From Histomonas meleagridis (lineage: Eukaryota > Parabasalia > Tritrichomonadida > Dientamoebidae), in contig WSYJ01000149.1 in assembly GCA_020186115.1 (NCBI GenBank), forward strand, positions 1-64,000: 64,000 nucleotides of DNA, read 5' to 3'. A model generated the notes under the pieces. It had not been told where the DNA came from, searched no databases, and saw only the letters and a program-made list of their open reading frames with translations. Positions 1-64,000 of the stretch are shown here, in pieces. A program made the position numbers and the translations under genes. Position 1 is the stretch's first letter. Each line of letters starts with the position of its first letter.

Positions 1-76
1 TGCAATAATGATAGATTTAAAATACCACATTTCTTTTTAGTAGTTTTAATTAAATTTTCAACGCCCATACAAGTAT

Positions 77-1354
77 TTGCAAACGGCCTGTGTGTCATTT
101 TGCCAATGCAAATTAGAAATGTTCTTCAAGGGAGAACCCATAATGAAATACACGAGAAAAAGATTTGAGAAGAAGATTAAAACCGTGATATTAGATGAAC
201 TCATGAATGAAAGCTATCAATTTATAATTATCAAAAATTATCAAGTATTTCCAGAATCCACTTTAAAATATTGGAAGAAACAAATGTCTATTAACAACAA
301 TTGGAAATTCGTGGTTGAATAATAATGGGATTGGGCATAGAATATTTACTGATGACGAAGAAGCTGCAATCAAAGATTATATTTTCACTAATTTTATCTC
401 CCAAAGGATTCTACTTCAATGACGAAGATTTTTGCAGATGTACATATCTTATACCTTAGAAAAGAACAATCAAAATGAAAAAATGTTTTGAAAAAGAATT
501 TTTTTGATTAGCAAATGCTTTATCCATAATTTCAAGAAGAAACCACATACTTCAGGAAACCTCATTTAAATAGGGGACCTGTAACACCAGAAGATGACAA
601 GAATAAATTTGGCCAGGCATTTCAATCTTCTTGAGACTACTGATCACGGCTCAAGAATGAGTGAATGCTGATGCGAGACAAGCTGGAAAAGAGAAACTTT
701 CCAGGTGGAGATTTTTAACATGGTCCGAGAAAGGATCCAGATAATGTGAAAGTTTTTTGGAAAAAATCCGAAGCAATATGTTTACTGTATTGGCTAAAAT
801 AAAGAAGGCCGATGGAACGAAAGTTGCTTTGTTTATCATTGCAAAGGGCACAATTAGAGAGAACAGAAAGAAATTTAGGTGACATTTCATATCACATGTC
901 GGTAGATCAAAGAGCGGATGGACTACAGAAGGCACATTTCAAGATTATTCAACATTTCTTCATAAAGCATATCAGCGACAACGATAAGATACACCTCATA
1001 GTTGATCATTTACAAATCTCACGAGACGCGCAAAAGATCAAAGATCTTGCAAATCGATTAAACAGTGATTTGATTTTCATACCAGCTGGACTAACAGATT
1101 GCCTGAAGCCCCTCAGTAGATTGGTGTTTGGCTGCTTAAAATCAATAACCCGAAGACTCTATAAAAAAACATATCAAGAAAATCCAAATACGGTCTTTAA
1201 CAAAGAGAAATGGCAATTAAGCACTTACTGGCAACTTGGGAACACTTACAAATGCATACAATTACAGAATCATGGTCCATTTATGATGAATAAAAATTCA
1301 TTATTCCTGTTCGTCTTTCGACTACAAAAAGAAATGAGGAAGCTATATGAATGA
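77..1354 (+). pseudogene. Decayed pogo/Tigger-like DDE transposase
   Basis: Fragments of one transposase lie in shifting frames. The first (from base 143) is a basic helix-turn-helix-like N-terminus. A stretch near 345-400 reads FTDDEEAAIKDYIF, as in the CENP-B/pogo DNA-binding region. Around 820-950, read in more than one frame, come LFIIAKGTI and SGWTTEGTF, which are typical of the DDE catalytic core. The longest open piece (812-1354) then gives IHLIVDH and FIPAGLTDCLKPLSR, the second and third catalytic blocks, where the expected second Asp is seen but TDxLQPLD is degenerate. Frameshifts and stops occur throughout, so it is inactive. No terminal inverted repeats were found; the 5' end may lie outside the window. 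It directly adjoins the outer edge of the left palindrome arm. Confidence 0.6.
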
Positions 1355-1500
1355 AAATGCTCAGAGTGTAATCCCAAATTATGATTTTAGTGAAATCTTA
1401 AATTATCACATGCAAAAGGCAAAGGTGTTATAACTTGAAGAACAATTGCATGATACTGTAGGGAATGTTGATCATTAAAAATATTGAAAGAATTGAATGA

Positions 1501-4500
1501 AAAAAAGTTGGCCAGGTGTAGGACCTTTTGTATGTACACAAGGAGATGGAGAAGCATTTACATGTGTACCTCATTTGAAATATCATGAGAAACAAATACA
1601 TAATAAAACATTTCCAGGTTGTACAATGTTAGAATTTCTAAACTTTTTAAGTTTAAAAGATAATTATTGGGAACAAGTTAATTTACAAGACCAACATCAA
1701 AGTTATCATAAGAATCTTTATTTTTGCTTCTGTCCAAATTGTGATTATTTTACTATGAATCAGGGTTCATTTTCTTCACATATGAAAACCAAACACAAAT
1801 ATATAGTTGATAAAAAATCAGAAATAGGATGGATTTGGGCGACTATTAAATATTGGATTAATCAAGTTAATAGAACACCAAATATTAAAGAATTAATGAA
1901 AAAAAGAAATGGTTTATAATGTGGTTATTGTAAAAAGACAATTACAGCTAATGAAGGAAATATAAAATTACATGCATTTTCAATGCATAGTGATTCAAGA
2001 ATAAAAGGTACAATTATTACAAAACAAAAGATTAAAATTAAATCCACAATATTTAGAATCCTGTTACAAGAACAAATTGATGAGATTGAAAATGAAATTA
2101 AAGTTCAAGAACAATTAACAGATGATAACAATAATAATCACTTCAATGATAGAAATATTATTATTAATCAACAAAATAATGGAGAAATTAATAGAAATAA
2201 TAATATTATTATACAAAATCAAGATCAAAGAGTCATTCAACAAGAACAACCAAATAATCAAGAAGTACAACAAAAATAATAATCTAGAACAACAACGAGA
2301 AGAACAACTAAATAATAATCAAGAAGAACAACAAAATAATAATCAGGAACAACAACAAGTAGAAAATATAAGAATGACTCAAGAAGAACAACAAATTATT
2401 TTAGAAGAAAGAAATAATTTATTAATAAAATGTAGAAAATGGTTAAATAGGGTAGAAATAGAAGAACAAAATGAGATTCATTTACCTAAACTTACTAAAA
2501 ACTTTAGACAAAAACTTATTTATCCCAATCAAAGAATGTATGAAAAATAAAATAATTCCAATATTAAAGAAATGTTTACCAATAAATGAAAGTGAAACAG
2601 AATGGATAATCTTTGAAGGAGGATTAGCCAAAATGAATTTATTAATTAGAAAAACTATTAGAAAAACTTTACATATTCCTTTAGAAAAGATGTTAGATAA
2701 ATCTATCAAGAAGAATAAAATCACAGATAGAAAAAAAGATACAATTAGAAGACAAAACAATATAATTAGAAATTTATCAGAAATTACTAGTTATATTAAA
2801 AGGATTATAGAATTAAAAGATAAAACACCTACACAAACTATATTAAATACTATTTCAAGTATTGAAATAGAAATAGTAAATATTTTAAAGAATACTAATA
2901 ATGATATATTAAATAAAATAATTGGAGGAAATAACATTGAATATATTCGAAACATTATTAATGATAATCCAGAACATAGAGAAAATAGATTAAATTATAT
3001 TTCAGCTACATTAGAAAATATTCAACAAGATAATATGAATATTATATCAAGAAAATATAAAAATATAACTCAAAACATGTATCGAGAAGATCCAGTTAGA
3101 GCTATTAGATGGTATATATTAAATGATCCTATACCAGAATGTGATTTAAATATAGAAGAAGTTGGGAATTATTATAAAATACAATTTGAGAAAATTGCGA
3201 ATTTTGAATAACCAAAAGAAAATAGTTTATGGGACTTAAAAGAAATGATTGACGAATAAAATAGAGATTTTTTATTAAATAATCTATTAGATAAGGATTT
3301 AATTAGAAATTCAATAAGATCAAGATCAAATATGGCTGCTAATGGTCCAGATGGAATTGGAAATCCTATATGGAAAATAGATATTAAATCAACTACTAAA
3401 ATTATTAAAATGATTAATGAACAAATAATTAAATTCGGAAAATTTCCACAAACTTTAAAGAATTCGAAAACAATATTATTATATAAAAAAGGTGATCCAA
3501 AAGAAATTAAATCTTGGAGACCTATATCAATATCAAATACATTGTATAGAATTGTAATGTGTCAGATATCAAAGATTATCCAAATTATAAATCAAAATTG
3601 TAACTTCATTAATCATGTACAAAAAGGATTTAAAGCTGGTATTAATGGTATTTCAGAACATATAGCAACTATAAATGAATTAATTTCTGAAGCTAAAAGA
3701 AATAATTCTTCAATCATTATTACTACACTAGATTTTACTAATGCTTTTGGGTCTGTTCCTCATAAAGCTATTTTATGGAGTTTAAAGAAAAGAGGATTCC
3801 CAACGAAATTTATAGAAGCAATTAAAGACTTATATGATAATTCTTATACTACTATCAAAGTTGGAAATAAAAAAAACTGAACAAATTAAAATAAATAGAG
3901 GTGTAAGACAAGGATGTCCTTTATCACCTTTATTATTTAATTTATGCTTAGAACCTTTATTAAAGAAAATCCAGATTAAACATAAACTAGATGGTGTTCC
4001 AATTAATACAAATGATAATGAGGTAATATATTTTAATATTCAAGCTTATGCTGATGATATAGTCTTGATTTCTCAAACCCCTGAAGGTATGCAAAACATG
4101 TTAAATACAGTAGAAAAGTTCTGTAAGAAGAATGATATGTCAATGGCTCCACAAAAATGTAAAACTTTAAGTTATATTAAAGAAAATAATCGAAGAGTTA
4201 CATTAAATTATAAATTACAAATTCAGAATGAAAATATTCCTAATTTACCTTTATTAGAAGCTTTAGAATATTTAGGTTCATCTGCAGTAATTAAATAAAA
4301 AGGTAGTTTTGATCATACTAATATTAGATTATATAAAAATTAAAAATGAAATCATTAAAATTATGAAATCCTCATTAAAATTTAATCAAAAGATAGATGT
4401 GATAAAAAGAATGATTCTTCCTGAAATAGATTTCGAATTATTAAATGGTTATTGTTCAGAGAAAGAATTAAATAATATTGATACAATGATTAAGAAATTA

Positions 4501-5902
4501 ATTATGAAGGATTGTAAAACTAATAGTTTACCTAAAGAATTATTTTATACTAAATGGAGTGATGGAGGTTTAGGATTACCAAAATTATGGGAAAGAGCTA
4601 AAACTTTACAAATTAAGAACTTCCTAAATATTATAAAATCTTTTGATCCAAATTCTAGGAAATTATTCAGACAATCTTTTATTAATGAAATAGATTATAG
4701 AAAGATCGAAAAAGATTACAATTCACCCTATTTAAATATTCCAGTTGATGAGAATAATATAATTACACAAATTAGTCAAAACAGAACAAATTGTTTATTC
4801 TCAAGAACAATTAAATCTTTAGCCAAATTAAAAATTGGTATGAAGATGAACTTTAATAAAGAAACTGCTAAAATATGGGACAATAATTCAAATGATATTA
4901 ATAAAATAATAGTTGATGAAACAAATATATTAAAAGAATTAAATAATATTATTAAAAACAGACATGGAGAAAAATTAAGAGCAAAACCTATCAAAGGTCA
5001 CACATTTAACACATTACAAAATTCTCCGTTATCCAATTTCTTCATTGGGAATTATAAAGCTCCAACTGCTGACTCTATTATACATTTCGCCGTAGTTTCA
5101 AGAACAAATAATTTGCCTACAGGCGAAATTTTGTATAAAAATGGAATCGGCGATGGAATTTGTCATAAATGTAATAACAATTACAATGATTCCCTCATGC
5201 ACAGATTAAATGGTTGTATTAATTTAAGAAATAAATATACTATTCGACATAATGCAATCATTAAAGAAGTATTAAAAGAAATTAAACCAAATAATAATAT
5301 TATATTTAATTATGATAGGCCAATCAGTAAAAAGAAATATAAGATTAGAAGGAAACTCCAGAAATCTTAAACCGGATGTATGGTGGTTTTCCAGTAATTA
5401 TCAAAATCTTAAAATTATTGAAGTAACGTCACCATATGGTCAATTAACTGACGACCCAAATAGTAATGAAAGAAAATCAACTTTAGAGTTAAGAAGAATA
5501 GAGAAGATTAACAAGTATAGACAACTAATTGAAGATTGTAGGAATACATTTAACGTCCAAGTGGAATTTTATGTTATAGTAGTATCCTCGTTAGGTGCAA
5601 TTCCTGAAGAAACAATTCATGAATTAAAACTATTATATAATAATGAAAGAACAGCGAGATTAGTAGCAAAAAGATGTTCAGTAGCCGCTTTAAGAGAATC
5701 TATGTTGTTATTATATAAGAGTTTTAAAGAGTATAACGTACTACAAAATAATAATGATACTACTATTAACATTCAGCCAACATCATCAAATGAAGAAGAT
5801 TCAATCGATGATTTACAAGAAGATGTTGGTGTAAATCAAGAAGAACTTGTTGACGAAAATGTTGAGGATGGGTTAGGGCATCCCCAACATGACGATCAAT
5901 AA
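1501..5902 (+). pseudogene. Retrotransposon protein: zinc finger, RT, REL endonuclease (left copy)
   Basis: The reading frame is kept over long stretches but broken repeatedly. Segments are 1501-1919 (finger CPNC...HMKTKH), 1920-2279 (finger CGYC...HAFSMH, then Asn/Gln-rich), about 2270-2550, 2471-3211, 3260-3880 (RT fingers and palm: SWRPIS, FTNAFGSVPH), 3834-4298 (RQGCPLSPLLF, YADD), 4309-5370 (thumb, CCHC) and 5312-5902 (endonuclease, KPDVWW and IEVTSPYG). In-frame TAA codons at 1917, 3209 and 4296 are shared with the right copy, so they predate the duplication. The stop at 3257 is unique to this copy; the right copy has GAA there. The endonuclease C-terminus is complete here, whereas the right copy lost 331 bases of it. 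The protein would cut target DNA and prime reverse transcription. Confidence 0.75.
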
Positions 5903-6030
5903 AGTCCTTAAAAAAAACCGACGAGATTTGGTTTATGAATAAAACAAGAGTCAAAGTGAAGTAGAATAAGGCGGTCGCGTCTATAATTAAAGATAATATC
6001 ACTAATAACATACGATAATGAATAAACAAG
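1501..6030 (+). mobile_element. Non-LTR retrotransposon (R2/NeSL type), 5'-truncated left copy
   Basis: It carries, in order, C2H2 zinc fingers, a long Asn/Gln-rich linker, reverse transcriptase with YADD at 4047-4058, a CCHC knuckle at 5161-5217 and a restriction-like endonuclease with PDVWW near 5368. That order is the layout of the R2/NeSL/CRE group, which uses one endonuclease C-terminal to the RT and inserts at specific sites. The 3' end has no poly(A) and stops exactly at a 22-nt copy of the tRNA-Lys 3' end (6031-6052). The 5' half (about 2.2 kb compared with the right copy) is missing because the palindrome edge cuts through it. Confidence 0.8.
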
Positions 6031-6052
6031 TCCCGTCGAAGGTGAATTTTTT
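6031..6052 (+). repeat. tRNA-Lys 3'-end target-site copy at the retrotransposon 3' junction
   Basis: The 22 bases beginning TCCCGTCGAAGGTGAA and running into T6 equal the last 14 nt of the tRNA-Lys gene at 21992-22064 plus its terminator. They start immediately after the retrotransposon 3' end. The mirrored copy is at 15758-15779. I infer that this is the downstream half of a target-site duplication produced when the element inserted into a tRNA-Lys gene. Confidence 0.8.
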
Positions 6053-6171
6053 CTTTTTTAATAGAATTAAATTATATTCGAACAAAAGAAAAAAAAAATT
6101 ATTCGACTTTTGCTCAAATATATTTCAAATAATATTTTGATCCAACTATCAAAGTTTCCCAAATTAATTTT

Positions 6172-6935
6172 TTATTTTTTAACGTTACTATTAATTCCAA
6201 GAAACAAATTGACAATTTCTTTATTTTTCATTTGAGTTGCTAGTGAGGCTGCTGTGTGTAATAATCAAAATAATTTCCGAATATTATTTTAAGACATAAA
6301 ATTTTTATAATAAATATCAAATAAAACAAGCAAATATCATAAGCATTTATGGCAATTTCTTTTTGTTTAAGAAGTAATTTAACTATTTCTGTATGACCAT
6401 ATAAAGATGCATAGATAAGTGCTGTTTTAAATAGTTTATATGATTTCCAAATATTATTTTGATATCGTAAATTATTAGAATAAACAATATATATAACAAA
6501 AAAAATTTCTTTAGCATTAATATCAATTCCCTTTTTGTTCAAGAAGTAATTTAACTATTTCTGTATAACCTTTTTCAGATGCTTTAATAAGTGCTGTTTC
6601 AAATAATATTTTGATATATCCAAAAAAAATTTTAATAAACGATAAATAAAGGAAATAAATATTGTTGGCATTAATATCAATTCCTTCTTGTTCAAGAAGT
6701 AATTTAACTATTTCTGTATGACCTTTTTGAGATGCTATAAATAGTGCTGTTTTAAATAATTTATATAATTTCCAAATATTATTTTGAAATATCAAATTAT
6801 TAAAATAAATTTTAAATAAAACAAATAAATATTTTTTAGCATTAATATCAATTCCTTTAAGTTCAATAAGTATTTTAAATATATTTTTTGTTATTAATTT
6901 TAGTTGCAGTTATAAGTGCTGTTTCAAACATTTTA
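6172..6935 (-). pseudogene. Ankyrin modules separated by AT-rich spacers (left arm)
   Basis: On the minus strand, four to five ankyrin-like units appear (TALFIASQKGHTEIVKLLLE and variants, each ending near DINAK). A similar AT-rich spacer of about 60-85 nt separates successive units, and its reading frame is only partly open. Orientation and position suggest these units continue the DUF3447 gene that starts at 8195. It is the mirror copy of 14880-15640. No GT...AG boundary fits the spacers, so splicing is only a possibility. Confidence 0.6.
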
Positions 6936-7019
6936 AATAATTTTCAAAATGTAATTAGAAATTGTAAAATCTTAAAATAAATATAAAATAAAACAAATAA
7001 AACCTAAATAAAAAAATTA

Positions 7020-8195
7020 AACATCTTTAACATTAATATCAATTACTTTTTGTTCAACAATGAATTTAACAAGTTCAAAATTTTCAGATTTTATTGATGA
7101 AAACAATACATATCCAGAAAGAAGATCATTTTGAAGGAAACATTGCATAAGATATAAGTTCCCAAATTGAGCTATATAATCAATAAGACTTTTTGTTTAT
7201 TTTCATTTCTTTTATAAGCAAATACGACAAAATATCATAATTAGAATATTTTAAACATTTTTCAAAGTCAATTTGTTCAATTTTCTTTTCATAAATATAT
7301 TTAAAGATATCATTCTTATGGAATTTAATTGCAGCTTCACATGCATTATCAAATGATGAATTATTTTGTTCACACAAATGAATGATTTCAATATTTCCAC
7401 CTGCAACTGCATATTTACCTGTATTTTCTACATTTGCATCATTCATAAGTAAAAATTTAAAACATTTAATTGATCCAAAAAATGCTGCATAATCAATTAA
7501 TGAAACATCTTCTTGATTAATAAATGAACATCTTTCATAAAGTGATGGTTCAATTGTTTGATTAAAATCAAAATCATTTTTTGATGATATTTCTTGAAGT
7601 TTTTCGATTTCATCATTTCGAATTATTTTCGCAATTTCATTCGGATTAAATCCTTCTTCAACTAACTTCTTATCTAGTCCAAAATCTTCTTTTGAAAATA
7701 TTTCAGATGTAGAAGAAAAATATTTAGAAAATTTATAAATAATTTCATCTTCACTTACATATATGCGATATTTTGGATTGATTTTTTTGAGAACATTTTT
7801 GTCATTTAAATCAACTAAATTTTTTTCAATCATTTTTAGAATTAAATAATATGATTCTTGTGAATTAATTTTTACTTAAATAATTACAAAAATATTTTAA
7901 TAATTTTTGGTTTATCTTTGTTTAGAGCTTCTAAGTAGTTCAGATAAATATAATTGTTTTCTTTTTTGGAATAAAATATAGAATAAATTAGGTTACAAAG
8001 AAGGAGTTTATGTGAATATGGAAAACTTATATCAAATAATTTCTTTGTTTGTTCAACAGAGATTTTAAAATTGTCTTGTGTTAAATTATATATTATTTGT
8101 TTAAGTTTATGGACTAACTTATTAAAGTCAGCGAACTTATTTTCACTTTGGGTATTATTACCATTTAATTGTTCTTGATTGTCGGGTTGTGACAT
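7020..8195 (-). pseudogene. DUF3447/ankyrin-type protein, left copy, frameshifted
   Basis: This is the same gene as 13621-14796 in reverse orientation. It starts at MSQPDNQ (8195) and is then broken into 7884-8195 and 7180-7833, plus a C-terminal remainder in another frame. The breaks are one-base homopolymer differences from the right copy, near 7193 (T5 versus four) and near 7875-7890 (T5 and A5 versus four). Trichomonads have very large families of such DUF3447 plus ankyrin proteins of unknown function. The breaks could be genuine decay or uncorrected sequencing errors. Confidence 0.7.
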
Positions 8196-8647
8196 TTTAA
8201 ATGTGAAAAGACAAGCTTGTTCATGAGAACGATCAATTTCAATTTAATTATTATATCGAATTATTTAATTTTTTCAAAAGAAGCTTCTAAAGAAGTTATA
8301 AATTACTTATACTTATTTACATTTTAATAAATTTCCACCTTCATATCTTTATAATTAACCTCTAAGAACCATAAAATAAAATCACTAAAGTTTTGCTTGT
8401 AGTGAAAACTATTGTTTGAATATTCATTGTCTTTTTTGTTCAACGTTAGATAATTATTTAATATGATTTGTAGATACTTTATGTAAAAAGTATTTTAAAA
8501 AATGATAATATAATTTTCAAGCCTAATTTTACACAAAAAATCTAAAGAAAATCATTAAATTTCTTAATATATAAAATCAAAAAATAATAAAAATTCAGAT
8601 AAATCATTTATTCATTTCATCATTCAGCATTAATTTTATTCTCTTTT
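8196..8647. other. AT-rich intergenic segment in the left arm
   Basis: About 450 bases lie between the DUF3447 start and the SAPS-like gene end. I see no ORF, RNA gene or repeat apart from its mirror at 13196-13620. It probably holds the DUF3447 promoter, with TTTTCACATTTAAA just before the start codon. Confidence 0.5.
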
Positions 8648-9817
8648 TCAAATCCAATAGGGATTTCTCCTCCATATTTTTGATTTAATAATTGAATTTT
8701 TATTTTGAATTTCTTCTGGAATTTCTTGAAGAATTTCTTTGTTATATTTTATAATAATTTGAAGGAGTTGAAGTTGTTGAGGATTAATTTCTTGTTTTCG
8801 AATATTTTCTTGAAGAATTTCGATAGCTTTTGTTTTATTGATAATAGTTAATAATTCTTCTTTAGGAATTATTTGAAGTTGTTGAATTAATTGATGAATA
8901 ATTGACCAATGAATATTTGTTTGTAAAATCATTTGAAGACATTCTTCATTTGAATGTTTAATATTTAATGATGAAAAAGATTTTATAGCTGAATTTAAAT
9001 CTTTATTTAAATAAAATTCATTATCATATTTATGAATAATTTCTTGAATTTTCGTTGATTTTTCTTGAAGATTTTTAATTAATCGATAAATTTCTATTTT
9101 TGATATTTTATCTTTAAGAATTTTCGCTGATTCAATTAATTCTAAAAGAACATTTTCCGTAGTAAAACTTTCTTTAATTAATTCTTCTTCAAATCCTTTT
9201 AAAAATATTTGACGAAGTGCATAAATTGATATAAAAATATTAATATTAGAATTATTTAGATTACTTTTAATATGTCGTGAAATAATTGGAACAAATCGTT
9301 TAGGTAAATATTTAGTAAACTCTGTTTCTAATATAATAATAAATTCAACGACTGAGATTAAATTTAAATGATTGGTTAAATCTTCTATAATATTTGGAAA
9401 GAATTCTAAATATTTACCTGATGATTGTCGAAGAAGATGAACAAAAATTTTTTGAAAATGTCCAACACATATCGAATCCCATTCATCATCGTTCCCTAAA
9501 AAATTAGAACAAAATGTTTTAAATGATTTCGAATTAAGTAAAATTGTAGAATACGAACTTCCACCACAAACTAAAACTTCTGTAGATAAACGTGATAAAT
9601 GTTCAAATTTCGTCTCTTTTTCATATTTAAGTGTCATAGACCATTCACATAATTCAGTAATGATATCTTCACGTGAAAAATATGATGTTAACTCTTGATG
9701 ACCTGTTCGAAATTCTTGAAGCATAGTACCTTCTTCAAGAATTTCTCGAAGTCGTGTGTCTTCTTTTTGTAAAAGTTCCATAAGTGGATCTGTTGCAATT
9801 TCCATATCCCAAAACAT
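8648..9817 (-). CDS. SAPS-like (PP6 regulatory subunit) protein, left copy
   Basis: The N-terminus MFWDM...LMELLQKEDTRLREILEE followed by MLQEF matches the characteristic SAPS start (MFW, a Lys-Glu-Asp block, then L-x-E-L-L and LQE). An all-helical region with repeated leucines follows. In animals and fungi SAPS proteins hold PP6/Sit4-type phosphatases. At about 390 aa it is short for the family. The first 380 residues are open, but an extra A and a C-to-A change near 8695 shift the C-terminus, so it ends 20 residues into another frame. The right copy has the intended end (GFEKENKINAE). Family assignment rests on the N-terminal motif only. Confidence 0.5.
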   Translation of the reverse strand: MFWDMEIATDPLMELLQKEDTRLREILEEGTMLQEFRTGHQELTSYFSREDIITELCEWSMTLKYEKETKFEHLSRLSTEVLVCGGSSYSTILLNSKSFKTFCSNFLGNDDEWDSICVGHFQKIFVHLLRQSSGKYLEFFPNIIEDLTNHLNLISVVEFIIILETEFTKYLPKRFVPIISRHIKSNLNNSNINIFISIYALRQIFLKGFEEELIKESFTTENVLLELIESAKILKDKISKIEIYRLIKNLQEKSTKIQEIIHKYDNEFYLNKDLNSAIKSFSSLNIKHSNEECLQMILQTNIHWSIIHQLIQQLQIIPKEELLTIINKTKAIEILQENIRKQEINPQQLQLLQIIIKYNKEILQEIPEEIQNKNSIIKSKIWRRNPYWI

Positions 9818-10028
9818 TTTTTCCTTTTTTATTGTGGCGGTGGACGTTAATTTTCGGTTTATATTAAAGAAATTTCATTAAAAAGTTTCATATAAAGAAA
9901 AGATTATTAAGAAAATTTAAACATTAAAAAAAAAACAACTATTTATCTTGTATTATAAAACAAATAACTATGATTCCAAGAAAAAAAATATTAAAAATTA
10001 ACATTTAAAATTATGTTTAAAAAAATGT

Positions 10029-10377
10029 TTATTGACTAATTAAATGATGCGTAATTCCAAGCCTATGTTCATCATTAAGTTCTTTAAGAATAAATGTCAT
10101 AACACTTGGTTGACTATTAATTAAGGTGTTAACAGTAATAATAATTTGTGTTTTATCAGAAAATGGTTGTGATTCATATTTAAGTGGTTGAGTTGTTTGA
10201 ATGTTTCCAAGTGTTTTAAGTTTCGCACATTGACGGTGATGTTTGAATTAACTCTGAATTAAATTCTAAAATACTATCATCAGTATAAAATGGTTGAACT
10301 AAATTAACATCATCTTTAATTAATTTGAAATAATGTTCAACAAATTTTGTTGATATTTCTTGAAAGAAATCTTCCAT
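10029..10377 (-). pseudogene. NTF2-like protein, left copy, 2-base deletion
   Basis: Reverse-orientation copy of the gene at 11436-11786. Around 10225 it lacks two bases that the right copy has (CGTCAATGTGCG here, CGTCAATTATTGCG there), which shifts the frame after about 49 codons. Only 62 bases of upstream sequence are shared with the right copy before the palindrome arm ends, so this copy may also lack part of its promoter. The right copy therefore looks like the original. Confidence 0.75.
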
Positions 10378-10612
10378 CTTTTGACCAAGATGAAGACGTT
10401 TATTATAAACTTTTCAATTATATCTTGTCAGTTTTATTGAGTTTTTTTTCATGAAAAAATTCAAAATTAAAATCAGAATTATATTAAAAATCACACACAG
10501 AAATGATATATTTTAAAGCAAAATTTTTTTTAAATTTTAATTTACAAAAATAAAAATTTATTATTTAATTACATTTCATACATTTATTCTATATTTTATC
10601 TATTCACTCGCT

Positions 10613-11347
10613 TCATTTGTGTTTTGTATTTTTTGAATTTAAAGAAACAAGTTCATTCATCATTTCTTGAATTTCTTCTTGCAACATGTCGCATTTCTGT
10701 GTTAATTTTCCATGAAGAACTTTTCCTTTGTCAATTTGTTGGTTAATTTCAATTATTTGTTGCTCCATGTGTCGAATGCTTTCAAGTTGTTGCTCCATTT
10801 CCTCATATCCTTCTTCTTCTTCATTTCCAGAATTTTTTTCTGATTCAAGTTCAGCTGCAGTTCGCTTTAGTTGAAGATTAAGTGTTTTGATTTCTTTCTT
10901 GAGACGTCTGTTTGCCGATTCAACTTCATAAACAGATGATTGAAGAGATGGAACTTGCTTAGATTGCTTGTTTTCATCCCTATATTTTGCAATGAGTGAA
11001 GCTTCCTCCCTTTCGTGTATTTCGTATTTTTGGATGAGCTTAGAAAGTACTGTATTTTCAAGAGATGACCACATTTCGCGTTTTTGTTTTCCAAGTGGGA
11101 TAATTTCTAATTCTGTATAAAGCACATCTTTAATTATTTCTTGATATATTTGTTGCGTTTCTTGCATTAATGTTTCGTTTTTGGTGATTTCTTCTTCTAA
11201 TAATTTTCTTGCAATCGATTCGTCGAGAAATGTGCATAATCGAGGTTCAACGAATGGGACTTCTTGTACTGAGTTGTCTATAGTATCGGCAATTTCTGAT
11301 ATAGATTTTTTATATCTATTTGAAGCAAGAAGATCACCTAATTCCAT
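10613..11347 (-). CDS. Coiled-coil protein in the palindrome spacer
   Basis: A 244-aa acidic protein. Residues about 50-110 are helical and residues about 120-240 have heptad-like Leu/Ile spacing (SANRRLKKEIKTLNLQLKR, then EQQLESIRHMEQQIIEINQQ), indicating a long coiled coil interrupted by an acidic Gly-Asn-Glu loop. I recognise no specific family; kinetochore, IFT or tethering coiled coils are all possible. It is the only gene between the arms, so it is single-copy here. It is divergent from the intact NTF2-like gene across only 88 bases. Confidence 0.6.
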   Translation of the reverse strand: MELGDLLASNRYKKSISEIADTIDNSVQEVPFVEPRLCTFLDESIARKLLEEEITKNETLMQETQQIYQEIIKDVLYTELEIIPLGKQKREMWSSLENTVLSKLIQKYEIHEREEASLIAKYRDENKQSKQVPSLQSSVYEVESANRRLKKEIKTLNLQLKRTAAELESEKNSGNEEEEGYEEMEQQLESIRHMEQQIIEINQQIDKGKVLHGKLTQKCDMLQEEIQEMMNELVSLNSKNTKHK

Positions 11348-11435
11348 ACCAATACGTTAAAATACAAAAAACGCAATAAAACTGACAAGATATAATTGAA
11401 AAGTTTATAATAAACGTCTTCATCTTGGTCAAAAG
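11348..11435. promoter_or_regulatory. Compact bidirectional promoter (coiled-coil gene / NTF2 gene)
   Basis: 88 bases separate two divergent start codons. The segment contains ACGTTAAAA, resembling the AACG-type Myb-box motif described in trichomonad promoters. The palindrome boundary (11374) falls inside it, so the inverted left NTF2 copy received only the NTF2-proximal part. Motif assignment is inference. Confidence 0.4.
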
Positions 11436-11786
11436 ATGGAAGATTTCTTTCAAGAAATATCAACAAAATTTGTTGAACATTATTTCAAATTAATTAAAGA
11501 TGATGTTAATTTAGTTCAACCATTTTATACTGATGATAGTATTTTAGAATTTAATTCAGAGTTAATTCAAACATCACCGTCAATTATTGCGAAACTTAAA
11601 ACACTTGGAAACATTCAAACAACTCAACCACTTAAATATGAATCACAACCATTTTCTGATAAAACACAAATTATTATTACTGTTAACACCTTAATTAATA
11701 GTCAACCAAGTGTTATGACATTTATTCTTAAAGAACTTAATGATGAACATAGGCTTGGAATTACGCATCATTTAATTAGTCAATAA
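11436..11786 (+). CDS. NTF2-like nuclear transport factor
   Basis: At 116 aa it is close to the usual NTF2 length of about 125. It starts FVEHYFKLIKDDVNLVQPFY then TDDSILEF, matching the NTF2 pattern F-V-x-x-Y-Y-x-x-(F/L)-D with LAPFYTDxSxL. A strand region follows (KTQIIITVNTLINSQPS) and the end matches the NTF2 sheet. NTF2 carries Ran-GDP into the nucleus, but the fold is also used by mRNA exporters and stress-granule proteins, so the exact role is open. The start codon is the first ATG after the short shared promoter. Confidence 0.7.
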   Translation: MEDFFQEISTKFVEHYFKLIKDDVNLVQPFYTDDSILEFNSELIQTSPSIIAKLKTLGNIQTTQPLKYESQPFSDKTQIIITVNTLINSQPSVMTFILKELNDEHRLGITHHLISQ

Positions 11787-11996
11787 ACATTTTTTTAAAC
11801 ATAATTTTAAATGTTAATTTTAATATTTTTTTTCTTGGAATCATAGTTATTTGTTTTATAATACAAGATAAATAGTTGTTTTTTTTTTAATGTTTAAATT
11901 TTCTTAATAATCTTTTCTTTATATGAAACTTTTTAATGAAATTTCTTTAATATAAACCGAAAATTAACGTCCACCGCCACAATAAAAAAGGAAAAA

Positions 11997-13195
11997 ATGT
12001 TTTGGGATATGGAAATTGCAACAGATCCACTTATGGAACTTTTACAAAAAGAAGACACACGACTTCGAGAAATTCTTGAAGAAGGTACTATGCTTCAAGA
12101 ATTTCGAACAGGTCATCAAGAGTTAACATCATATTTTTCACGTGAAGATATCATTACTGAATTATGTGAATGGTCTATGACACTTAAATATGAAAAAGAG
12201 ACGAAATTTGAACATTTATCACGTTTATCTACAGAAGTTTTAGTTTGTGGTGGAAGTTCGTATTCTACAATTTTACTTAATTCGAAATCATTTAAAACAT
12301 TTTGTTCTAATTTTTTAGGGAACGATGATGAATGGGATTCGATATGTGTTGGACATTTTCAAAAAATTTTTGTTCATCTTCTTCGACAATCATCAGGTAA
12401 ATATTTAGAATTCTTTCCAAATATTATAGAAGATTTAACCAATCATTTAAATTTAATCTCAGTCGTTGAATTTATTATTATATTAGAAACAGAGTTTACT
12501 AAATATTTACCTAAACGATTTGTTCCAATTATTTCACGACATATTAAAAGTAATCTAAATAATTCTAATATTAATATTTTTTATATCAATTTATGCACTT
12601 CGTCAAATATTTTTTAAAAGGATTTGAAGAAGAATTAATTAAAGAAAGTTTTACTACGGAAAATGTTCTTTTAGAATTAATTGAATCAGCGAAAATTCTT
12701 AAAGATAAAATATCAAAAATAGAAATTTATCGATTAATTAAAAATCTTCAAGAAAAATCAACGAAAATTCAAGAAATTATTCATAAATATGATAATGAAT
12801 TTTATTTAAATAAAGATTTAAATTCAGCTATAAAATCTTTTTCATCATTAAATATTAAACATTCAAATGAAGAATGTCTTCAAATGATTTTACAAACAAA
12901 TATTCATTGGTCAATTATTCATCAATTAATTCAACAACTTCAAATAATTCCTAAAGAAGAATTATTAACTATTATCAATAAAACAAAAGCTATCGAAATT
13001 CTTCAAGAAAATATTCGAAAACAAGAAATTAATCCTCAACAACTTCAACTCCTTCAAATTATTATAAAATATAACAAAGAAATTCTTCAAGAAATTCCAG
13101 AAGAAATTCAACATAAAATTCAATTATTAAATCAAAAATATGGAGGAGAAATCCCTATTGGATTTGAAAAAGAGAATAAAATTAATGCTGAATGA
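11997..13195 (+). pseudogene. SAPS-like (PP6 regulatory subunit) protein, right copy
   Basis: Same gene as 8648-9817. It is open from 11997 to about 12575, then out of frame, then open again to 13195. Two runs near 12580 and 12611 have T6 where the left arm has T5, so two one-base insertions only about 30 bases apart cause the break. With both runs at T5 length the frame would give 398 aa with a normal C-terminus. Both arms are damaged at different places, always in homopolymers or close to them, which makes read error a serious alternative to pseudogenisation. Confidence 0.6.
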
Positions 13196-13620
13196 TGAAA
13201 TGAATAAATGATTTATCTGAATTTTTATTATTTTTTGATTTTATATATTAAGAAATTTAATGATTTTCTTTAGATTTTTTGTGTAAAATTAGGCTTGAAA
13301 ATTATATTATCATTTTTTAAAATACTTTTTACATAAAGTATCTACAAATCATATTAAATAATTATCTAACGTTGAACAAAAAAGACAATGAATATTCAAA
13401 CAATAGTTTTCACTACAAGCAAAACTTTAGTGATTTTATTTTATGGTTCTTAGAGGTTAATTATAAAGATATGAAGGTGGAAATTTATTAAAATGTAAAT
13501 AAGTATAAGTAATTTATAACTTCTTTAGAAGCTTCTTTTGAAAAAATTAAATAATTCGATATAATAATTAAATTGAAATTGATCGTTCTCATGAACAAGC
13601 TTGTCTTTTCACATTTAAAA
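13196..13620. other. AT-rich intergenic segment in the right arm
   Basis: Mirror of 8196-8640. Nothing recognisable is seen apart from TCACATTTAAAA immediately before the DUF3447 start, an initiator-like position. Confidence 0.45.
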
Positions 13621-14796
13621 ATGTCACAACCCGACAATCAAGAACAATTAAATGGTAATAATACCCAAAGTGAAAATAAGTTCGCTGACTTTAATAAGTT
13701 AGTCCATAAACTTAAACAAATAATATATAATTTAACACAAGACAATTTTAAAATCTCTGTTGAACAAACAAAGAAATTATTTGATATAAGTTTTCCATAT
13801 TCACATAAACTCCTTCTTTGTAACCTAATTTATTCTATATTTTATTCCAAAAAAGAAAACAATTATATTTATCTGAACTACTTAGAAGCTCTAAACAAAG
13901 ATAAACCAAAAATTATTAAAATATTTTGTAATTATTTAAGTAAAATTAATTCACAAGAATCATATTATTTAATTCTAAAAATGATTGAAAAAAATTTAGT
14001 TGATTTAAATGACAAAAATGTTCTCAAAAAAATCAATCCAAAATATCGCATATATGTAAGTGAAGATGAAATTATTTATAAATTTTCTAAATATTTTTCT
14101 TCTACATCTGAAATATTTTCAAAAGAAGATTTTGGACTAGATAAGAAGTTAGTTGAAGAAGGATTTAATCCGAATGAAATTGCGAAAATAATTCGAAATG
14201 ATGAAATCGAAAAACTTCAAGAAATATCATCAAAAAATGATTTTGATTTTAATCAAACAATTGAACCATCACTTTATGAAAGATGTTCATTTATTAATCA
14301 AGAAGATGTTTCATTAATTGATTATGCAGCATTTTTTGGATCAATTAAATGTTTTAAATTTTTACTTATGAATGATGCAAATGTAGAAAATACAGGTAAA
14401 TATGCAGTTGCAGGTGGAAATATTGAAATCATTCATTTGTGTGAACAAAATAATTCATCATTTGATAATGCATGTGAAGCTGCAATTAAATTCCATAAGA
14501 ATGATATCTTTAAATATATTTATGAAAAGAAAATTGAACAAATTGACTTTGAAAAATGTTTAAAATATTCTAATTATGATATTTTGTCGTATTTGCTTAT
14601 AAAAGAAATGAAAATAAACAAAAGTCTTATTGATTATATAGCTCAATTTGGGAACTTATATCTTATGCAATGTTTCCTTCAAAATGATCTTCTTTCTGGA
14701 TATGTATTGTTTTCATCAATAAAATCTGAAAATTTTGAACTTGTTAAATTCATTGTTGAACAAAAAGTAATTGATATTAATGTTAAAGATGTTTAA
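13621..14796 (+). CDS. DUF3447/ankyrin-type protein, intact right copy
   Basis: 391 aa. The start at MSQPDNQ is preferred over the upstream ATG at 13591 because TCACATTT lies directly before it. The N-terminal 200 residues are helical with no named motif. Residues about 230-390 contain divergent ankyrin-like repeats typical of DUF3447 (SLIDYAAFFGSIKCFKFLLM, then GNIEIIHLCEQN and SENFELVKFIVEQ). It ends at DINVKDV, exactly where each downstream ankyrin module also ends before its spacer. The ORF may therefore be only the first exon or module of a longer ankyrin protein that continues at 14880. Trichomonads carry hundreds of such proteins; no function is established. Confidence 0.7.
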   Translation: MSQPDNQEQLNGNNTQSENKFADFNKLVHKLKQIIYNLTQDNFKISVEQTKKLFDISFPYSHKLLLCNLIYSIFYSKKENNYIYLNYLEALNKDKPKIIKIFCNYLSKINSQESYYLILKMIEKNLVDLNDKNVLKKINPKYRIYVSEDEIIYKFSKYFSSTSEIFSKEDFGLDKKLVEEGFNPNEIAKIIRNDEIEKLQEISSKNDFDFNQTIEPSLYERCSFINQEDVSLIDYAAFFGSIKCFKFLLMNDANVENTGKYAVAGGNIEIIHLCEQNNSSFDNACEAAIKFHKNDIFKYIYEKKIEQIDFEKCLKYSNYDILSYLLIKEMKINKSLIDYIAQFGNLYLMQCFLQNDLLSGYVLFSSIKSENFELVKFIVEQKVIDINVKDV

Positions 14797-14879
14797 TTTT
14801 TTTATTTAGGTTTTATTTGTTTTATTTTATATTTATTTTAAGATTTTACAATTTCTAATTACATTTTGAAAATTATTTA

Positions 14880-15640
14880 AAATGTTTGAAACAGCACTTA
14901 TAACTGCAACTAAAATTAATAACAAAAATATTGTTAAAATACTTCTTGAGCTTAAAGGAATTGATATTAATGCTAAAAATATTTATTTGTTTTATTTAAA
15001 ATTTATTTTAATAATTTGATATTTCAAAATAATATTTGGAAATTATATAAATTATTTAAAACAGCACTATTTATAGCATCTCAAAAAGGTCATACAGAAA
15101 TAGTTAAATTACTTCTTGAACAAGAAGGAATTGATATTAATGCCAACAATATTTATTTCCTTTATTTATCGTTTATTAAAATTTTTTTTGGATATATCAA
15201 AATATTATTTGAAACAGCACTTATTAAAGCATCTGAAAAAGGTTATACAGAAATAGTTAAATTACTTCTTGAACAAAAAGGAATTGATATTAATGCTAAA
15301 GAAATTTTTTTGTTATATATATTGTTTATTCTAATAATTTACGATATCAAAATAATATTTGGAAATCATATAAACTATTTAAAACAGCACTTATCTATGC
15401 ATCTTTATATGGTCATACAGAAATAGTTAAATTACTTCTTAAACAAAAAGAAATTGCCATAAATGCTTATGATATTTGCTTGTTTTATTTGATATTTATT
15501 ATAAAAATTTTATGTCTTAAAAATAATATTCGGAAATTATTTTGATTATTACACACAGCAGCCTCACTAGCAACTCAAATGAAAAATAAAGAAATTGTCA
15601 ATTTGTTTCTTGGAATTAATAGTAACGTTAAAAAATAAAA
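14880..15640 (+). pseudogene. Ankyrin modules separated by AT-rich spacers (right arm)
   Basis: Five ankyrin-like units follow the DUF3447 gene on the same strand: ETALITATKINNKNIVKILL, TALFIASQKGHTEIVKLLLE, TALIKASEKGYTEIVKLLLE, a fourth starting TALIYASLYGHTEIV in a shifted frame, and a last degenerate one. Each ends near GIDINAK and is followed by an AT-rich spacer that can be read through in some units but not others. The modules are much better conserved than a random relic would be. Either the spacers are removed from RNA, or the array was copied with its spacers and is decaying. Confidence 0.6.
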
Positions 15641-15757
15641 AATTAATTTGGGAAACTTTGATAGTTGGATCAAAATATTATTTGAAATATATTTGAGCAA
15701 AAGTCGAATAATTTTTTTTTTCTTTTGTTCGAATATAATTTAATTCTATTAAAAAAG

Positions 15758-15779
15758 AAAAAATTCACCTTCGACGGGA
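15758..15779 (-). repeat. tRNA-Lys 3'-end target-site copy, right element
   Basis: The reverse complement reads TCCCGTCGAAGGTGAA plus T6, identical to nt 60-73 of the tRNA-Lys gene at 21992-22064 and its terminator. Together with the complete tRNA gene at the other end of the element it brackets a 6.2-kb insertion as a direct duplication of at least 22 nt. Confidence 0.85.
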
Positions 15780-15975
15780 CTTGTTTATTCATTATCGTAT
15801 GTTATTAGTGATATTATCTTTAATTATAGACGCGACCGCCTTATTCTACTTCACTTTGACTCTTGTTTTATTCATAAACCAAATCTCGTCGGTTTTTTTT
15901 AAGGACTTTATTGATCGTCATGTTGGGGATGCCCTAACCCATCCTCAACATTTTCGTCAACAAGTTCTTCTTGAT

Positions 15976-18236
15976 TTACACCAACATCTTCTTGTAAATC
16001 GATTTTCTTTCATTACTATTTGGGTCGTCAGTTAATTGACCATATGGTGACGTTACTTCAATAATTTTAAGATTTTGATAATTACTGGAAAACCACCATA
16101 CATCCGGTTTAAGATTTCTGGAGTTTCCTTCTAATCTTATATTTCTTTTACTGATTGGCCTATCATAATTAAATATAATATTATTATTTGGTTTAATTTC
16201 TTTTAATACTTCTTTAATGATTGCATTATGTCGAATAGTATATTTATTTCTTAAATTAATACAACCATTTAATCTGTGCATGAGGGAATCATTGTAATTG
16301 TTATTACATTTATGACAAATTCCATCGCCGATTCCATTTTTATACAAAATTTCGCCTGTAGGCAAATTATTTGTTCTTGAAACTACGGCGAAATGTATAA
16401 TAGAGTCAGCAGTTGGAGCTTTATAATTCCCCAATGAAGAAATTGGATAACGGAGAATTTTTGTAATGTGTTAAATGTGTGACCTTTGATAGGTTTTGCT
16501 CTTAATTTTTCTCCATGTCTGTTTTTAATAATATTATTTAATTCATTTAATATATTTGTTTCATCAACTATTATTTTATTAATATCATTTGAATTATTGT
16601 CCCATATTTTAGCAGTTTCTTTATTAAAGTTCATCTTCATACCAATTTTTAATTTGGCTAAAGATTTAATTGTCCTTGAGAATAAACAATTTGTTCTGCT
16701 TTGACTAATTTGTGTAATTATATTATTCTCATCAACTGGAATATTTAAATAGGGTGAATTGTAATCTTTTTCGATCTTTCTATAATCTATTTCATTAATA
16801 AAAGATTGTCTGAATAATTTCCTAAAATTTGGATCAAAAGATTTTATAATATTTAGGAAGTTCTTAATTTGTAAAGTTTTAGCTCTTTCCCATAATTTTG
16901 GTAACCCTAAACCTCCATCACTCCATTTAGTATAAAATAATTCTTTAGGTAAACTATTAGTTTTACAATCCTTCATAATTAATTTCTTAATCATTGTATC
17001 AATATTATTTAATTCTTTCTCTGAACAATAACCATTTAATAATTCGAAATCTATTTCAGGAAGAATCATTCTTTTTATCACATCTATCTTTTGATTAAAT
17101 TTTAATGAGGATTTCATAATTTTAATGATTTCATTTTTAATTTTTATATAATCTAATATTAGTATGATCAAAACTACCTTTTTATTTAATTACTGCAGAT
17201 GAACCTAAATATTCTAAAGCTTCTAATAAAGGTAAATTAGGAATATTTTCATTCTGAATTTGTAATTTATAATTTAATGTAACTCTTCGATTATTTTCTT
17301 TAATATAACTTAAAGTTTTACATTTTTTTTTTTTTTTTGTCATATAATTCTTCTTACAGCACTTTTCTACTGTCTTTAACATGTTTTGCATACCTTCAGG
17401 GGGTTTGAGAAATCAAGACTATATCATCAGCATAAGCTTGAATATTAAAAATATATTACCTCATTATCATTTGTATTAATTGGAACACCATCTAGTTTAT
17501 GTTTAATCTGGATTTTCTTTAATAAAGGTTCTAAGCATAAATTAAATAATAAAGGTGATAAAGGACATCCTTGTCTTACACCTCTATTTATTTTAATTTG
17601 TTCAGTTCTTTTATTTCCAACTTTGATAGTAGTATAAGAATTATCATATAAGTCTTTAATTGCTTCTATAAATTTCGTTGGGAATCCTCTTTTCTTTAAA
17701 CTCCATAAAATAGCTTTATGAGGAACAGACCCAAAAGCATTAGTAAAATCTAGTGTAGTAATAATGATTGAAGAATTATTTCTTTTAGCTTCAGAAATTA
17801 ATTCATTTATAGTTGCTATATGTTCTGAAATACCATTAATACCAGCTTTAAATCCTTTTTGTACATGATTAATGAAGTTACAATTTTGATTTATAATTTG
17901 GATAATCTTTGATATCTGACACATTACAATTCTATACAATGTATTTGATATTGATATAGGTCTCCAAGATTTAATTTCTTTTGGATCACCTTTTTTATAT
18001 AATAATATTGTTTTCGAATTCTTTAAAGTTTGTGGAAATTTTCCGAATTTAATTATTTGTTCATTAATCATTTTAATAATTTTAGTAGTTGATTTAATAT
18101 CTATTTTCCATATAGGATTTCCAATTCCATCTGGACCATTAGCAGCCATATTTGATCTTGATCTTATTGAATTTCTAATTAAATCCTTATCTAATAGATT
18201 ATTTAATAAAAAATCTCTATTTTCTTCGTCAATCAT
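15976..18236 (-). pseudogene. RT and endonuclease region of the right retrotransposon
   Basis: 17445-18236 is open across the RT fingers and palm (SWRPIS, LDFTNAFGSVPH, RGVRQGCPLSPLLF). YADD follows around 17433 but in another frame because of T5 versus T4 in the left arm. 16383-17171 covers the thumb region, and 15976-16434 the CCHC knuckle and PDVWW endonuclease. The endonuclease end is cut by a 331-bp deletion (left-arm equivalent 5479-5809), which replaces its C-terminus with SIYKKMLV. A 15-base T run at about 17325-17338 replaces normal coding sequence seen in the left arm. The copy is inactive as written. Confidence 0.75.
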
Positions 18237-18269
18237 TTCTTTTAAGTCCTATAAACTATTTTCTTTTGG

Positions 18270-21200
18270 TTATTCAAAATTCGCAATTTTCTCAAATTGT
18301 ATTTTATAATAATTCCCAACTTCTTCTATATTTAAATCACATTCTGGTATAGGATCATTTAATATATACCATCTGATAGCTCTAACTGGATCTTCTCGAT
18401 ACATGTTTTGAGTTATATTTTTATATTTCTTTGATATAATATTCATATTATCTTGTTGAATATTTTCTAATGTAGCTGAAATATAATTTAATCTATTTTC
18501 TCTATGTTCTGGATTATCATTAATAATGTTTCGAATATATTCAATGTTATTTCCTCCAATTATTTTATTTAATATATCATTATTAGTATTCTTTAAAATA
18601 TTTACTATTTCTATTTCAATACTTGAAATAGTATTTAATATAGTTTGTGTAGGTGTTTTATCTTTTAATTCTATAATCCTTTTAATATAACTAGTAATTT
18701 CTGATAAATTTCTAATTATATTGTTTTGTCTTCTAATTGTAAGTTTTTGTCTAAAGTTTTTAGTAAGTTTAGGTAAATGAATCTCATTTTGTTCTTCTAT
18801 TTCTACCCTATTTAACCATTTTCTACATTTTATTAATAAATTATTTCTTTCTTCTAAAATAATTTGTTGTTCTTCTTGAGTCATTCCTATATTTTCTACT
18901 TGTTGTTGTTCCTGATTATTATTTTGTTGTTCTTCTTGATTATTATTTAGTTGTTCTTCTCGTTGTTGTTCTAGATTATTATTTTGTTGTACTTCTTGAT
19001 TATTTGGTTGTTCTTGTTGAATGACTCTTTGATCTTGATTTTGTATAATAATATTATTATTTCTATTAATTTCTCCATTATTTTGTTGATTAATAATAAT
19101 ATTTCTATCATTGAAGTGATTATTATTGTTATCATCTGTTAATTGTTCTTGAACTTTAATTTCATTTTCAATCTCATCAATTTGTTCTTGTAACAGGATT
19201 CTAAATATTGTGGATTTAATTTTAATCTTTTGTTTTGTAATAATTGTACCTTTTATTCTTGAATCACTATGCATTGAAAATGCATGTAATTTTATATTTC
19301 CTTCATTAGCTGTAATTGTCTTTTTTACAATAACCACATTATAAACCATTTCTTTTTTTCATTAATTCTTTAATATTTGGTGTTCTATTAACTTGATTTA
19401 TCCAATATTTAATAGTCGCCCAAATCCATCCTATTTCTGATTTTTTATCAACTATATATTTGTGTTTGGTTTTCATATGTGAAGAAAATGAACCCTGATT
19501 CATAATAGTAAAATAATCACAATTTGGACAGAAGCAAAAATAAAGATTCTTATGATAACTTTGATGTTGGTCTTGTAAATTAACTTGTTCCCAATAATTA
19601 TCTTTTAAACTTAAAAAGTTTAGAAATTCTAACATTGTACAACCTGGAAATGTTTTATTATGTATTTGTTTCTCATGATATTTCAAATGAGGTACACATG
19701 TGTAAATGCTTCTCCATCTCCTTGTGTACATACAAAAGGTCCTACACCTGGCCAACTTTTTTCGAATGCTATAATATTTAAAATTGGTATTTTAAATCTA
19801 TTATTATTGCACATGAATAAGTTCTCGTTTAAATCTTTATTCTTCCATTTATTAATTACTAATTTAATTTCTTCTTTAGTATTCGCATTTCTAATATCAT
19901 TTAATAAATTTTCTGGTGTTAAATCTTCTTCATCATTAATATTATTATTATTTCCATTATTGTGATTATTATTATTATTATTATTTAAATTGATGTTATT
20001 GATTTGATTTTGATTTTCTTGTGGAATATTATTGTTATTGAATCCTAAGGTTGTAATATTTGAGTTTAGTTGATTTTGATTATCATTGTTATTTTGATTT
20101 TGAGTTTCGTTATTATTTAGATTTATATTGATATTAATATTGGGTAAATTATAGTTTGGTGTTGGAAAATTGATATCTTTTTCTACAAATTTAATTTTTG
20201 GTATTTCTATAATTTGTTCATTAACTTTAATCTGTGGAATATTAAATGGTATACAATTCCTTCATTGTAATACGGAATAGGAATATTAATATTTTGTACT
20301 TGATTTTGATAGTTTGGTATTGGAATATTAATGTTTTGTATTTGATTTTGATAATTTGGAATATTAACTAAAAAGTTTTCTTGGTTGTATTGAGGTATTG
20401 GTATTGTATAATTTTGTAAATTTTGTTGGTAATTCGGTATGTCTATTTTGAAATCTTCTTGTTGATAATTAGGTATTGGAATTATAAAATTTTCTGTTTG
20501 TTTCTCATACTCTGGTATTTTAATAGGTACCAATTTTTTTTTTTTTTTAGGAATTGGTATTAAATAATTTTCTTTATTGATTTTAAAATTAGGAATTGTA
20601 ATTAACTTGTCTTCTTTATTGTAATAAGGTATAACGACATTAATTTCTTCATTATTGATTTTGAAGTCTGGAATATCAATAATTTTTTCTTTAACTTTTA
20701 CTACTGGTAAATCACAATTTATGTTTTTCTGTGTAATAGAGAAATTAGGAACATTAATTGGATATTGTTTAACTTGTGTAACATGAGAAATGTTTTTATT
20801 TAGTCTAATTTTGTTATTTAAGAATTGTAATGTGTCAGGTCTGATTGATAATGTTTTATTTATAATTCGAAAAGTATCTGGTGGTAAAATTAAACCTCGA
20901 TAAGAACATATATTCGGGATCTCAATATTGATGTTATTTTGTTCGATGATTAATATCCAATATGGTAAATCAATTTCAGTAAAATCTTTGTTTTCATAAT
21001 GTTCATTAATTAAATAAATTTCTCTCCAAGCATCTGGATTAATATTATTGAATATTCCAAAAATCAACTTGTGTTTTTAATAAATTTAATGCTGTCGGTA
21101 ATTTTTCCGTAAGTTTTTGTCCATGAAAAGATTAACGTCCAAAATAACCCGACGGTTTGTAAAGAATTTATAATTATTTCTGAACTGTGGTCTTGATTTA

Positions 21201-21972
21201 TATGGTTGATTAATTCAAAATTGTTAGAAATAATTTTATAACAATTTGGAAACGGACAGAATCTTTTATAATTTTTTGATTTTATAATATATTTGTTTTT
21301 AGTCAATAATCTTTGTATGATTCTTTCGTGAAAGAGTAATTCTTGATTAGGGTCAATATCATGTTCTTCTGATAAATGTTTTGATAGTATTTGAAAATCT
21401 TTTGTGAAAAAATTACATTCTGGAACTAATGAACAACAAAATGGTTCGAGTAATGGAATTTCACGAAACTCATTTAATTTGAATAATTGAGAAATTGGGA
21501 AATTTAAAAAATTATGAATTAATAATAAATTTTGCTGTAACCAAATGTTAGGCTTTGGTATTTGTTTCTTGATTGCTTTGATAATAGTTCTTTTAATTTC
21601 TTCTTTGTTGGGAAAATCTTTATTAATTATATAATTTTGTAAAAAGTTTTGTAATGTTCGATCTGTAATAATTTCTTTGTTATCTCTATAATAATTTTCA
21701 TTAATATCCCATATATTAATCTTATCTTGTAGTACATGGTCGAACTTTAAAATGTAAATATCTTCATAATTATTCGTAATTAAAGATTCGTTTCTTGTTG
21801 ATCGTAATTCAGATGTATGACCCTCTATTCCTGTAAAATTGTTCGTCTGAAGTTTTGAATTTCCAAATAATCTATCTGATGAAAATTCGAATTTTGAGAA
21901 AAGGGTATCATTCGATTCCTCTCCCTGTAACGGAGCTAAAGGCGAATTCTCAGCAAAAATAGAACTCTCCAT
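18270..21972 (-). pseudogene. N-terminal half of the retrotransposon protein (fingers, IP repeats, linker)
   Basis: The start MESSIFAENSPLAPL is at 21972. Residues about 175-260 hold two C2H2 fingers (CSLVPEC...HLSEEH and CPFPNC...HINQDH). At about 21065 a poly-A run shifts the frame, and the next segment (to 20207) is built of Ile-Pro-rich repeats. A further shift leads to an Asn-rich tract (about 19960-20150), then another finger (CPNC...HMKTKH, about 19470-19530), an in-frame TAA shared with the left copy, and an Asn/Gln-rich linker (18270-19349). Three or more fingers before the RT fit R2-type elements, where they read the target DNA. Sequence beyond 19761 exists only in this copy. Confidence 0.7.
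20260..20800 (-). repeat. Protein-level tandem repeat (about 16-17 aa, Ile-Pro motif) in the retrotransposon
   Basis: About ten units of the form NI(P/N)IPNYQNQ...Q appear in a row (for example INIPIPNYQNQVQ, then FKIDIPNYQQNLQNY and TIPIPQYNQENF). They alternate IPNY and IPIP halves. The final units are almost identical at DNA level and the first ones are diverged, suggesting ongoing expansion. I know of no such domain in R2-type proteins. Confidence 0.7.
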
Positions 21973-21981
21973 CAAAAAAAC

Positions 21982-21989
21982 AAAAAAAA
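21982..21989 (-). terminator. Pol III T8 terminator of tRNA-Lys
   Basis: Eight consecutive T on the minus strand begin two nt past the discriminator base, followed by G and another T run. This is a standard RNA polymerase III terminator. The retrotransposon ATG lies 10 nt farther on. Confidence 0.8.
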
Positions 21990-21991
21990 TT

Positions 21992-22064
21992 CACCTTCGA
22001 CGGGATTCGAACCCGCAACCCCAGGATTAAAAGTCCTATGCTCTAACCGTTGAGCTACGGAGGT
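21992..22064 (-). tRNA. tRNA-Lys (anticodon UUU)
   Basis: A 73-nt cloverleaf folds on the minus strand. The acceptor ACCTCCG pairs with CGAAGGT (one C-A mismatch at the fifth pair). The D arm is GCTC/GAGC, the anticodon stem TAGGA/TCCTG with loop CTTTTAA, and the T arm GCGGG/CCCGT with loop TTCGAAT. Anticodon bases are 22029-22031 (UUU, lysine AAA codon). The internal promoter boxes are visible (TAGCTCAACGG and GGTTCGAATCC). There is no intron. It abuts the 5' end of the retrotransposon and is intact. Confidence 0.93.
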
Positions 22065-22264
22065 TCTTGTTATCTTAAATTCAAAAAAATAAAATATATT
22101 ATAGCTTTATTTTCATGTGATGATCTTTTTTGTTTTTCTCATTAACTTAAAAAAATTTATTACTGTTTAATTTTCATTTTTCTCATATTTTAGTTGACTC
22201 AAAAATTATATCAAATTTCAAAGTGAATAAATAGGTATTTTTTGCTTATTTTTGTTTTTATTTT

Positions 22265-22921
22265 TTAATTACTAATATCATTATATATGAGTTTATACTG
22301 ATTCCGAGTTTGAATCTCCCATCTGTCATTTGGATCGAAGTATTCAAACTTGCCTAGCTCATACTCTGATGTTTTTTCTGTCGGTTCTGCAGCTTTCCGT
22401 AACCAAATCTGCAAATTTGTATCAAATAACCAATCTCTTCTTTTTAACTCTTTTCCTGCGAAATATCTGGTTATAGAACTCTTTGTGTAATAGAATATGA
22501 AAAACAATGTTGATAAATCATATTTTCGCATTGTTTCTGGTTGAAGAAGCTGTTGTAGTGGTTTCTGTGGATAACCATTTGGATGTGAATTATTAGAATC
22601 TACCGTTGGCATCATGTCATAAGGAGGGTCTGGTATAAGATTTTGTGAAGAAGAAAGGGCATAAGCAAAATCTTGTTGACTGAGATCTGATTGAAAAATT
22701 GCTTCTGGTGATTTTATACCAAAAGCATTTAATTGCTGAAACAAAGTTGGCTGTGGTATTGGTTTCTTTATTGATTCTGGTTGATTTGAAACAGGAGCTG
22801 AGGAAGCAGAAGGTGGTGGATGCGTAACATTATTAGGGTGTTGGTTACGCTTTGGAAGCGACGAAAAAGAAGGGAATTCTTCGTCAAGCTTTTTATTATA
22901 AGAAGAATTTACACGGCTCAT
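22265..22921 (-). CDS. CCR4-NOT complex subunit, NOT2/NOT3/NOT5 family
   Basis: 218 aa. Residues 1-130 are Pro/Ser/Gln-rich and disordered. Residues about 133-215 are the NOT-box: YDLSTLFFIFYYTKSS, then RYFAGKELKRRDWLF, WLRKAAEP, YELGKFEYFDP and a final W-x-I-x-x-R-N-Q-Y-K-L segment. This matches the NOT2/3/5 C-terminal domain almost block for block. The family scaffolds the CCR4-NOT deadenylase that shortens mRNA tails. The short length and the LFQQLNAFGIKSPEA stretch favour NOT2 over NOT3/5. CCGTTAAT lies about 35 bases upstream of the ATG. Confidence 0.85.
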   Translation of the reverse strand: MSRVNSSYNKKLDEEFPSFSSLPKRNQHPNNVTHPPPSASSAPVSNQPESIKKPIPQPTLFQQLNAFGIKSPEAIFQSDLSQQDFAYALSSSQNLIPDPPYDMMPTVDSNNSHPNGYPQKPLQQLLQPETMRKYDLSTLFFIFYYTKSSITRYFAGKELKRRDWLFDTNLQIWLRKAAEPTEKTSEYELGKFEYFDPNDRWEIQTRNQYKLIYNDISN

Positions 22922-23067
22922 TTCCTAAATAAGTCGTCCGTTTGTTCAGATTATTAACGGTCCCATTCTAATTCCATCACCATCAAACTTTTTGAATGCA
23001 TATTCGGCCGATTACAGCGGTTTTTTACTATTTCCTATATATTAAACTCGACTTATGATTTCCACCC

Positions 23068-23165
23068 ATCGTAAATAGCGATCATCCTACGATATTGATA
23101 TCATGAATATATAATATATATGCATAGTTGCATCTATGATTAATACAAATCTAAATATAATATCA
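23068..23165 (+). repeat. Diverged direct repeat, copy 1
   Basis: Shares TAGCGATC-TCCTAC, then TTGATAT, ATGAATATATAATATAT and ATGATTAATA in the same order with 24052-24145, about 985 bases downstream. I do not recognise it as a named repeat; it could be a relic of a short dispersed element. Confidence 0.55.
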
Positions 23166-24051
23166 TAATTATCACGAGATAAATCTATTCTTTCATTTTA
23201 AAAGTGACAAAAATCGACTTTTGCATGATTTATATCAAACGATAGCAGTAACGATTAGTGACGATAAAAGCAAATTTGAATGATGGTAAATATTATCAAA
23301 ATTTTACCCTTTCCTCGGAAAGATACGTTATTTATCTACATCATTGTAATTTGGGAACATCCAAATTAAAATTCTTGGTTCGTTAAAGAATAAAAATATT
23401 GATATTTCATCATAGAATCCTGATTTGTTATTTATTCCAAATAATTATATGAAATCTTGATTTTCTTGAATTTATGGATTTATTAAAAAAATGAATGATG
23501 TGATAATTTTTGTAATACCTTAATGATTTACTTATCTAACCTGATTAATAATTTATTATCGATAAAATAGTTTCTGTGTAAGTACATATTCTTGAAATAT
23601 CTTGAAACGACTATGATTTTTTTTCTGAAAAAACCGATTTTTGATCATTGAATTTATTTGATGATTTTTTTATTTATTTTCATTACCCTATATTAGCAAA
23701 ATGTTCAATTTTATCGATTAAATATCTATACAAATGCAATTTGCAAATTATCTTTAAAATACTAACTTGAAATACATTTATCGATTCCTTTTATCTCATA
23801 TTACTTATGTGCTTTCAAATTTCAAATATATTACATTTTTCAATTTATTTGACATCTAATGTTATGATGTTGATTTCTCTATTTTTCCGAATTTGATTCG
23901 ATATCACCGTTTCTTGAGCAAGCTTTATTCTGAAATTGTCTCTGAGAACGATACGAGCTGATTGCGTGATTTTTATACGTCCACTCATTCAAATTTGACT
24001 TCGAACCGCTTGAACATGTAAAATGATATCAATAACTTATAATCAGATTAT

Positions 24052-24145
24052 AATCGTATATAGCGATCTTCCTACAACCTTGATATTTATGAATATATAA
24101 TATATAAATACATTGTGCATTCATGATTAATAAAACTAAGAATAA
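24052..24145 (+). repeat. Diverged direct repeat, copy 2
   Basis: Second copy of the block described at 23068-23165, lying 36 bases upstream of the Tc1 transposon insertion. Confidence 0.55.
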
Positions 24146-24183
24146 TATCTCGATCTATTAAGTAATTGAAAATTCAGAAATTA

Positions 24184-25391
24184 AAGTATTCTTCAATAAG
24201 TTTCCCGAACGATACACTTTTTTAGGCCAATAACCCTCGCACTTCTATTAAAAAGTTCTATTGTTTGGGAAATTTATTGAAGAATTCAAAATTTATTTGT
24301 TTTTTTTAGTAGTTGGTATGATTTTCATTATTGCGAATAACTTGTTGCAGTCTGTCTTGCATAGAGTTTGCAAGATTTTGAAGCATTTCAGGGGAGATGC
24401 TTTTCCAGACTTCGAATATCGCAGCACAGAGCTCACAAATGGTTTTCGGTCTAAGTTCATAAACTTTTCTTTTCATAATCGCCCATAGATTCTCAATTGG
24501 ATTGAGATCTGGGCTCATTGTAGGCCAGTCTTCTAGAATGTTAACGTACATTCTTAAGTAATCTATAGTTTCTCTGCAAGTATGAGCGGTTGCTCCATCT
24601 TGCATTAAAATCCAACCCATGATTCCATAGACTTCATTCATATGCGGTATCAAACCGCTTCCATTTATCAGTTCGTCTACATAGGAAACATGGTCAATGG
24701 TCCCTCTTTCAATAATGATGAGGTTTGTTTTGACTTGGGAAGACATCCCACCAAACACCAAAACCTTATCTGGGAATTTTTTTTCACTAACTATAACTTC
24801 AGGACATTTCTCGCCTTTTTCTCGATAAAGAGGTCGATGATCCTCGTTGAGCCAAAAGTAGCTTTCATCTGTGAACAGCACTTTTGTCCAGTCGGTTCCA
24901 AGCTGCAAATGCTTTTGTGCAAACAATAAACGGTCGCTTTTCTGTTTCTCAGTAAGTGCAAATGAAATCAATGGGTAGCTGAATCGATATTCTAGAATTT
25001 CTCTCGCTATCATGATGGTAGATTCGCTTATAATGTTGTTGAATTTTTCAGATTGGTTAGCAAAGACTGATAACGAAAGATTTGATAATCGTCGATTTTC
25101 TTTCGTCATATCATCAACAAATTCCAGGAGTTCTGTCGTAATTTTTGTCGGGGCTCCAAGTTTTGTTTTTTGAAAGCAAATGTCTTCCCCATCTTTAATC
25201 ATTTTTCGAACCAATTTTACAGTCTTGTGGTCATGACCAGTCATCCGTTGGATGTCCATATCTGAATACCCTAGGTATATCCATTTTGCTATTTCCTGCC
25301 TTCTTTTTATTGTTGTTTTTGTCGCCAGCATGTTCCTTGTCTGCGGAAGTTATTTGATAGCTTTACGTGGGAAACTTATTGAAGAATACTT
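24184..25391 (-). mobile_element. Complete Tc1-type transposon with TIRs and TA duplication
   Basis: Perfect terminal inverted repeats of about 23 bp (AAGTATTCTTCAATAAGTTT plus CCC at 24184-24206 and its complement at 25369-25391) are each flanked by TA (24182-24183 and 25392-25393). This is the target duplication of the Tc1/mariner superfamily. The 1.2-kb element holds one intact transposase gene on the minus strand. With perfect ends and an open frame it could be young or still active. Confidence 0.92.
24306..25331 (-). CDS. Tc1-family DD34E transposase
   Basis: 341 aa, a normal length for the family. Residues about 8-45 form a helix-turn-helix (RQEIAKWIYLGYSDMDIQRM), with a second one near 60-110. 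The catalytic core carries D155 (LFTDESYFW), D245 (MQDGATAH) and E280 (SPDLNPIENLW); 34 residues separate the last two, giving DD34E, the Tc1 signature (mariner proper has DD34D). The transposase cuts at the TIRs and inserts into TA. There is no frameshift or stop, which is notable beside the heavily broken elements nearby. Confidence 0.92.
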   Translation of the reverse strand: MLATKTTIKRRQEIAKWIYLGYSDMDIQRMTGHDHKTVKLVRKMIKDGEDICFQKTKLGAPTKITTELLEFVDDMTKENRRLSNLSLSVFANQSEKFNNIISESTIMIAREILEYRFSYPLISFALTEKQKSDRLLFAQKHLQLGTDWTKVLFTDESYFWLNEDHRPLYREKGEKCPEVIVSEKKFPDKVLVFGGMSSQVKTNLIIIERGTIDHVSYVDELINGSGLIPHMNEVYGIMGWILMQDGATAHTCRETIDYLRMYVNILEDWPTMSPDLNPIENLWAIMKRKVYELRPKTICELCAAIFEVWKSISPEMLQNLANSMQDRLQQVIRNNENHTNY

Positions 25392-25719
25392 TATTTGAGA
25401 AATAATGAAATATTACTTGTTTTATTTGATTATATAAAATCTTGATATTAAATTTTCTTCAAATCAATCGAAAATATTGATAAACTCAAAAAAATTCGAA
25501 TATATTATTGATGGCATATTCATGTAATTGTCGTATATGAGTTATTTTCAATAAGTGAATGCACATTCAGCCATATATTGGTACAAACAATACAAAACTT
25601 TCTAACGATAACTTTTTTAAATGGAATGACAGTTTTTTTATTATTGAATTTTTTCAACGGTACTTTTTTCCCCTTTGCATGATAATTTAAAATCAATTGA
25701 AAAATTATCAGTCATCCTG

Positions 25720-26275
25720 AACAAGAAGGAATTGATATTAATGCTAAAAATATTTATTTGTTTTATTTAGAATTTATTTTAATAATTTTATATTTCAAAA
25801 TAATATTTGGAAATTATTTTGATTAGTTGAGACAGCACTTATGAATGCATCTTCAAATGGTCATATAGAAATAGTTGAATTACTTTTTGAACAAGAAGGA
25901 ATTGATATTAATGCTAAAAATGAAATTTATTTTAATAATTTTATATTTCAAAATAATATTTGGAAATTATTTTGATTAGTTGAGACAGCACTTATGATTG
26001 CATCACAAAAAGGTTATATAGAAATAGTTAAATTACTTTTTGAACAAGAAGGAATTGATATCAATGCTAAAGATATTTTTTTGTTTTATTTAAAATATTT
26101 TGAAAAAATATGAAATTTCATATAAACATTTGGAATTACTTATAAACATATAAAACAGCGCTTATGATAGCATCAAAAAAGAAAAATGCAGAAATTATTC
26201 GATTATTTGCAGACAAAATTCAACATCATAAATGTGACGACATAACAAAATTAAAAGATTCTAAAGGATAAAAGA
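25720..26275 (+). pseudogene. Ankyrin module relic with AT-rich spacers
   Basis: Three to four ankyrin units (TALMNASSNGHIEIVELLFE; TALMIASQKGYIEIVKLLFE; a last TALMIASKKKNAEIIRLF) end in GIDINAK. They are separated by spacers very like those in the palindrome arms (TTTATTTGTTTTATTT...AATAATATTTGGAAATTATTTTGAT). Here the spacers contain in-frame stops and change the frame. No start codon or upstream domain is seen, so it looks like an isolated fragment. Confidence 0.6.
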
Positions 26276-26923
26276 TGTAATATTTAAATATTGAAATAAA
26301 CATTTCCTAAATTCAGTTTGTCTTCATATATTATTATCAACGCATTAAATTTGATTAATATTATTATTATATAAATCAAAATTTGATAAATAGAATATTT
26401 TATATCATATTTCATTGTATGATTTTCATATAATTTGATGATAATAATGTGAAAAAAATGATGAAAAATTCATAGCAACAAAATATTAATTATTATTCAT
26501 AGTATTATTTACTCTTAAAGTTTAATGGAAATCTATTGAGTACACCTTATTATTTTCAGTCCCATTATACAAAATATTTGTGAGGAATCGTATTACCAGG
26601 GCATAACGGTCGTTTCCATTGAATTATTGTATAGTTTATGCTTTCAAATTTTTTCGATAAGTGACGCTTTACGCCAAGTGAAATTAAAATAAAAAATTGA
26701 ATGTGATAAATCGTTTTGCATTGATCAAAATTGAATAAAAATTGAATTCAATTCAAAAAATCAGCTTGTGTATCTAAGATTGAAAGAATTTTATTAATTG
26801 TCTTCATTTATTTTCAATTTTTTTTTTCTAAACTTTCGATATATCAATTAGAACTTCCTCTATTTATTATTACGAATTTTCATTCAGCACAAAATAATAA
26901 AATTATTTTTTATTTATTACATT
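26276..26923. other. Intergenic, nothing recognised
   Basis: AT-rich, no supported ORF. CATAACGGTCG near 26603 resembles the AACG-containing motif seen near other starts but has no adjacent gene. Confidence 0.4.
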
Positions 26924-27949
26924 TTAATTTTCTTTCGCTTTTCCTTCTATTAAATCCAACAAATTCTGTGTTTGCGTATACAATGATCCCCACGATCCGC
27001 CGCTTCTTTTATTATCATTTTCCAAATTATCGACTCGCGCATTTAACTGCACCGATTGCGTCCATTTATTCAATGCGCCATTTACCTCATCGAACATTGG
27101 TAATCGCAAAGTTACATCTTTTTCGTCGACCTTCACAGCCATTACGTTATGAATTCTTGTTAAATTAGAGAACGCGTTACACAAACTTTCGATTTGTGCC
27201 GAAATATTTTCTTTATTTGCGTGTGGTATTGCGTCTGTTAATTTCATGATTCTATTTTTAATGTTTGCAATGATGTTTGTTATTCCATTTGTATAATCTC
27301 TTTCATTGTTTATCAGTTGTTCAATTTTATCGATTAACAAAACGATTTTTTGTTCTTTTTTAACTTTATCAATGTTATGTTTATCATAGATATGAAGTCG
27401 TTCTGATTGTAAATCTATTATTTGCTTTAATAATTTGATATATTCATTAGTTAATGTTTGAGTTCGTTGAGAACATTTATAACGCTCAAGTTCGAATGTA
27501 TCAATTCGTTCATAAATAGTAATTGCGTCATGTAATGTATTATCACTTTTATAATGGATTTCATTAATTAATTGTTGCGATTTCTCTAATTCGCTTTTAG
27601 CTTTAGTGATTTCTTCATCAATTTGCGATAAGTCATTTAATGATGCTTTAAATAATATGTCATTCGAATATGTAATTTTTGGTATGTTAATGTTCTCCGA
27701 TAATGTTTCAATTTCAGTATAAAGAGTTTCGAGCTCTTCTTTCGATCTCATTATCGATTTCTTGGATTCTGTTTTCAATGTAATTATCGATGTACATAAC
27801 TCAGAACATCGTTTTTTATATTCATTTAAATCATAAATATCAATTTCAGAGTGAACAGAATTCGATCCTTGCGTTTGTTGGATGCTTTTTAAGGTGCTGA
27901 TTAACCTTTTAAGAAGTATCTTTTTCTTTGGTATGTGATGTGATCGCAA
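26924..27949 (-). CDS. Coiled-coil C-terminal part of the kelch protein (frame-shifted)
   Basis: About 340 codons without a plausible ATG at the 5' end; the first in-frame ATGs lie well inside. The protein is almost wholly helical with heptad spacing (for example KSELEKSQQLINEI and VDNLENDNKRSGG). It overlaps the kelch ORF by 41 bases in the +1 frame at AAAGAAAAAG. A single base too many or too few in that run would join them into one protein of about 705 aa with kelch propeller plus coiled coil, a common trichomonad layout. I regard the two as one gene. Confidence 0.6.
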   Translation of the reverse strand: MRSHHIPKKKILLKRLISTLKSIQQTQGSNSVHSEIDIYDLNEYKKRCSELCTSIITLKTESKKSIMRSKEELETLYTEIETLSENINIPKITYSNDILFKASLNDLSQIDEEITKAKSELEKSQQLINEIHYKSDNTLHDAITIYERIDTFELERYKCSQRTQTLTNEYIKLLKQIIDLQSERLHIYDKHNIDKVKKEQKIVLLIDKIEQLINNERDYTNGITNIIANIKNRIMKLTDAIPHANKENISAQIESLCNAFSNLTRIHNVMAVKVDEKDVTLRLPMFDEVNGALNKWTQSVQLNARVDNLENDNKRSGGSWGSLYTQTQNLLDLIEGKAKEN

Positions 27950-29021
27950 TTGCTGTATCTTCTAATATGTCTTTATGATAGAACTTTTCAATCTCTAAAT
28001 ACATGTTGAGCTTTTCTTGTGAGAGAAAACGTCGGGCCTTTTGAGCTGCCATAATTAAAGGTGACGTTTTTTGCTTCTTGGAATTGATGTCGAGTAAACT
28101 TGACAAAAATTCAATGTACTTCGGATCGTCAACCCCCGTAAACGGTTCCTCGTTTGATTTGTAGTAAAGAACAGTGGAATTTTGGCCCGTTTCATCTATG
28201 AAAAAGATACCACGCTTCATTGGAAACACAAAGAGTGACGATTCGATTGATGTGGAAAATTCAAGATTAAGCCATACATTATGCTCAAAAATATATATGA
28301 GAGCATCACTTGATACGACCGATTGTGAAAGACCTCCAGTGATAAACAAGTTACCAAAGAATAATGAGGCATGATGTGACCTACGTGCTGGATATAAATA
28401 TGGAGAATCAATTATTGTGACTTCGCCCGTTGAAAGATCAATCAAATACATGTTTCGATTTTCTGCTTTGTTAGCATGAATTCCTCCATATAAACAAACT
28501 TGGGTACCTGATACATATGTGACTGTATGATGAGAGAATGGTAAAGGTGTTGATAAAGGAATTGTTTTGGATTTTCCTGATTTTAGATCTAGAAGAACAA
28601 AATCTTGATAAACATTATGATCAAAAGATCCTCCAGATAATAAAACTGATGACATTGTTGGTATCCAAGTGCAACTGTGATAAGCACGTGGAGCCAAATC
28701 ATGTGTAAAAGCACGCCACCTATCAACTGCAAAAATCCATGCATCAGATATTGTTTTTCCACTAACATTGCCTCCAAAAACGACAATTCCATGTGGTGTA
28801 GAAGTCATAGAATGACCACTTTCTATTGAAAATTGTGGATCAGCTTCCTTTTTCCATTCTTTTGAGTTATATGTCAATGAATAAAGTCCGTTTGGTCCAA
28901 GATAATACAACTGATCATTGTGTACAGTCATTAACTGATGGTGAAGTCTAGAACGCTCTGAATCGATAACTGGTTTGTGGGAAAGAGTGTTCCCTTCATG
29001 AAGCTTCGTCATTTCATTCAT
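27909..29021 (-). CDS. Kelch-repeat protein (N-terminal part of a kelch/coiled-coil protein)
   Basis: 370 aa. At least five kelch-type blades are visible from the double-Gly strand ends (GIVVFGGNVSGK, SVLLSGGSF, QVCLYGGIHA, NLFITGGLS) with the following Trp/Tyr positions (DAWIF, NMYLIDLSTGEV). They form a beta-propeller over residues about 30-290, followed by a helical segment that leads into the coiled coil of the next ORF. Such proteins usually bind other proteins; there is no enzyme motif. The start at 29021 is the first ATG; ATAACGTTCAAC lies just upstream. Confidence 0.75.
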   Translation of the reverse strand: MNEMTKLHEGNTLSHKPVIDSERSRLHHQLMTVHNDQLYYLGPNGLYSLTYNSKEWKKEADPQFSIESGHSMTSTPHGIVVFGGNVSGKTISDAWIFAVDRWRAFTHDLAPRAYHSCTWIPTMSSVLLSGGSFDHNVYQDFVLLDLKSGKSKTIPLSTPLPFSHHTVTYVSGTQVCLYGGIHANKAENRNMYLIDLSTGEVTIIDSPYLYPARRSHHASLFFGNLFITGGLSQSVVSSDALIYIFEHNVWLNLEFSTSIESSLFVFPMKRGIFFIDETGQNSTVLYYKSNEEPFTGVDDPKYIEFLSSLLDINSKKQKTSPLIMAAQKARRFLSQEKLNMYLEIEKFYHKDILEDTAIAITSHTKEKDTS

Positions 29022-29742
29022 TGATGAACACCGTTTAATAGTTGAACGTTATTATAAACAAGAGAAAAGAATTTTATTCAGTAAAAGAATCGTGAAAAAA
29101 CATTTTCTGAGTGACATGTCTTATAAAACTATAGATTCTTGGTCAATAGAAAACCATTGAAGCTTCAATCTCTCTCAATGGCATAGCGAAATAATTTTAA
29201 AGGAGAATCTTCATAATAATCATAATCTTCAAGTCTCAAAAAGTCATGCATAAGTCTTCCTTAAGAACTTATCACATAAAGATTGGAATTGGACTCAATA
29301 TTGTAAAAACTTAATTGTTTCGAATCTTCTAATTCTTTCTATAAAAAGATCAGACTCAGGATAACTGATGTTGAAAAAATTCTTGAGCATGATGGCACTT
29401 TTTATGAAGAAAATTCAAATAATTTATTACAATTGTAAGGTTTATTTACTTCATTGAGAAGGATCCACTTTTTGAAGCCTTAATGAAGAAATGGGTCAAT
29501 CTGGAAGAAAATATTGTGCTTGGACAAAGAAAGAAGAAAAAAATTCAAAGATTTAAGCAGCAGCTTTGGCGGTGATCTCAATGAATTTATGAAATATTTT
29601 CCTGATCGCTCCGGAGTCAATAAAAAAGAAAATAACAAGAATGAACGTTAAATAAAATTCTTAACTTTACTTCGCTATTTTTTGTGAGAATAATTGGTTG
29701 GAAGTTCTCTGTTGAATTCCTTGGCATAAGCTTTTAATAACA
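29022..29742. other. Intergenic, no supported gene
   Basis: About 720 bases with only short broken frames. Some stretches (29450-29640) look like decayed coding sequence rich in Lys/Glu codons, but I cannot assign them. Confidence 0.35.
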
Positions 29743-30525
29743 ATGTGTTATTATCCTGAAGACATTTGTTTCGGCTTTTTTATTCAGTCAATTATAACAG
29801 GTATCGGCTCAATTATTATGGTCATATGTGGAGGTGTGTTTTGGGGGAGATTGAACTTTGATCCAAAATTATTATCCATGGTTTCACTTCCGTTAACACC
29901 ATCTACTGACAATCCGCGAGATATATATATAGTTTCAAATCTAACCAATCAATCTATTTTTTGTGATAATAAGTTTTCAATTAATTATCCAGGTGTGTCT
30001 GGAAGTAGTTTTTTTTCGTTTTATATCATACACAACATGTTTAGCTATGATATCAAAATTACTATTGATGGTGAAAATGTGAATAACTTTAATGTCAGCT
30101 TCAATACAAATCGTGAAAATCTAACAATTATTGAATATCAAAATTTTGAAGATCTTAAAATCGATTCATCCCCTCTTAGGGCTGGTGAATATTTTAGGGC
30201 TTGGTGTCCATCTTCATCACTTATTACCCAATACAATGACATTGATCAGTTATGTAGTACAAGTGAATATCCAATGAAATTCGACAGCAAATATACAATT
30301 TCATACATTGGTGGTGCTACACTCTCACAAACACAAAATATTTTGGAATTTTACAATTCGACATTTATTCCAAATAATTACATTGAAATTCCAGAAGTGT
30401 TTTTGGCAAACATTATCAATTATGATAAGGACTATACTTGGGAAATAGTAACCATTGTCGGTGTTGTGGCCTTTCCTCTTTCATTGATCGAGGGTTTGTT
30501 GATATTTTGTTGTGTTCTCCTTTAA
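29743..30525 (+). CDS. Two-TM surface protein, paralogue A
   Basis: 260 aa of unknown family. A hydrophobic segment at residues about 9-34 (ITGIGSIIMVICGGVFW) is followed by an ectodomain of about 200 aa with several N-glycosylation sequons (NLT, NQS, NVS, NST). A second TM segment near 236-258 ends the protein with almost no tail. It is clearly homologous to the protein at 49497-50321: shared blocks are VICGGVFW, PRDIYIVSNLT, FYIIHNMF, WCPSSSLIT, EYPMK and FYNSTFI. Both TMs at the ends suggest a loop exposed on the cell surface or in a vesicle lumen. Confidence 0.65.
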   Translation: MCYYPEDICFGFFIQSIITGIGSIIMVICGGVFWGRLNFDPKLLSMVSLPLTPSTDNPRDIYIVSNLTNQSIFCDNKFSINYPGVSGSSFFSFYIIHNMFSYDIKITIDGENVNNFNVSFNTNRENLTIIEYQNFEDLKIDSSPLRAGEYFRAWCPSSSLITQYNDIDQLCSTSEYPMKFDSKYTISYIGGATLSQTQNILEFYNSTFIPNNYIEIPEVFLANIINYDKDYTWEIVTIVGVVAFPLSLIEGLLIFCCVLL

Positions 30526-30736
30526 GCAAGGAAAAATATTTATAACTGTATTAAATATCATTTTAAGGTTTACTTTTTTGATATTTTCATTAATTAATAA
30601 CCTTGTGTCTCATCATATTATCAAAAAAAAATTGAGAATTATACTATATATATGAATCAGATCAACAAATAAAATTTTATGATTCACCGATGGGATTTCA
30701 TTCATAAATTATTTATTCTTTACACTCATAACATAA

Positions 30737-31306
30737 AACATTTACAAATTATTTATTATTTACATTAAATATTTACAAATTATTTATTATTTACATTAAA
30801 CATTTACAAATTATTTATTATTTACATTAAACATTTACAAATTATTTATTATTTACATTAAACATTTACAAATTATTTATTATTTACATTAAACATTTAC
30901 AAATTATTTATTATTTACATTAAATATTTACAAATTATTTATTATTTACATTAAACATTTACAAATTATTTATTATTTACATTAAATATTTACAAATTAT
31001 TTATTATTTACATTAAACATTTACAAATTATTTATTATTTACATTAAATATTTACAAATTATTTATTATTTACATTAAATATTTACAAATTATTTATTAT
31101 TTACATTAAATATTTACAAATTATTTATTATTTACATTAAATATTTACAAATTATTTATTATTTACATTAAATATTTACAAATTATTTATTATTTACATT
31201 AAATATTTACAAATTATTTATTATTTACATTAAATATTTACAAATTATTTATTATTTACATTAAATATTTACAAATTATTTATTATTTACATTAAATATT
31301 TACAAA
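30737..31306 (+). repeat. 31-bp minisatellite, about 18 copies
   Basis: Head-to-tail units of TTTACAAATTATTTATTATT followed by TACATTAAA(C/T)A, period 31. Copies are almost identical apart from one C/T position that switches between units. The array ends 44 bases before the stop codon of the gene at 31351-32535, so it lies in or next to that gene's 3' region. Confidence 0.95.
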
Positions 31307-31350
31307 TCATTAAACGCAATTCACAAAATGTTTTAATGTTTACTAATTAT

Positions 31351-32535
31351 TTACATAAACTTTAAGTTGCTCAAGTTCACATTTTCTTTCTTCTTTATGC
31401 ATTTACTTAACTTTTTCCCGTTTTCTGCGATGAACCTTTCGAACTTTTTATTCATTTGATTTATTTCATCTATTTCTCTAATTTTGAGTTCTTCAGTATC
31501 ATTTAATATTTTATCGAAGTTTTTATACAATTCGCAATTTCTATTTCTTAAACATTTATTTTCTTCTTCTATTTTTCTATTTTCGTATTCGATATTATCT
31601 ATTTTTTGTTTCATTTCTTCTATTTCCATTTTAATATTTTTGTTAATATTTTTCAATTCATTTATTTTTAGTTTTAATTCTTTAATTTGAGAATTTTTTT
31701 TCAGTTTTTGGATTTTATCGTTTTGGCACTTTTTCATCAACTTCAAAATTTTTTTACATTTTTCTTCATTATAACAATTTTCATAAAATGGTTCAACTTC
31801 GAATTCGCTTTTGTTTTTATCATTAATTTCTTGGACAAACGAAGTTTTCGATTTGTTACAAAACAATTTGCAATAATTTTCATCTGATGATTGAAGAAAT
31901 ATAATTATCGAACAATTATTTGTTATGAATTTTAATATTTCGTCAAAGTTATTGTTATTTGTTATGATATTTTTCGATTTGTTTTTGATTTGATATATTA
32001 TCTTCGAAAGTTCAATGATTTCATTGTCGTCTGTTAACTCGATAATACCAAAATATGAATTAAATGTTGAAATTATTGTTATGTTATTCAGAGGGTGAAA
32101 TGTTTCATCAAGTTTTTCGCTTCCAATGTAATAATTCTTTTGTTGCGTTGATTGTAATTCATTGTTTGTGGTCAATATGAATGAAATTATATGAGAAAAA
32201 TTAATTACATGACAATTAATAGAAACAAGTAAAAAATTAGAGCCTGACATGAACTTTATGATGTTCTTTTGGATGATATGAAAAATGTTTTCTTCTATTC
32301 GTTTGGTTGAAAGTAATGATACAGTTGAAAAATAATATTTGTTTTCGATTTCTTGAGCTTTATCATTAGTCTTAATAAATGATACATTGTTCATTCCAAT
32401 CTTTTGTTCATCTTCAATTTGTTCAAGTAAAAAATGAGTTTCAACAAATGTTTCAAATTTCTCATTTATCGGTAATTTTTTTGTATTACTTAAATTTTCA
32501 AGTGCTCTTGCGCCGCTTTTCTTTCCTTTTATCAA
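31351..32535 (-). CDS. Coiled-coil protein, possibly a degenerate kinesin-like motor
   Basis: Up to 394 codons. The first ATG is at 32394 and the upstream 47 codons lack one, so the 5' end is uncertain. Residues about 255-370 form a strong coiled coil (KLKINELKNINKNIKMEIEE and following). The region YYFSTVSLLSTKRIEENIF then FMSGSNFLLVSINCHVINFS loosely resembles the kinesin block before and at the P-loop (F-D-x-V...Q...VF and G-x-N-x-x-x-x-x-Y-G-x-T), but no GxxxxGKS/T remains. Kinesin descent is a weak guess; otherwise unknown. Confidence 0.45.
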   Translation of the reverse strand: MIKGKKSGARALENLSNTKKLPINEKFETFVETHFLLEQIEDEQKIGMNNVSFIKTNDKAQEIENKYYFSTVSLLSTKRIEENIFHIIQKNIIKFMSGSNFLLVSINCHVINFSHIISFILTTNNELQSTQQKNYYIGSEKLDETFHPLNNITIISTFNSYFGIIELTDDNEIIELSKIIYQIKNKSKNIITNNNNFDEILKFITNNCSIIIFLQSSDENYCKLFCNKSKTSFVQEINDKNKSEFEVEPFYENCYNEEKCKKILKLMKKCQNDKIQKLKKNSQIKELKLKINELKNINKNIKMEIEEMKQKIDNIEYENRKIEEENKCLRNRNCELYKNFDKILNDTEELKIREIDEINQMNKKFERFIAENGKKLSKCIKKKENVNLSNLKFM

Positions 32536-32720
32536 AGAAGAAACAGATTTTGAGACGTGAAGAAAACTTTTATTTTGTTGATTAATCGTTAATTAATTTT
32601 GATGTGAAAACATCAAATGAAAAAAAACGTTTTTTCTATTGAATTTTTGAATGCACATTGAATTTGCATTCAAAAAGATTTTATGAATTTGTTGATGCAA
32701 AAAAATCTTCATTCTCATAT

Positions 32721-33143
32721 ATGAGTAATCCACAATCATCCATGCAACAAAGAGGATATAGACCAATTGTTCCTAATAAAAAAAGAAATCAAAATATTCG
32801 ATATAGAAATGCATCAAAATCAGGTGCTTTGTTTTATGTTCCTGACGAAATGAACTTCATGCTTAGAATGGCGTTCTTGTTATCATTGTTCTTGTTCCCA
32901 ATGTTCTTGGTATGGAAGCAATTTTTCTTACCTTTATTGGTTTGTGCTTCATTAATTTATATAATGAGAGTAGCAATCGACCACAAATCCGAAAAATTGG
33001 TAAAGAAGATGGCATCGATTTATTCTTTTGATGATATTGAATCAATGATAGAAACCAGGAAACTTGATGCAGACGTTTCAAGAAGAGCAAAGTTATTTTT
33101 AATACGAAATGGCCACCAAATGCGTCGGAGAACATTGCAATAA
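32721..33143 (+). CDS. Small membrane protein, unknown
   Basis: 140 aa from MSNPQSS. This start is chosen because TCATTCTC, an initiator-like motif, lies 12 bases upstream and the longer frame lacks an ATG with such context. Residues 1-45 are basic and polar, residues about 50-93 contain a hydrophobic hairpin (MAFLLSLFLFPMFLVW and LPLLVCASLIYIM), and the C-terminal 45 residues are basic and helical. It resembles a hairpin protein inserted into the ER membrane. Family not recognised. Confidence 0.55.
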   Translation: MSNPQSSMQQRGYRPIVPNKKRNQNIRYRNASKSGALFYVPDEMNFMLRMAFLLSLFLFPMFLVWKQFFLPLLVCASLIYIMRVAIDHKSEKLVKKMASIYSFDDIESMIETRKLDADVSRRAKLFLIRNGHQMRRRTLQ

Positions 33144-33410
33144 ATCATTCATAAATTTCTCTTTTTTTTTATCTAACTGAACCTTCTGCTTTTCATTAAC
33201 TTTTAAATATTTCTTTAATATTATTTTGATATTGTACAAAGTTGTTGCCAATTGATTCACCATTAAATTTGTAAAACTGTTTGCATGATAATTTAACGGC
33301 CTCTCAGTCAGATCTGTCACTTTTATATAAATGTTTCAAAATCAACAAAAAAGTGCTTGATCGATGATATCAACAGCAAAACAACTTTATTAATGTATAT
33401 ATATTATGTA

Positions 33411-35678
33411 TTAGATCCATTTATCACCTTCACCAAAGAATTTGGCAATACTTTCGCTTAGGCCTTTCTCATCGTTTTCAAGGTCTTGCATTTGTTCATC
33501 AAATTTCTTGTCAGCCGCAATATTATTTCCGAAGTTTGAAGAACTTTTGGTGTTTTGTTTATTTTTATTTTTTTTATATAGATATATAATTATTCCGATA
33601 ATAATCAAAACAATTGCAAATGAACAACATACTATACCTATCAAAACATTAGTACTTATTGTATCATTTGCTTGATTAAATTCGTAATAAACCAAAGTGA
33701 AGAAATCGGAATAATATGTTCTTAAATAGGAATATATAACATAGTCATATTCATAATAAATAAACTCTGTATAAATAAAAATATGCGAATATGAATTAGT
33801 TAAAGATTTCGTATATGAATATGAATAATACATTGTTTTAATTGTAATTGATTTGGTGTATGTTTTTTGTTGCAGAAGGATAAATGAATGTGAAACACTG
33901 GCATCAATTGGAAATGTTGAAGTATATGTGCTGGAAATTATGTTTGAGCCTGAAAATGTTTTTGAATAAGTGTATGATTCTTTATTAATATTCGATTCAG
34001 TGGGTGTATTTGATTTAGTAATAGTATTCGTTTGTGAATATGTATTTGATTTAGTGAATGTTAATGTTGATAGTTCTTTTGTGATAAAGATATGTGATGT
34101 ACCACTTAATATTCCATAGTTATCAATTGATGCAACATGAACATGAAGATCTCCATCTTTAATATTTGTTATTGTTCCATTTGTTATTTGATCTTCATTT
34201 AAGTTTTCTTTTGTAATATTCGTGTTTTCATTTTCATCAATAATGTAATAATATTTTTTGACAAATGTTGTAAGATTAAATTGTGTTGGTGATGATTCAT
34301 ATTTAATTTCATTTGTTGTGTAAGCTACGACTTTATAGTAAATTGTTGCGGTTTCATAATTATTACTTGTGTTAATTTCAATTGATCTTTCTCCTTCAAT
34401 TCGGGTTATATTTGGTGGATTTAATTTTGGCGTTTCGACTGAATTATCATATCCATATTGAAGTGATGTTCTTTGATATAAATAATAAATAGTGTTTACA
34501 AGAAGTTGTCTTTCATATAATGTCGCACTACCTAATAAATGTCCTGTTTGAATCATTGCGGTGTTTTTATATGTTGTCAAGTAATAATGCGGATTACCAT
34601 ATCGTGTTCCGGAATATCCATCAAGTGTCCATTCATAGTTTTCTATTTCTGTAAAATTTCCGAAATTTGGATTTTCAAATTCACCTAATTCAACCCAAAC
34701 ATCACCAAATGCAGCATTTGAACTTGTATGCGTTAAATTAATTGGTAAGGAAACATCAGATGGAATGTAGTATGGATAATTTGTAACTAAACCTCGATTA
34801 GTTACTTTAATTTCTTTAGAAAAATGATTCCAATTTGTCGATATTGTACCTGTTGAACAATAGCCACTAACATTACATGTTGCTGAACCAAGTTTGATTC
34901 CGAATTTATCTGCAATTTGTCCATAACCAAAAGAGTTCCCATAAAAATAACCAACAACATCATGGCCAAATAAAACACTATAGTTAAGATCAATATATTG
35001 CCAAACACGTTGAACTGTTTCACTATACGATTGGCAATAAGGTCCGCCATTCATATCCATAAAACCAATAACAATAATATCATAATTTATTATACTTTCT
35101 AAACTCATTAATTCAAAATCACTACTTGATATTGGAGTAACACTTATAATTTCTTCTTTTGTTTCAAAATTCATTCCTAAACTTTCAAAATCAAAATTTT
35201 CTCCATTATATGTATAACTACCTCCTTCAACCCATACTTTAAGAATGGCTGAAAGATGAAGTGTTTTATTCTCTGTTGGTTGAGTTTTATATACAAAATT
35301 AACCTCGGTACCTGTTTTCGGATATACATTAAGTACTTTTATGTTTTTTGTGGTAGCAAAATCGAATAAACTGATTGGATGCCAATATAATTCATTTCTT
35401 TGTGAATAAACTTTATATGTTAAATTGTGATCTATATGAGATCCTGTCCAATTGAGTAAAACATGATTATCTTCATATTTAACTTGAAGATTAATTACAT
35501 TTGCTACAATAGAAGATATTAAAATAAAAAACAATCCATAAAATTTGAAATGTTTTTTAAAAAAATTTTTGCAAACGAAATGGTTGAGTAATGGTTTGAG
35601 TGAGGGTAAGCTTTTTGCATATGGATATGCATTTGAAAAGCCAAATTGGAGTGATTTGCTTTTCGTGTTGTTTATCAT
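33411..35678 (-). CDS. Large type I surface protein, DUF5057-like ectodomain
   Basis: 755 aa from the first ATG (35678). A signal-anchor or signal peptide core (FYGLFFILISSIVAN) lies at about residue 45-60, unusually far from the start, so the true start may be nearer. The ectodomain (60-690) has many NxT/S sequons. A region near 125-240 (LNVYPKTGTEV, VWVEGGSYTYNG, YDIIVIGFMDMNGG) resembles bacterial DUF5057 proteins. Residues about 560-690 are Ser/Thr/Tyr-rich with TKSNT- and YSYTKS-type repeats, as in a stalk. One TM (NVLIGIVCCSFAIVLIIIGI) and a charged tail of about 55 aa follow. It is probably exposed on the cell surface; adhesion is possible but not shown. Confidence 0.6.
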   Translation of the reverse strand: MINNTKSKSLQFGFSNAYPYAKSLPSLKPLLNHFVCKNFFKKHFKFYGLFFILISSIVANVINLQVKYEDNHVLLNWTGSHIDHNLTYKVYSQRNELYWHPISLFDFATTKNIKVLNVYPKTGTEVNFVYKTQPTENKTLHLSAILKVWVEGGSYTYNGENFDFESLGMNFETKEEIISVTPISSSDFELMSLESIINYDIIVIGFMDMNGGPYCQSYSETVQRVWQYIDLNYSVLFGHDVVGYFYGNSFGYGQIADKFGIKLGSATCNVSGYCSTGTISTNWNHFSKEIKVTNRGLVTNYPYYIPSDVSLPINLTHTSSNAAFGDVWVELGEFENPNFGNFTEIENYEWTLDGYSGTRYGNPHYYLTTYKNTAMIQTGHLLGSATLYERQLLVNTIYYLYQRTSLQYGYDNSVETPKLNPPNITRIEGERSIEINTSNNYETATIYYKVVAYTTNEIKYESSPTQFNLTTFVKKYYYIIDENENTNITKENLNEDQITNGTITNIKDGDLHVHVASIDNYGILSGTSHIFITKELSTLTFTKSNTYSQTNTITKSNTPTESNINKESYTYSKTFSGSNIISSTYTSTFPIDASVSHSFILLQQKTYTKSITIKTMYYSYSYTKSLTNSYSHIFIYTEFIYYEYDYVIYSYLRTYYSDFFTLVYYEFNQANDTISTNVLIGIVCCSFAIVLIIIGIIIYLYKKNKNKQNTKSSSNFGNNIAADKKFDEQMQDLENDEKGLSESIAKFFGEGDKWI

Positions 35679-36181
35679 TTGAGTTTTGAATGGATGTTGG
35701 GAATTTTTCAAATCGAATTGGAGTTAAGCTTTGAAAATTGTGTGGTTCAACCCGCAATAATTTTTTTGACTGTTTTACAAAATTATAGTTACTTAATTTT
35801 GTTCCAAGTGACCGTTAAATGGAAAAAAGTCGCTTACATCCATCTGAAAAATCTCAACGATAGAATCGAATGAATTAAAAATTATCGGATTTATATTCAA
35901 AGTGCTATAGAAAGCCAACCAACATTTTTTACCCAAATTTTCTACTAATCAATGTGTACTCGTCACATTTACATTGCAATATAAAACTTATCATAAACAA
36001 ACAACAATATGTACAATATTTTTTCATATTTTGTAATTTTAAATTTGACAATATATTTTTCTTATTTTGCGTCATTCAATTCGATGCACATGCATCTGTT
36101 GGTGTTTTATTTCTCATATATATTTGCTCTAACTTTCCAAGATAATTGATTAAAAACATCTAAAATTAACAACAATTTTAT
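35679..36181. other. Intergenic, nothing recognised
   Basis: 500 AT-rich bases between the 5' end of the surface-protein gene and the 3' end of the next. It holds no gene I can support. GTGACCGTTAAATGG near 35807 is a candidate promoter motif for the surface-protein gene. Confidence 0.4.
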
Positions 36182-39100
36182 TCAATTACCGTAAAATACA
36201 ACATCAGGCACACAACTTCCTGTTTCATTTCCGAAGTTATCTAATATGTTAATATATATTGTTCTCAAGCGAACAACATCCGGGAGATTGAATTCATATT
36301 GATCGTCTCCCATTGAAAATTCCGCTATCGTTTTCGTCACATCATTTTCCAATTTTGCTGAAACAGAAAACTTTTTAAGTAAACACGATTGGATAACAGT
36401 TTTCTGGAAAACGATTTTCGAAACGTTATAAAAATTATTTCCGTTGTTAAAACGAAGCCTTCCTTTAATGTTATCTAAGTACCATAAATTGTTGAAATCT
36501 TTTGGAATTGGCGAATCTTTAAACTGCGGAAAGAACTTTGGCATTGTTTTGATGCTTCTGTGAATGCGTCTGCGTGATGCCTTAGTGCGGATGGTCTTTA
36601 GAATTAGAGGGAGTTCGTATTGATAATTCGTAATATTAAACATTTTTTGCATGTTTTCGAATATCGAAATTTCGGAGTGAAGAATATCTTTGAGAAGTCG
36701 AATTTGATCTGTTGCGCTTACGCTGCGGAAGTGCGCGGCGTCAATGAGGTGCGGATGAGACGCGACTTGGAAACTCAGAGTCTCCGGAAAGCGGTACACG
36801 GATATGGCTTCGGACTCTTCGGTGGATGAGCTTTCGGCTGGCGCTTCGTTTGTATCTATCTGAAATTGCGTTTGTGACTGATTAATTTCATCTGTTTCTT
36901 CTGTGTCAGCTTTGGCATCTGTAGAAATTTCTTCTTGTGAAATTTCTGCTTGTGATTGATTAATTTCATCTGCTTCTTCTGCTTTGTTATCTTCTTGAGT
37001 TTCTTCCAATGTAATTTCTGCTTGCAAATCACCATTTGCATCTGCTTGTACTTCCTTACTTATATCTGTTTGTGTTTCTTCGATTTGATCTGTTTTAGTT
37101 TTTTCAAATGCATTTGTTTGTACTTCTTCATTTATGTCTGCTTTAATTTCTTCATTTTCATCTGTCTGCTTTTCCTCATTTCGTTTTGTTTCAAGTTCTT
37201 CATTTGTTTGCGCTTCAAATGAATTTTCTATTTGTATTTCTTCATTTGCATCTGTTTGTGTTTCTTTGATTTCTTCTGTTATTTCATTACAAGTTTCGAG
37301 TTCTTCTGCTTCTTTATTTAATATTAGTTGAACATTTTCATATGTTTGTGCCATTGTTTCATTGTTTACTGTTTGTTCTTCTGTTATTTCTTTATTTGTA
37401 TTATTTAGATCAACTTCTTCAGTGTTATCTTTTGAGAGAATTTGTTCGTCTTCTGGTAAAATACTGTGGTTGTTTTCTTCTATTATATAAACATTGTCGT
37501 TTTCGTTTGTTTTATCTGTTAAAAGAGAGTAATTATTTTCTTCTGTTTTATCTGTTAAAAGACTTTTATTGTCTTCCACTAAAAGAGAGTAATTATTTTC
37601 TTCTGTTAGTGTGATATCATTTTCTTTTATTGAAAGAGTATTATTTTCATCTTTTATTAAATATGAATCATTTTCTTCAGTTTCTTCTGTAGAAAGAGAA
37701 TTATTTTCATTTTCTATTAAATGTATATCATTTTCTTCAGTTTTATCTGTTAAAAGAGTTTTATTGTCTTCCACTAAAAGAGAGTATTTATTTTCTTCTG
37801 TTAGTGTGATATCGTTTTCTTCTATTGAAAGAGAGTTATTTATTGTATCGCACAAATGCGCATCATCTTGTTCTATTAAGATAGCACTGTCATCTTCTTC
37901 TGTTTTATTAATTGAAAGAGTTTCATTGCTATACATTAAATGCATTTTATTTTCTTCTGTTTCATCTTTAGAAAGAGTATTCTTGATATATGCTGACAGA
38001 GTATTATTTTCTTCTTTTGTTTCTTCTATTAAAAGCGTATCGTTATTTTCTTGATTTAAAATTATTTTATTATTTTCTTCTTCTATTAAAGTGGAATCAT
38101 TTCCTTCGAATTTATCTGTTAAAAGAATATTGTTATGTTCTTCTGTTTTACTTTCTATGAGAGTTTCGTTTTCTTTTGTCGAAACTGTTTCATTATTTGC
38201 TTCTTCAATCAAAAAATTATTTTTAGTTTCTGCAAATTTATCTGAATGTGTGTCGTTCTCATCTACAAAAAGAGTACAATTATGTTCTTCAACCAAAAGA
38301 GTATTTTCATCTATTGGAACAATATAATTATCATTTCCTTCTTCAATCGAAAGAGTATTATTGTCTTCTTCTGTTCTATTTGTTGAAACTGTGTTGTTTT
38401 CATCTACAGAAAGAGTGGAATTGTTTTCATCATTTAAAAGAGTGTTGCTGGTTTCTTCCATTAAAAGAGTATTTTTATTATCATTTTCTTCATCAATCAA
38501 AAGAGTATCATTAGTTTCTTCAAATTTATCTGTTGAAACTGTGTCATTTTCATCTATAAAAAGAGTTTTGTTGCGTTCTTCAGTCGTAAGAGTATAATTA
38601 GTTTCTGTTTTGCTTGAAAGTGTATTATTTCCCGTTATAAAAAGAGTGGTGTTGCTTTCTTCAGTCGTAAGAGTTTTATTAGTTTCTGGTGCATTTTCTG
38701 TTTCTTCTACTAAAGGTGTGAAATTGCTTTCTTCTTCTGTAGTTGAGAGAGTATTATTACTTTCTTTTTCAATCAAAAGAGTTTTATTTATTTCTACTAA
38801 AGGCGTGAAATTGTTTTCTTCTGTTTCATTCGTCATAAGAGTATTATTTGTTTCTACTATAAGAGTGTGATTACTTTCTTCTTCTATTGAAAGAGTTTCA
38901 TTTTCTGTTTCTTCAATTAAAAGAGCGCAATTGTCTTCTTGTTTCGAAAGAGTATTATTTTCTTCTTCTATTTCTTCAGTTAAAAAAGTATTATTGTTTT
39001 CTTCTGTTTCATTCGTCATAAGAGTATTGTTTGTTTCTTCTAAAAGAGTGTGATTATTATCTTCTTCGATTGAAAGAGTATTGTTTTCTTCTTCTATTTC

Positions 39101-40054
39101 TTCAGTTAAAAAAGTATTATTGTTTTCTTCTGTTTCATTCGTCATAAGAGTATTGTTTGTTTCTTCTAAAAGAGTGTGATTATTATCTTCTTCGATTGAA
39201 AGAGTATTGTTTTCTTCTTCTATTTCTTCAGTTAAAAGAGTATTATTGTTTTCTTCTGTTTCATCTATTGGATTGTCGATTGTTTCTTCGACTAAAATTG
39301 TGTAATTATTTTCTTCTTCGATTGAAAGAGTATTGTTTTCTTCTTCTATTATTTCATTTAAAAGAGTATTATTGTTTTCTTCTGTTTCATTTATTGAATT
39401 GTCGATTGTTTCTTCGACTAAAATTGTGTAATTATTTTCTTCTTTAACATTAAATGTTATATTTTCGCTTTCATTTGGTTCACTTATCATTGTTTGGTTC
39501 ACTAATTCATTCTCCAAATGCGTATAGTTCATTTCCATGGTTTCATTTGGATTTTCATTAATTATTTCTTCTGACATATTGGCAATTAATGATTCATTTT
39601 GAATATTTTCTATTGCCGCATTTTTTATTTCTTGAATCTTAGCTTGATTTGTTTCTTTCTCGTTTGAAATTTGATTATTATCTGCATTTATTTGTTTTTC
39701 CTGTTCATAGAATGAGGAAATAATTACAATACCTGGCTTATTAATTTCATCTATGTTTGTATCATTTTGATTTTGTTCTTCCATATTTTCCATTTGATTA
39801 TCATCATTATTTATTTTAGTTTCACTTATGTTTTCATTAATACTAGAAACAGAAGGCATTGTTTGGTTTGTATTATTAGGGAGATCAAAAGGAAATATGA
39901 TTTCGAATGAAAGTTTTTCTGAAATTTTTTTAGCAGATTCTTTGATTGAATTCGAGATATGTATGAAACGAGAAACAATATTTTCAAGCTTTGGTTCGCT
40001 TACTTTTTCTATTTCCGCCATTGCATGGCACAAAAACAGCAAGTAAAAAACCAT
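36182..40054 (-). CDS. Secreted/membrane protein with an N-glycosylation-saturated repeat region and a SUN-like C-terminus
   Basis: 1290 aa from MVFYLLFLCHAMAE, a signal peptide; the longer frame begins with TTG. Residues about 200-850 are imperfect repeats built on EENNTLSIEE, HTLLEETNNTL and NETEENN, with an NxT/NxS sequon roughly every 8-12 residues and very high Glu. DNA of neighbouring units is nearly identical (38950-39450). An acidic region with EETQTDANEE-type repeats comes next. The last 230 residues are folded, ending YINILDNFGNETGSCVPDVV, which resembles the final strands of SUN domains of the SUCO/SLP1 type (ER quality control). No clear C-terminal TM. The SUN assignment is tentative. 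Confidence 0.6.
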   Translation of the reverse strand: MVFYLLFLCHAMAEIEKVSEPKLENIVSRFIHISNSIKESAKKISEKLSFEIIFPFDLPNNTNQTMPSVSSINENISETKINNDDNQMENMEEQNQNDTNIDEINKPGIVIISSFYEQEKQINADNNQISNEKETNQAKIQEIKNAAIENIQNESLIANMSEEIINENPNETMEMNYTHLENELVNQTMISEPNESENITFNVKEENNYTILVEETIDNSINETEENNNTLLNEIIEEENNTLSIEEENNYTILVEETIDNPIDETEENNNTLLTEEIEEENNTLSIEEDNNHTLLEETNNTLMTNETEENNNTFLTEEIEEENNTLSIEEDNNHTLLEETNNTLMTNETEENNNTFLTEEIEEENNTLSKQEDNCALLIEETENETLSIEEESNHTLIVETNNTLMTNETEENNFTPLVEINKTLLIEKESNNTLSTTEEESNFTPLVEETENAPETNKTLTTEESNTTLFITGNNTLSSKTETNYTLTTEERNKTLFIDENDTVSTDKFEETNDTLLIDEENDNKNTLLMEETSNTLLNDENNSTLSVDENNTVSTNRTEEDNNTLSIEEGNDNYIVPIDENTLLVEEHNCTLFVDENDTHSDKFAETKNNFLIEEANNETVSTKENETLIESKTEEHNNILLTDKFEGNDSTLIEEENNKIILNQENNDTLLIEETKEENNTLSAYIKNTLSKDETEENKMHLMYSNETLSINKTEEDDSAILIEQDDAHLCDTINNSLSIEENDITLTEENKYSLLVEDNKTLLTDKTEENDIHLIENENNSLSTEETEENDSYLIKDENNTLSIKENDITLTEENNYSLLVEDNKSLLTDKTEENNYSLLTDKTNENDNVYIIEENNHSILPEDEQILSKDNTEEVDLNNTNKEITEEQTVNNETMAQTYENVQLILNKEAEELETCNEITEEIKETQTDANEEIQIENSFEAQTNEELETKRNEEKQTDENEEIKADINEEVQTNAFEKTKTDQIEETQTDISKEVQADANGDLQAEITLEETQEDNKAEEADEINQSQAEISQEEISTDAKADTEETDEINQSQTQFQIDTNEAPAESSSTEESEAISVYRFPETLSFQVASHPHLIDAAHFRSVSATDQIRLLKDILHSEISIFENMQKMFNITNYQYELPLILKTIRTKASRRRIHRSIKTMPKFFPQFKDSPIPKDFNNLWYLDNIKGRLRFNNGNNFYNVSKIVFQKTVIQSCLLKKFSVSAKLENDVTKTIAEFSMGDDQYEFNLPDVVRLRTIYINILDNFGNETGSCVPDVVFYGN

Positions 40055-40237
40055 ATGTAAATCAGGGCCACCCCGACATTTGACCAAAAAAAATTGCCAT
40101 TGAAAATTTTAAAATCAAGATTTTACCACAACGCGACATTGAGAACGTTACATTAACGGCGAGCACTTTTGATTACATTTGTTAATTTACGTTAACAAAC
40201 GTATTAACCGTTATCAATCTTCGCTTTATCTAAAATC
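40055..40237. promoter_or_regulatory. Divergent promoter region (SUN-like gene / GAF-PDE gene)
   Basis: 183 bases between divergent starts contain CATTAACGGCGAGCACTTTT (40150-40169), GTTAACAAACG and ACCGTTATC. The AACG/CGTT boxes in both directions and GCACTTTT fit the candidate motifs seen before other genes here. The functional reading is inference. Confidence 0.45.
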
Positions 40238-43200
40238 ATGACTTCTAATTTCAAAATTTTACAAAAATTAAATCATAAAGGCGAAAAAGATAAATCACTT
40301 GTCAAAGATCTTCTTGCTTTAAAACCAATAACATCAATTGTAATCACAGAAGCACATCCACTTGTACCAGTTTACAATGATACGAATCCACCACCACAGC
40401 CAGTTGATCAATTTACTCCTTATTTATCACGGAAACTTACTAACAAAAGAATTGAAAAAATCCAAAAATTAAAAGGAAAGCCTGTCCAAAATTCAAAGAC
40501 ATATATGCTTACACGTGATCCTCAAACCAATAATCAACCAATGTCAGCACAAAAAAACACATCAAATCGGGAAATTACAAATATGAATTTTTTAGAAGAA
40601 AATCCATTACCACAATTATCAAACACCAATAAAGAACTTACCGAACATCTTCAAATGGAAGCACTTTTTGATAAAATTGTTATTGGATCACCAACAGTTT
40701 CATTACCACGATTAATTGAATCAACATTAAATGTATATTTTCTTGCTGAAACTGTTCTCTTTTATCATGACGTATCATCTGTTAAACTTTTATATTGTCC
40801 ATCTACTACAGCAAGTTGTCCACATGGATCAGGCATAGTCGGATACACACAATTTTCCCGTAAAATTGTAAATATTGATGTCGCACATAATCATATTGCA
40901 TATTTGCCATTATTAGAGAAGAATCTTTATCATCCTGATTCACGAGTTTTATGTTTTCCATTATTTGATATTAATGAAAATGTTGTTGCAGTAATTCAAG
41001 TTATAAGAAGTCCTAGTTCAATGCCATTTACATCAAAAGATGAAAAATTTGTTGAATATTTCCAATCTAAATGTAAAGCTTATTCAAGATGGTTATTTCA
41101 ACCAGTTGTAAGTAACGTTTTCATTTCCAGTATCGTTCAAACTTCCAGACTTCGCAAATTCATTGAATCCACGACAGAAAAATTGACAAGATTATTCGGT
41201 TGTAGGGGTGCAGAAATTTGGGAAATTGACACACAAACTAACAAAATTGTGAAGTACGATCAAAATTCAAAGGAAGCCGTTCCGATAGAGTCCAGTGAAA
41301 GTGGCATTGCAGGGTTTTCATTACGAAATCAAATACCTATCTCATGTTTAATGCAAAAAGTCCATTCATCATATCAGCAAAAAATAGATGGGAATGGAGA
41401 ACATTCAGTGTTAGCAATGCCAATTCGTGATCCAGATTCACCACGATGTTATGCGATAGTCTTACGAGGCAAACGTATACCACAATTCTTTACAGATCAT
41501 GATGAGAAAATCCTTGTAAAAATATCGCCATATGTTATAGCATCGTTAAATAGTTCAATATTAATCGAAAAGAATCATCAACTATTAAAAGACTCATTAC
41601 AGAAGCAAAAGCGACTTGCAGCGTTACTTGAAGTTGCCGAAAGTTTATCAGGAGAACTTAAAATGGACGTATTAATCCCAAACATTATGAACAAAGCTTG
41701 TGACTTAGTTAACGCTGATCGTTGTTCATTATTTATGGTCAATGACACGCGTGATAAACTTGTAACAAGTTTTCAAGGCGGCTTAACAAACTCTATTGAA
41801 GTCCCAATTCATGCAGGTATTGTTGGGTACACAGCAACCACTGGAAAAATATTAAATATTCAAGATGCTTATCAAGATCCACGATTTAATCGAGCGACAG
41901 ACTTAGCAACAGGTTATCGAACTTTAACATTGTTATGTGTACCAATATTTGATGAGAAAGGAGCAATTTCAGGTGTTGTTGAAATGATTAATAAGTTAGA
42001 TGGAGTATTTACTGAAGAAGATGAACGAATGATCAAAATATTTAATATATTCACTGGTATTTCGATTGAAAATGCACGATTATATAGAGCGTCAATTGAT
42101 TTGTCATTACAATTACGTTCATTTTTAGATATTTCTTATTCATTATCACAGCCACAAACGATTAAAAAGTTAATTGAAGAAATCCTGAAAAATACTCGAA
42201 AAGTTGTCGGTGCAGTTCGAGCGCAAATGTTTATGATCGAAAACAATGGAATTAATTTTACTCCTTTTGTTACTGATGAAGATATCGAAGCGAAAATCAA
42301 ACGAGAACAAAAGAAACTACAACAAGAATCAGAAGATAACTTAGGAGTTAAAAAAGCAATTATCCAAAAGTTACTTCAAGGGAAAGTACCAAAATTAGAT
42401 GATGAAATAGTCCAAGAAGAAAATGAACGAAAAGTATTAATCGAAAATGTAATTTCTACTAAAGAAAGTATCTTACAAAACGATGACTTAGTACCCGAAA
42501 AATCATTAATGATGGTTCCAATAGTTTCATCTGATCGAGCAGTAATGGGATGTGTTATGATGCAATGGAAAAAGTCATTACAAAAGTTCACATTTGATGA
42601 CTTAAAATTATTCGAAAGTTATTCCGTTTTCTTATCTATATCATTAGAAAGAAGTAGACTCAAAAACATTGCTAAACTTGGATCAATGGAAGTTGAAATG
42701 CAAACATGGATCACTACTAATGAACGAAATGAATCAGGAATTCCTGAAAAGCTTATATTATCTGATGAACAAAAGTCGAATTTATATTCGATTAACTTTG
42801 ATATTTGTAATTTTAATGGGATTGGCTTAGTCAAGATTATGTTTAATTTATTTGATCATTTTCATTTATTTGATATATATCATATCACTAATGAAGTATT
42901 TTATCATTTCATTTATAATATTCGTGAATCGTATAATCAAGTTCCATATCATAATTGGATGCATGCAGTTGATGTAACTCAATTTATTTCATATGAATTA
43001 TATTCAACTGATTTAGAAAACGTGTTTACGTCATTAGAAATATTAGGAATGATAATAGCTGCTGTATGTCATGATGCTAATCATGATGGCTTTTCTAATT
43101 CTTATAATGTTAAAGCTCAAACGCCATTAGGTATCTTATTTAAGAACAATAGTGTTATGGAAACACATCATTGTACAGTATCAATATCAATTTTAACAAA

Positions 43201-43876
43201 AGACGAATGTAATCTCTTTAAATCTTTGTCTGATACCGATTTAACTTATATATGGAATTTGTTTATTTCGTTAATATTGGCTACTGATATGGCAAAACAT
43301 TTCGTCATACTAGAAAACGCTAAAAAAATTCAGGCAAATAAATGGACGGAATCTGATGAAGGTCGTTTAATGTTTATGCAATTACTTTTAAAATGTGCTG
43401 ACGTATCAAACGTTGCACGAAAATTCGATGTCGCTAATAGATTATGTGATATTTTATGCGAGGAATTCTTTAGACAAGGAGAATTAGAAAAGGCAAATGG
43501 AATGGAATATACTTCGCCAATGAATGATAGAGAACATTTGGATAAGGCTAAAAGTCAAATAGGGTTTTATACTGGTGTTTGTATCCCATTACTCGAATTA
43601 ACTAATTCGTTTTGCCCAAAGTTGAAACCTTTGGTGGATATGGCAAAATCGAATTTGAACGTTTGGATAAAACAAACTAAACAAAAAGATGAAAACGAAA
43701 AAATTAAAAAGGTCGAAGTCAAAGAAGAAGAATCAGAAGAAAAGAAAAAAGAATTGGAAATCGCAAGAAGAAAGTTCCAAAGCGAAAATCAGGAATTGGT
43801 ACCAACTAAAAATGAACATAAGAAAACTAAAATTAAATATGGTGAAGAAACGGGAATTGTGTACGAGAATAAATAA
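40238..43876 (+). CDS. Cyclic-nucleotide phosphodiesterase with tandem GAF domains
   Basis: 1212 aa. After a polar N-terminus, about four GAF-type modules occupy residues about 140-800. GAF3 is the clearest (MNKACDLVNADRCSLFMVN, then GIVGYTATTGKILNIQDAY, LLCVPIFDE, MINKLDG). The class I PDE domain follows: H905 in HNWMHAVDV, HDANHDGFSN at 945-954 with both metal ligands, and D1055 in KCADVSNVA. All four metal-binding residues are present, so it should hydrolyse cAMP and/or cGMP. GAF domains of PDEs bind cyclic nucleotides and regulate the enzyme. The tail is Lys/Glu-rich. No membrane segment is seen. It is probably cytosolic. Confidence 0.92.
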   Translation: MTSNFKILQKLNHKGEKDKSLVKDLLALKPITSIVITEAHPLVPVYNDTNPPPQPVDQFTPYLSRKLTNKRIEKIQKLKGKPVQNSKTYMLTRDPQTNNQPMSAQKNTSNREITNMNFLEENPLPQLSNTNKELTEHLQMEALFDKIVIGSPTVSLPRLIESTLNVYFLAETVLFYHDVSSVKLLYCPSTTASCPHGSGIVGYTQFSRKIVNIDVAHNHIAYLPLLEKNLYHPDSRVLCFPLFDINENVVAVIQVIRSPSSMPFTSKDEKFVEYFQSKCKAYSRWLFQPVVSNVFISSIVQTSRLRKFIESTTEKLTRLFGCRGAEIWEIDTQTNKIVKYDQNSKEAVPIESSESGIAGFSLRNQIPISCLMQKVHSSYQQKIDGNGEHSVLAMPIRDPDSPRCYAIVLRGKRIPQFFTDHDEKILVKISPYVIASLNSSILIEKNHQLLKDSLQKQKRLAALLEVAESLSGELKMDVLIPNIMNKACDLVNADRCSLFMVNDTRDKLVTSFQGGLTNSIEVPIHAGIVGYTATTGKILNIQDAYQDPRFNRATDLATGYRTLTLLCVPIFDEKGAISGVVEMINKLDGVFTEEDERMIKIFNIFTGISIENARLYRASIDLSLQLRSFLDISYSLSQPQTIKKLIEEILKNTRKVVGAVRAQMFMIENNGINFTPFVTDEDIEAKIKREQKKLQQESEDNLGVKKAIIQKLLQGKVPKLDDEIVQEENERKVLIENVISTKESILQNDDLVPEKSLMMVPIVSSDRAVMGCVMMQWKKSLQKFTFDDLKLFESYSVFLSISLERSRLKNIAKLGSMEVEMQTWITTNERNESGIPEKLILSDEQKSNLYSINFDICNFNGIGLVKIMFNLFDHFHLFDIYHITNEVFYHFIYNIRESYNQVPYHNWMHAVDVTQFISYELYSTDLENVFTSLEILGMIIAAVCHDANHDGFSNSYNVKAQTPLGILFKNNSVMETHHCTVSISILTKDECNLFKSLSDTDLTYIWNLFISLILATDMAKHFVILENAKKIQANKWTESDEGRLMFMQLLLKCADVSNVARKFDVANRLCDILCEEFFRQGELEKANGMEYTSPMNDREHLDKAKSQIGFYTGVCIPLLELTNSFCPKLKPLVDMAKSNLNVWIKQTKQKDENEKIKKVEVKEEESEEKKKELEIARRKFQSENQELVPTKNEHKKTKIKYGEETGIVYENK

Positions 43877-44191
43877 AATTTGTTGTTATTTAATAAAATT
43901 AAAATAAATTGTTCAATTATTGAAATTTTTCGTCATACAATAGCTAAATGAAAAAAATTCAATTGGCATACATATGGGCTGCTTAAGTATAAAGTGGTTC
44001 ATAAATTCTTCATTAGTATTTCGAGCGAAAAGAAGTCAAAAGGGAGTTTACTTTTTCTTGTCAACATTAATATTATTGTTTACATTTATTACATCTACTT
44101 TAATTTTAGCATAACGCACACGCTATTATTCTCATTGAAGCTTTGCTCATAAAAAAGTGCACAAATATGTTTTATTAAAAAGTGCTCAAAA
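43877..44191. promoter_or_regulatory. Intergenic with paired AAAAAGTGC boxes before the Lnt-like gene
   Basis: 315 bases. Two AAAAAGTGC boxes (44152-44160 and 44177-44185) precede the next ATG by 32 and 7 bases; they are the reverse of the GCACTTTTT motif seen elsewhere. No gene is visible. Confidence 0.4.
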
Positions 44192-45610
44192 ATGAATGTT
44201 CTTTCCTTAATTTTATTTGGTCCTGAAACAAAAAATAGGAATTTTTTCTTTCACGCAGTTCGTATTTTTTCAATTTCTTGTTTTATTATCTTGGCAACAA
44301 ATGTTCATTCATCAATTTTAACAACTTTTTTCACGATTGTTTCTCTTATAGAATACACAAGAACCCTCAAAAAATTTCAGCTTTTTGCATTTTTGGGTGT
44401 TTTTACATTTTCTTGCTGGCTTTCTGCATACATATCAATTTCCCCAATAAGTTCACGAAGTAATATTTTTTCAGATGTTTTAAGAGTGGTGGTATATTTT
44501 TCCGTAATTGTTTTAGATAAAATCGCTGTTAGGCGATATGGACTATCATCAAAAATACCATATTTATTATTTCCTTTTTTACTTGCAGGATGTAGCGAGC
44601 TACTCTCTATTTTCGATTCCCTTGGAATAATGACACATATTTCAACATTTTCTTCCACATCTCCACAAATCACATATATTCCACTTCATTTTTTAGGGCC
44701 AGCAGGGCTTGCCTTTATCATTGGATTTATTGTTTCTCTTGTTTCAATCTATCACAACAGTCATCTTGTTCCTAAAAATCTTCATTGGACAATATTCAAA
44801 ATTATTATTCCAATATTTCTTATATATCACATTGGCAGATACTTTACACATGTACATATCCCTCCTTCTTACATAGATATAACATCAGTTTATGATTCTA
44901 ATTATTTCATGAATCAATCATCATTTCCAAAAAGTGATATAATTGTTTTTGCAAAACCACTTTATGAAAACAAAACAATCGAACTCCAGAACATTGCATC
45001 CAAAACGCAAGCAATCGTAACTTTTGCAAACTTTTTTGATACATTTAAAACCGTTTCGGTTATTTTCCCTAATCAAAGTGTCATAACTCGATATCTCAGC
45101 AAATCTGCAGATAAATTCACTTTCTGGAGACTTTGTCTCAAGGACATGCTTGTTATTGACACAAAATTTGGTAGAATAGGTTTTATTGCAGGAAGAGAAA
45201 TGTATAAACCAGAATTTTTTGCATCATCAGATACAGATTTATTAATAACATTTGGTAATACAGAATATGATGACAGATGTAACCTTGCGCAAAAAACAGC
45301 AAACTTGGTTAGTCAAGTAACTGGTTCAGCAAGATTTCATGCGAGCGGTTATTCGTTAACGTTCGCTCTGGATTCTATCGGCGAATACGTTATGAGAGAT
45401 GAATTCATTTCAGATAACATTTCATCAAAAGTGTACCAAGTAAGAATAGACAAGAAAATATTTAAATACACTGGGATTATTTATATGACAAGTGCTTACT
45501 TGGCTGTTATTGCTTTCTTTGTAGCGATTATTTGTATTTTAGATCCAAAAAAGTTCATAGTTAAAACTATCATGAGATTACTACCAAAATTAGAAGAGAA
45601 ACCAAAATAA
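44192..45610 (+). CDS. Lnt-like (apolipoprotein N-acyltransferase fold) membrane protein lacking the catalytic Cys
   Basis: 472 aa. Seven or so TM segments cover residues 1-220. A lumenal/extracellular domain of about 200 aa comes next (230-420), then one last TM (TGIIYMTSAYLAVIAFFVAI) and a basic tail. This is the layout of bacterial Lnt. The soluble part ends with blocks like the nitrilase fold (DTKFGRIGFIAGREMYKPEF, then DLLITFGN). In active enzymes the corresponding site is I-C-Y-E; here it reads AGRE (residues about 333-336), so the nucleophile is gone. I infer a non-catalytic or changed relative, probably of bacterial descent. Confidence 0.5.
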   Translation: MNVLSLILFGPETKNRNFFFHAVRIFSISCFIILATNVHSSILTTFFTIVSLIEYTRTLKKFQLFAFLGVFTFSCWLSAYISISPISSRSNIFSDVLRVVVYFSVIVLDKIAVRRYGLSSKIPYLLFPFLLAGCSELLSIFDSLGIMTHISTFSSTSPQITYIPLHFLGPAGLAFIIGFIVSLVSIYHNSHLVPKNLHWTIFKIIIPIFLIYHIGRYFTHVHIPPSYIDITSVYDSNYFMNQSSFPKSDIIVFAKPLYENKTIELQNIASKTQAIVTFANFFDTFKTVSVIFPNQSVITRYLSKSADKFTFWRLCLKDMLVIDTKFGRIGFIAGREMYKPEFFASSDTDLLITFGNTEYDDRCNLAQKTANLVSQVTGSARFHASGYSLTFALDSIGEYVMRDEFISDNISSKVYQVRIDKKIFKYTGIIYMTSAYLAVIAFFVAIICILDPKKFIVKTIMRLLPKLEEKPK

Positions 45611-45944
45611 ACTTTTCAAGGATGATAGTGTTCTCATACAAGGATATATTTTAGTAATGAACAAAATATTTTAGAAAATTGATTATTAACTGAGACATTT
45701 AATAGATCTATATACAAACGCATATTGTTTCTCTTCTTTCCAAAGTTGCAACAAATGTTTGAATCACGTAAAATTATCCCAACGCACACTCAATGTTGTG
45801 CACCATCAAAAAAATGTATTAAACGGTTTTTCGTATAGCCACTTTTGTATAAAATATTGATTTTGTATTTATCGGCGTTATATTTTTATTAGTTCTTGTA
45901 TAAATATTAAAAACCCGAGTAATTTATTCAGGATGTATATGTGC
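45611..45944. other. Convergent intergenic region
   Basis: 333 AT-rich bases between two convergent stop codons. Nothing beyond 3' ends is visible. Confidence 0.4.
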
Positions 45945-46622
45945 TTACCAAAACTTCATTTTCTTTTTCGGACGTTCAATGTTCACAATCTTGTAAAATT
46001 CTTCAAGAGCATCTGTATCGGGATGAGAAAAGAAATATGAGCGCTTTCCAGGAAGCTTAACATCGACTTGAAGCAAAAGATCGCGTCCATGCTTATTGGT
46101 GATTTGCTTTACATTGGTTACATTTGATATTTTGAATCTTCCAAGCTTTTCACCAAGTGTTGGATCAGCGAAATAAGTTATTTCGTACTCATCAATGTAA
46201 AAATATCGCCATCTCCAAATGTTTGTCATTGTAACTTTGGATAATTTGAGCAACGCTATAAATTTTTGATGACTATTATAGAATGATACTTCATTAACAG
46301 GAGACCATTCTGGCGATACGTTAATTAATACAGCTTCGCGAAAACCTGTGATCCAATTCCATTTTTCTTGATCTGTTTGTGCTGCGAAATATAGAATACG
46401 GCCATCTCTCTTGGTTATTATAAAACAATGAGCTATTTCTGGGTTGTTGTAAGGTTCAATTTCTGATATATCGGATAACTTAATTTTTTTTACCCATTTA
46501 TTTTTGTCTCCAGGGGGACCATATCGAAAATATCCGTCTTCACCGACAACAAACTCTCTGTCTTTATAACCTTGCATAGCATGTCGGCCTTTTTTCTTGA
46601 TTATACCACTCATTTTCTTCAT
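45945..46622 (-). CDS. Tandem PH-domain protein
   Basis: 225 aa from the first ATG (MKKMSGIIKKKG). Domain 1 (about 4-105) has the PH pattern GIIKKKG...REFVV...YFRYG, then CFIITKRDGRILYFAAQ and DQEKWNWITGFREAV with the conserved C-terminal Trp. Domain 2 (about 118-220) has FIALLKLSKVTMTNIWRWRY, then ITYFADP and a final helix DALEEFYKIVNIE, without the canonical Trp. PH domains bind phosphoinositides or proteins; basic residues in the first loop favour lipid binding. There is no catalytic domain. It is divergent from Tectonic across 177 bases. Confidence 0.75.
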   Translation of the reverse strand: MKKMSGIIKKKGRHAMQGYKDREFVVGEDGYFRYGPPGDKNKWVKKIKLSDISEIEPYNNPEIAHCFIITKRDGRILYFAAQTDQEKWNWITGFREAVLINVSPEWSPVNEVSFYNSHQKFIALLKLSKVTMTNIWRWRYFYIDEYEITYFADPTLGEKLGRFKISNVTNVKQITNKHGRDLLLQVDVKLPGKRSYFFSHPDTDALEEFYKIVNIERPKKKMKFW

Positions 46623-46799
46623 TGCAAATTTACCAGCCCGTAACAGCAACCGCCATTTTACGCTGAAATTTCCTGTCGTTATTATATTTACACTTAACGA
46701 TCAAAAACAATACATTTTACATATCCGATACGCTTTATTCAAAAACTGCTATTGTTGGGGTGTCCTAAATGAAAAACGTTTTTAATCTAAAGCAAAAAA

Positions 46800-48140
46800 A
46801 TGTTTTTAGTGATTTTATTCACAAGCATTTTCACAAAGGAATTTGTAATTTCCAACAGTTACTGCCCTTGCGATATTAACAATGGTGTTTGTGATGCGAA
46901 TTGCTCATGTGATGAAGATTGTTCCACACAAAATGATGATTCATATCCACTTTATTCAGACAAGTTAAATCGATGTCCAAGTAGCAGATTTAGTACAAAA
47001 GGTTCACTTGACAAATGGGCCTTTTCTGAAATCTTTTGTTTAAATTCAGATCATCGTAGTACACAATCTACCACTCATTATTCTACATCAGCTAATGTAA
47101 AATATGAACCGGAAAGTATTTATGATACATCCTCTACAACTACTCCAACATCATCTACTTATAATTATGGAGACAGTTTATTAACATCTGATGATACCAT
47201 ATTTTATCTTCCAACTTCAACATTAATCAACTCACAATGTTCCCGTATCCTTCCAATACAATTCCTCAAACCAATTCAAGTCTCCACATGTACTGTTACA
47301 GATCTCGCTGCATCGCAACTTGATGTAACAAATTTCATTCAAACGCAATTTAAACGGTCTCCGCGATCAACCGAAAATATACCTCTCAATTATAATATCG
47401 TTGGATATGATTCACCAAGTGGTCTTTATGCCAAAAGTCTTAGCTATATCTTTTTCTATAATAGTATAACATTAGATCTTGTTAGTGTTAATCTAACTAT
47501 TGTTCCACATGATACGACTACGACATCAAGTGTTTATACTACAGATGTTAATGTTCATTTTGAGTCCGAATCACAAAATCCAAATGCACTTCCACGATCA
47601 GGTGAAATTGGATATGCTTATGGTCAACCAATTATTGTTGCGCAAGTCGAAAATGGCACATTGTTGTTGCCAAAAAGTACAAAAGGATCATTTCCAATTC
47701 CATTTGGTGTAACATGTGAAGAAGGATCTGTACATTATACACCTTTACTTTTCGGTGTCGAAACTATTGGCGGATGTACATATGGAACTAATACAAGTCC
47801 ACCAACAATAGATTTCACTCGTTTTTCATATTTTTCGAAACTTGGAACTGCGAACCCAATGTATGAGAACGATTGGGTTCAAATGAGAGATAATTGTGCT
47901 GGAATTAGTTCTCCGATTGAGTTAATGAAATATTATTTCTTTTATGAGTATGTTGGAAATGTGAATAATCCACAAAATAGAATAGTTTCAGTAATTAGAG
48001 AATGTACGCCTTCATCAAGCCCAAAGAATTTCGTGTTCGTTGCGTCGTTCCATAGAATCGCTGATACAGAAACAAAAAGGTATTTGCCTCCACTACCAAA
48101 GATTAGAGGTATCCCAAGAGATACTTTTTATCCTTTTTAA
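46800..48140 (+). CDS. Tectonic-family protein (flagellar transition zone)
   Basis: 446 aa. A signal peptide (MFLVILFTSIFTKEFV) leads into a Cys cluster CPCDINNGVCDANCSCDEDC, the hallmark of tectonic proteins. A Ser/Thr-rich part and a beta-rich DUF1619-like domain follow, with RSGEIGYAYGQPIIV matching the tectonic R-S-G-x-x-G-Y-x-x-G-x-P-(L/I) motif. Tectonics belong to the MKS/B9 module that forms the gate at the base of cilia. No C-terminal TM is seen, as in TCTN1. Presence in a parabasalid fits its flagella. The start has a run of A directly upstream. Confidence 0.8.
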   Translation: MFLVILFTSIFTKEFVISNSYCPCDINNGVCDANCSCDEDCSTQNDDSYPLYSDKLNRCPSSRFSTKGSLDKWAFSEIFCLNSDHRSTQSTTHYSTSANVKYEPESIYDTSSTTTPTSSTYNYGDSLLTSDDTIFYLPTSTLINSQCSRILPIQFLKPIQVSTCTVTDLAASQLDVTNFIQTQFKRSPRSTENIPLNYNIVGYDSPSGLYAKSLSYIFFYNSITLDLVSVNLTIVPHDTTTTSSVYTTDVNVHFESESQNPNALPRSGEIGYAYGQPIIVAQVENGTLLLPKSTKGSFPIPFGVTCEEGSVHYTPLLFGVETIGGCTYGTNTSPPTIDFTRFSYFSKLGTANPMYENDWVQMRDNCAGISSPIELMKYYFFYEYVGNVNNPQNRIVSVIRECTPSSSPKNFVFVASFHRIADTETKRYLPPLPKIRGIPRDTFYPF

Positions 48141-49029
48141 GTTTTGTAAATAGAATTTTTAGAAATATTTTTAATGTTTTATTGATATTATTTTGGTTTA
48201 AATTTAATATATATTATTATAAAGTCCAATTTTATTTGAAATTTTTTATTATATATTTATTTCAGAGTTTATGGTTTGCCTTAATAAAAGATTCATTTGT
48301 ATTACAATAATATATTTATTTATTATCTGTAGAGAATAAATCGAGAAATGATTTACATTATGCTAATTAATATTATAGAGAGTTTCCTAAACTAGAGGCA
48401 GATGAAATAAAGCAAGAAGCTGTGAAAAACTATTTTTTGTCTACATGGGGTTCTTACTTTCTTACGCTTATTTCAATAATAGGTAAAAAATGTTTATAGT
48501 TGAAGCATATTTATTATTTATTCACTTAAATGATAAATCTAAAAAAGCATATGATTGGATTGAATTTAATTTTCCAATTATTTTGTTTTTGGAATTGTAG
48601 TCTTGCATCTTTGTGCATTCATAAAAACTTATGAACAAATGATTTAATGTTCTTAACATGTTATTGAATATTCAAGCAAACATAATAATCACAAAGAGTC
48701 AAAATTTTTCCTTGTAAAATATTTAACGATTTATGTAGATACACCTCTTTTATTCACTTATTTCAGTTGAAATTAAGGAAAATTATTGCATAAAATAAAA
48801 TGTTAGTATGTTTTCTTTAGTCAAAAGCTTGAAATAGAGAAAAAGTTGTTATAAAAAAATTTGAAAAATCTTACTTTTTCGATCAAAATAGACTCAAAAA
48901 ATTCAATTATCTTCGATAAATTTCAGTTTTAAAACCGTAAGTTGACTTGAAAAATTGATCACAGGATTTCGGTTATCTGATTCAAATTTTATCGAAGATA
49001 TCTCCCAAAATTATTACCTCATTTTCTCA
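48141..49029. other. Intergenic region with no supported gene
   Basis: About 890 AT-rich bases. Only short broken frames are seen. TCATTTTC at 49019-49026 is an initiator-like motif directly before the next gene. Confidence 0.45.
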
Positions 49030-49392
49030 ATGTTATCCCAAACTTTAGACATAGTTGTTGGCGACCATACTTTTAATGCTGACTTAGTTGATAATTCTTC
49101 AACTGCTGCTTTAATCGATTTATTGAAAAAGGGTCCATTAACAATTCAAATGTCTGATTATGGAAATATGGAAAAAATGGGGCCTATTGGCACTAAGCTC
49201 CCAACAAATGATGAACAATTTTCAACTGGTCCTGGCGACATAATTTTATACCTCGGAACAACATTTGTAATTTATTATGATCATAATTCTTGGAACTTTA
49301 CAAGAATTGGAAAAATAAATAATGTAACAAAAAGCGATTTATTGAAGGTATTTGGGAAAGGAAACGTATCAGTTACATTAAAATTACACTAA
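49030..49392 (+). CDS. Bacterial-type cyclophilin-like fold protein
   Basis: 120 aa from MLSQTLDIVVGDHTF; this start follows TCATTTTC by a few bases and gives the usual family length. The conserved string of the bacterial cyclophilin-like family is present: ADLVDNSSTAALIDLLKKGP, LTIQMSDYGNMEK, GTKLPTNDEQFSTGPGDIIL, then FVIYYDHNSWNFTRIGKI and a final G-x-V-x-V-T-L-x-L. The family is common in anaerobic gut bacteria and its biochemical role is unclear. A eukaryotic copy with such high similarity suggests lateral transfer. No signal peptide is seen. Confidence 0.75.
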   Translation: MLSQTLDIVVGDHTFNADLVDNSSTAALIDLLKKGPLTIQMSDYGNMEKMGPIGTKLPTNDEQFSTGPGDIILYLGTTFVIYYDHNSWNFTRIGKINNVTKSDLLKVFGKGNVSVTLKLH

Positions 49393-49496
49393 ATCTTTAA
49401 ACCTTTTTAAGTTTAATTTTTTCGTTTCATCATTTTGTTTTATTACTTTCATCTTAACACAGAAAATGTATTTTAAACATGTGTTGCTATACGCTG

Positions 49497-50321
49497 TTAT
49501 ACTTTTATATTGCAGCACACAATCACAGCAATTATCTCTATCAGTGCAAGAGAAGAAATCACAATGAAAACAATAGTTACTATTTTCCAAGCAGGAGAAC
49601 TTGCTTCACCAGAAAATCCAGCGCACAGAAACGCTTGTGGAGTGTCAATGTAATTATTCAGAATGAACGTTGAATTATAAAAATCAATAATATTTTGCGT
49701 CTCAGAGATTTTGCCTTCGCCAATGTAAGAAACAGTATACTTACCATCAATTTTCATTGGATATTCACCTGCAAAACATTTTTGGTCAATGCCATAATGT
49801 TTTGTAATGAGTGATGAAGATGGGCACCAAACTTTAAAATAATCTCCATCAACTCTAAATATGGATGTATCAAGATCAAGTTGATTAAAGTATCGGAATT
49901 CAATACTTGTGATATTTTCCGGATTTGTGTTAAAATCAACTTTAATATTAGTTTCTTCTTCGTCAACATGAGTACTCATGTTAATGCTATAACCAAACAT
50001 ATTATGTATGATATAGAATGAAATAGTAGTCCTAGTAGAAATAGTAACAGGATAATTAATCGAAAAATTATTATTGTCATAAATAGAATGACTGGTTAGA
50101 TTTGAAACAATATATATATCACGTGGGTTTTCATAGGAAGGCGTTAACGGAAGGGAAACCAAAGATTGCAAGTCGTTGTTAATGTTTCCAATGTTACTTT
50201 TTGACCAAAAAACACCTCCGCATATTACCACGACAATTGAAACAAGAAAAAGGATACCCGCTTGAAAGAATATTTTAAGTAAAAATACAAATGCCTCTGT
50301 CCCCTCATGGCCATCGCTCAT
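49497..50321 (-). CDS. Two-TM surface protein, paralogue B
   Basis: 274 aa. Same layout as paralogue A at 29743-30525: TM at about 15-40 (ILFLVSIVVVICGGVFW), ectodomain with sequons (NLT, NST, NMS, NIT), second TM at about 244-270 (IVFIVISSLALIEIIAVIVC). Shared blocks are VSLPLTPS, PRDIYIVSNLT, FSINYP, FYIIHNMF, WCPSSSLIT and EYPMK. Two Cys in the ectodomain (WCPS and KCF) are also conserved in A and could form a disulphide. The gene is unlinked to A (19 kb apart, opposite strand). Function unknown. Confidence 0.65.
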   Translation of the reverse strand: MSDGHEGTEAFVFLLKIFFQAGILFLVSIVVVICGGVFWSKSNIGNINNDLQSLVSLPLTPSYENPRDIYIVSNLTSHSIYDNNNFSINYPVTISTRTTISFYIIHNMFGYSINMSTHVDEEETNIKVDFNTNPENITSIEFRYFNQLDLDTSIFRVDGDYFKVWCPSSSLITKHYGIDQKCFAGEYPMKIDGKYTVSYIGEGKISETQNIIDFYNSTFILNNYIDTPQAFLCAGFSGEASSPAWKIVTIVFIVISSLALIEIIAVIVCCNIKV

Positions 50322-50703
50322 TTTTCTTTGGCCTGGGTTTCATTCAAAAAACATATTGTTGATAACCACTTTATTCATAGTTTTTACATAAATATTCTTC
50401 TTCATAGTTCCTAATGCAGGTACATTTAAATACATTAATATTTTAAAGAAAATTAAAATCATGATTGTGACTTTTAAAAGCGTAAGTGATACAATTAGAA
50501 TAATTAAACATGTTAATTAATCCGAAAGTATAATTTTAATTGTATCTATTCATCTAAAAGAAGAAAATATTGATTTTCGTTTGTATATTTTTTCTTGATT
50601 TCACAGGATATCTACCAAAATCCTAAAAAAGTTAAGATTTCATTGGTTTTTTCAACCATGTGCCAAAATTTTGGGGTGCCCTACATGTTTTTGGCCATTA
50701 AAA
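50322..50703. other. Divergent intergenic region
   Basis: About 380 bases between two divergent genes. TTTCATTGG about 65 bases before the IMP3 start resembles the initiator motif. No gene is seen. Confidence 0.4.
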
Positions 50704-51252
50704 ATGGGAAGAAAGCTAAAATTTCATGAACAAAAACTTTTAAAAAAGACAAATTTAATCCACTGGAAAAGAGAAAACAATCTAAGAGTCGGAGAAGTTA
50801 TGTCACGTTTCAGTCTTAAGAGTTCTGACGAATACCATAATTATAATAGACTAGTAGGGAAAATCCAGAATTTCGTAAATTTCATACGTCAAATGAGTCC
50901 AGACAATGCAATTAGGATTGAACTTACCAATAGATTTGTTGATAGAGTATATAAGCTTGGTTTAATTAATGTTCCAACATTATCCGAATGTGAAAAAATC
51001 AACGTTTCCTCCATTTGCAAAAGGAGACTTCCTGTTGTTCTTGTTTCTTTGAAGTTTTGCGAAAGAGTATCTGAAGCAGATAAATATGTTTGTCAAGGTC
51101 ATGTTCGCATCGGCCCTGACGTTATAACCAATCCAGCAACTCTTGTTTCTAAAGAGATGGAAGATTTTATTCAATGGACTCATGGATCTAAGATCGAGGC
51201 TCACGTCAAAGAATACAATGAAGAATTCGATGATTTTGACATGTTATCATAA
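50704..51252 (+). CDS. IMP3: U3 snoRNP protein IMP3
   Basis: 182 aa, the normal length. The start MGRKLKFHEQKLLKK is the diagnostic IMP3 N-terminus. Residues about 108-170 are an S4 RNA-binding domain (ICKRRLPVVLVSLKFCERVS then GHVRIGPDVITNPATLVSKE). The C-terminus has the family ending SKIEAHVKEYNEEFDDFDML. IMP3 works with IMP4 and MPP10 in the small-subunit processome, where it helps base-pair U3 snoRNA with pre-rRNA in the nucleolus. The ATG at 50704 is chosen because the longer frame starts with TTG and lacks homology. Confidence 0.93.
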   Translation: MGRKLKFHEQKLLKKTNLIHWKRENNLRVGEVMSRFSLKSSDEYHNYNRLVGKIQNFVNFIRQMSPDNAIRIELTNRFVDRVYKLGLINVPTLSECEKINVSSICKRRLPVVLVSLKFCERVSEADKYVCQGHVRIGPDVITNPATLVSKEMEDFIQWTHGSKIEAHVKEYNEEFDDFDMLS

Positions 51253-51329
51253 TAAAAATAAAGGATTAATTTTTTTAAGATCTTAAATGCGATGATAAAA
51301 TTTATTTGGTTTTTTATTGGATTTCATTT

Positions 51330-52680
51330 TAGGGAAAGAAAATCATTTAATATTGTTCTTCACGTTGAAGCTCGTCAATATATTTGGAAAGCTCACAAGT
51401 CATTTTCTCTGGGATATATTTCTTTTCATATTTTAATAATATGTTTACAATATCTGTATTACCTTTCTCATATGCATACATAATTGCTGTATCAAATATT
51501 TTATATAATTTCCAAATATTTTTATCAAATCCTAATTTTATAAAATAAATATTAAAAAATTTTGATATATATCTTGAGCAAAGATATCAATTTCATCCTG
51601 TTCTAGTAGTAATTCAACGATTTCTTTATTACCAATATAAGAAGCTTTCATAAGTGGTGTTGAAAATAATATAAATAATTTCCAAAAATTACTTAGAATT
51701 TCCAAAAAATTAATATAAACATAAAATAAAAATATTAAATAGCTCTACAATTTACATCAACCCCTTTTTGCTCAAGTATAATTTTTACAATTTCTACGTT
51801 TTTATAGCGAGAAGCAAAACAAAGCGCTGTTTCATATAATCATAACAAATCATAAATGTTATTTTGATATATCAAAAAATTTATATAAACCAAAAATGAA
51901 ATTAAATAATATAACGAGCATTGATATCAACTTTTTCATTTTGTAGTAATAATTTAAGTACTTCTGTATTCCCTTGATAAATTGCTTTTATAATAGCGTT
52001 TTCATATATTTTGAATAATCATCAAATATTATTTTCAAATCAAAAATTATAATTATAAATATTTTATAAATTAAAAGTATATCAGAACAAGTAATATCAA
52101 TTCCTTCATGTTCAAGAAGTATTTTAACTATTTCTGTATGACCATTTGAAGATGCTCTGATAAGTGCTGTATAAAATAATTTAATTAATTTCCAAATATT
52201 ATTTTCAAATATAAAATTATTTAAATAAATTTCAAATAAAACATATAAATATTTTCCGCATTAATATCAATTCCTTTTTGTCTAAGTAGGAATTTAACTA
52301 ATTCTGCATGACCTTTATCTGATGCAATTATAAGTGCTGTATTAAATATATTAAATAATTTCTAAATATTATTTTAAAATCTTAATTTATTAAAATGAAT
52401 ATTAAATAAAATAAATTAATGTCTCGAGCATTAACATCAACTCCTCCTTGTTCAAGAAGTAATTTGATCTTTCCAATGTCACCATTTCTAGATGATTCAA
52501 AAAACTCGAGATAAAATAATATAAACAATTGCGAAATGTTGTTTTTTAATATCAAACTTTTTAAATAAATTTTGAAATAATCAAATAAATATCAACGCTA
52601 ATATTACCTCCTTGTTTAAGAATTGATTTATCTACTTCAATTTGACTATTGCCAGTTGAAAGCACAAAATTTCCATTATT
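51330..52680 (-). pseudogene. Eroded ankyrin-module array with AT-rich spacers
   Basis: On the minus strand at least seven ankyrin-like units occur at intervals of about 155-170 bases. Examples are the segments ending CAAGAAGTAATTT...ATTTCTGTATGACC and CAAGAAGTATTTTAACTATTTC as read on the plus strand. They alternate with AT-rich spacers holding the same AATTTCCAAATATTATTTT block as the arms. All frames are broken and no start or DUF3447 domain is visible. It appears to be the remains of a larger gene. Confidence 0.6.
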
Positions 52681-52703
52681 TTTCATTTGAAAATGTTTGG
52701 CTA

Positions 52704-53072
52704 AACAGAACGTATGACACTTGTCACTTTTTCATGAAAAAGTGGCAAATACCTTTTTACACTTTTTGCAAGTTATACAAATATTATTTTGTATTGTATG
52801 GGCACTATCCCCCATTCAAATCGATCTGACAACGGTTTGTCGGTTTTAGAAAAAGTATCACGTGATATCAAAAACAAAAGAAATTCATTTTGTTTAACTT
52901 TCTGATGTTTCACATGCAGGAAATTCAAGTTATTATGTCTCGTTTTTGATGACAATACGAAGCTCACCTCAACCAGTTTTGTTCGTTAATGCGTAAGTGA
53001 GAGCTCGAGGATCATTAATAAAAAATGTTCAACTTCTCAATTTTAAAAAGTGACATTGTCATACGTTCTGAC
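52704..53072. mobile_element. MITE-like element with 26-27 bp TIRs and TA flanks
   Basis: The left end CAGAACGTATGACACTTGTC followed by ACTTTTT (52706-52732) is inverted at 53045-53070 with one mismatch/indel. TA dinucleotides flank both sides (52702-52703 and 53073-53074), as expected for Tc1/mariner derivatives. The 369-bp interior has no coding frame. A perfect 20-bp palindrome CACTTTTTCATGAAAAAGTG (52725-52744) overlaps the left end. The TIRs do not match those of the Tc1 element at 24184, so a different transposase would have moved it. Confidence 0.65.
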
Positions 53073-53354
53073 TAAACGTTCACCAGATATTATGATAATC
53101 GAAAAAACCTAAAACTTCTACTATATATTCTTCCCCTTTATCGCAACGATCCGGAATTTCTATATCTATTTATGCCACAATATTTTTTTTGTTATATTTT
53201 TTTTTTTAGTCTGTATTAATGAGGAAAAAGTAACACAAATTGAAGTTGATATTAGGTTAACTACAGAAGAAAATATAGTCAGAAAATAATTTTACTATTT
53301 AAAATTAAAATATATTTTAATTATAATTTAATCAAGATCAAATGGTAAAAATAG

Positions 53355-53560
53355 TAGCATCTAAAAAAGGTAATAAAGAAATAATTAAATTACTCTTGAA
53401 CAAGAAGGATTTGATATTAATAAAAAAGATATTTATTTGTTTTATTTGAAATTTATTTTTGTAATTCATATTTTTAAAAAATATTTGAAAATTATTTAAA
53501 TAATTTAAAACAGCATTTATTTATGCATCTCAAAATGGTCATATAGAAATTGTTAAATCA
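53355..53560 (+). pseudogene. Small ankyrin fragment
   Basis: One and a half ankyrin units (KIVASKKGNKEIIKLL and TAFIYASQNGHIEIVK) are separated by the same kind of AT-rich spacer. The array stops abruptly at 53560, so this is a relic. Confidence 0.5.
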
Positions 53561-53805
53561 AACAAAAAATTAAATTCAAAAAAACTGATTAAGAATTTAC
53601 TTCAACATTTTAAAATGTATCATATGTGCACATGGTTAATAATAAATAAACTTAAAAATTTTCAATGGAAATGTGCCAAGGTTCGATCTTTAAATGTGCT
53701 ATTGATATAAGTAAAAAATCTTGCATATATCTTATCGTTCAGTTTTAACCAAGTTTGTTATTGTCGTGTTTGAATTATGCCGATCATTTTCATTCTGAAA
53801 TATGA

Positions 53806-54393
<588 letters not shown>

Positions 54394-54569
54394 GTAAAGC
54401 TTTAATTACGAATTATTTCATCCATTTTCAAACGATAAAAAATACAAAGTAAAGTTCTGAAAATTAATTATTTTCTCTTTTGACTAAGTTTGTTCGACCA
54501 CATAAACAAAAATCAAAATCAGTCACTTTTTACTTTACAATAGAAAGTTCTATTGTTTCAAAAGAGTTT

Positions 54570-56168
54570 TTAGTACTTCAATTCAGAGTTTCCGATGAAC
54601 TCTCTGATGCATGAAGTTGGAGGTGCAACTTCTGGTGACAATGGATAGAAGAAGTTAAGCAATCCGAGCAATCTTCTTGCTTCATTTGTGGTTTCAATTG
54701 CTTCTGGTGAGTCTGGATCTTCATCTTTACTTGGTTCTGTTGCTTCTGACAATAAAACCTTTCCAAAGATCGAAAGAACTGGTAACTCATAAACCATTGA
54801 AGAATTGAAGAAAAGTTGAGCATTTGCTTGATATGGGAAAATATTCCTTTCTTCACCAACTCTAACGCTTGTCCATCTTCTAATTGTTGTCCTAGGTGAT
54901 TGGCCACGGAATTGATGGTCACGGATAATTCTTCTTATCAATCTTAAATCACTTGTCGGGAACCTATGGTTGTAATCAATGTTCAACGGGGTCAAAGCAG
55001 AGACATAAATAGGTGTAACATTACTAGTTCCAAGGCATTTAAGAAGTTCAGGATTTAATCCATGAATTCCTTCAAGAATCAAAAATGCGTTTGGCTTAAG
55101 CCTTAGCCTTTGCTTAGGATTATCTTCGCCGACTCCACGTTTGAAGTTGAACTTCCTTCTTGGGATTGATTTACCTTCTAGTAATTCATGAACTCTTTGT
55201 CCAAGAAGTTCAAGGTTCATGGCTGAGATATGTTCGAAGTCTTGAAGCCCATCCTCTCCGAATGGGATTTTACAGGTGTCTTGGAAGTAATCGTCCATTT
55301 CGATAACTGTTGCTTCATATCCATTGACGTTCAATTGGATTTCTAAACGCTTGGCAAATGTTGTCTTGTTTGAGGATGATGGACCTGCAACTGTAATAAC
55401 TCTCTTTGAGTTGAAATTCTTACATAATTTGGATGCAATTTTGCTGATCTTCTTTTCGTGAAGACCTTCGGCAACTAATTTGATCTTCATGATTTCGCCA
55501 GTATAGATTGCATTGTTAAGTTTGGAAACACAATCGACATTTGTTAATTTGGCCCATGCGGCATACTCACTAAACATCTCATGAAGGACTTTAGGATCTT
55601 TGTACTCTTTGATAGAAGTTGGATTAAGCATGGTTGGAAGCCGCATAAGAAGTCCTTGTTCATATTTGCGGATTTCGAATATTGTAAGTCTGTTTTTATC
55701 GGTACTCATGGGTTCAATGACATAATCAAGGAATTCTCCACATCGAATGATTGGGATGTTAGCATCTTGCCATGCCTTTAAAACTCCGACTTTATCTTGA
55801 CATTTGATTGACTTGAAGTATTTAATAAGTTCTGCTCGTGGCATAGTGCTAAGCTCTAAAGGAGTGTCGTTGTTAACAAGTTGAGTGAATTCCTTTCGAA
55901 TTTCATCAATTTGTTGCTCGGTAATTGGTTCTTCAGTGGAATCGATATAATAAAAACCATCTCCAAGAGAGTGTTCAATTCTAAGGTGACGACCATAAAG
56001 CTTTTGGTAAAGAGATACGAGTAAAAATGAACTTACAGCATGTTCAGAGAGAAGTTGGGTACGAGTGATCTTCTCATTACGTGGGTCGTGGATCTTATCA
56101 ATGGCAAAGTCAAACACTTCCATTGATGGGGCAGTTAATGATGCCTGAGACTGAAGTTGTTGCTCCAT
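54570..56168 (-). CDS. Bacterial-type nucleoside (uridine) kinase with ThrRS-like N-terminal domain
   Basis: 532 aa. Residues about 40-230 resemble the ThrRS second additional domain (SEHAVSSFLLVSLYQKLYG, EHSLGDGFYYI). The phosphoribulokinase/uridine-kinase domain starts near 255 with the P-loop GPSSSNKTT (262-270), followed by MDDYF (291-295), FDFEH-like QDFEHISAMN, LILEGIHGLN and RRIIRDHQFRG. This fused form is typical of Clostridia-like and Thermotoga-like bacteria and differs from eukaryotic uridine kinases, so lateral origin is likely. It fits the dependence of trichomonads on salvaging pyrimidine nucleosides. TCACTTTTC ends 1-2 bases before the ATG. Confidence 0.85.
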   Translation of the reverse strand: MEQQLQSQASLTAPSMEVFDFAIDKIHDPRNEKITRTQLLSEHAVSSFLLVSLYQKLYGRHLRIEHSLGDGFYYIDSTEEPITEQQIDEIRKEFTQLVNNDTPLELSTMPRAELIKYFKSIKCQDKVGVLKAWQDANIPIIRCGEFLDYVIEPMSTDKNRLTIFEIRKYEQGLLMRLPTMLNPTSIKEYKDPKVLHEMFSEYAAWAKLTNVDCVSKLNNAIYTGEIMKIKLVAEGLHEKKISKIASKLCKNFNSKRVITVAGPSSSNKTTFAKRLEIQLNVNGYEATVIEMDDYFQDTCKIPFGEDGLQDFEHISAMNLELLGQRVHELLEGKSIPRRKFNFKRGVGEDNPKQRLRLKPNAFLILEGIHGLNPELLKCLGTSNVTPIYVSALTPLNIDYNHRFPTSDLRLIRRIIRDHQFRGQSPRTTIRRWTSVRVGEERNIFPYQANAQLFFNSSMVYELPVLSIFGKVLLSEATEPSKDEDPDSPEAIETTNEARRLLGLLNFFYPLSPEVAPPTSCIREFIGNSELKY

Positions 56169-56549
56169 AGAAAAGTGAAATGTTCATTTTTAAATTGAAT
56201 GTTTTGTGTTGTTTATAGAACGATATACATAGGTTTAATGCAAAACAGAAATATCTTTATTTCTTTATGTTTTATTAATAGCTCCAATGCATAACTAGAC
56301 ATACATTAATTGTTTTTATATAAATATACAAAATATTAATCGTATTTGTATGTTTAACTCAAGAAAATTGGACCAAAACATCGGTCCCCTCAATTTTGTA
56401 TGGTCAGATTTTAAGATAAAAATGATCGGTCTATCAATTTTTATGAAATTCAAAAAGTAAAAGTTGATCGTTTTTTTGCTTATTGAAAATTTTTGATGGG
56501 TTTTTTTCGGTTTTGTAGGTTTGAGTTTCGGAGAGGGGTACTCCAAGGA

Positions 56550-57836
56550 ATGGGCGAGTCAAAGATAACACATTCTCCACAAGATTGCATTTATGGTCCA
56601 TTAACAATCCCATCTTACTGTTGGAAAATTATTGATACTTGCGAATTTCAACGACTTAGACAGATTACACAACTTGGATCAGTTTCTTATGTTTATCCAA
56701 GTGCAAATCATACACGTTTTGAACATTCATTAGGTTGTTGTCATTTAGCTTGTAAATTTATGAATCATATTTCTGAAGTACAACCAAAATTAGAAATTGA
56801 ACCAAATCATATACAAGCTGTTGTCATTGCAGCACTTTGCCATTGTCTCGGATGTGGCCCATTTTCGAGTGCCTTTCGTGCATTTGCCCGAGAAATTGAT
56901 ACTACATGGTCACAAAAAGAAATGTCAACCAAAATGTTACGATATATTATTGACAAATACCAACTTAACTTTTCCAAAGAAGTCATTGATGCTGCTTGTG
57001 AATATATTTATGGCAATATCTATGAAAAATATCCACATTGGTTATCTCAAGTTGTAGTCAATCATAAAACAGCCATTGATATCGTTAAATTCGATCGTCT
57101 TTCACGTGATAGTAGTCGATCTCTTAACTCCCATATGTTTGAGTATGAACGACTTATATTCAATTGTCGAGTCATCGATGATCAATTGACATGGAAGATT
57201 TCAGAGGTCCCAACCATTGAGTCCTTATTTTATACCATGAATGACATGCATTTGCGTGTTTATAAGCATCGAGTCGTTCAATCGATTTCGTGCATGATTC
57301 AAGATATCTTCTCAATAATCTGCGACAAAGCGAAAATTTCGGAATCCTTAAACGATCCGAAGCTATTTTCATCATTAAATGATGATATATTATATCAATG
57401 CGAACTTGGCATGTTTGGCCAAGAAGCGAAAGAACTTGTTGAACGAATTTTATGTCGAAAACTATATAGTTGTGTTGATGAAATTCGCATAAAACCGGAT
57501 GATGAAAATGGTTTTCGTTATTCTCAGAAGTCCCGCGAATCGATTGTGGATGATATCTTAAGATGTTCGAATGAGTGTGATAGAGATAAGTATAGAGTTG
57601 TGTCAATGAGATTTAAGTATGGTTTGTCCAAGACAAAGCATCCTTTGTTGTCGATTCTGTTTTGGAAAAAGGATAATGAGAAAATTATTTACTTAAAAGA
57701 TGAGGAGATTTCGTGTATTGTCCCAGCGCATTTCACTGAAAACGCAATGAGAGTCTTCGTTACAGATAAAGATGAAGTACCAATTGCAAAAGTGGCATTC
57801 CAAAAATGGGCTGAACAAAATCCTTTCTTCAAATAA
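56550..57836 (+). CDS. SAMHD1-like HD-superfamily protein with a degenerate active site
   Basis: 428 aa from MGESKITHSP (an alternative ATG at 56496 adds 18 residues). Strong SAMHD1/dNTPase blocks: IYGPLTIPSYCWKIIDTCEF, FQRLRQITQLG, NHTRFEHSLGCCHLA (H59) and FDRLSRDSS. The catalytic HD loop, normally C-H-D-L-G-H-G-P-F-S-H, reads CHCLGCGPFSS (H98, C99): the metal-binding Asp and both following His are replaced. The Asp before the last block (D177, AIDIVKFD) and H59 remain. I infer that it cannot hydrolyse dNTPs in the usual way and acts, if at all, as a pseudoenzyme. Confidence 0.8.
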   Translation: MGESKITHSPQDCIYGPLTIPSYCWKIIDTCEFQRLRQITQLGSVSYVYPSANHTRFEHSLGCCHLACKFMNHISEVQPKLEIEPNHIQAVVIAALCHCLGCGPFSSAFRAFAREIDTTWSQKEMSTKMLRYIIDKYQLNFSKEVIDAACEYIYGNIYEKYPHWLSQVVVNHKTAIDIVKFDRLSRDSSRSLNSHMFEYERLIFNCRVIDDQLTWKISEVPTIESLFYTMNDMHLRVYKHRVVQSISCMIQDIFSIICDKAKISESLNDPKLFSSLNDDILYQCELGMFGQEAKELVERILCRKLYSCVDEIRIKPDDENGFRYSQKSRESIVDDILRCSNECDRDKYRVVSMRFKYGLSKTKHPLLSILFWKKDNEKIIYLKDEEISCIVPAHFTENAMRVFVTDKDEVPIAKVAFQKWAEQNPFFK

Positions 57837-58984
57837 ATAAATTTATATTTATAAAAAATAAAGTAAAATTTATGTTTAACTTTTTAGTAAGGTGTATATT
57901 GCTTATGAATATAAAAATTGGGCTTAAAATTATAATTATTTTTGATTTTATAAATTCTTCAGTACTCAAGTAAACTCGTTTAGAAACGAAGTGGTTTAAC
58001 ATACGTATTTCCCGTATTATCAAATTTTCATCGATACTTTTCTTTCATTGATATATATTTTATATTTTGCGCATATAAACATTCTTACATTCGATTAATC
58101 TGGAGCAATATCTTGTATATGCACTTTTTGATGTGCCTCATTATCAAATTCTACAATTCCATCATCTGCTATAATATTTTAGTGTAGTGCATTTTATGCT
58201 TGTCTTCAGTTGGAAAAAATAACAATGGGAGAAAATGCACAAGCAATACGGGAGGATTCATTTCTACAAATTCTTTTATTAAAGGAGACTACAATTCCTT
58301 TAGTATTAGGTACCTCTGTTAAATGAACTCAATCAATATCCATTACAAACTCACACATTCTCATATTCATACGATTTTACACCTTTCATACAATAGTACT
58401 TTTACATATGTAATAACACAAACAATTACTCTCGATATTATTTTTACGAAGCCTATTTCTCTTTCTGCATTTTGCTCAACATATACTAATATAGAGTAGT
58501 TGAATACTCAGCATAAATTGAATATTTCACTGGATTTTATACAAATATTAATCAGAATGAAAACAAAGCAAATAAAAATATAATCAATCAAATCATTTTA
58601 TTGTTTTTGTTTATGCTGTAGTAATAACAATAATTCTTTTAATATTTGTTGTATATTTCATTCGTATGGATAGAAAAAATATTAAGCTACATAAAAAGTG
58701 TTAATGCAAATGAATACTTTGAAATAATTTTTATATACATATATTTACAGGCTCTTCAATAGTATTTGAAACTAAAGAGTCCTTAATATATAATCGTAAA
58801 ATTTTATTATCAAAATTATAATTATCAAGCTGTTTATTTTTTGTAGCATGTGGTTTTTAAACATGACATAAGAATGATATATTATTTCTTGAAAAAATAT
58901 TTATTTGTTATGTAACAATATACCTTCCAATGAGAAGAAGCCGTTTAAAGAATGTATGCAGCGGTTTTGATCGTCATTTATTGG
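57837..58984. other. Long intergenic region with no supported gene
   Basis: About 1.15 kb, AT-rich. GCACTTTTTGATG at about 58122 resembles the candidate promoter motif, and a short open stretch follows, but it has stops and no homology that I recognise. TCATTTATT at 58974-58982 belongs to the next gene. Confidence 0.45.
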
Positions 58985-60163
58985 ATGTCCAGCAATGATT
59001 CTCTTCTTCCTTGGATTTATAGTTTTGAAGGAGTAACCCCGGAGAACTGTCCTTCGTTCAACAACCTTCGTGAAGGTTTTGCTGTTGCCACTATTTTTAA
59101 TCAACTTCAAAATACATGTCAAATTGATACATCAAAATTACTAACTGTTGATCATTCAAAGGATGATTGGTACACATGCCTCAAGAATATCAAATCTATC
59201 CAAGAGAAAATTAAAGAACCATTTGCTGCTGCTAAACTTAAAAGCACATTTGATTGCACAGGAATTGCACGACTTTCTTCTCCAACAGCACTTCCTGATC
59301 TTATACATACATTAATTTTATATTCATTAAAAGGCCCTGAAAAAGCTAAAGGCCTCGAACGAATTAAAACATTACCATCTGAAACGCAAAAAGCAATCAA
59401 ATCCATTATCCAATCAAAGTCCAAGAAGCCATCATCACCAGGAAGTCCTGAATCAAGTCAAACAACAACACCAACCCGATCAAATGCCAAAGCATTATTA
59501 AAATCCAAATACGAAAAAATGCTTCAAACTCTTAAAAGCGAAAACGAAAAACTTCTTAAAGAGAATGCTGAGCTGAAATCCCAACAACCTAAAGCGTCAG
59601 CACAAACAAAAGAACAAATTGAATTTAACGAAGCAAAAAAGAAACGAGATGATGCAATTGCAGCAGGTGCCGAACTCGACAAAGAACTTCAGTCGCTACA
59701 AGAAGTTGCTGATCGCAAGAAGAAGATGCAGCTTGAGTTGGAAGCAATCAACGCCAAAATCAAAGATTTAGAGAAAAAGTCCAAAGCCGATACACTAACG
59801 GTCGACAGCTTTAACGGCTCCACCGATCCAACCGTCATCAAACTTCTTGCTGAAATAAAAGAAGCAGAAGAATTAATTAAGCCGGAATATTATGAAAGCT
59901 TAAAAAAGACAGAAGCAAAGCTCAAAAAGGAGCACGCAAAACTTACGGCATTTATAAAATCGGTTGAACCAAAAGCAAATGCAGATGATAGCGATGATGC
60001 TGCAGCTAAGTTGTCCAAAGAAATAGAGGACCTTATCATGGAGAATAACAGAATGAATAGTGAAACAATCGGAATGCTCGCACGTGTTGAAAGTATTGAA
60101 CGAATGAAAAACAAACAATCATTTATCGAACATTTGCGATCATCAACGCTATTTCTTAAGTAA
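58985..60163 (+). CDS. CH-like (HOOK/NN-CH type) domain plus coiled coil
   Basis: 392 aa from MSSNDSLLPWIYSFEG. This start follows TCATTTATT by two bases; an ATG at 58952 would add 11 unconvincing residues. Residues 1-150 resemble HOOK-type calponin-homology domains (LLPWIYSF, LREGFAVATIFNQL, spaced Trp and Leu, FDCTGIARLSSPTALPDL). After a Ser/Pro linker (about 160-180), residues 185-390 are a coiled coil (KYEKMLQTLKSENEKLLKEN and following). HOOK and related CH/coiled-coil proteins link cargo to microtubules or dynein, or work in intraflagellar transport. The exact family is not settled. Confidence 0.55.
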   Translation: MSSNDSLLPWIYSFEGVTPENCPSFNNLREGFAVATIFNQLQNTCQIDTSKLLTVDHSKDDWYTCLKNIKSIQEKIKEPFAAAKLKSTFDCTGIARLSSPTALPDLIHTLILYSLKGPEKAKGLERIKTLPSETQKAIKSIIQSKSKKPSSPGSPESSQTTTPTRSNAKALLKSKYEKMLQTLKSENEKLLKENAELKSQQPKASAQTKEQIEFNEAKKKRDDAIAAGAELDKELQSLQEVADRKKKMQLELEAINAKIKDLEKKSKADTLTVDSFNGSTDPTVIKLLAEIKEAEELIKPEYYESLKKTEAKLKKEHAKLTAFIKSVEPKANADDSDDAAAKLSKEIEDLIMENNRMNSETIGMLARVESIERMKNKQSFIEHLRSSTLFLK

Positions 60164-60404
60164 AAAGTGTTGAATCTTTCTTTTTTGAGTTTAATATATA
60201 TAAACACGTTTAATATATTTTTGAGTATCATCAAATTGGATCGAAAAAAAAAAATTAAAAATCAATGAATATTACAGTTAGGTGATCATAGAGAGAACAG
60301 AAATGAATAATTGGTCGTTCTTTATATTAAAAATTATGGAGATTTTAAAGAATTTTCCAAAGTCAAAAAAGGTAATTTTGTGCACTTTTTGTTTTACGGT
60401 TGCA

Positions 60405-60776
60405 ATGGTTATAAAAGCAGACATGAAAGAAGGAAGAAACCCCAAACAAACACGGAAATTCATATTTTATGATATGGTATCAACCTTATTTCGAACAGTA
60501 ATCGACTGGTTCAAGAAAGGTAATCCTCCTCCACCAACACACAAAAAATCAATGGCAATTATGATAGGTCTTCTCGTATTTGGTTTTGCATTTGTAACCA
60601 TCTGGGCTTCATCAGTGCTTGACATAGGTCCATTTTCAACAGTTAATTCACCATCATCTCTGGCATTCTGTTCATTTATAACTCTTTGTCCTGGTCTTTA
60701 TGCTTTGTGGATAACAATTTGTTGCTGGAGGGGCGTTAAAGGTTATGATTGGGGCATGATCCCTTTTTTTGATTAA
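60405..60776 (+). CDS. TMEM230/TMEM134-like (DUF872) membrane protein
   Basis: 123 aa from the ATG at 60405; TMEM230 is about 120 aa. TM1 is MIGLLVFGFAFVTIWASSV and TM2 LAFCSFITLCPGLYALWITI, followed by the family ending G-V-K-G-Y-D-W-x-x-I-P-x-F-D, which matches the TMEM230 tail (Y-x-G-Y-x-Y-x-x-I-P-D-F-D). TGCACTTTTTG at 60381-60391 supports this start. The frame is open farther upstream (ATG at 60303), which would add a third hydrophobic segment. The family sits in vesicle and endosome membranes. Confidence 0.7.
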   Translation: MVIKADMKEGRNPKQTRKFIFYDMVSTLFRTVIDWFKKGNPPPPTHKKSMAIMIGLLVFGFAFVTIWASSVLDIGPFSTVNSPSSLAFCSFITLCPGLYALWITICCWRGVKGYDWGMIPFFD

Positions 60777-60868
60777 AAAATTTTCAGCTGAAGATATATC
60801 TTACCTTTTTTTTGTGAATTTAAAAAGAAAGAAAATATGAAAAACATTTCCGTTTTTATTGATTCATT

Positions 60869-61024
60869 TTAGATGTTAAGCTTCCTTCTCCTCCAATGGC
60901 GGCGCATTGGGTTTTGAACATGGCGAACGCCTGTCATTGCACGGATAAATTGTGGCATTGGGCGATTTTGCTTGATTTTCTTAGCGAGAATGCGCTTCAT
61001 TCTAAGGGTCTTATGAGCAGTCAT
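60869..61024 (-). CDS. RPL39: Ribosomal protein eL39
   Basis: 51 codons plus stop. The protein starts [20 protein letters not shown], continues with R-P-M-P-Q-F-I-R and ends [11 protein letters not shown]. This matches eL39 along its whole length (S-H-K-T-x-R-x-K-R-x-L-A-K-K, P-Q-W-I-R, R-R-H-W-R-R-T-K-L-G). eL39 is a small basic protein that lines the lower exit tunnel of the 60S subunit. Its codon use is much less AT-rich than surrounding genes, as expected for high expression. Confidence 0.95.
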
Positions 61025-61103
61025 TCGTAAAAAGGACGACCAAAACCGTTTTCATTAAAATAAGAAGAACGTTAACAATAATAAGGAACAAAAATTGGTA
61101 AAA

Positions 61104-61823
61104 TTATTTTTTATTATTAACGAGGTATCTGAGCCAAACACCATCACCATCAATCTTTTGTACATCCTTTAACTTGAAGAGGAAAGTTTGAGATTTTGTT
61201 ACAAAATCAGGTTTTTCGAAAAGCGTTGGTGTATTATTTTCACCATCAGCTATTGGTGCCATTAAAATACTAAGTTCATCAAGCATTCCTTCTTGTAAAA
61301 ATGAATAATTAATGATACCTCCTCCATCAACCATCAAAATCTTGATGTCAAATAACTTGAGAAGCTTTTTGGCAGCAAGCTCACAATCAATATGCTCTTT
61401 TCCAGCAATGATATATGATATTTTCATCTTACGGAGGAATGCAAGATATTGATTAGTAACTTTTTCTGTTAAAATTTCAATGATATGTGCTTCAGGATAA
61501 TCCTCATACTTTAAATTATTAGATTTCCAACCTAACTTCCCTGATGGATCAACAGCACAGAAGTAAATTTCGGTTTTTTCTCCTGCAACATAATCACCTT
61601 CTTCAACTTTTGGTGCATTTTCATCAAGATCAGGTTTTTCAAATTTTGTGAAACCTTCGTCAATAGTGACACGACCACAAAGGAATGCATTGAAATTGAA
61701 AGTTTTTTGAATTGTATCATATGCATTCAAAACAGGTGCTGCATATGGATGATCCATATAAGGTCCTGTAATCTTACCGTCTAATGCGGTTAACATGTGG
61801 CAGATAATGTAGGGTCTTTCCAT
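61104..61823 (-). CDS. RibD C-terminal-domain reductase (DHFR-like fold)
   Basis: 239 aa from MERPYIICHMLTALDGKITG; the longer frame starts with GTG. Hallmarks are the N-terminal RPY...SLDGKI-type strand, an internal LCGRVTIDEGF, IIAGKEHIDCELAAKKL, and the cofactor-binding MVDGGGIINYSFLQEGMLDE with L-S-I-L-x-A-P-x-x-x-G. It is a stand-alone bacterial-type RibD-C/dihydrofolate-reductase-superfamily enzyme using NADPH. No riboflavin deaminase domain is attached, and parabasalids are not known to make riboflavin, so the substrate is unknown. Lateral transfer from a bacterium is likely. Confidence 0.85.
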   Translation of the reverse strand: MERPYIICHMLTALDGKITGPYMDHPYAAPVLNAYDTIQKTFNFNAFLCGRVTIDEGFTKFEKPDLDENAPKVEEGDYVAGEKTEIYFCAVDPSGKLGWKSNNLKYEDYPEAHIIEILTEKVTNQYLAFLRKMKISYIIAGKEHIDCELAAKKLLKLFDIKILMVDGGGIINYSFLQEGMLDELSILMAPIADGENNTPTLFEKPDFVTKSQTFLFKLKDVQKIDGDGVWLRYLVNNKK

Positions 61824-62430
61824 TTCTAAAAATGTTTTGCTAATTTCGATAAGTTTTGAATGCACTAATTGTGAACGTACGATAAGTTTTCAATGAGTGT
61901 GGGAAGTCATAAACTTCAGAAAAATCATCCAATATTTTTGCTCATCTTTGTCCTGATTCAGATCTGAATTTAGGCTATGTGTGTTTGAGTCAAAAATAGT
62001 ACTGCTTGATTATTTTTAAACAACAACTAACCCAGAGAAATTATATTAAAATGATCATCGTCATGTGATCGCAAAGACATATTTTCTCCATAATGTATAA
62101 AACACCTTGACTATTTTTATGAAATTAAATTTGGTTAGACAATTTGCTTAAATTTCGTTTTCATGAATAGTACTTATTTTTAATATTTTAATGTTCCCAA
62201 CTAAAAAATAATAACCAACATTGATATCTAGCCCTGAGAATGCTTTGCCAAATGAAAAGGGATTTATTTGATTTAAATATTAAGATAAAACAAATTTATA
62301 AATAGATTCATATGTAATAGCATAGTGTAAGCGACATAAGTAATAGCGACATAAAATTAGCGGGAATTAATGTTGTTTTGCTCATTACGAAGATATCTTT
62401 TTTGACAGTTTACAGTCTGCTTTATTCTTT
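61824..62430. other. Divergent intergenic region
   Basis: About 600 AT-rich bases with no gene. A short direct repeat AGCGACATAA occurs twice near 62327-62355. Confidence 0.4.
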
Positions 62431-63483
62431 ATGAAAAAAAGTGTTTTCAATTGTAGGCCGTTAAATTCATACAAAAAGTGCGTAAAATCAGACTTAAGAA
62501 TTGAAGAAATGAAAAAACAAACAAAAGATGAGCCAAATCAAAATAACGAAACTGCTGCAAAAATCTTCGAAGAAAACCTACAATATTTTGCAGCTATAAG
62601 GAAAAGCAAAAAGGAAAAATCAACAGATTATCAAATTTTTCCTTCTCTATGGAATTACTTTTACTCAATTGATATGGCTCAAGGTGTTCGTAAGGAAATG
62701 ATGAAAATTGGGTCTCAAAGTCCTAAAGGTTCCAAAGATAAAGAAAAATCAAAATCCTCAGATAATTCAAAAATGACTCCAACTGACTCCAAAAATGATA
62801 CCAAGGAAAGCTCAAATCCAAGTCCATTCAAGCACAAAGGTAATAAGAAGGAAAAAACCTTTATTAATTTTAACGGAAATTATATTCCGTTTTTTGGGTT
62901 TAAGTACTCACCTAAATATTCCAAAGTTAGAATCCTTTGCCTTAAGAATTGCAATCTTGCTGAAGTTCCATCTGGATTAACCACACTTCCCAAACATGTT
63001 ATCTCACTAGATTTATCACATAATTATATTACATCTCTTCCAAATGAACTTCACTGGAAGAACCTTCATGGTATCAATCTCAGTTTTAATGCTTTTTGTG
63101 AATGGCCCAATTCATTAAATTCCAATGCTTTTCCTGGGCTTGTTTTCCTATCTTTAGCATTCAATGACTTAGGTAGATGCAACCCTTGTCAGTCAGCGTT
63201 TAAGAATCTTAAATTTTTGGATCTTTCATTCACAAATTTGAAGATGTTTCCAACTTGGATTTCGAGTTGTAAGTCACTTAATTGTATATATCTTCGAGGG
63301 AACTCAAAGATGGAGTCAACATGGCAAGCTAAATTGGATCAATTGCCTGAGCTCAACATAATTGATTTGACAGATGTAAATTTCCCTGAGAATGCTTCTT
63401 TTCCTGCATCACTAGATGTTGTTGTAAATAAGAACGGGAAACCTAACGCTTGGGAAAACAAAAAATTTGTTGTTTTCAATTGA
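62431..63483 (+). CDS. Leucine-rich-repeat protein
   Basis: 350 aa. Residues 1-150 are polar, Lys/Ser-rich and mostly disordered. About seven LRRs follow (170-340): VRILCLKNCNLAEVPSGL, VISLDLSHNYITSLPNEL, LHGINLSFNAFCEWPNSL, LVFLSLAFNDLG, LKFLDLSFTNLKMFPTWI, LNCIYLRGNSKM, LNIIDLTDVNF. The form is the cytosolic SDS22/Shoc2-like type (L-x-x-L-P-x-x-L). There is no signal peptide, kinase or phosphatase domain. It presumably mediates protein binding. Start is uncertain: ATGs also at residues 27 and 81. Confidence 0.7.
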   Translation: MKKSVFNCRPLNSYKKCVKSDLRIEEMKKQTKDEPNQNNETAAKIFEENLQYFAAIRKSKKEKSTDYQIFPSLWNYFYSIDMAQGVRKEMMKIGSQSPKGSKDKEKSKSSDNSKMTPTDSKNDTKESSNPSPFKHKGNKKEKTFINFNGNYIPFFGFKYSPKYSKVRILCLKNCNLAEVPSGLTTLPKHVISLDLSHNYITSLPNELHWKNLHGINLSFNAFCEWPNSLNSNAFPGLVFLSLAFNDLGRCNPCQSAFKNLKFLDLSFTNLKMFPTWISSCKSLNCIYLRGNSKMESTWQAKLDQLPELNIIDLTDVNFPENASFPASLDVVVNKNGKPNAWENKKFVVFN

Positions 63484-64000
63484 TCAATTTTGGGCGATAT
63501 TAAATAAAATATATAGTTTCGACAAAAGAAGTTTGTTGTGAGTCTTTTTTATTCATTGTTTTCAAAGTGATCACAACCAATAGTAGCTATGATTTACTTG
63601 AATTATAAAATCATAGGGATGAAATGAAATCATTATTAGAGGGACATAACTTCCAATAGATGATATAGAATCACCAAAATTCACGGAAATAACTGTTGAC
63701 CATGATGAAAATGCATTATTTGGAATTAATTAAATTCCTTCACAAATATTTATAAATTTCGTTTTATTTTGATATTGTTCAATATCATCAAAATCATTTT
63801 TATTTGTTATTATTAATGTAAAATTATCATTATAAAATATTTGAAAAGAATTTATGAAAAATTAAAACATTTTTCTGTTTTTTCTTTTCGTTTGTTTTCA
63901 ATTTATTAATTAAATATTTAATTTGATTTCATAAAATATAAAAAATCCCAAAATAAAAAAGTAACGCATTAGAATTTGAACAGTTTCATTGAATTCGAAC
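63484..64000. other. AT-rich tail, nothing recognised
   Basis: The last 517 bases contain only short broken frames and A/T runs. Confidence 0.4.

Follow-up and report, generated by a model that had tools for sequence, protein, structure and literature searches.

Among described mobile elements, NeSL-1_TV of Trichomonas vaginalis is specific for tRNA-Pro genes, and the paper describing it leaves its place in the reverse transcriptase (RT) tree open (Kojima and Jurka, 2015, PMC4640811). Within the portions consulted of PMC4640811, PMC8869645, PMC10045372, PMC5678591, PMC6875170 and PMC5006619, a tRNA-specific element of a parabasalid appears in the first alone. The planarian elements LIN15_SM (tRNA-Arg) and LIN25_SM (tRNA-Glu), of the R5/LIN lineage, resemble the elements reported here in being of the restriction-like endonuclease (RLE) type and tRNA-specific, with targets diversified in one lineage (excerpts of PMC4640811). 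The dictyostelid TRE5/TRE3 and NLTR-A are also non-LTR elements tied to tRNA genes, but TREs carry an APE endonuclease and lie ~50 bp upstream or 100 bp downstream of the tRNA, and NLTR-A inserts 2-6 bp upstream, not within it (excerpts of PMC5006619). Dada elements share tRNA-gene targets, including tRNA-Lys, -Asn, -Arg and -Tyr, but are DNA transposons with a transposase, not retrotransposons (excerpts of PMC8869645). The original prediction for the present locus cited no tRNA-Lys element of a parabasalid; a parabasalid tRNA-specific element, NeSL-1_TV, was already in print, although its target is tRNA-Pro (PMC4640811).

The 64,000-nt stretch of Histomonas meleagridis DNA analysed here (the window) contains a single tRNA gene according to ARAGORN, a tRNA-Lys(UUU) gene (Table 1). 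As predicted, an element with a non-LTR-type RT lies exactly between this gene, which is left whole, and a 22-nt copy of its end (nt 60-73, AA, T6). The tRNA stretch common to all families is 14 nt (nt 60-73), shorter than the 22-nt match in the window; the extra 8 nt agree in the window because both copies continue with AA and a T-run. The A of the element's ATG sits 20 nt beyond tRNA nt 73. In the assembly the coding region is spread over several frames, and the window copy, as given, is therefore not intact.

Table 1. Features of the tRNA-Lys(UUU) insertion and its surroundings in the window.
Feature	Positions	Strand	Remarks
Large inverted repeat, most of the element in each arm	1501-19762		Arms 1501-10447 and 11366-19762
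22-nt remnant in the opposite arm	6031-6052	+	Same remnant, not a separate insertion
22-nt tRNA remnant, 3' side	15758-15779	-	TCCCGTCGAAGGTGAATTTTTT; tRNA-Lys nt 60-73 + AATTTTTT, then the locus' own flank
Non-LTR element body	15780-21991	-	From rebuilt tRNA to tRNA remnant
Coding pieces 3' of RT	15976-17171	-	Two ORFs, split frames; zf-RVT weak, E 0.072
RT core	17445-18236	-	PF00078, E 2.2e-25
Coding piece, N-terminal region to RT interval	18270-19349	-	
Coding piece without known domain	20207-21067	-	
N-terminal coding piece	21064-21972	-	ATG 21972-21970 (MESSIFAENSP); weak zinc-finger-like matches only
Double T-run after tRNA (T8 G T7)	21974-21989	-	Pol III terminator-like, of the element's type
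tRNA nt 60-73, 5' side	21992-22005	-	Part rebuilt upon insertion; repeated at the 3' side
tRNA-Lys(UUU) gene, whole	21992-22064	-	5' side of element; ARAGORN; RF00005, 67.7 bits

The best solved relatives of the RT are R2 and LINE-1 proteins, with R2 structures giving the best match (9nl3, E 2.7e-37; 9dou, E 4e-37). A CCHC finger (CxxC..H..C) and a PD-(D/E)xK-like motif, (R/K)PD.W..L.I.EVT, were read by eye in the consensus of the relatives and in Lys copy L033; the (R/K)PD..E stretch we take to be the RLE motif. In the relatives, the finger and this motif occupy the part that matches the coding pieces 3' of the RT. The six window pieces have no match to the APE endonuclease families PF03372 and PF14529, and the junction lies at nt 59/60 of the tRNA, so that the elements are not of the TRE type; nor is there a DDD/E transposase match in the window pieces, where an RT is present instead, as opposed to Dada. 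A Ulp1-like protease (PF02902) was likewise without a match in the six pieces at E up to 1, the frames of that copy being split, and in an RT tree without a named NeSL reference P0040, a protein that bears Ulp1, is not part of the clade with these elements. Judged by their protein sequences, the elements are non-LTR retrotransposons with an RLE motif, R2/NeSL-like.

The opposite arm of the inverted repeat (98.8-99.5% identity in three long pieces) also contains the 3' junction, as had been noted, but not independently: it lies inside the repeat and is therefore the same insertion duplicated, and the left-arm copy was rejected as a second insertion. The repeat is either a real palindrome or an assembly fold-back; fold-back-like inverted repeats occur in the assembly at C84, C15 and C61.

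When the 3' ends of four families were used as queries, 25 separate places were found (Lys 4, Ile 6, Asn 4, Tyr 11), and all 25 run into the cognate tRNA 3' end with the joint at nt 59/60, where a cut near nt 60 had been predicted; the left-arm duplicate was dropped from this count, and the 21 Ile, Asn and Tyr places were judged by match coordinates. Recurring at every separate 3'-end place, the tRNA-end junction is more than chance. What follows other copies of the 3' end was the proposed check on the locus, and all four separate Lys-family ends continue into the tRNA-Lys 3' part; the three other families behave in the same way at 21 of 21 places, each entering its own tRNA and none unrelated DNA. 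A 3' end followed by the 3' part of one tRNA is thus found here, as expected of tRNA-gene-specific RLE elements such as NeSL-1_TV. Where 3' sides were read, at 29 loci of seven families, the remnant is present in 24 and absent in five (C57:692011, C92:14307, C15, C30 and C68:294089).

The window RT core has 97 matches in the genome. A targeted tRNA lies on the same strand within 5 kb upstream of 36 of 63 RT loci, against a chance expectation of 0.4%, with the tRNA kinds picked after the junctions had been seen. A further 16 loci are stacked behind a locus with a targeted tRNA, three have one at 5.7, 9.0 and 15.2 kb without an RT locus between, and eight have none within 25 kb upstream. Seven targets were seen (Lys, Ile, Met, Asn, Tyr, Cys and Arg), each target group forming one clade in the RT tree, where clade and target coincide for 30 RTs to which a remnant or upstream tRNA gave a label; on the database side of the tree, 53 proteins were tried and 50 gave a long enough RT stretch, with the T. 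foetus relative P0002 left out. The predicted targeting of tRNA-Lys therefore holds for this family, but the elements target at least seven tRNAs, one per clade. Of the genes found, 11 of 12 for tRNA-Asn, 10 of 11 for tRNA-Tyr and 6 of 7 for tRNA-Met have an element after them, and single tRNAs can have two to four elements stacked behind them.

Uninserted sites, which had been proposed as a further check, were found: 5 of 11 tRNA-Lys(UUU) genes lack an insertion, and one tRNA-Ile site, on C61, is present both filled and empty between the same flanks (30 nt identical upstream; 245 nt downstream the same by eye, except for two 1-nt homopolymer length differences). The tRNA is whole after insertion, and the sequence after it is common to filled copies of one family and not shared with empty genes. 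A pair on C15 (empty 193264, filled 207190) is 99% alike across 1505 bp of upstream flank and tRNA; as an empty-site pair it was only half usable, since the downstream flank of the empty locus is single-copy in the genome and the filled 3' end was not found.

The filled/empty comparison also bears on the terminator. The original prediction had the upstream tRNA keep its own T8 terminator, which does not hold: the T8 G T7 double run is common to filled tRNA-Lys loci, with small changes, and is not shared by empty genes, and on comparison of these sequences the T-run after the rebuilt tRNA belongs to the element. An ATG within 20 nt of the tRNA end occurs in 36 of 41 filled loci versus 1 of 17 empty ones, being missing in 3 of 10 filled Tyr and 2 of 7 filled Ile loci. 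It overlaps the tRNA in two of the 10 filled Tyr loci, and in five of the seven filled tRNA-Ile genes A73 is itself the A of the ATG. The start codon abuts or overlaps nt 73 in several families, and the T-runs therefore lie inside the frame. From the near-tRNA ATG the frame extends for at least 60 codons, or to the end of the fetched stretch, in 22 of 36 filled loci; in the other 14 (Ile 2, Met 4, Asn 4, Tyr 2, Lys 1, Cys 1) it ends sooner, as decay, errors of T-run length in a long-read-like assembly, or an ATG that is not the start would each produce.

Insertion takes place inside the T-loop/B box of the tRNA gene, at nt 59/60. We propose that the element mRNA would start within the tRNA gene, as the reading frame suggests, with a short leader formed by tRNA nt 60-73; the start codon would, in several families, touch nt 73 and the terminator-like T-runs would be translated as phenylalanine codons. 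With the nick as primer, the element RNA would be reverse-transcribed to its 5' end, the element would bring its own tRNA 3' end and terminator to complete the tRNA 5' part of the target, and the original 3' end of the target would be pushed behind the element. The restored tRNA would be open to new hits, which would account for the stacks. The mRNA 5' end might instead come from a tRNase Z cut at the tRNA 3' end; this was considered and rejected as a misfit with the Ile copies, in which the A of the ATG is nt 73. Taken as a whole (clade-specific insertion at nt 59/60, mRNA from the tRNA, tRNA end and terminator carried by the element), this proposal is in our judgement probably correct.

The predicted duplication of the downstream tRNA part after the cut fits the junctions, as one of two mechanisms that do. 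Target-site duplication only, with a bottom nick at 59/60, a top cut ~14-15 nt on at the tRNA end and nt 60-73 duplicated, would involve an element RNA without tRNA sequence, beginning at the T-run. It would give the same end product, and a plain 14-15 nt duplication fits most junctions equally well; 20-bp duplications are made by reptile Utopia, and none by arthropod Utopia (excerpts of PMC4640811). No variant was seen within nt 60-73 to tell donor from target, and nt 59 at the Lys 3' junction tracks element lineage and is therefore uninformative about the target. However, the ATG overlaps the tRNA in the Ile and Tyr loci given above, and, provided that translation does begin there, an mRNA starting after nt 73 would therefore lack its start codon. 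Nucleotide 59 is the sole variable position in filled tRNA-Asn genes (G, T, A), suggesting that the junction lies there, and the C84 tRNA-Lys has A59 with the 5' half of isodecoder CCTCCG, whose empty genes have G59 in 3 of 3. Duplication alone would also tolerate 5'-truncated copies, yet none of the 4 Lys and 6 Ile 3' ends found is solitary, each following a tRNA either directly or as part of a stack. We therefore regard it as possible but doubtful.

Compact genomes favour elements near tRNA genes (excerpts of PMC5006619), so that non-specific insertion near these genes followed by selection, as in neighbourhood-preferring elements, might be considered; with the junction at the same tRNA place in all seven families and one tRNA per clade, this is very improbable. 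Still less credible is an assembly artefact in which repeats join tRNA ends: fold-back-like repeats do occur, but the same junction recurs on numerous contigs whose flanks differ, as well as in an independent metagenome assembly, where the related element L142 ends in a tRNA-Asn 3' end. A second scan of genome contigs gave three relatives, L142-L144, in one bacterial MAG, where they are regarded as eukaryotic contamination, as well as two remote relatives, L145 and L146; none of the five showed a tRNA on scanning. No relatives were found in viral contigs, plasmids or the first genome-contig scan. Among the matches listed, most of them nameless, no protein is named Trichomonas vaginalis, and NeSL-1_TV is therefore absent from the RT tree.

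Read jointly, and with moderate confidence, these observations suggest that the host tRNA supply may depend largely on 3' ends and terminators written by retrotransposons, the T-loop acting as landing site and mRNA start, nt 60-73 as leader, nt 73 as a possible first base of the start codon and the Pol III terminator as protein-coding sequence, with target switching among seven tRNAs having produced one clade per tRNA. Site-specific, related and differing in the tRNA they enter, these retrotransposons make up a natural series through which target choice and target change of R2-like elements are directly testable, and they illustrate a way to live inside an essential gene by restoring its missing end. 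Should the mRNA indeed begin within the tRNA, the tRNA end, the Pol III terminator, the leader and the coding sequence would all share a single DNA segment. R2-type site-specific elements attract interest as tools for gene insertion, and tRNA genes able to survive an insertion would offer them new landing sites.

In comparison with known systems, a single protein of the Utopia/NeSL clade likewise combines N-terminal zinc fingers, RT, a further zinc finger and RLE (excerpts of PMC4640811). Members of that clade also insert at a fixed position within a small RNA gene, but their targets are U2 snRNA and spliced leader genes, and the Ulp1-like protease, a trait of nematode NeSL and one Utopia, has no match in the window pieces. 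R2 is likewise site-specific, and its proteins are the best RT matches among solved structures, but its target is 28S rRNA and the single R2 row lies in another part of the RT tree. The planarian R5/LIN elements form an animal lineage with mixed 28S and tRNA targets, whereas here seven tRNA targets, with a clade each, occur in one host genome (excerpts of PMC4640811). NeSL-1_TV is, like the present elements, an RLE non-LTR element of a parabasalid host that is specific for tRNA genes; it differs in its tRNA-Pro target, the comparison covering element type, target and host (excerpts of PMC4640811). What is new here is the multi-target radiation, the stacks, and an overlap of tRNA and ORF that would imply an mRNA start inside the tRNA.

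The original prediction placed a non-LTR element in the window between a tRNA-Lys(UUU) gene and a 22-nt copy of that gene's end (the remnant), and this arrangement is present as claimed. A comparison of the reverse transcriptase (RT) with solved structures matched it best to R2 proteins (9nl3, E 2.7e-37); P0002 is a T. foetus relative of the RT at 63%. In relatives of the element, reading by eye shows a CCHC finger as well as the restriction-like endonuclease (RLE) motif (R/K)PD..E. The coding region of the window copy is broken across several frames in the assembly.

Features of the window
Feature	Position	Strand	Remark
tRNA-Lys(UUU) gene	22064-21992	-	5′ side of element
Double T-run	after tRNA-Lys(UUU)	-	
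ATG of element	21972-21970	-	
RT in non-LTR coding region	17445-18236	-	PF00078, E 2.2e-25
Remnant TCCCGTCGAAGGTGAATTTTTT	15779-15758	-	22 nt: tRNA nt 60 to end, AA, T6
Left-arm 3′ junction	6031-6052	+	
Inverted-repeat arms	1501-10447 and 11366-19762		98.8-99.5% identity in three long pieces
Ankyrin-repeat ORF (DUF3447/Ank)	13573-14796	+	adjoins the insertion
DDE_3 transposase ORF	24306-25331	-	PF13358, E 1.9e-13
Tandem array	30576-31443		unit 31 nt
Phosphodiesterase gene	40238-43876		best named relatives: Tritrichomonas foetus (69%), Tritrichomonas musculus, Trichomonas vaginalis; a Histomonas meleagridis protein is among the matches listed (44%)

The genome (43.28 Mb, 121 contigs) was searched with the Lys-family 3′ end, which gave five matches. 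The left-arm junction, put forward earlier as a recurrence, represents the same insertion event because it is located in the other arm of the inverted repeat, and it was dropped. All four separate ends run into the 3′ part of tRNA-Lys and then into different flanks, in agreement with a tRNA-specific non-LTR element on tRNA-Lys of a parabasalid. By eye, the flanks in three fetched loci (L030, L076, L083) resemble the ankyrin-ORF flank of the window. tRNA-Lys is the target of the Lys family and not the sole target: other elements carry at their 3′ sides the ends of tRNA-Ile, Met, Asn, Cys and Arg(ACG), plus an intron-bearing tRNA given no name by ARAGORN, which we read as Tyr(GUA). The RT search gave at least 97 matches (E up to 0.001), merged to 63 loci. 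Leaving out the left-arm duplicate, we read the 3′ side at C36 and at 28 RT loci; of these 29, 24 have a tRNA remnant, that on contig C98 with a 2-nt gap. The other five (C57:692011, C92:14307, C15, C30, C68:294089) have none, even in a looser scan allowing up to 3 mismatches; the C57 element is followed downstream by a complete tRNA-Cys gene. In 3′-end searches, the match extended through the remnant in 6/6 places for Ile, 4/4 for one Asn subtype and 11/11 for Tyr (12 rows, two being one place). The target-derived part begins at tRNA nt 60, in the T-loop (nt 59 fits too in several families), which corresponds to the Pol III promoter's B box.

A targeted tRNA lies within 5 kb upstream on the same strand in 36 of the 63 RT loci, against a chance expectation of 0.4%, the seven tRNA kinds having been picked after the junctions had been seen. 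Sixteen further loci are stacked behind a tRNA-anchored locus in steps of ~6.0-7.6 kb; the largest stack has four elements (C65), and C36 shows tRNA, element, tRNA remnant and second element in succession. Three loci (C15, C68:4587, C83) are further from a targeted tRNA with no RT locus between, and eight (two on C102, three on C16, C61:81892, C76 and the left arm, C84:3245) have no targeted tRNA within 25 kb upstream. Seventy-six genes were found for the seven kinds after three 82% part-matches were dropped; the Ile and Met counts are lower bounds, since one search scored 63 of 2480 candidates. The 11 tRNA-Lys(UUU) genes (26 search rows less 14 tRNA-Lys(CUU) genes and one remnant) include the empty loci sought: five are empty and six are followed by an element 5′ end. 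ARAGORN called anticodon GAU in all sixteen tRNA-Ile genes (L085-L091, L096, L112-L114, L117-L121); in eukaryotes, AAU is the usual anticodon of nuclear tRNA-Ile. A short intron and, by our reading, one acceptor-stem mismatch (T5 with C68) are present in all 11 tRNA-Tyr genes read (L109, L122-L131), the empty one among them.

Targeted tRNA genes with an element behind, and distance to the element ATG (A of ATG counted from nt 73; Cys from nt 72)
tRNA	Element behind	ATG offset	Remark
Lys	6/11	+14 to +20 in 6/6	
Ile	7/16		two decayed
Met	6/7	+3 in 6/6	
Asn	11/12	+2 to +18 in 10/10	10 read, C54 judged by RT
Tyr (as read)	10/11	+0 in 2/10, +1 in 5/10	
Cys	3/8	+18 to +20 in 2/2 read	one judged by RT
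Arg	3/11		judged by RT

An RT tree was made from 84 sequences: 30 of this genome, 3 metagenome sequences, 50 database proteins (of 53 tried) and 1 R2. In it, each target group, as assigned from the remnant or the upstream tRNA, forms one side of a branch (support 99-100), and the target changes number seven, the least possible; the tree was built by a quick method with one support value, and near-copies inflate the clustering. Relatives are present on three contigs (L142-L144) of a bacterial MAG. At its end, L142 has AATAAACGAATTTACCACACGGGAGGAGATTTTTTTT, the tRNA-Asn 3′ end and a T-run, and therefore the targeting is not peculiar to one assembly; its RT falls beside the Asn clade of the H. 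meleagridis genome (support 90, not starred). L143 stops at ATAAACA, exactly where the tRNA would start, and L144 breaks off earlier. The contigs with elements of this clade (L142-L144; protein P0024) were assigned to Lachnospiraceae and Mycoplasmoidaceae bins, and these bacterial MAGs are probably contaminated with eukaryotic DNA.

C61 carries both a filled tRNA-Ile gene and an empty one, the latter in an inverted repeat. Upstream, their flanks are identical (30 nt compared); downstream, the flank of the empty site resumes behind the remnant of the filled element, with only two 1-nt homopolymer length differences by eye over 245 nt (200/245 agree ungapped). Insertion thus brought in the element, a single extra copy of tRNA nt 60-73 and no more than one additional T. 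The window (1501-19762), C15 (~193264-207262) and C61 (~869170-881757; one arm filled, one empty) each contain a large inverted repeat associated with a targeted tRNA; these repeats could be true palindromes, alleles that were joined, or fold-backs of the assembly. Within a family, the filled copies share the sequence after the tRNA (TGTTTTTTTCATTTTTT for Ile, AAATGGATCATTTTTTG for Met; Tyr, the Asn types and Lys are likewise alike, with small changes), whereas each empty gene has its own T-run, and behind the remnant comes the T-run of the locus or the next element in a stack. The terminator-like T-run in which the rebuilt tRNA ends is thus the element's, contrary to the proposal that the rebuilt tRNA retains its own terminator.

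In five of seven filled tRNA-Ile genes, A73, the last tRNA base, is the A of an ATG. An ATG lies within 20 nt of the tRNA end in 36/41 filled versus 1/17 empty loci, and the T-runs, if read from it, become codons: MFFSFFKSS (Ile), MDFLFFSPEQ (Tyr) and MDHFLFFSPEN (Met). The frame runs for at least 60 codons, or to the end of the fetched stretch, in 22 of the 36; in an Ile copy on C77 it is open from the A73 ATG past the RT over three overlapping stretches read singly, and the RT search reported an open frame of 1841 codons at this copy. Its earlier closure in the other 14 (Ile 2, Met 4, Asn 4, Tyr 2, Lys 1, Cys 1) counts against the ATG as start. In L114, a T-run substitution leaves the length unchanged and the frame stops after 11 codons; the T-run of L091 is one T short, and the assembly may contain T-runs with a length error of one. 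An mRNA that uses this ATG as its start would have to begin inside the tRNA gene, as we infer from these sequences for the element mRNA. The 1796-aa metagenome relative P0028 starts MYFPFCFSAPTQQ, phenylalanine-rich like the starts read through T-runs here.

We lean towards a rebuilding in which the element RNA would bring tRNA nt 60-73. Alternatively, a staggered cut of 14-15 nt would double these nucleotides. The overlap of start codon and tRNA favors a carried end over such duplication, as do three further observations, each weak taken alone, as is the overlap: in filled tRNA-Asn genes the junction base, nt 59, is G, T or A while none other of 76 positions varies; the tRNA-Lys of C84, the window's contig, combines one isodecoder's 5′ half with the other's nt 59; and every 3′ end found for Lys (four) and Ile (six) follows a tRNA, either directly or within a stack, with no solitary 5′-truncated copy among them. 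Against the carried end, it can be said that nt 59 is variable among tRNAs in general, that at the 3′ junction it seems to be the element's, following element lineage in Lys, and that no isodecoder among those seen differs within nt 60-73.

Our searches of the open-licence literature turned up no description of a single host whose element clades are each tied to a tRNA of their own, of an element-supplied terminator behind a rebuilt tRNA, or of a retrotransposon start codon on a tRNA. tRNA-specific RLE elements, including one from a parabasalid, are already known: NeSL-1_TV of T. vaginalis is reported as tRNA-Pro-specific and the planarian LIN15_SM and LIN25_SM as targeting tRNA-Arg and tRNA-Glu, respectively (Kojima and Jurka, 2015; PMC4640811).
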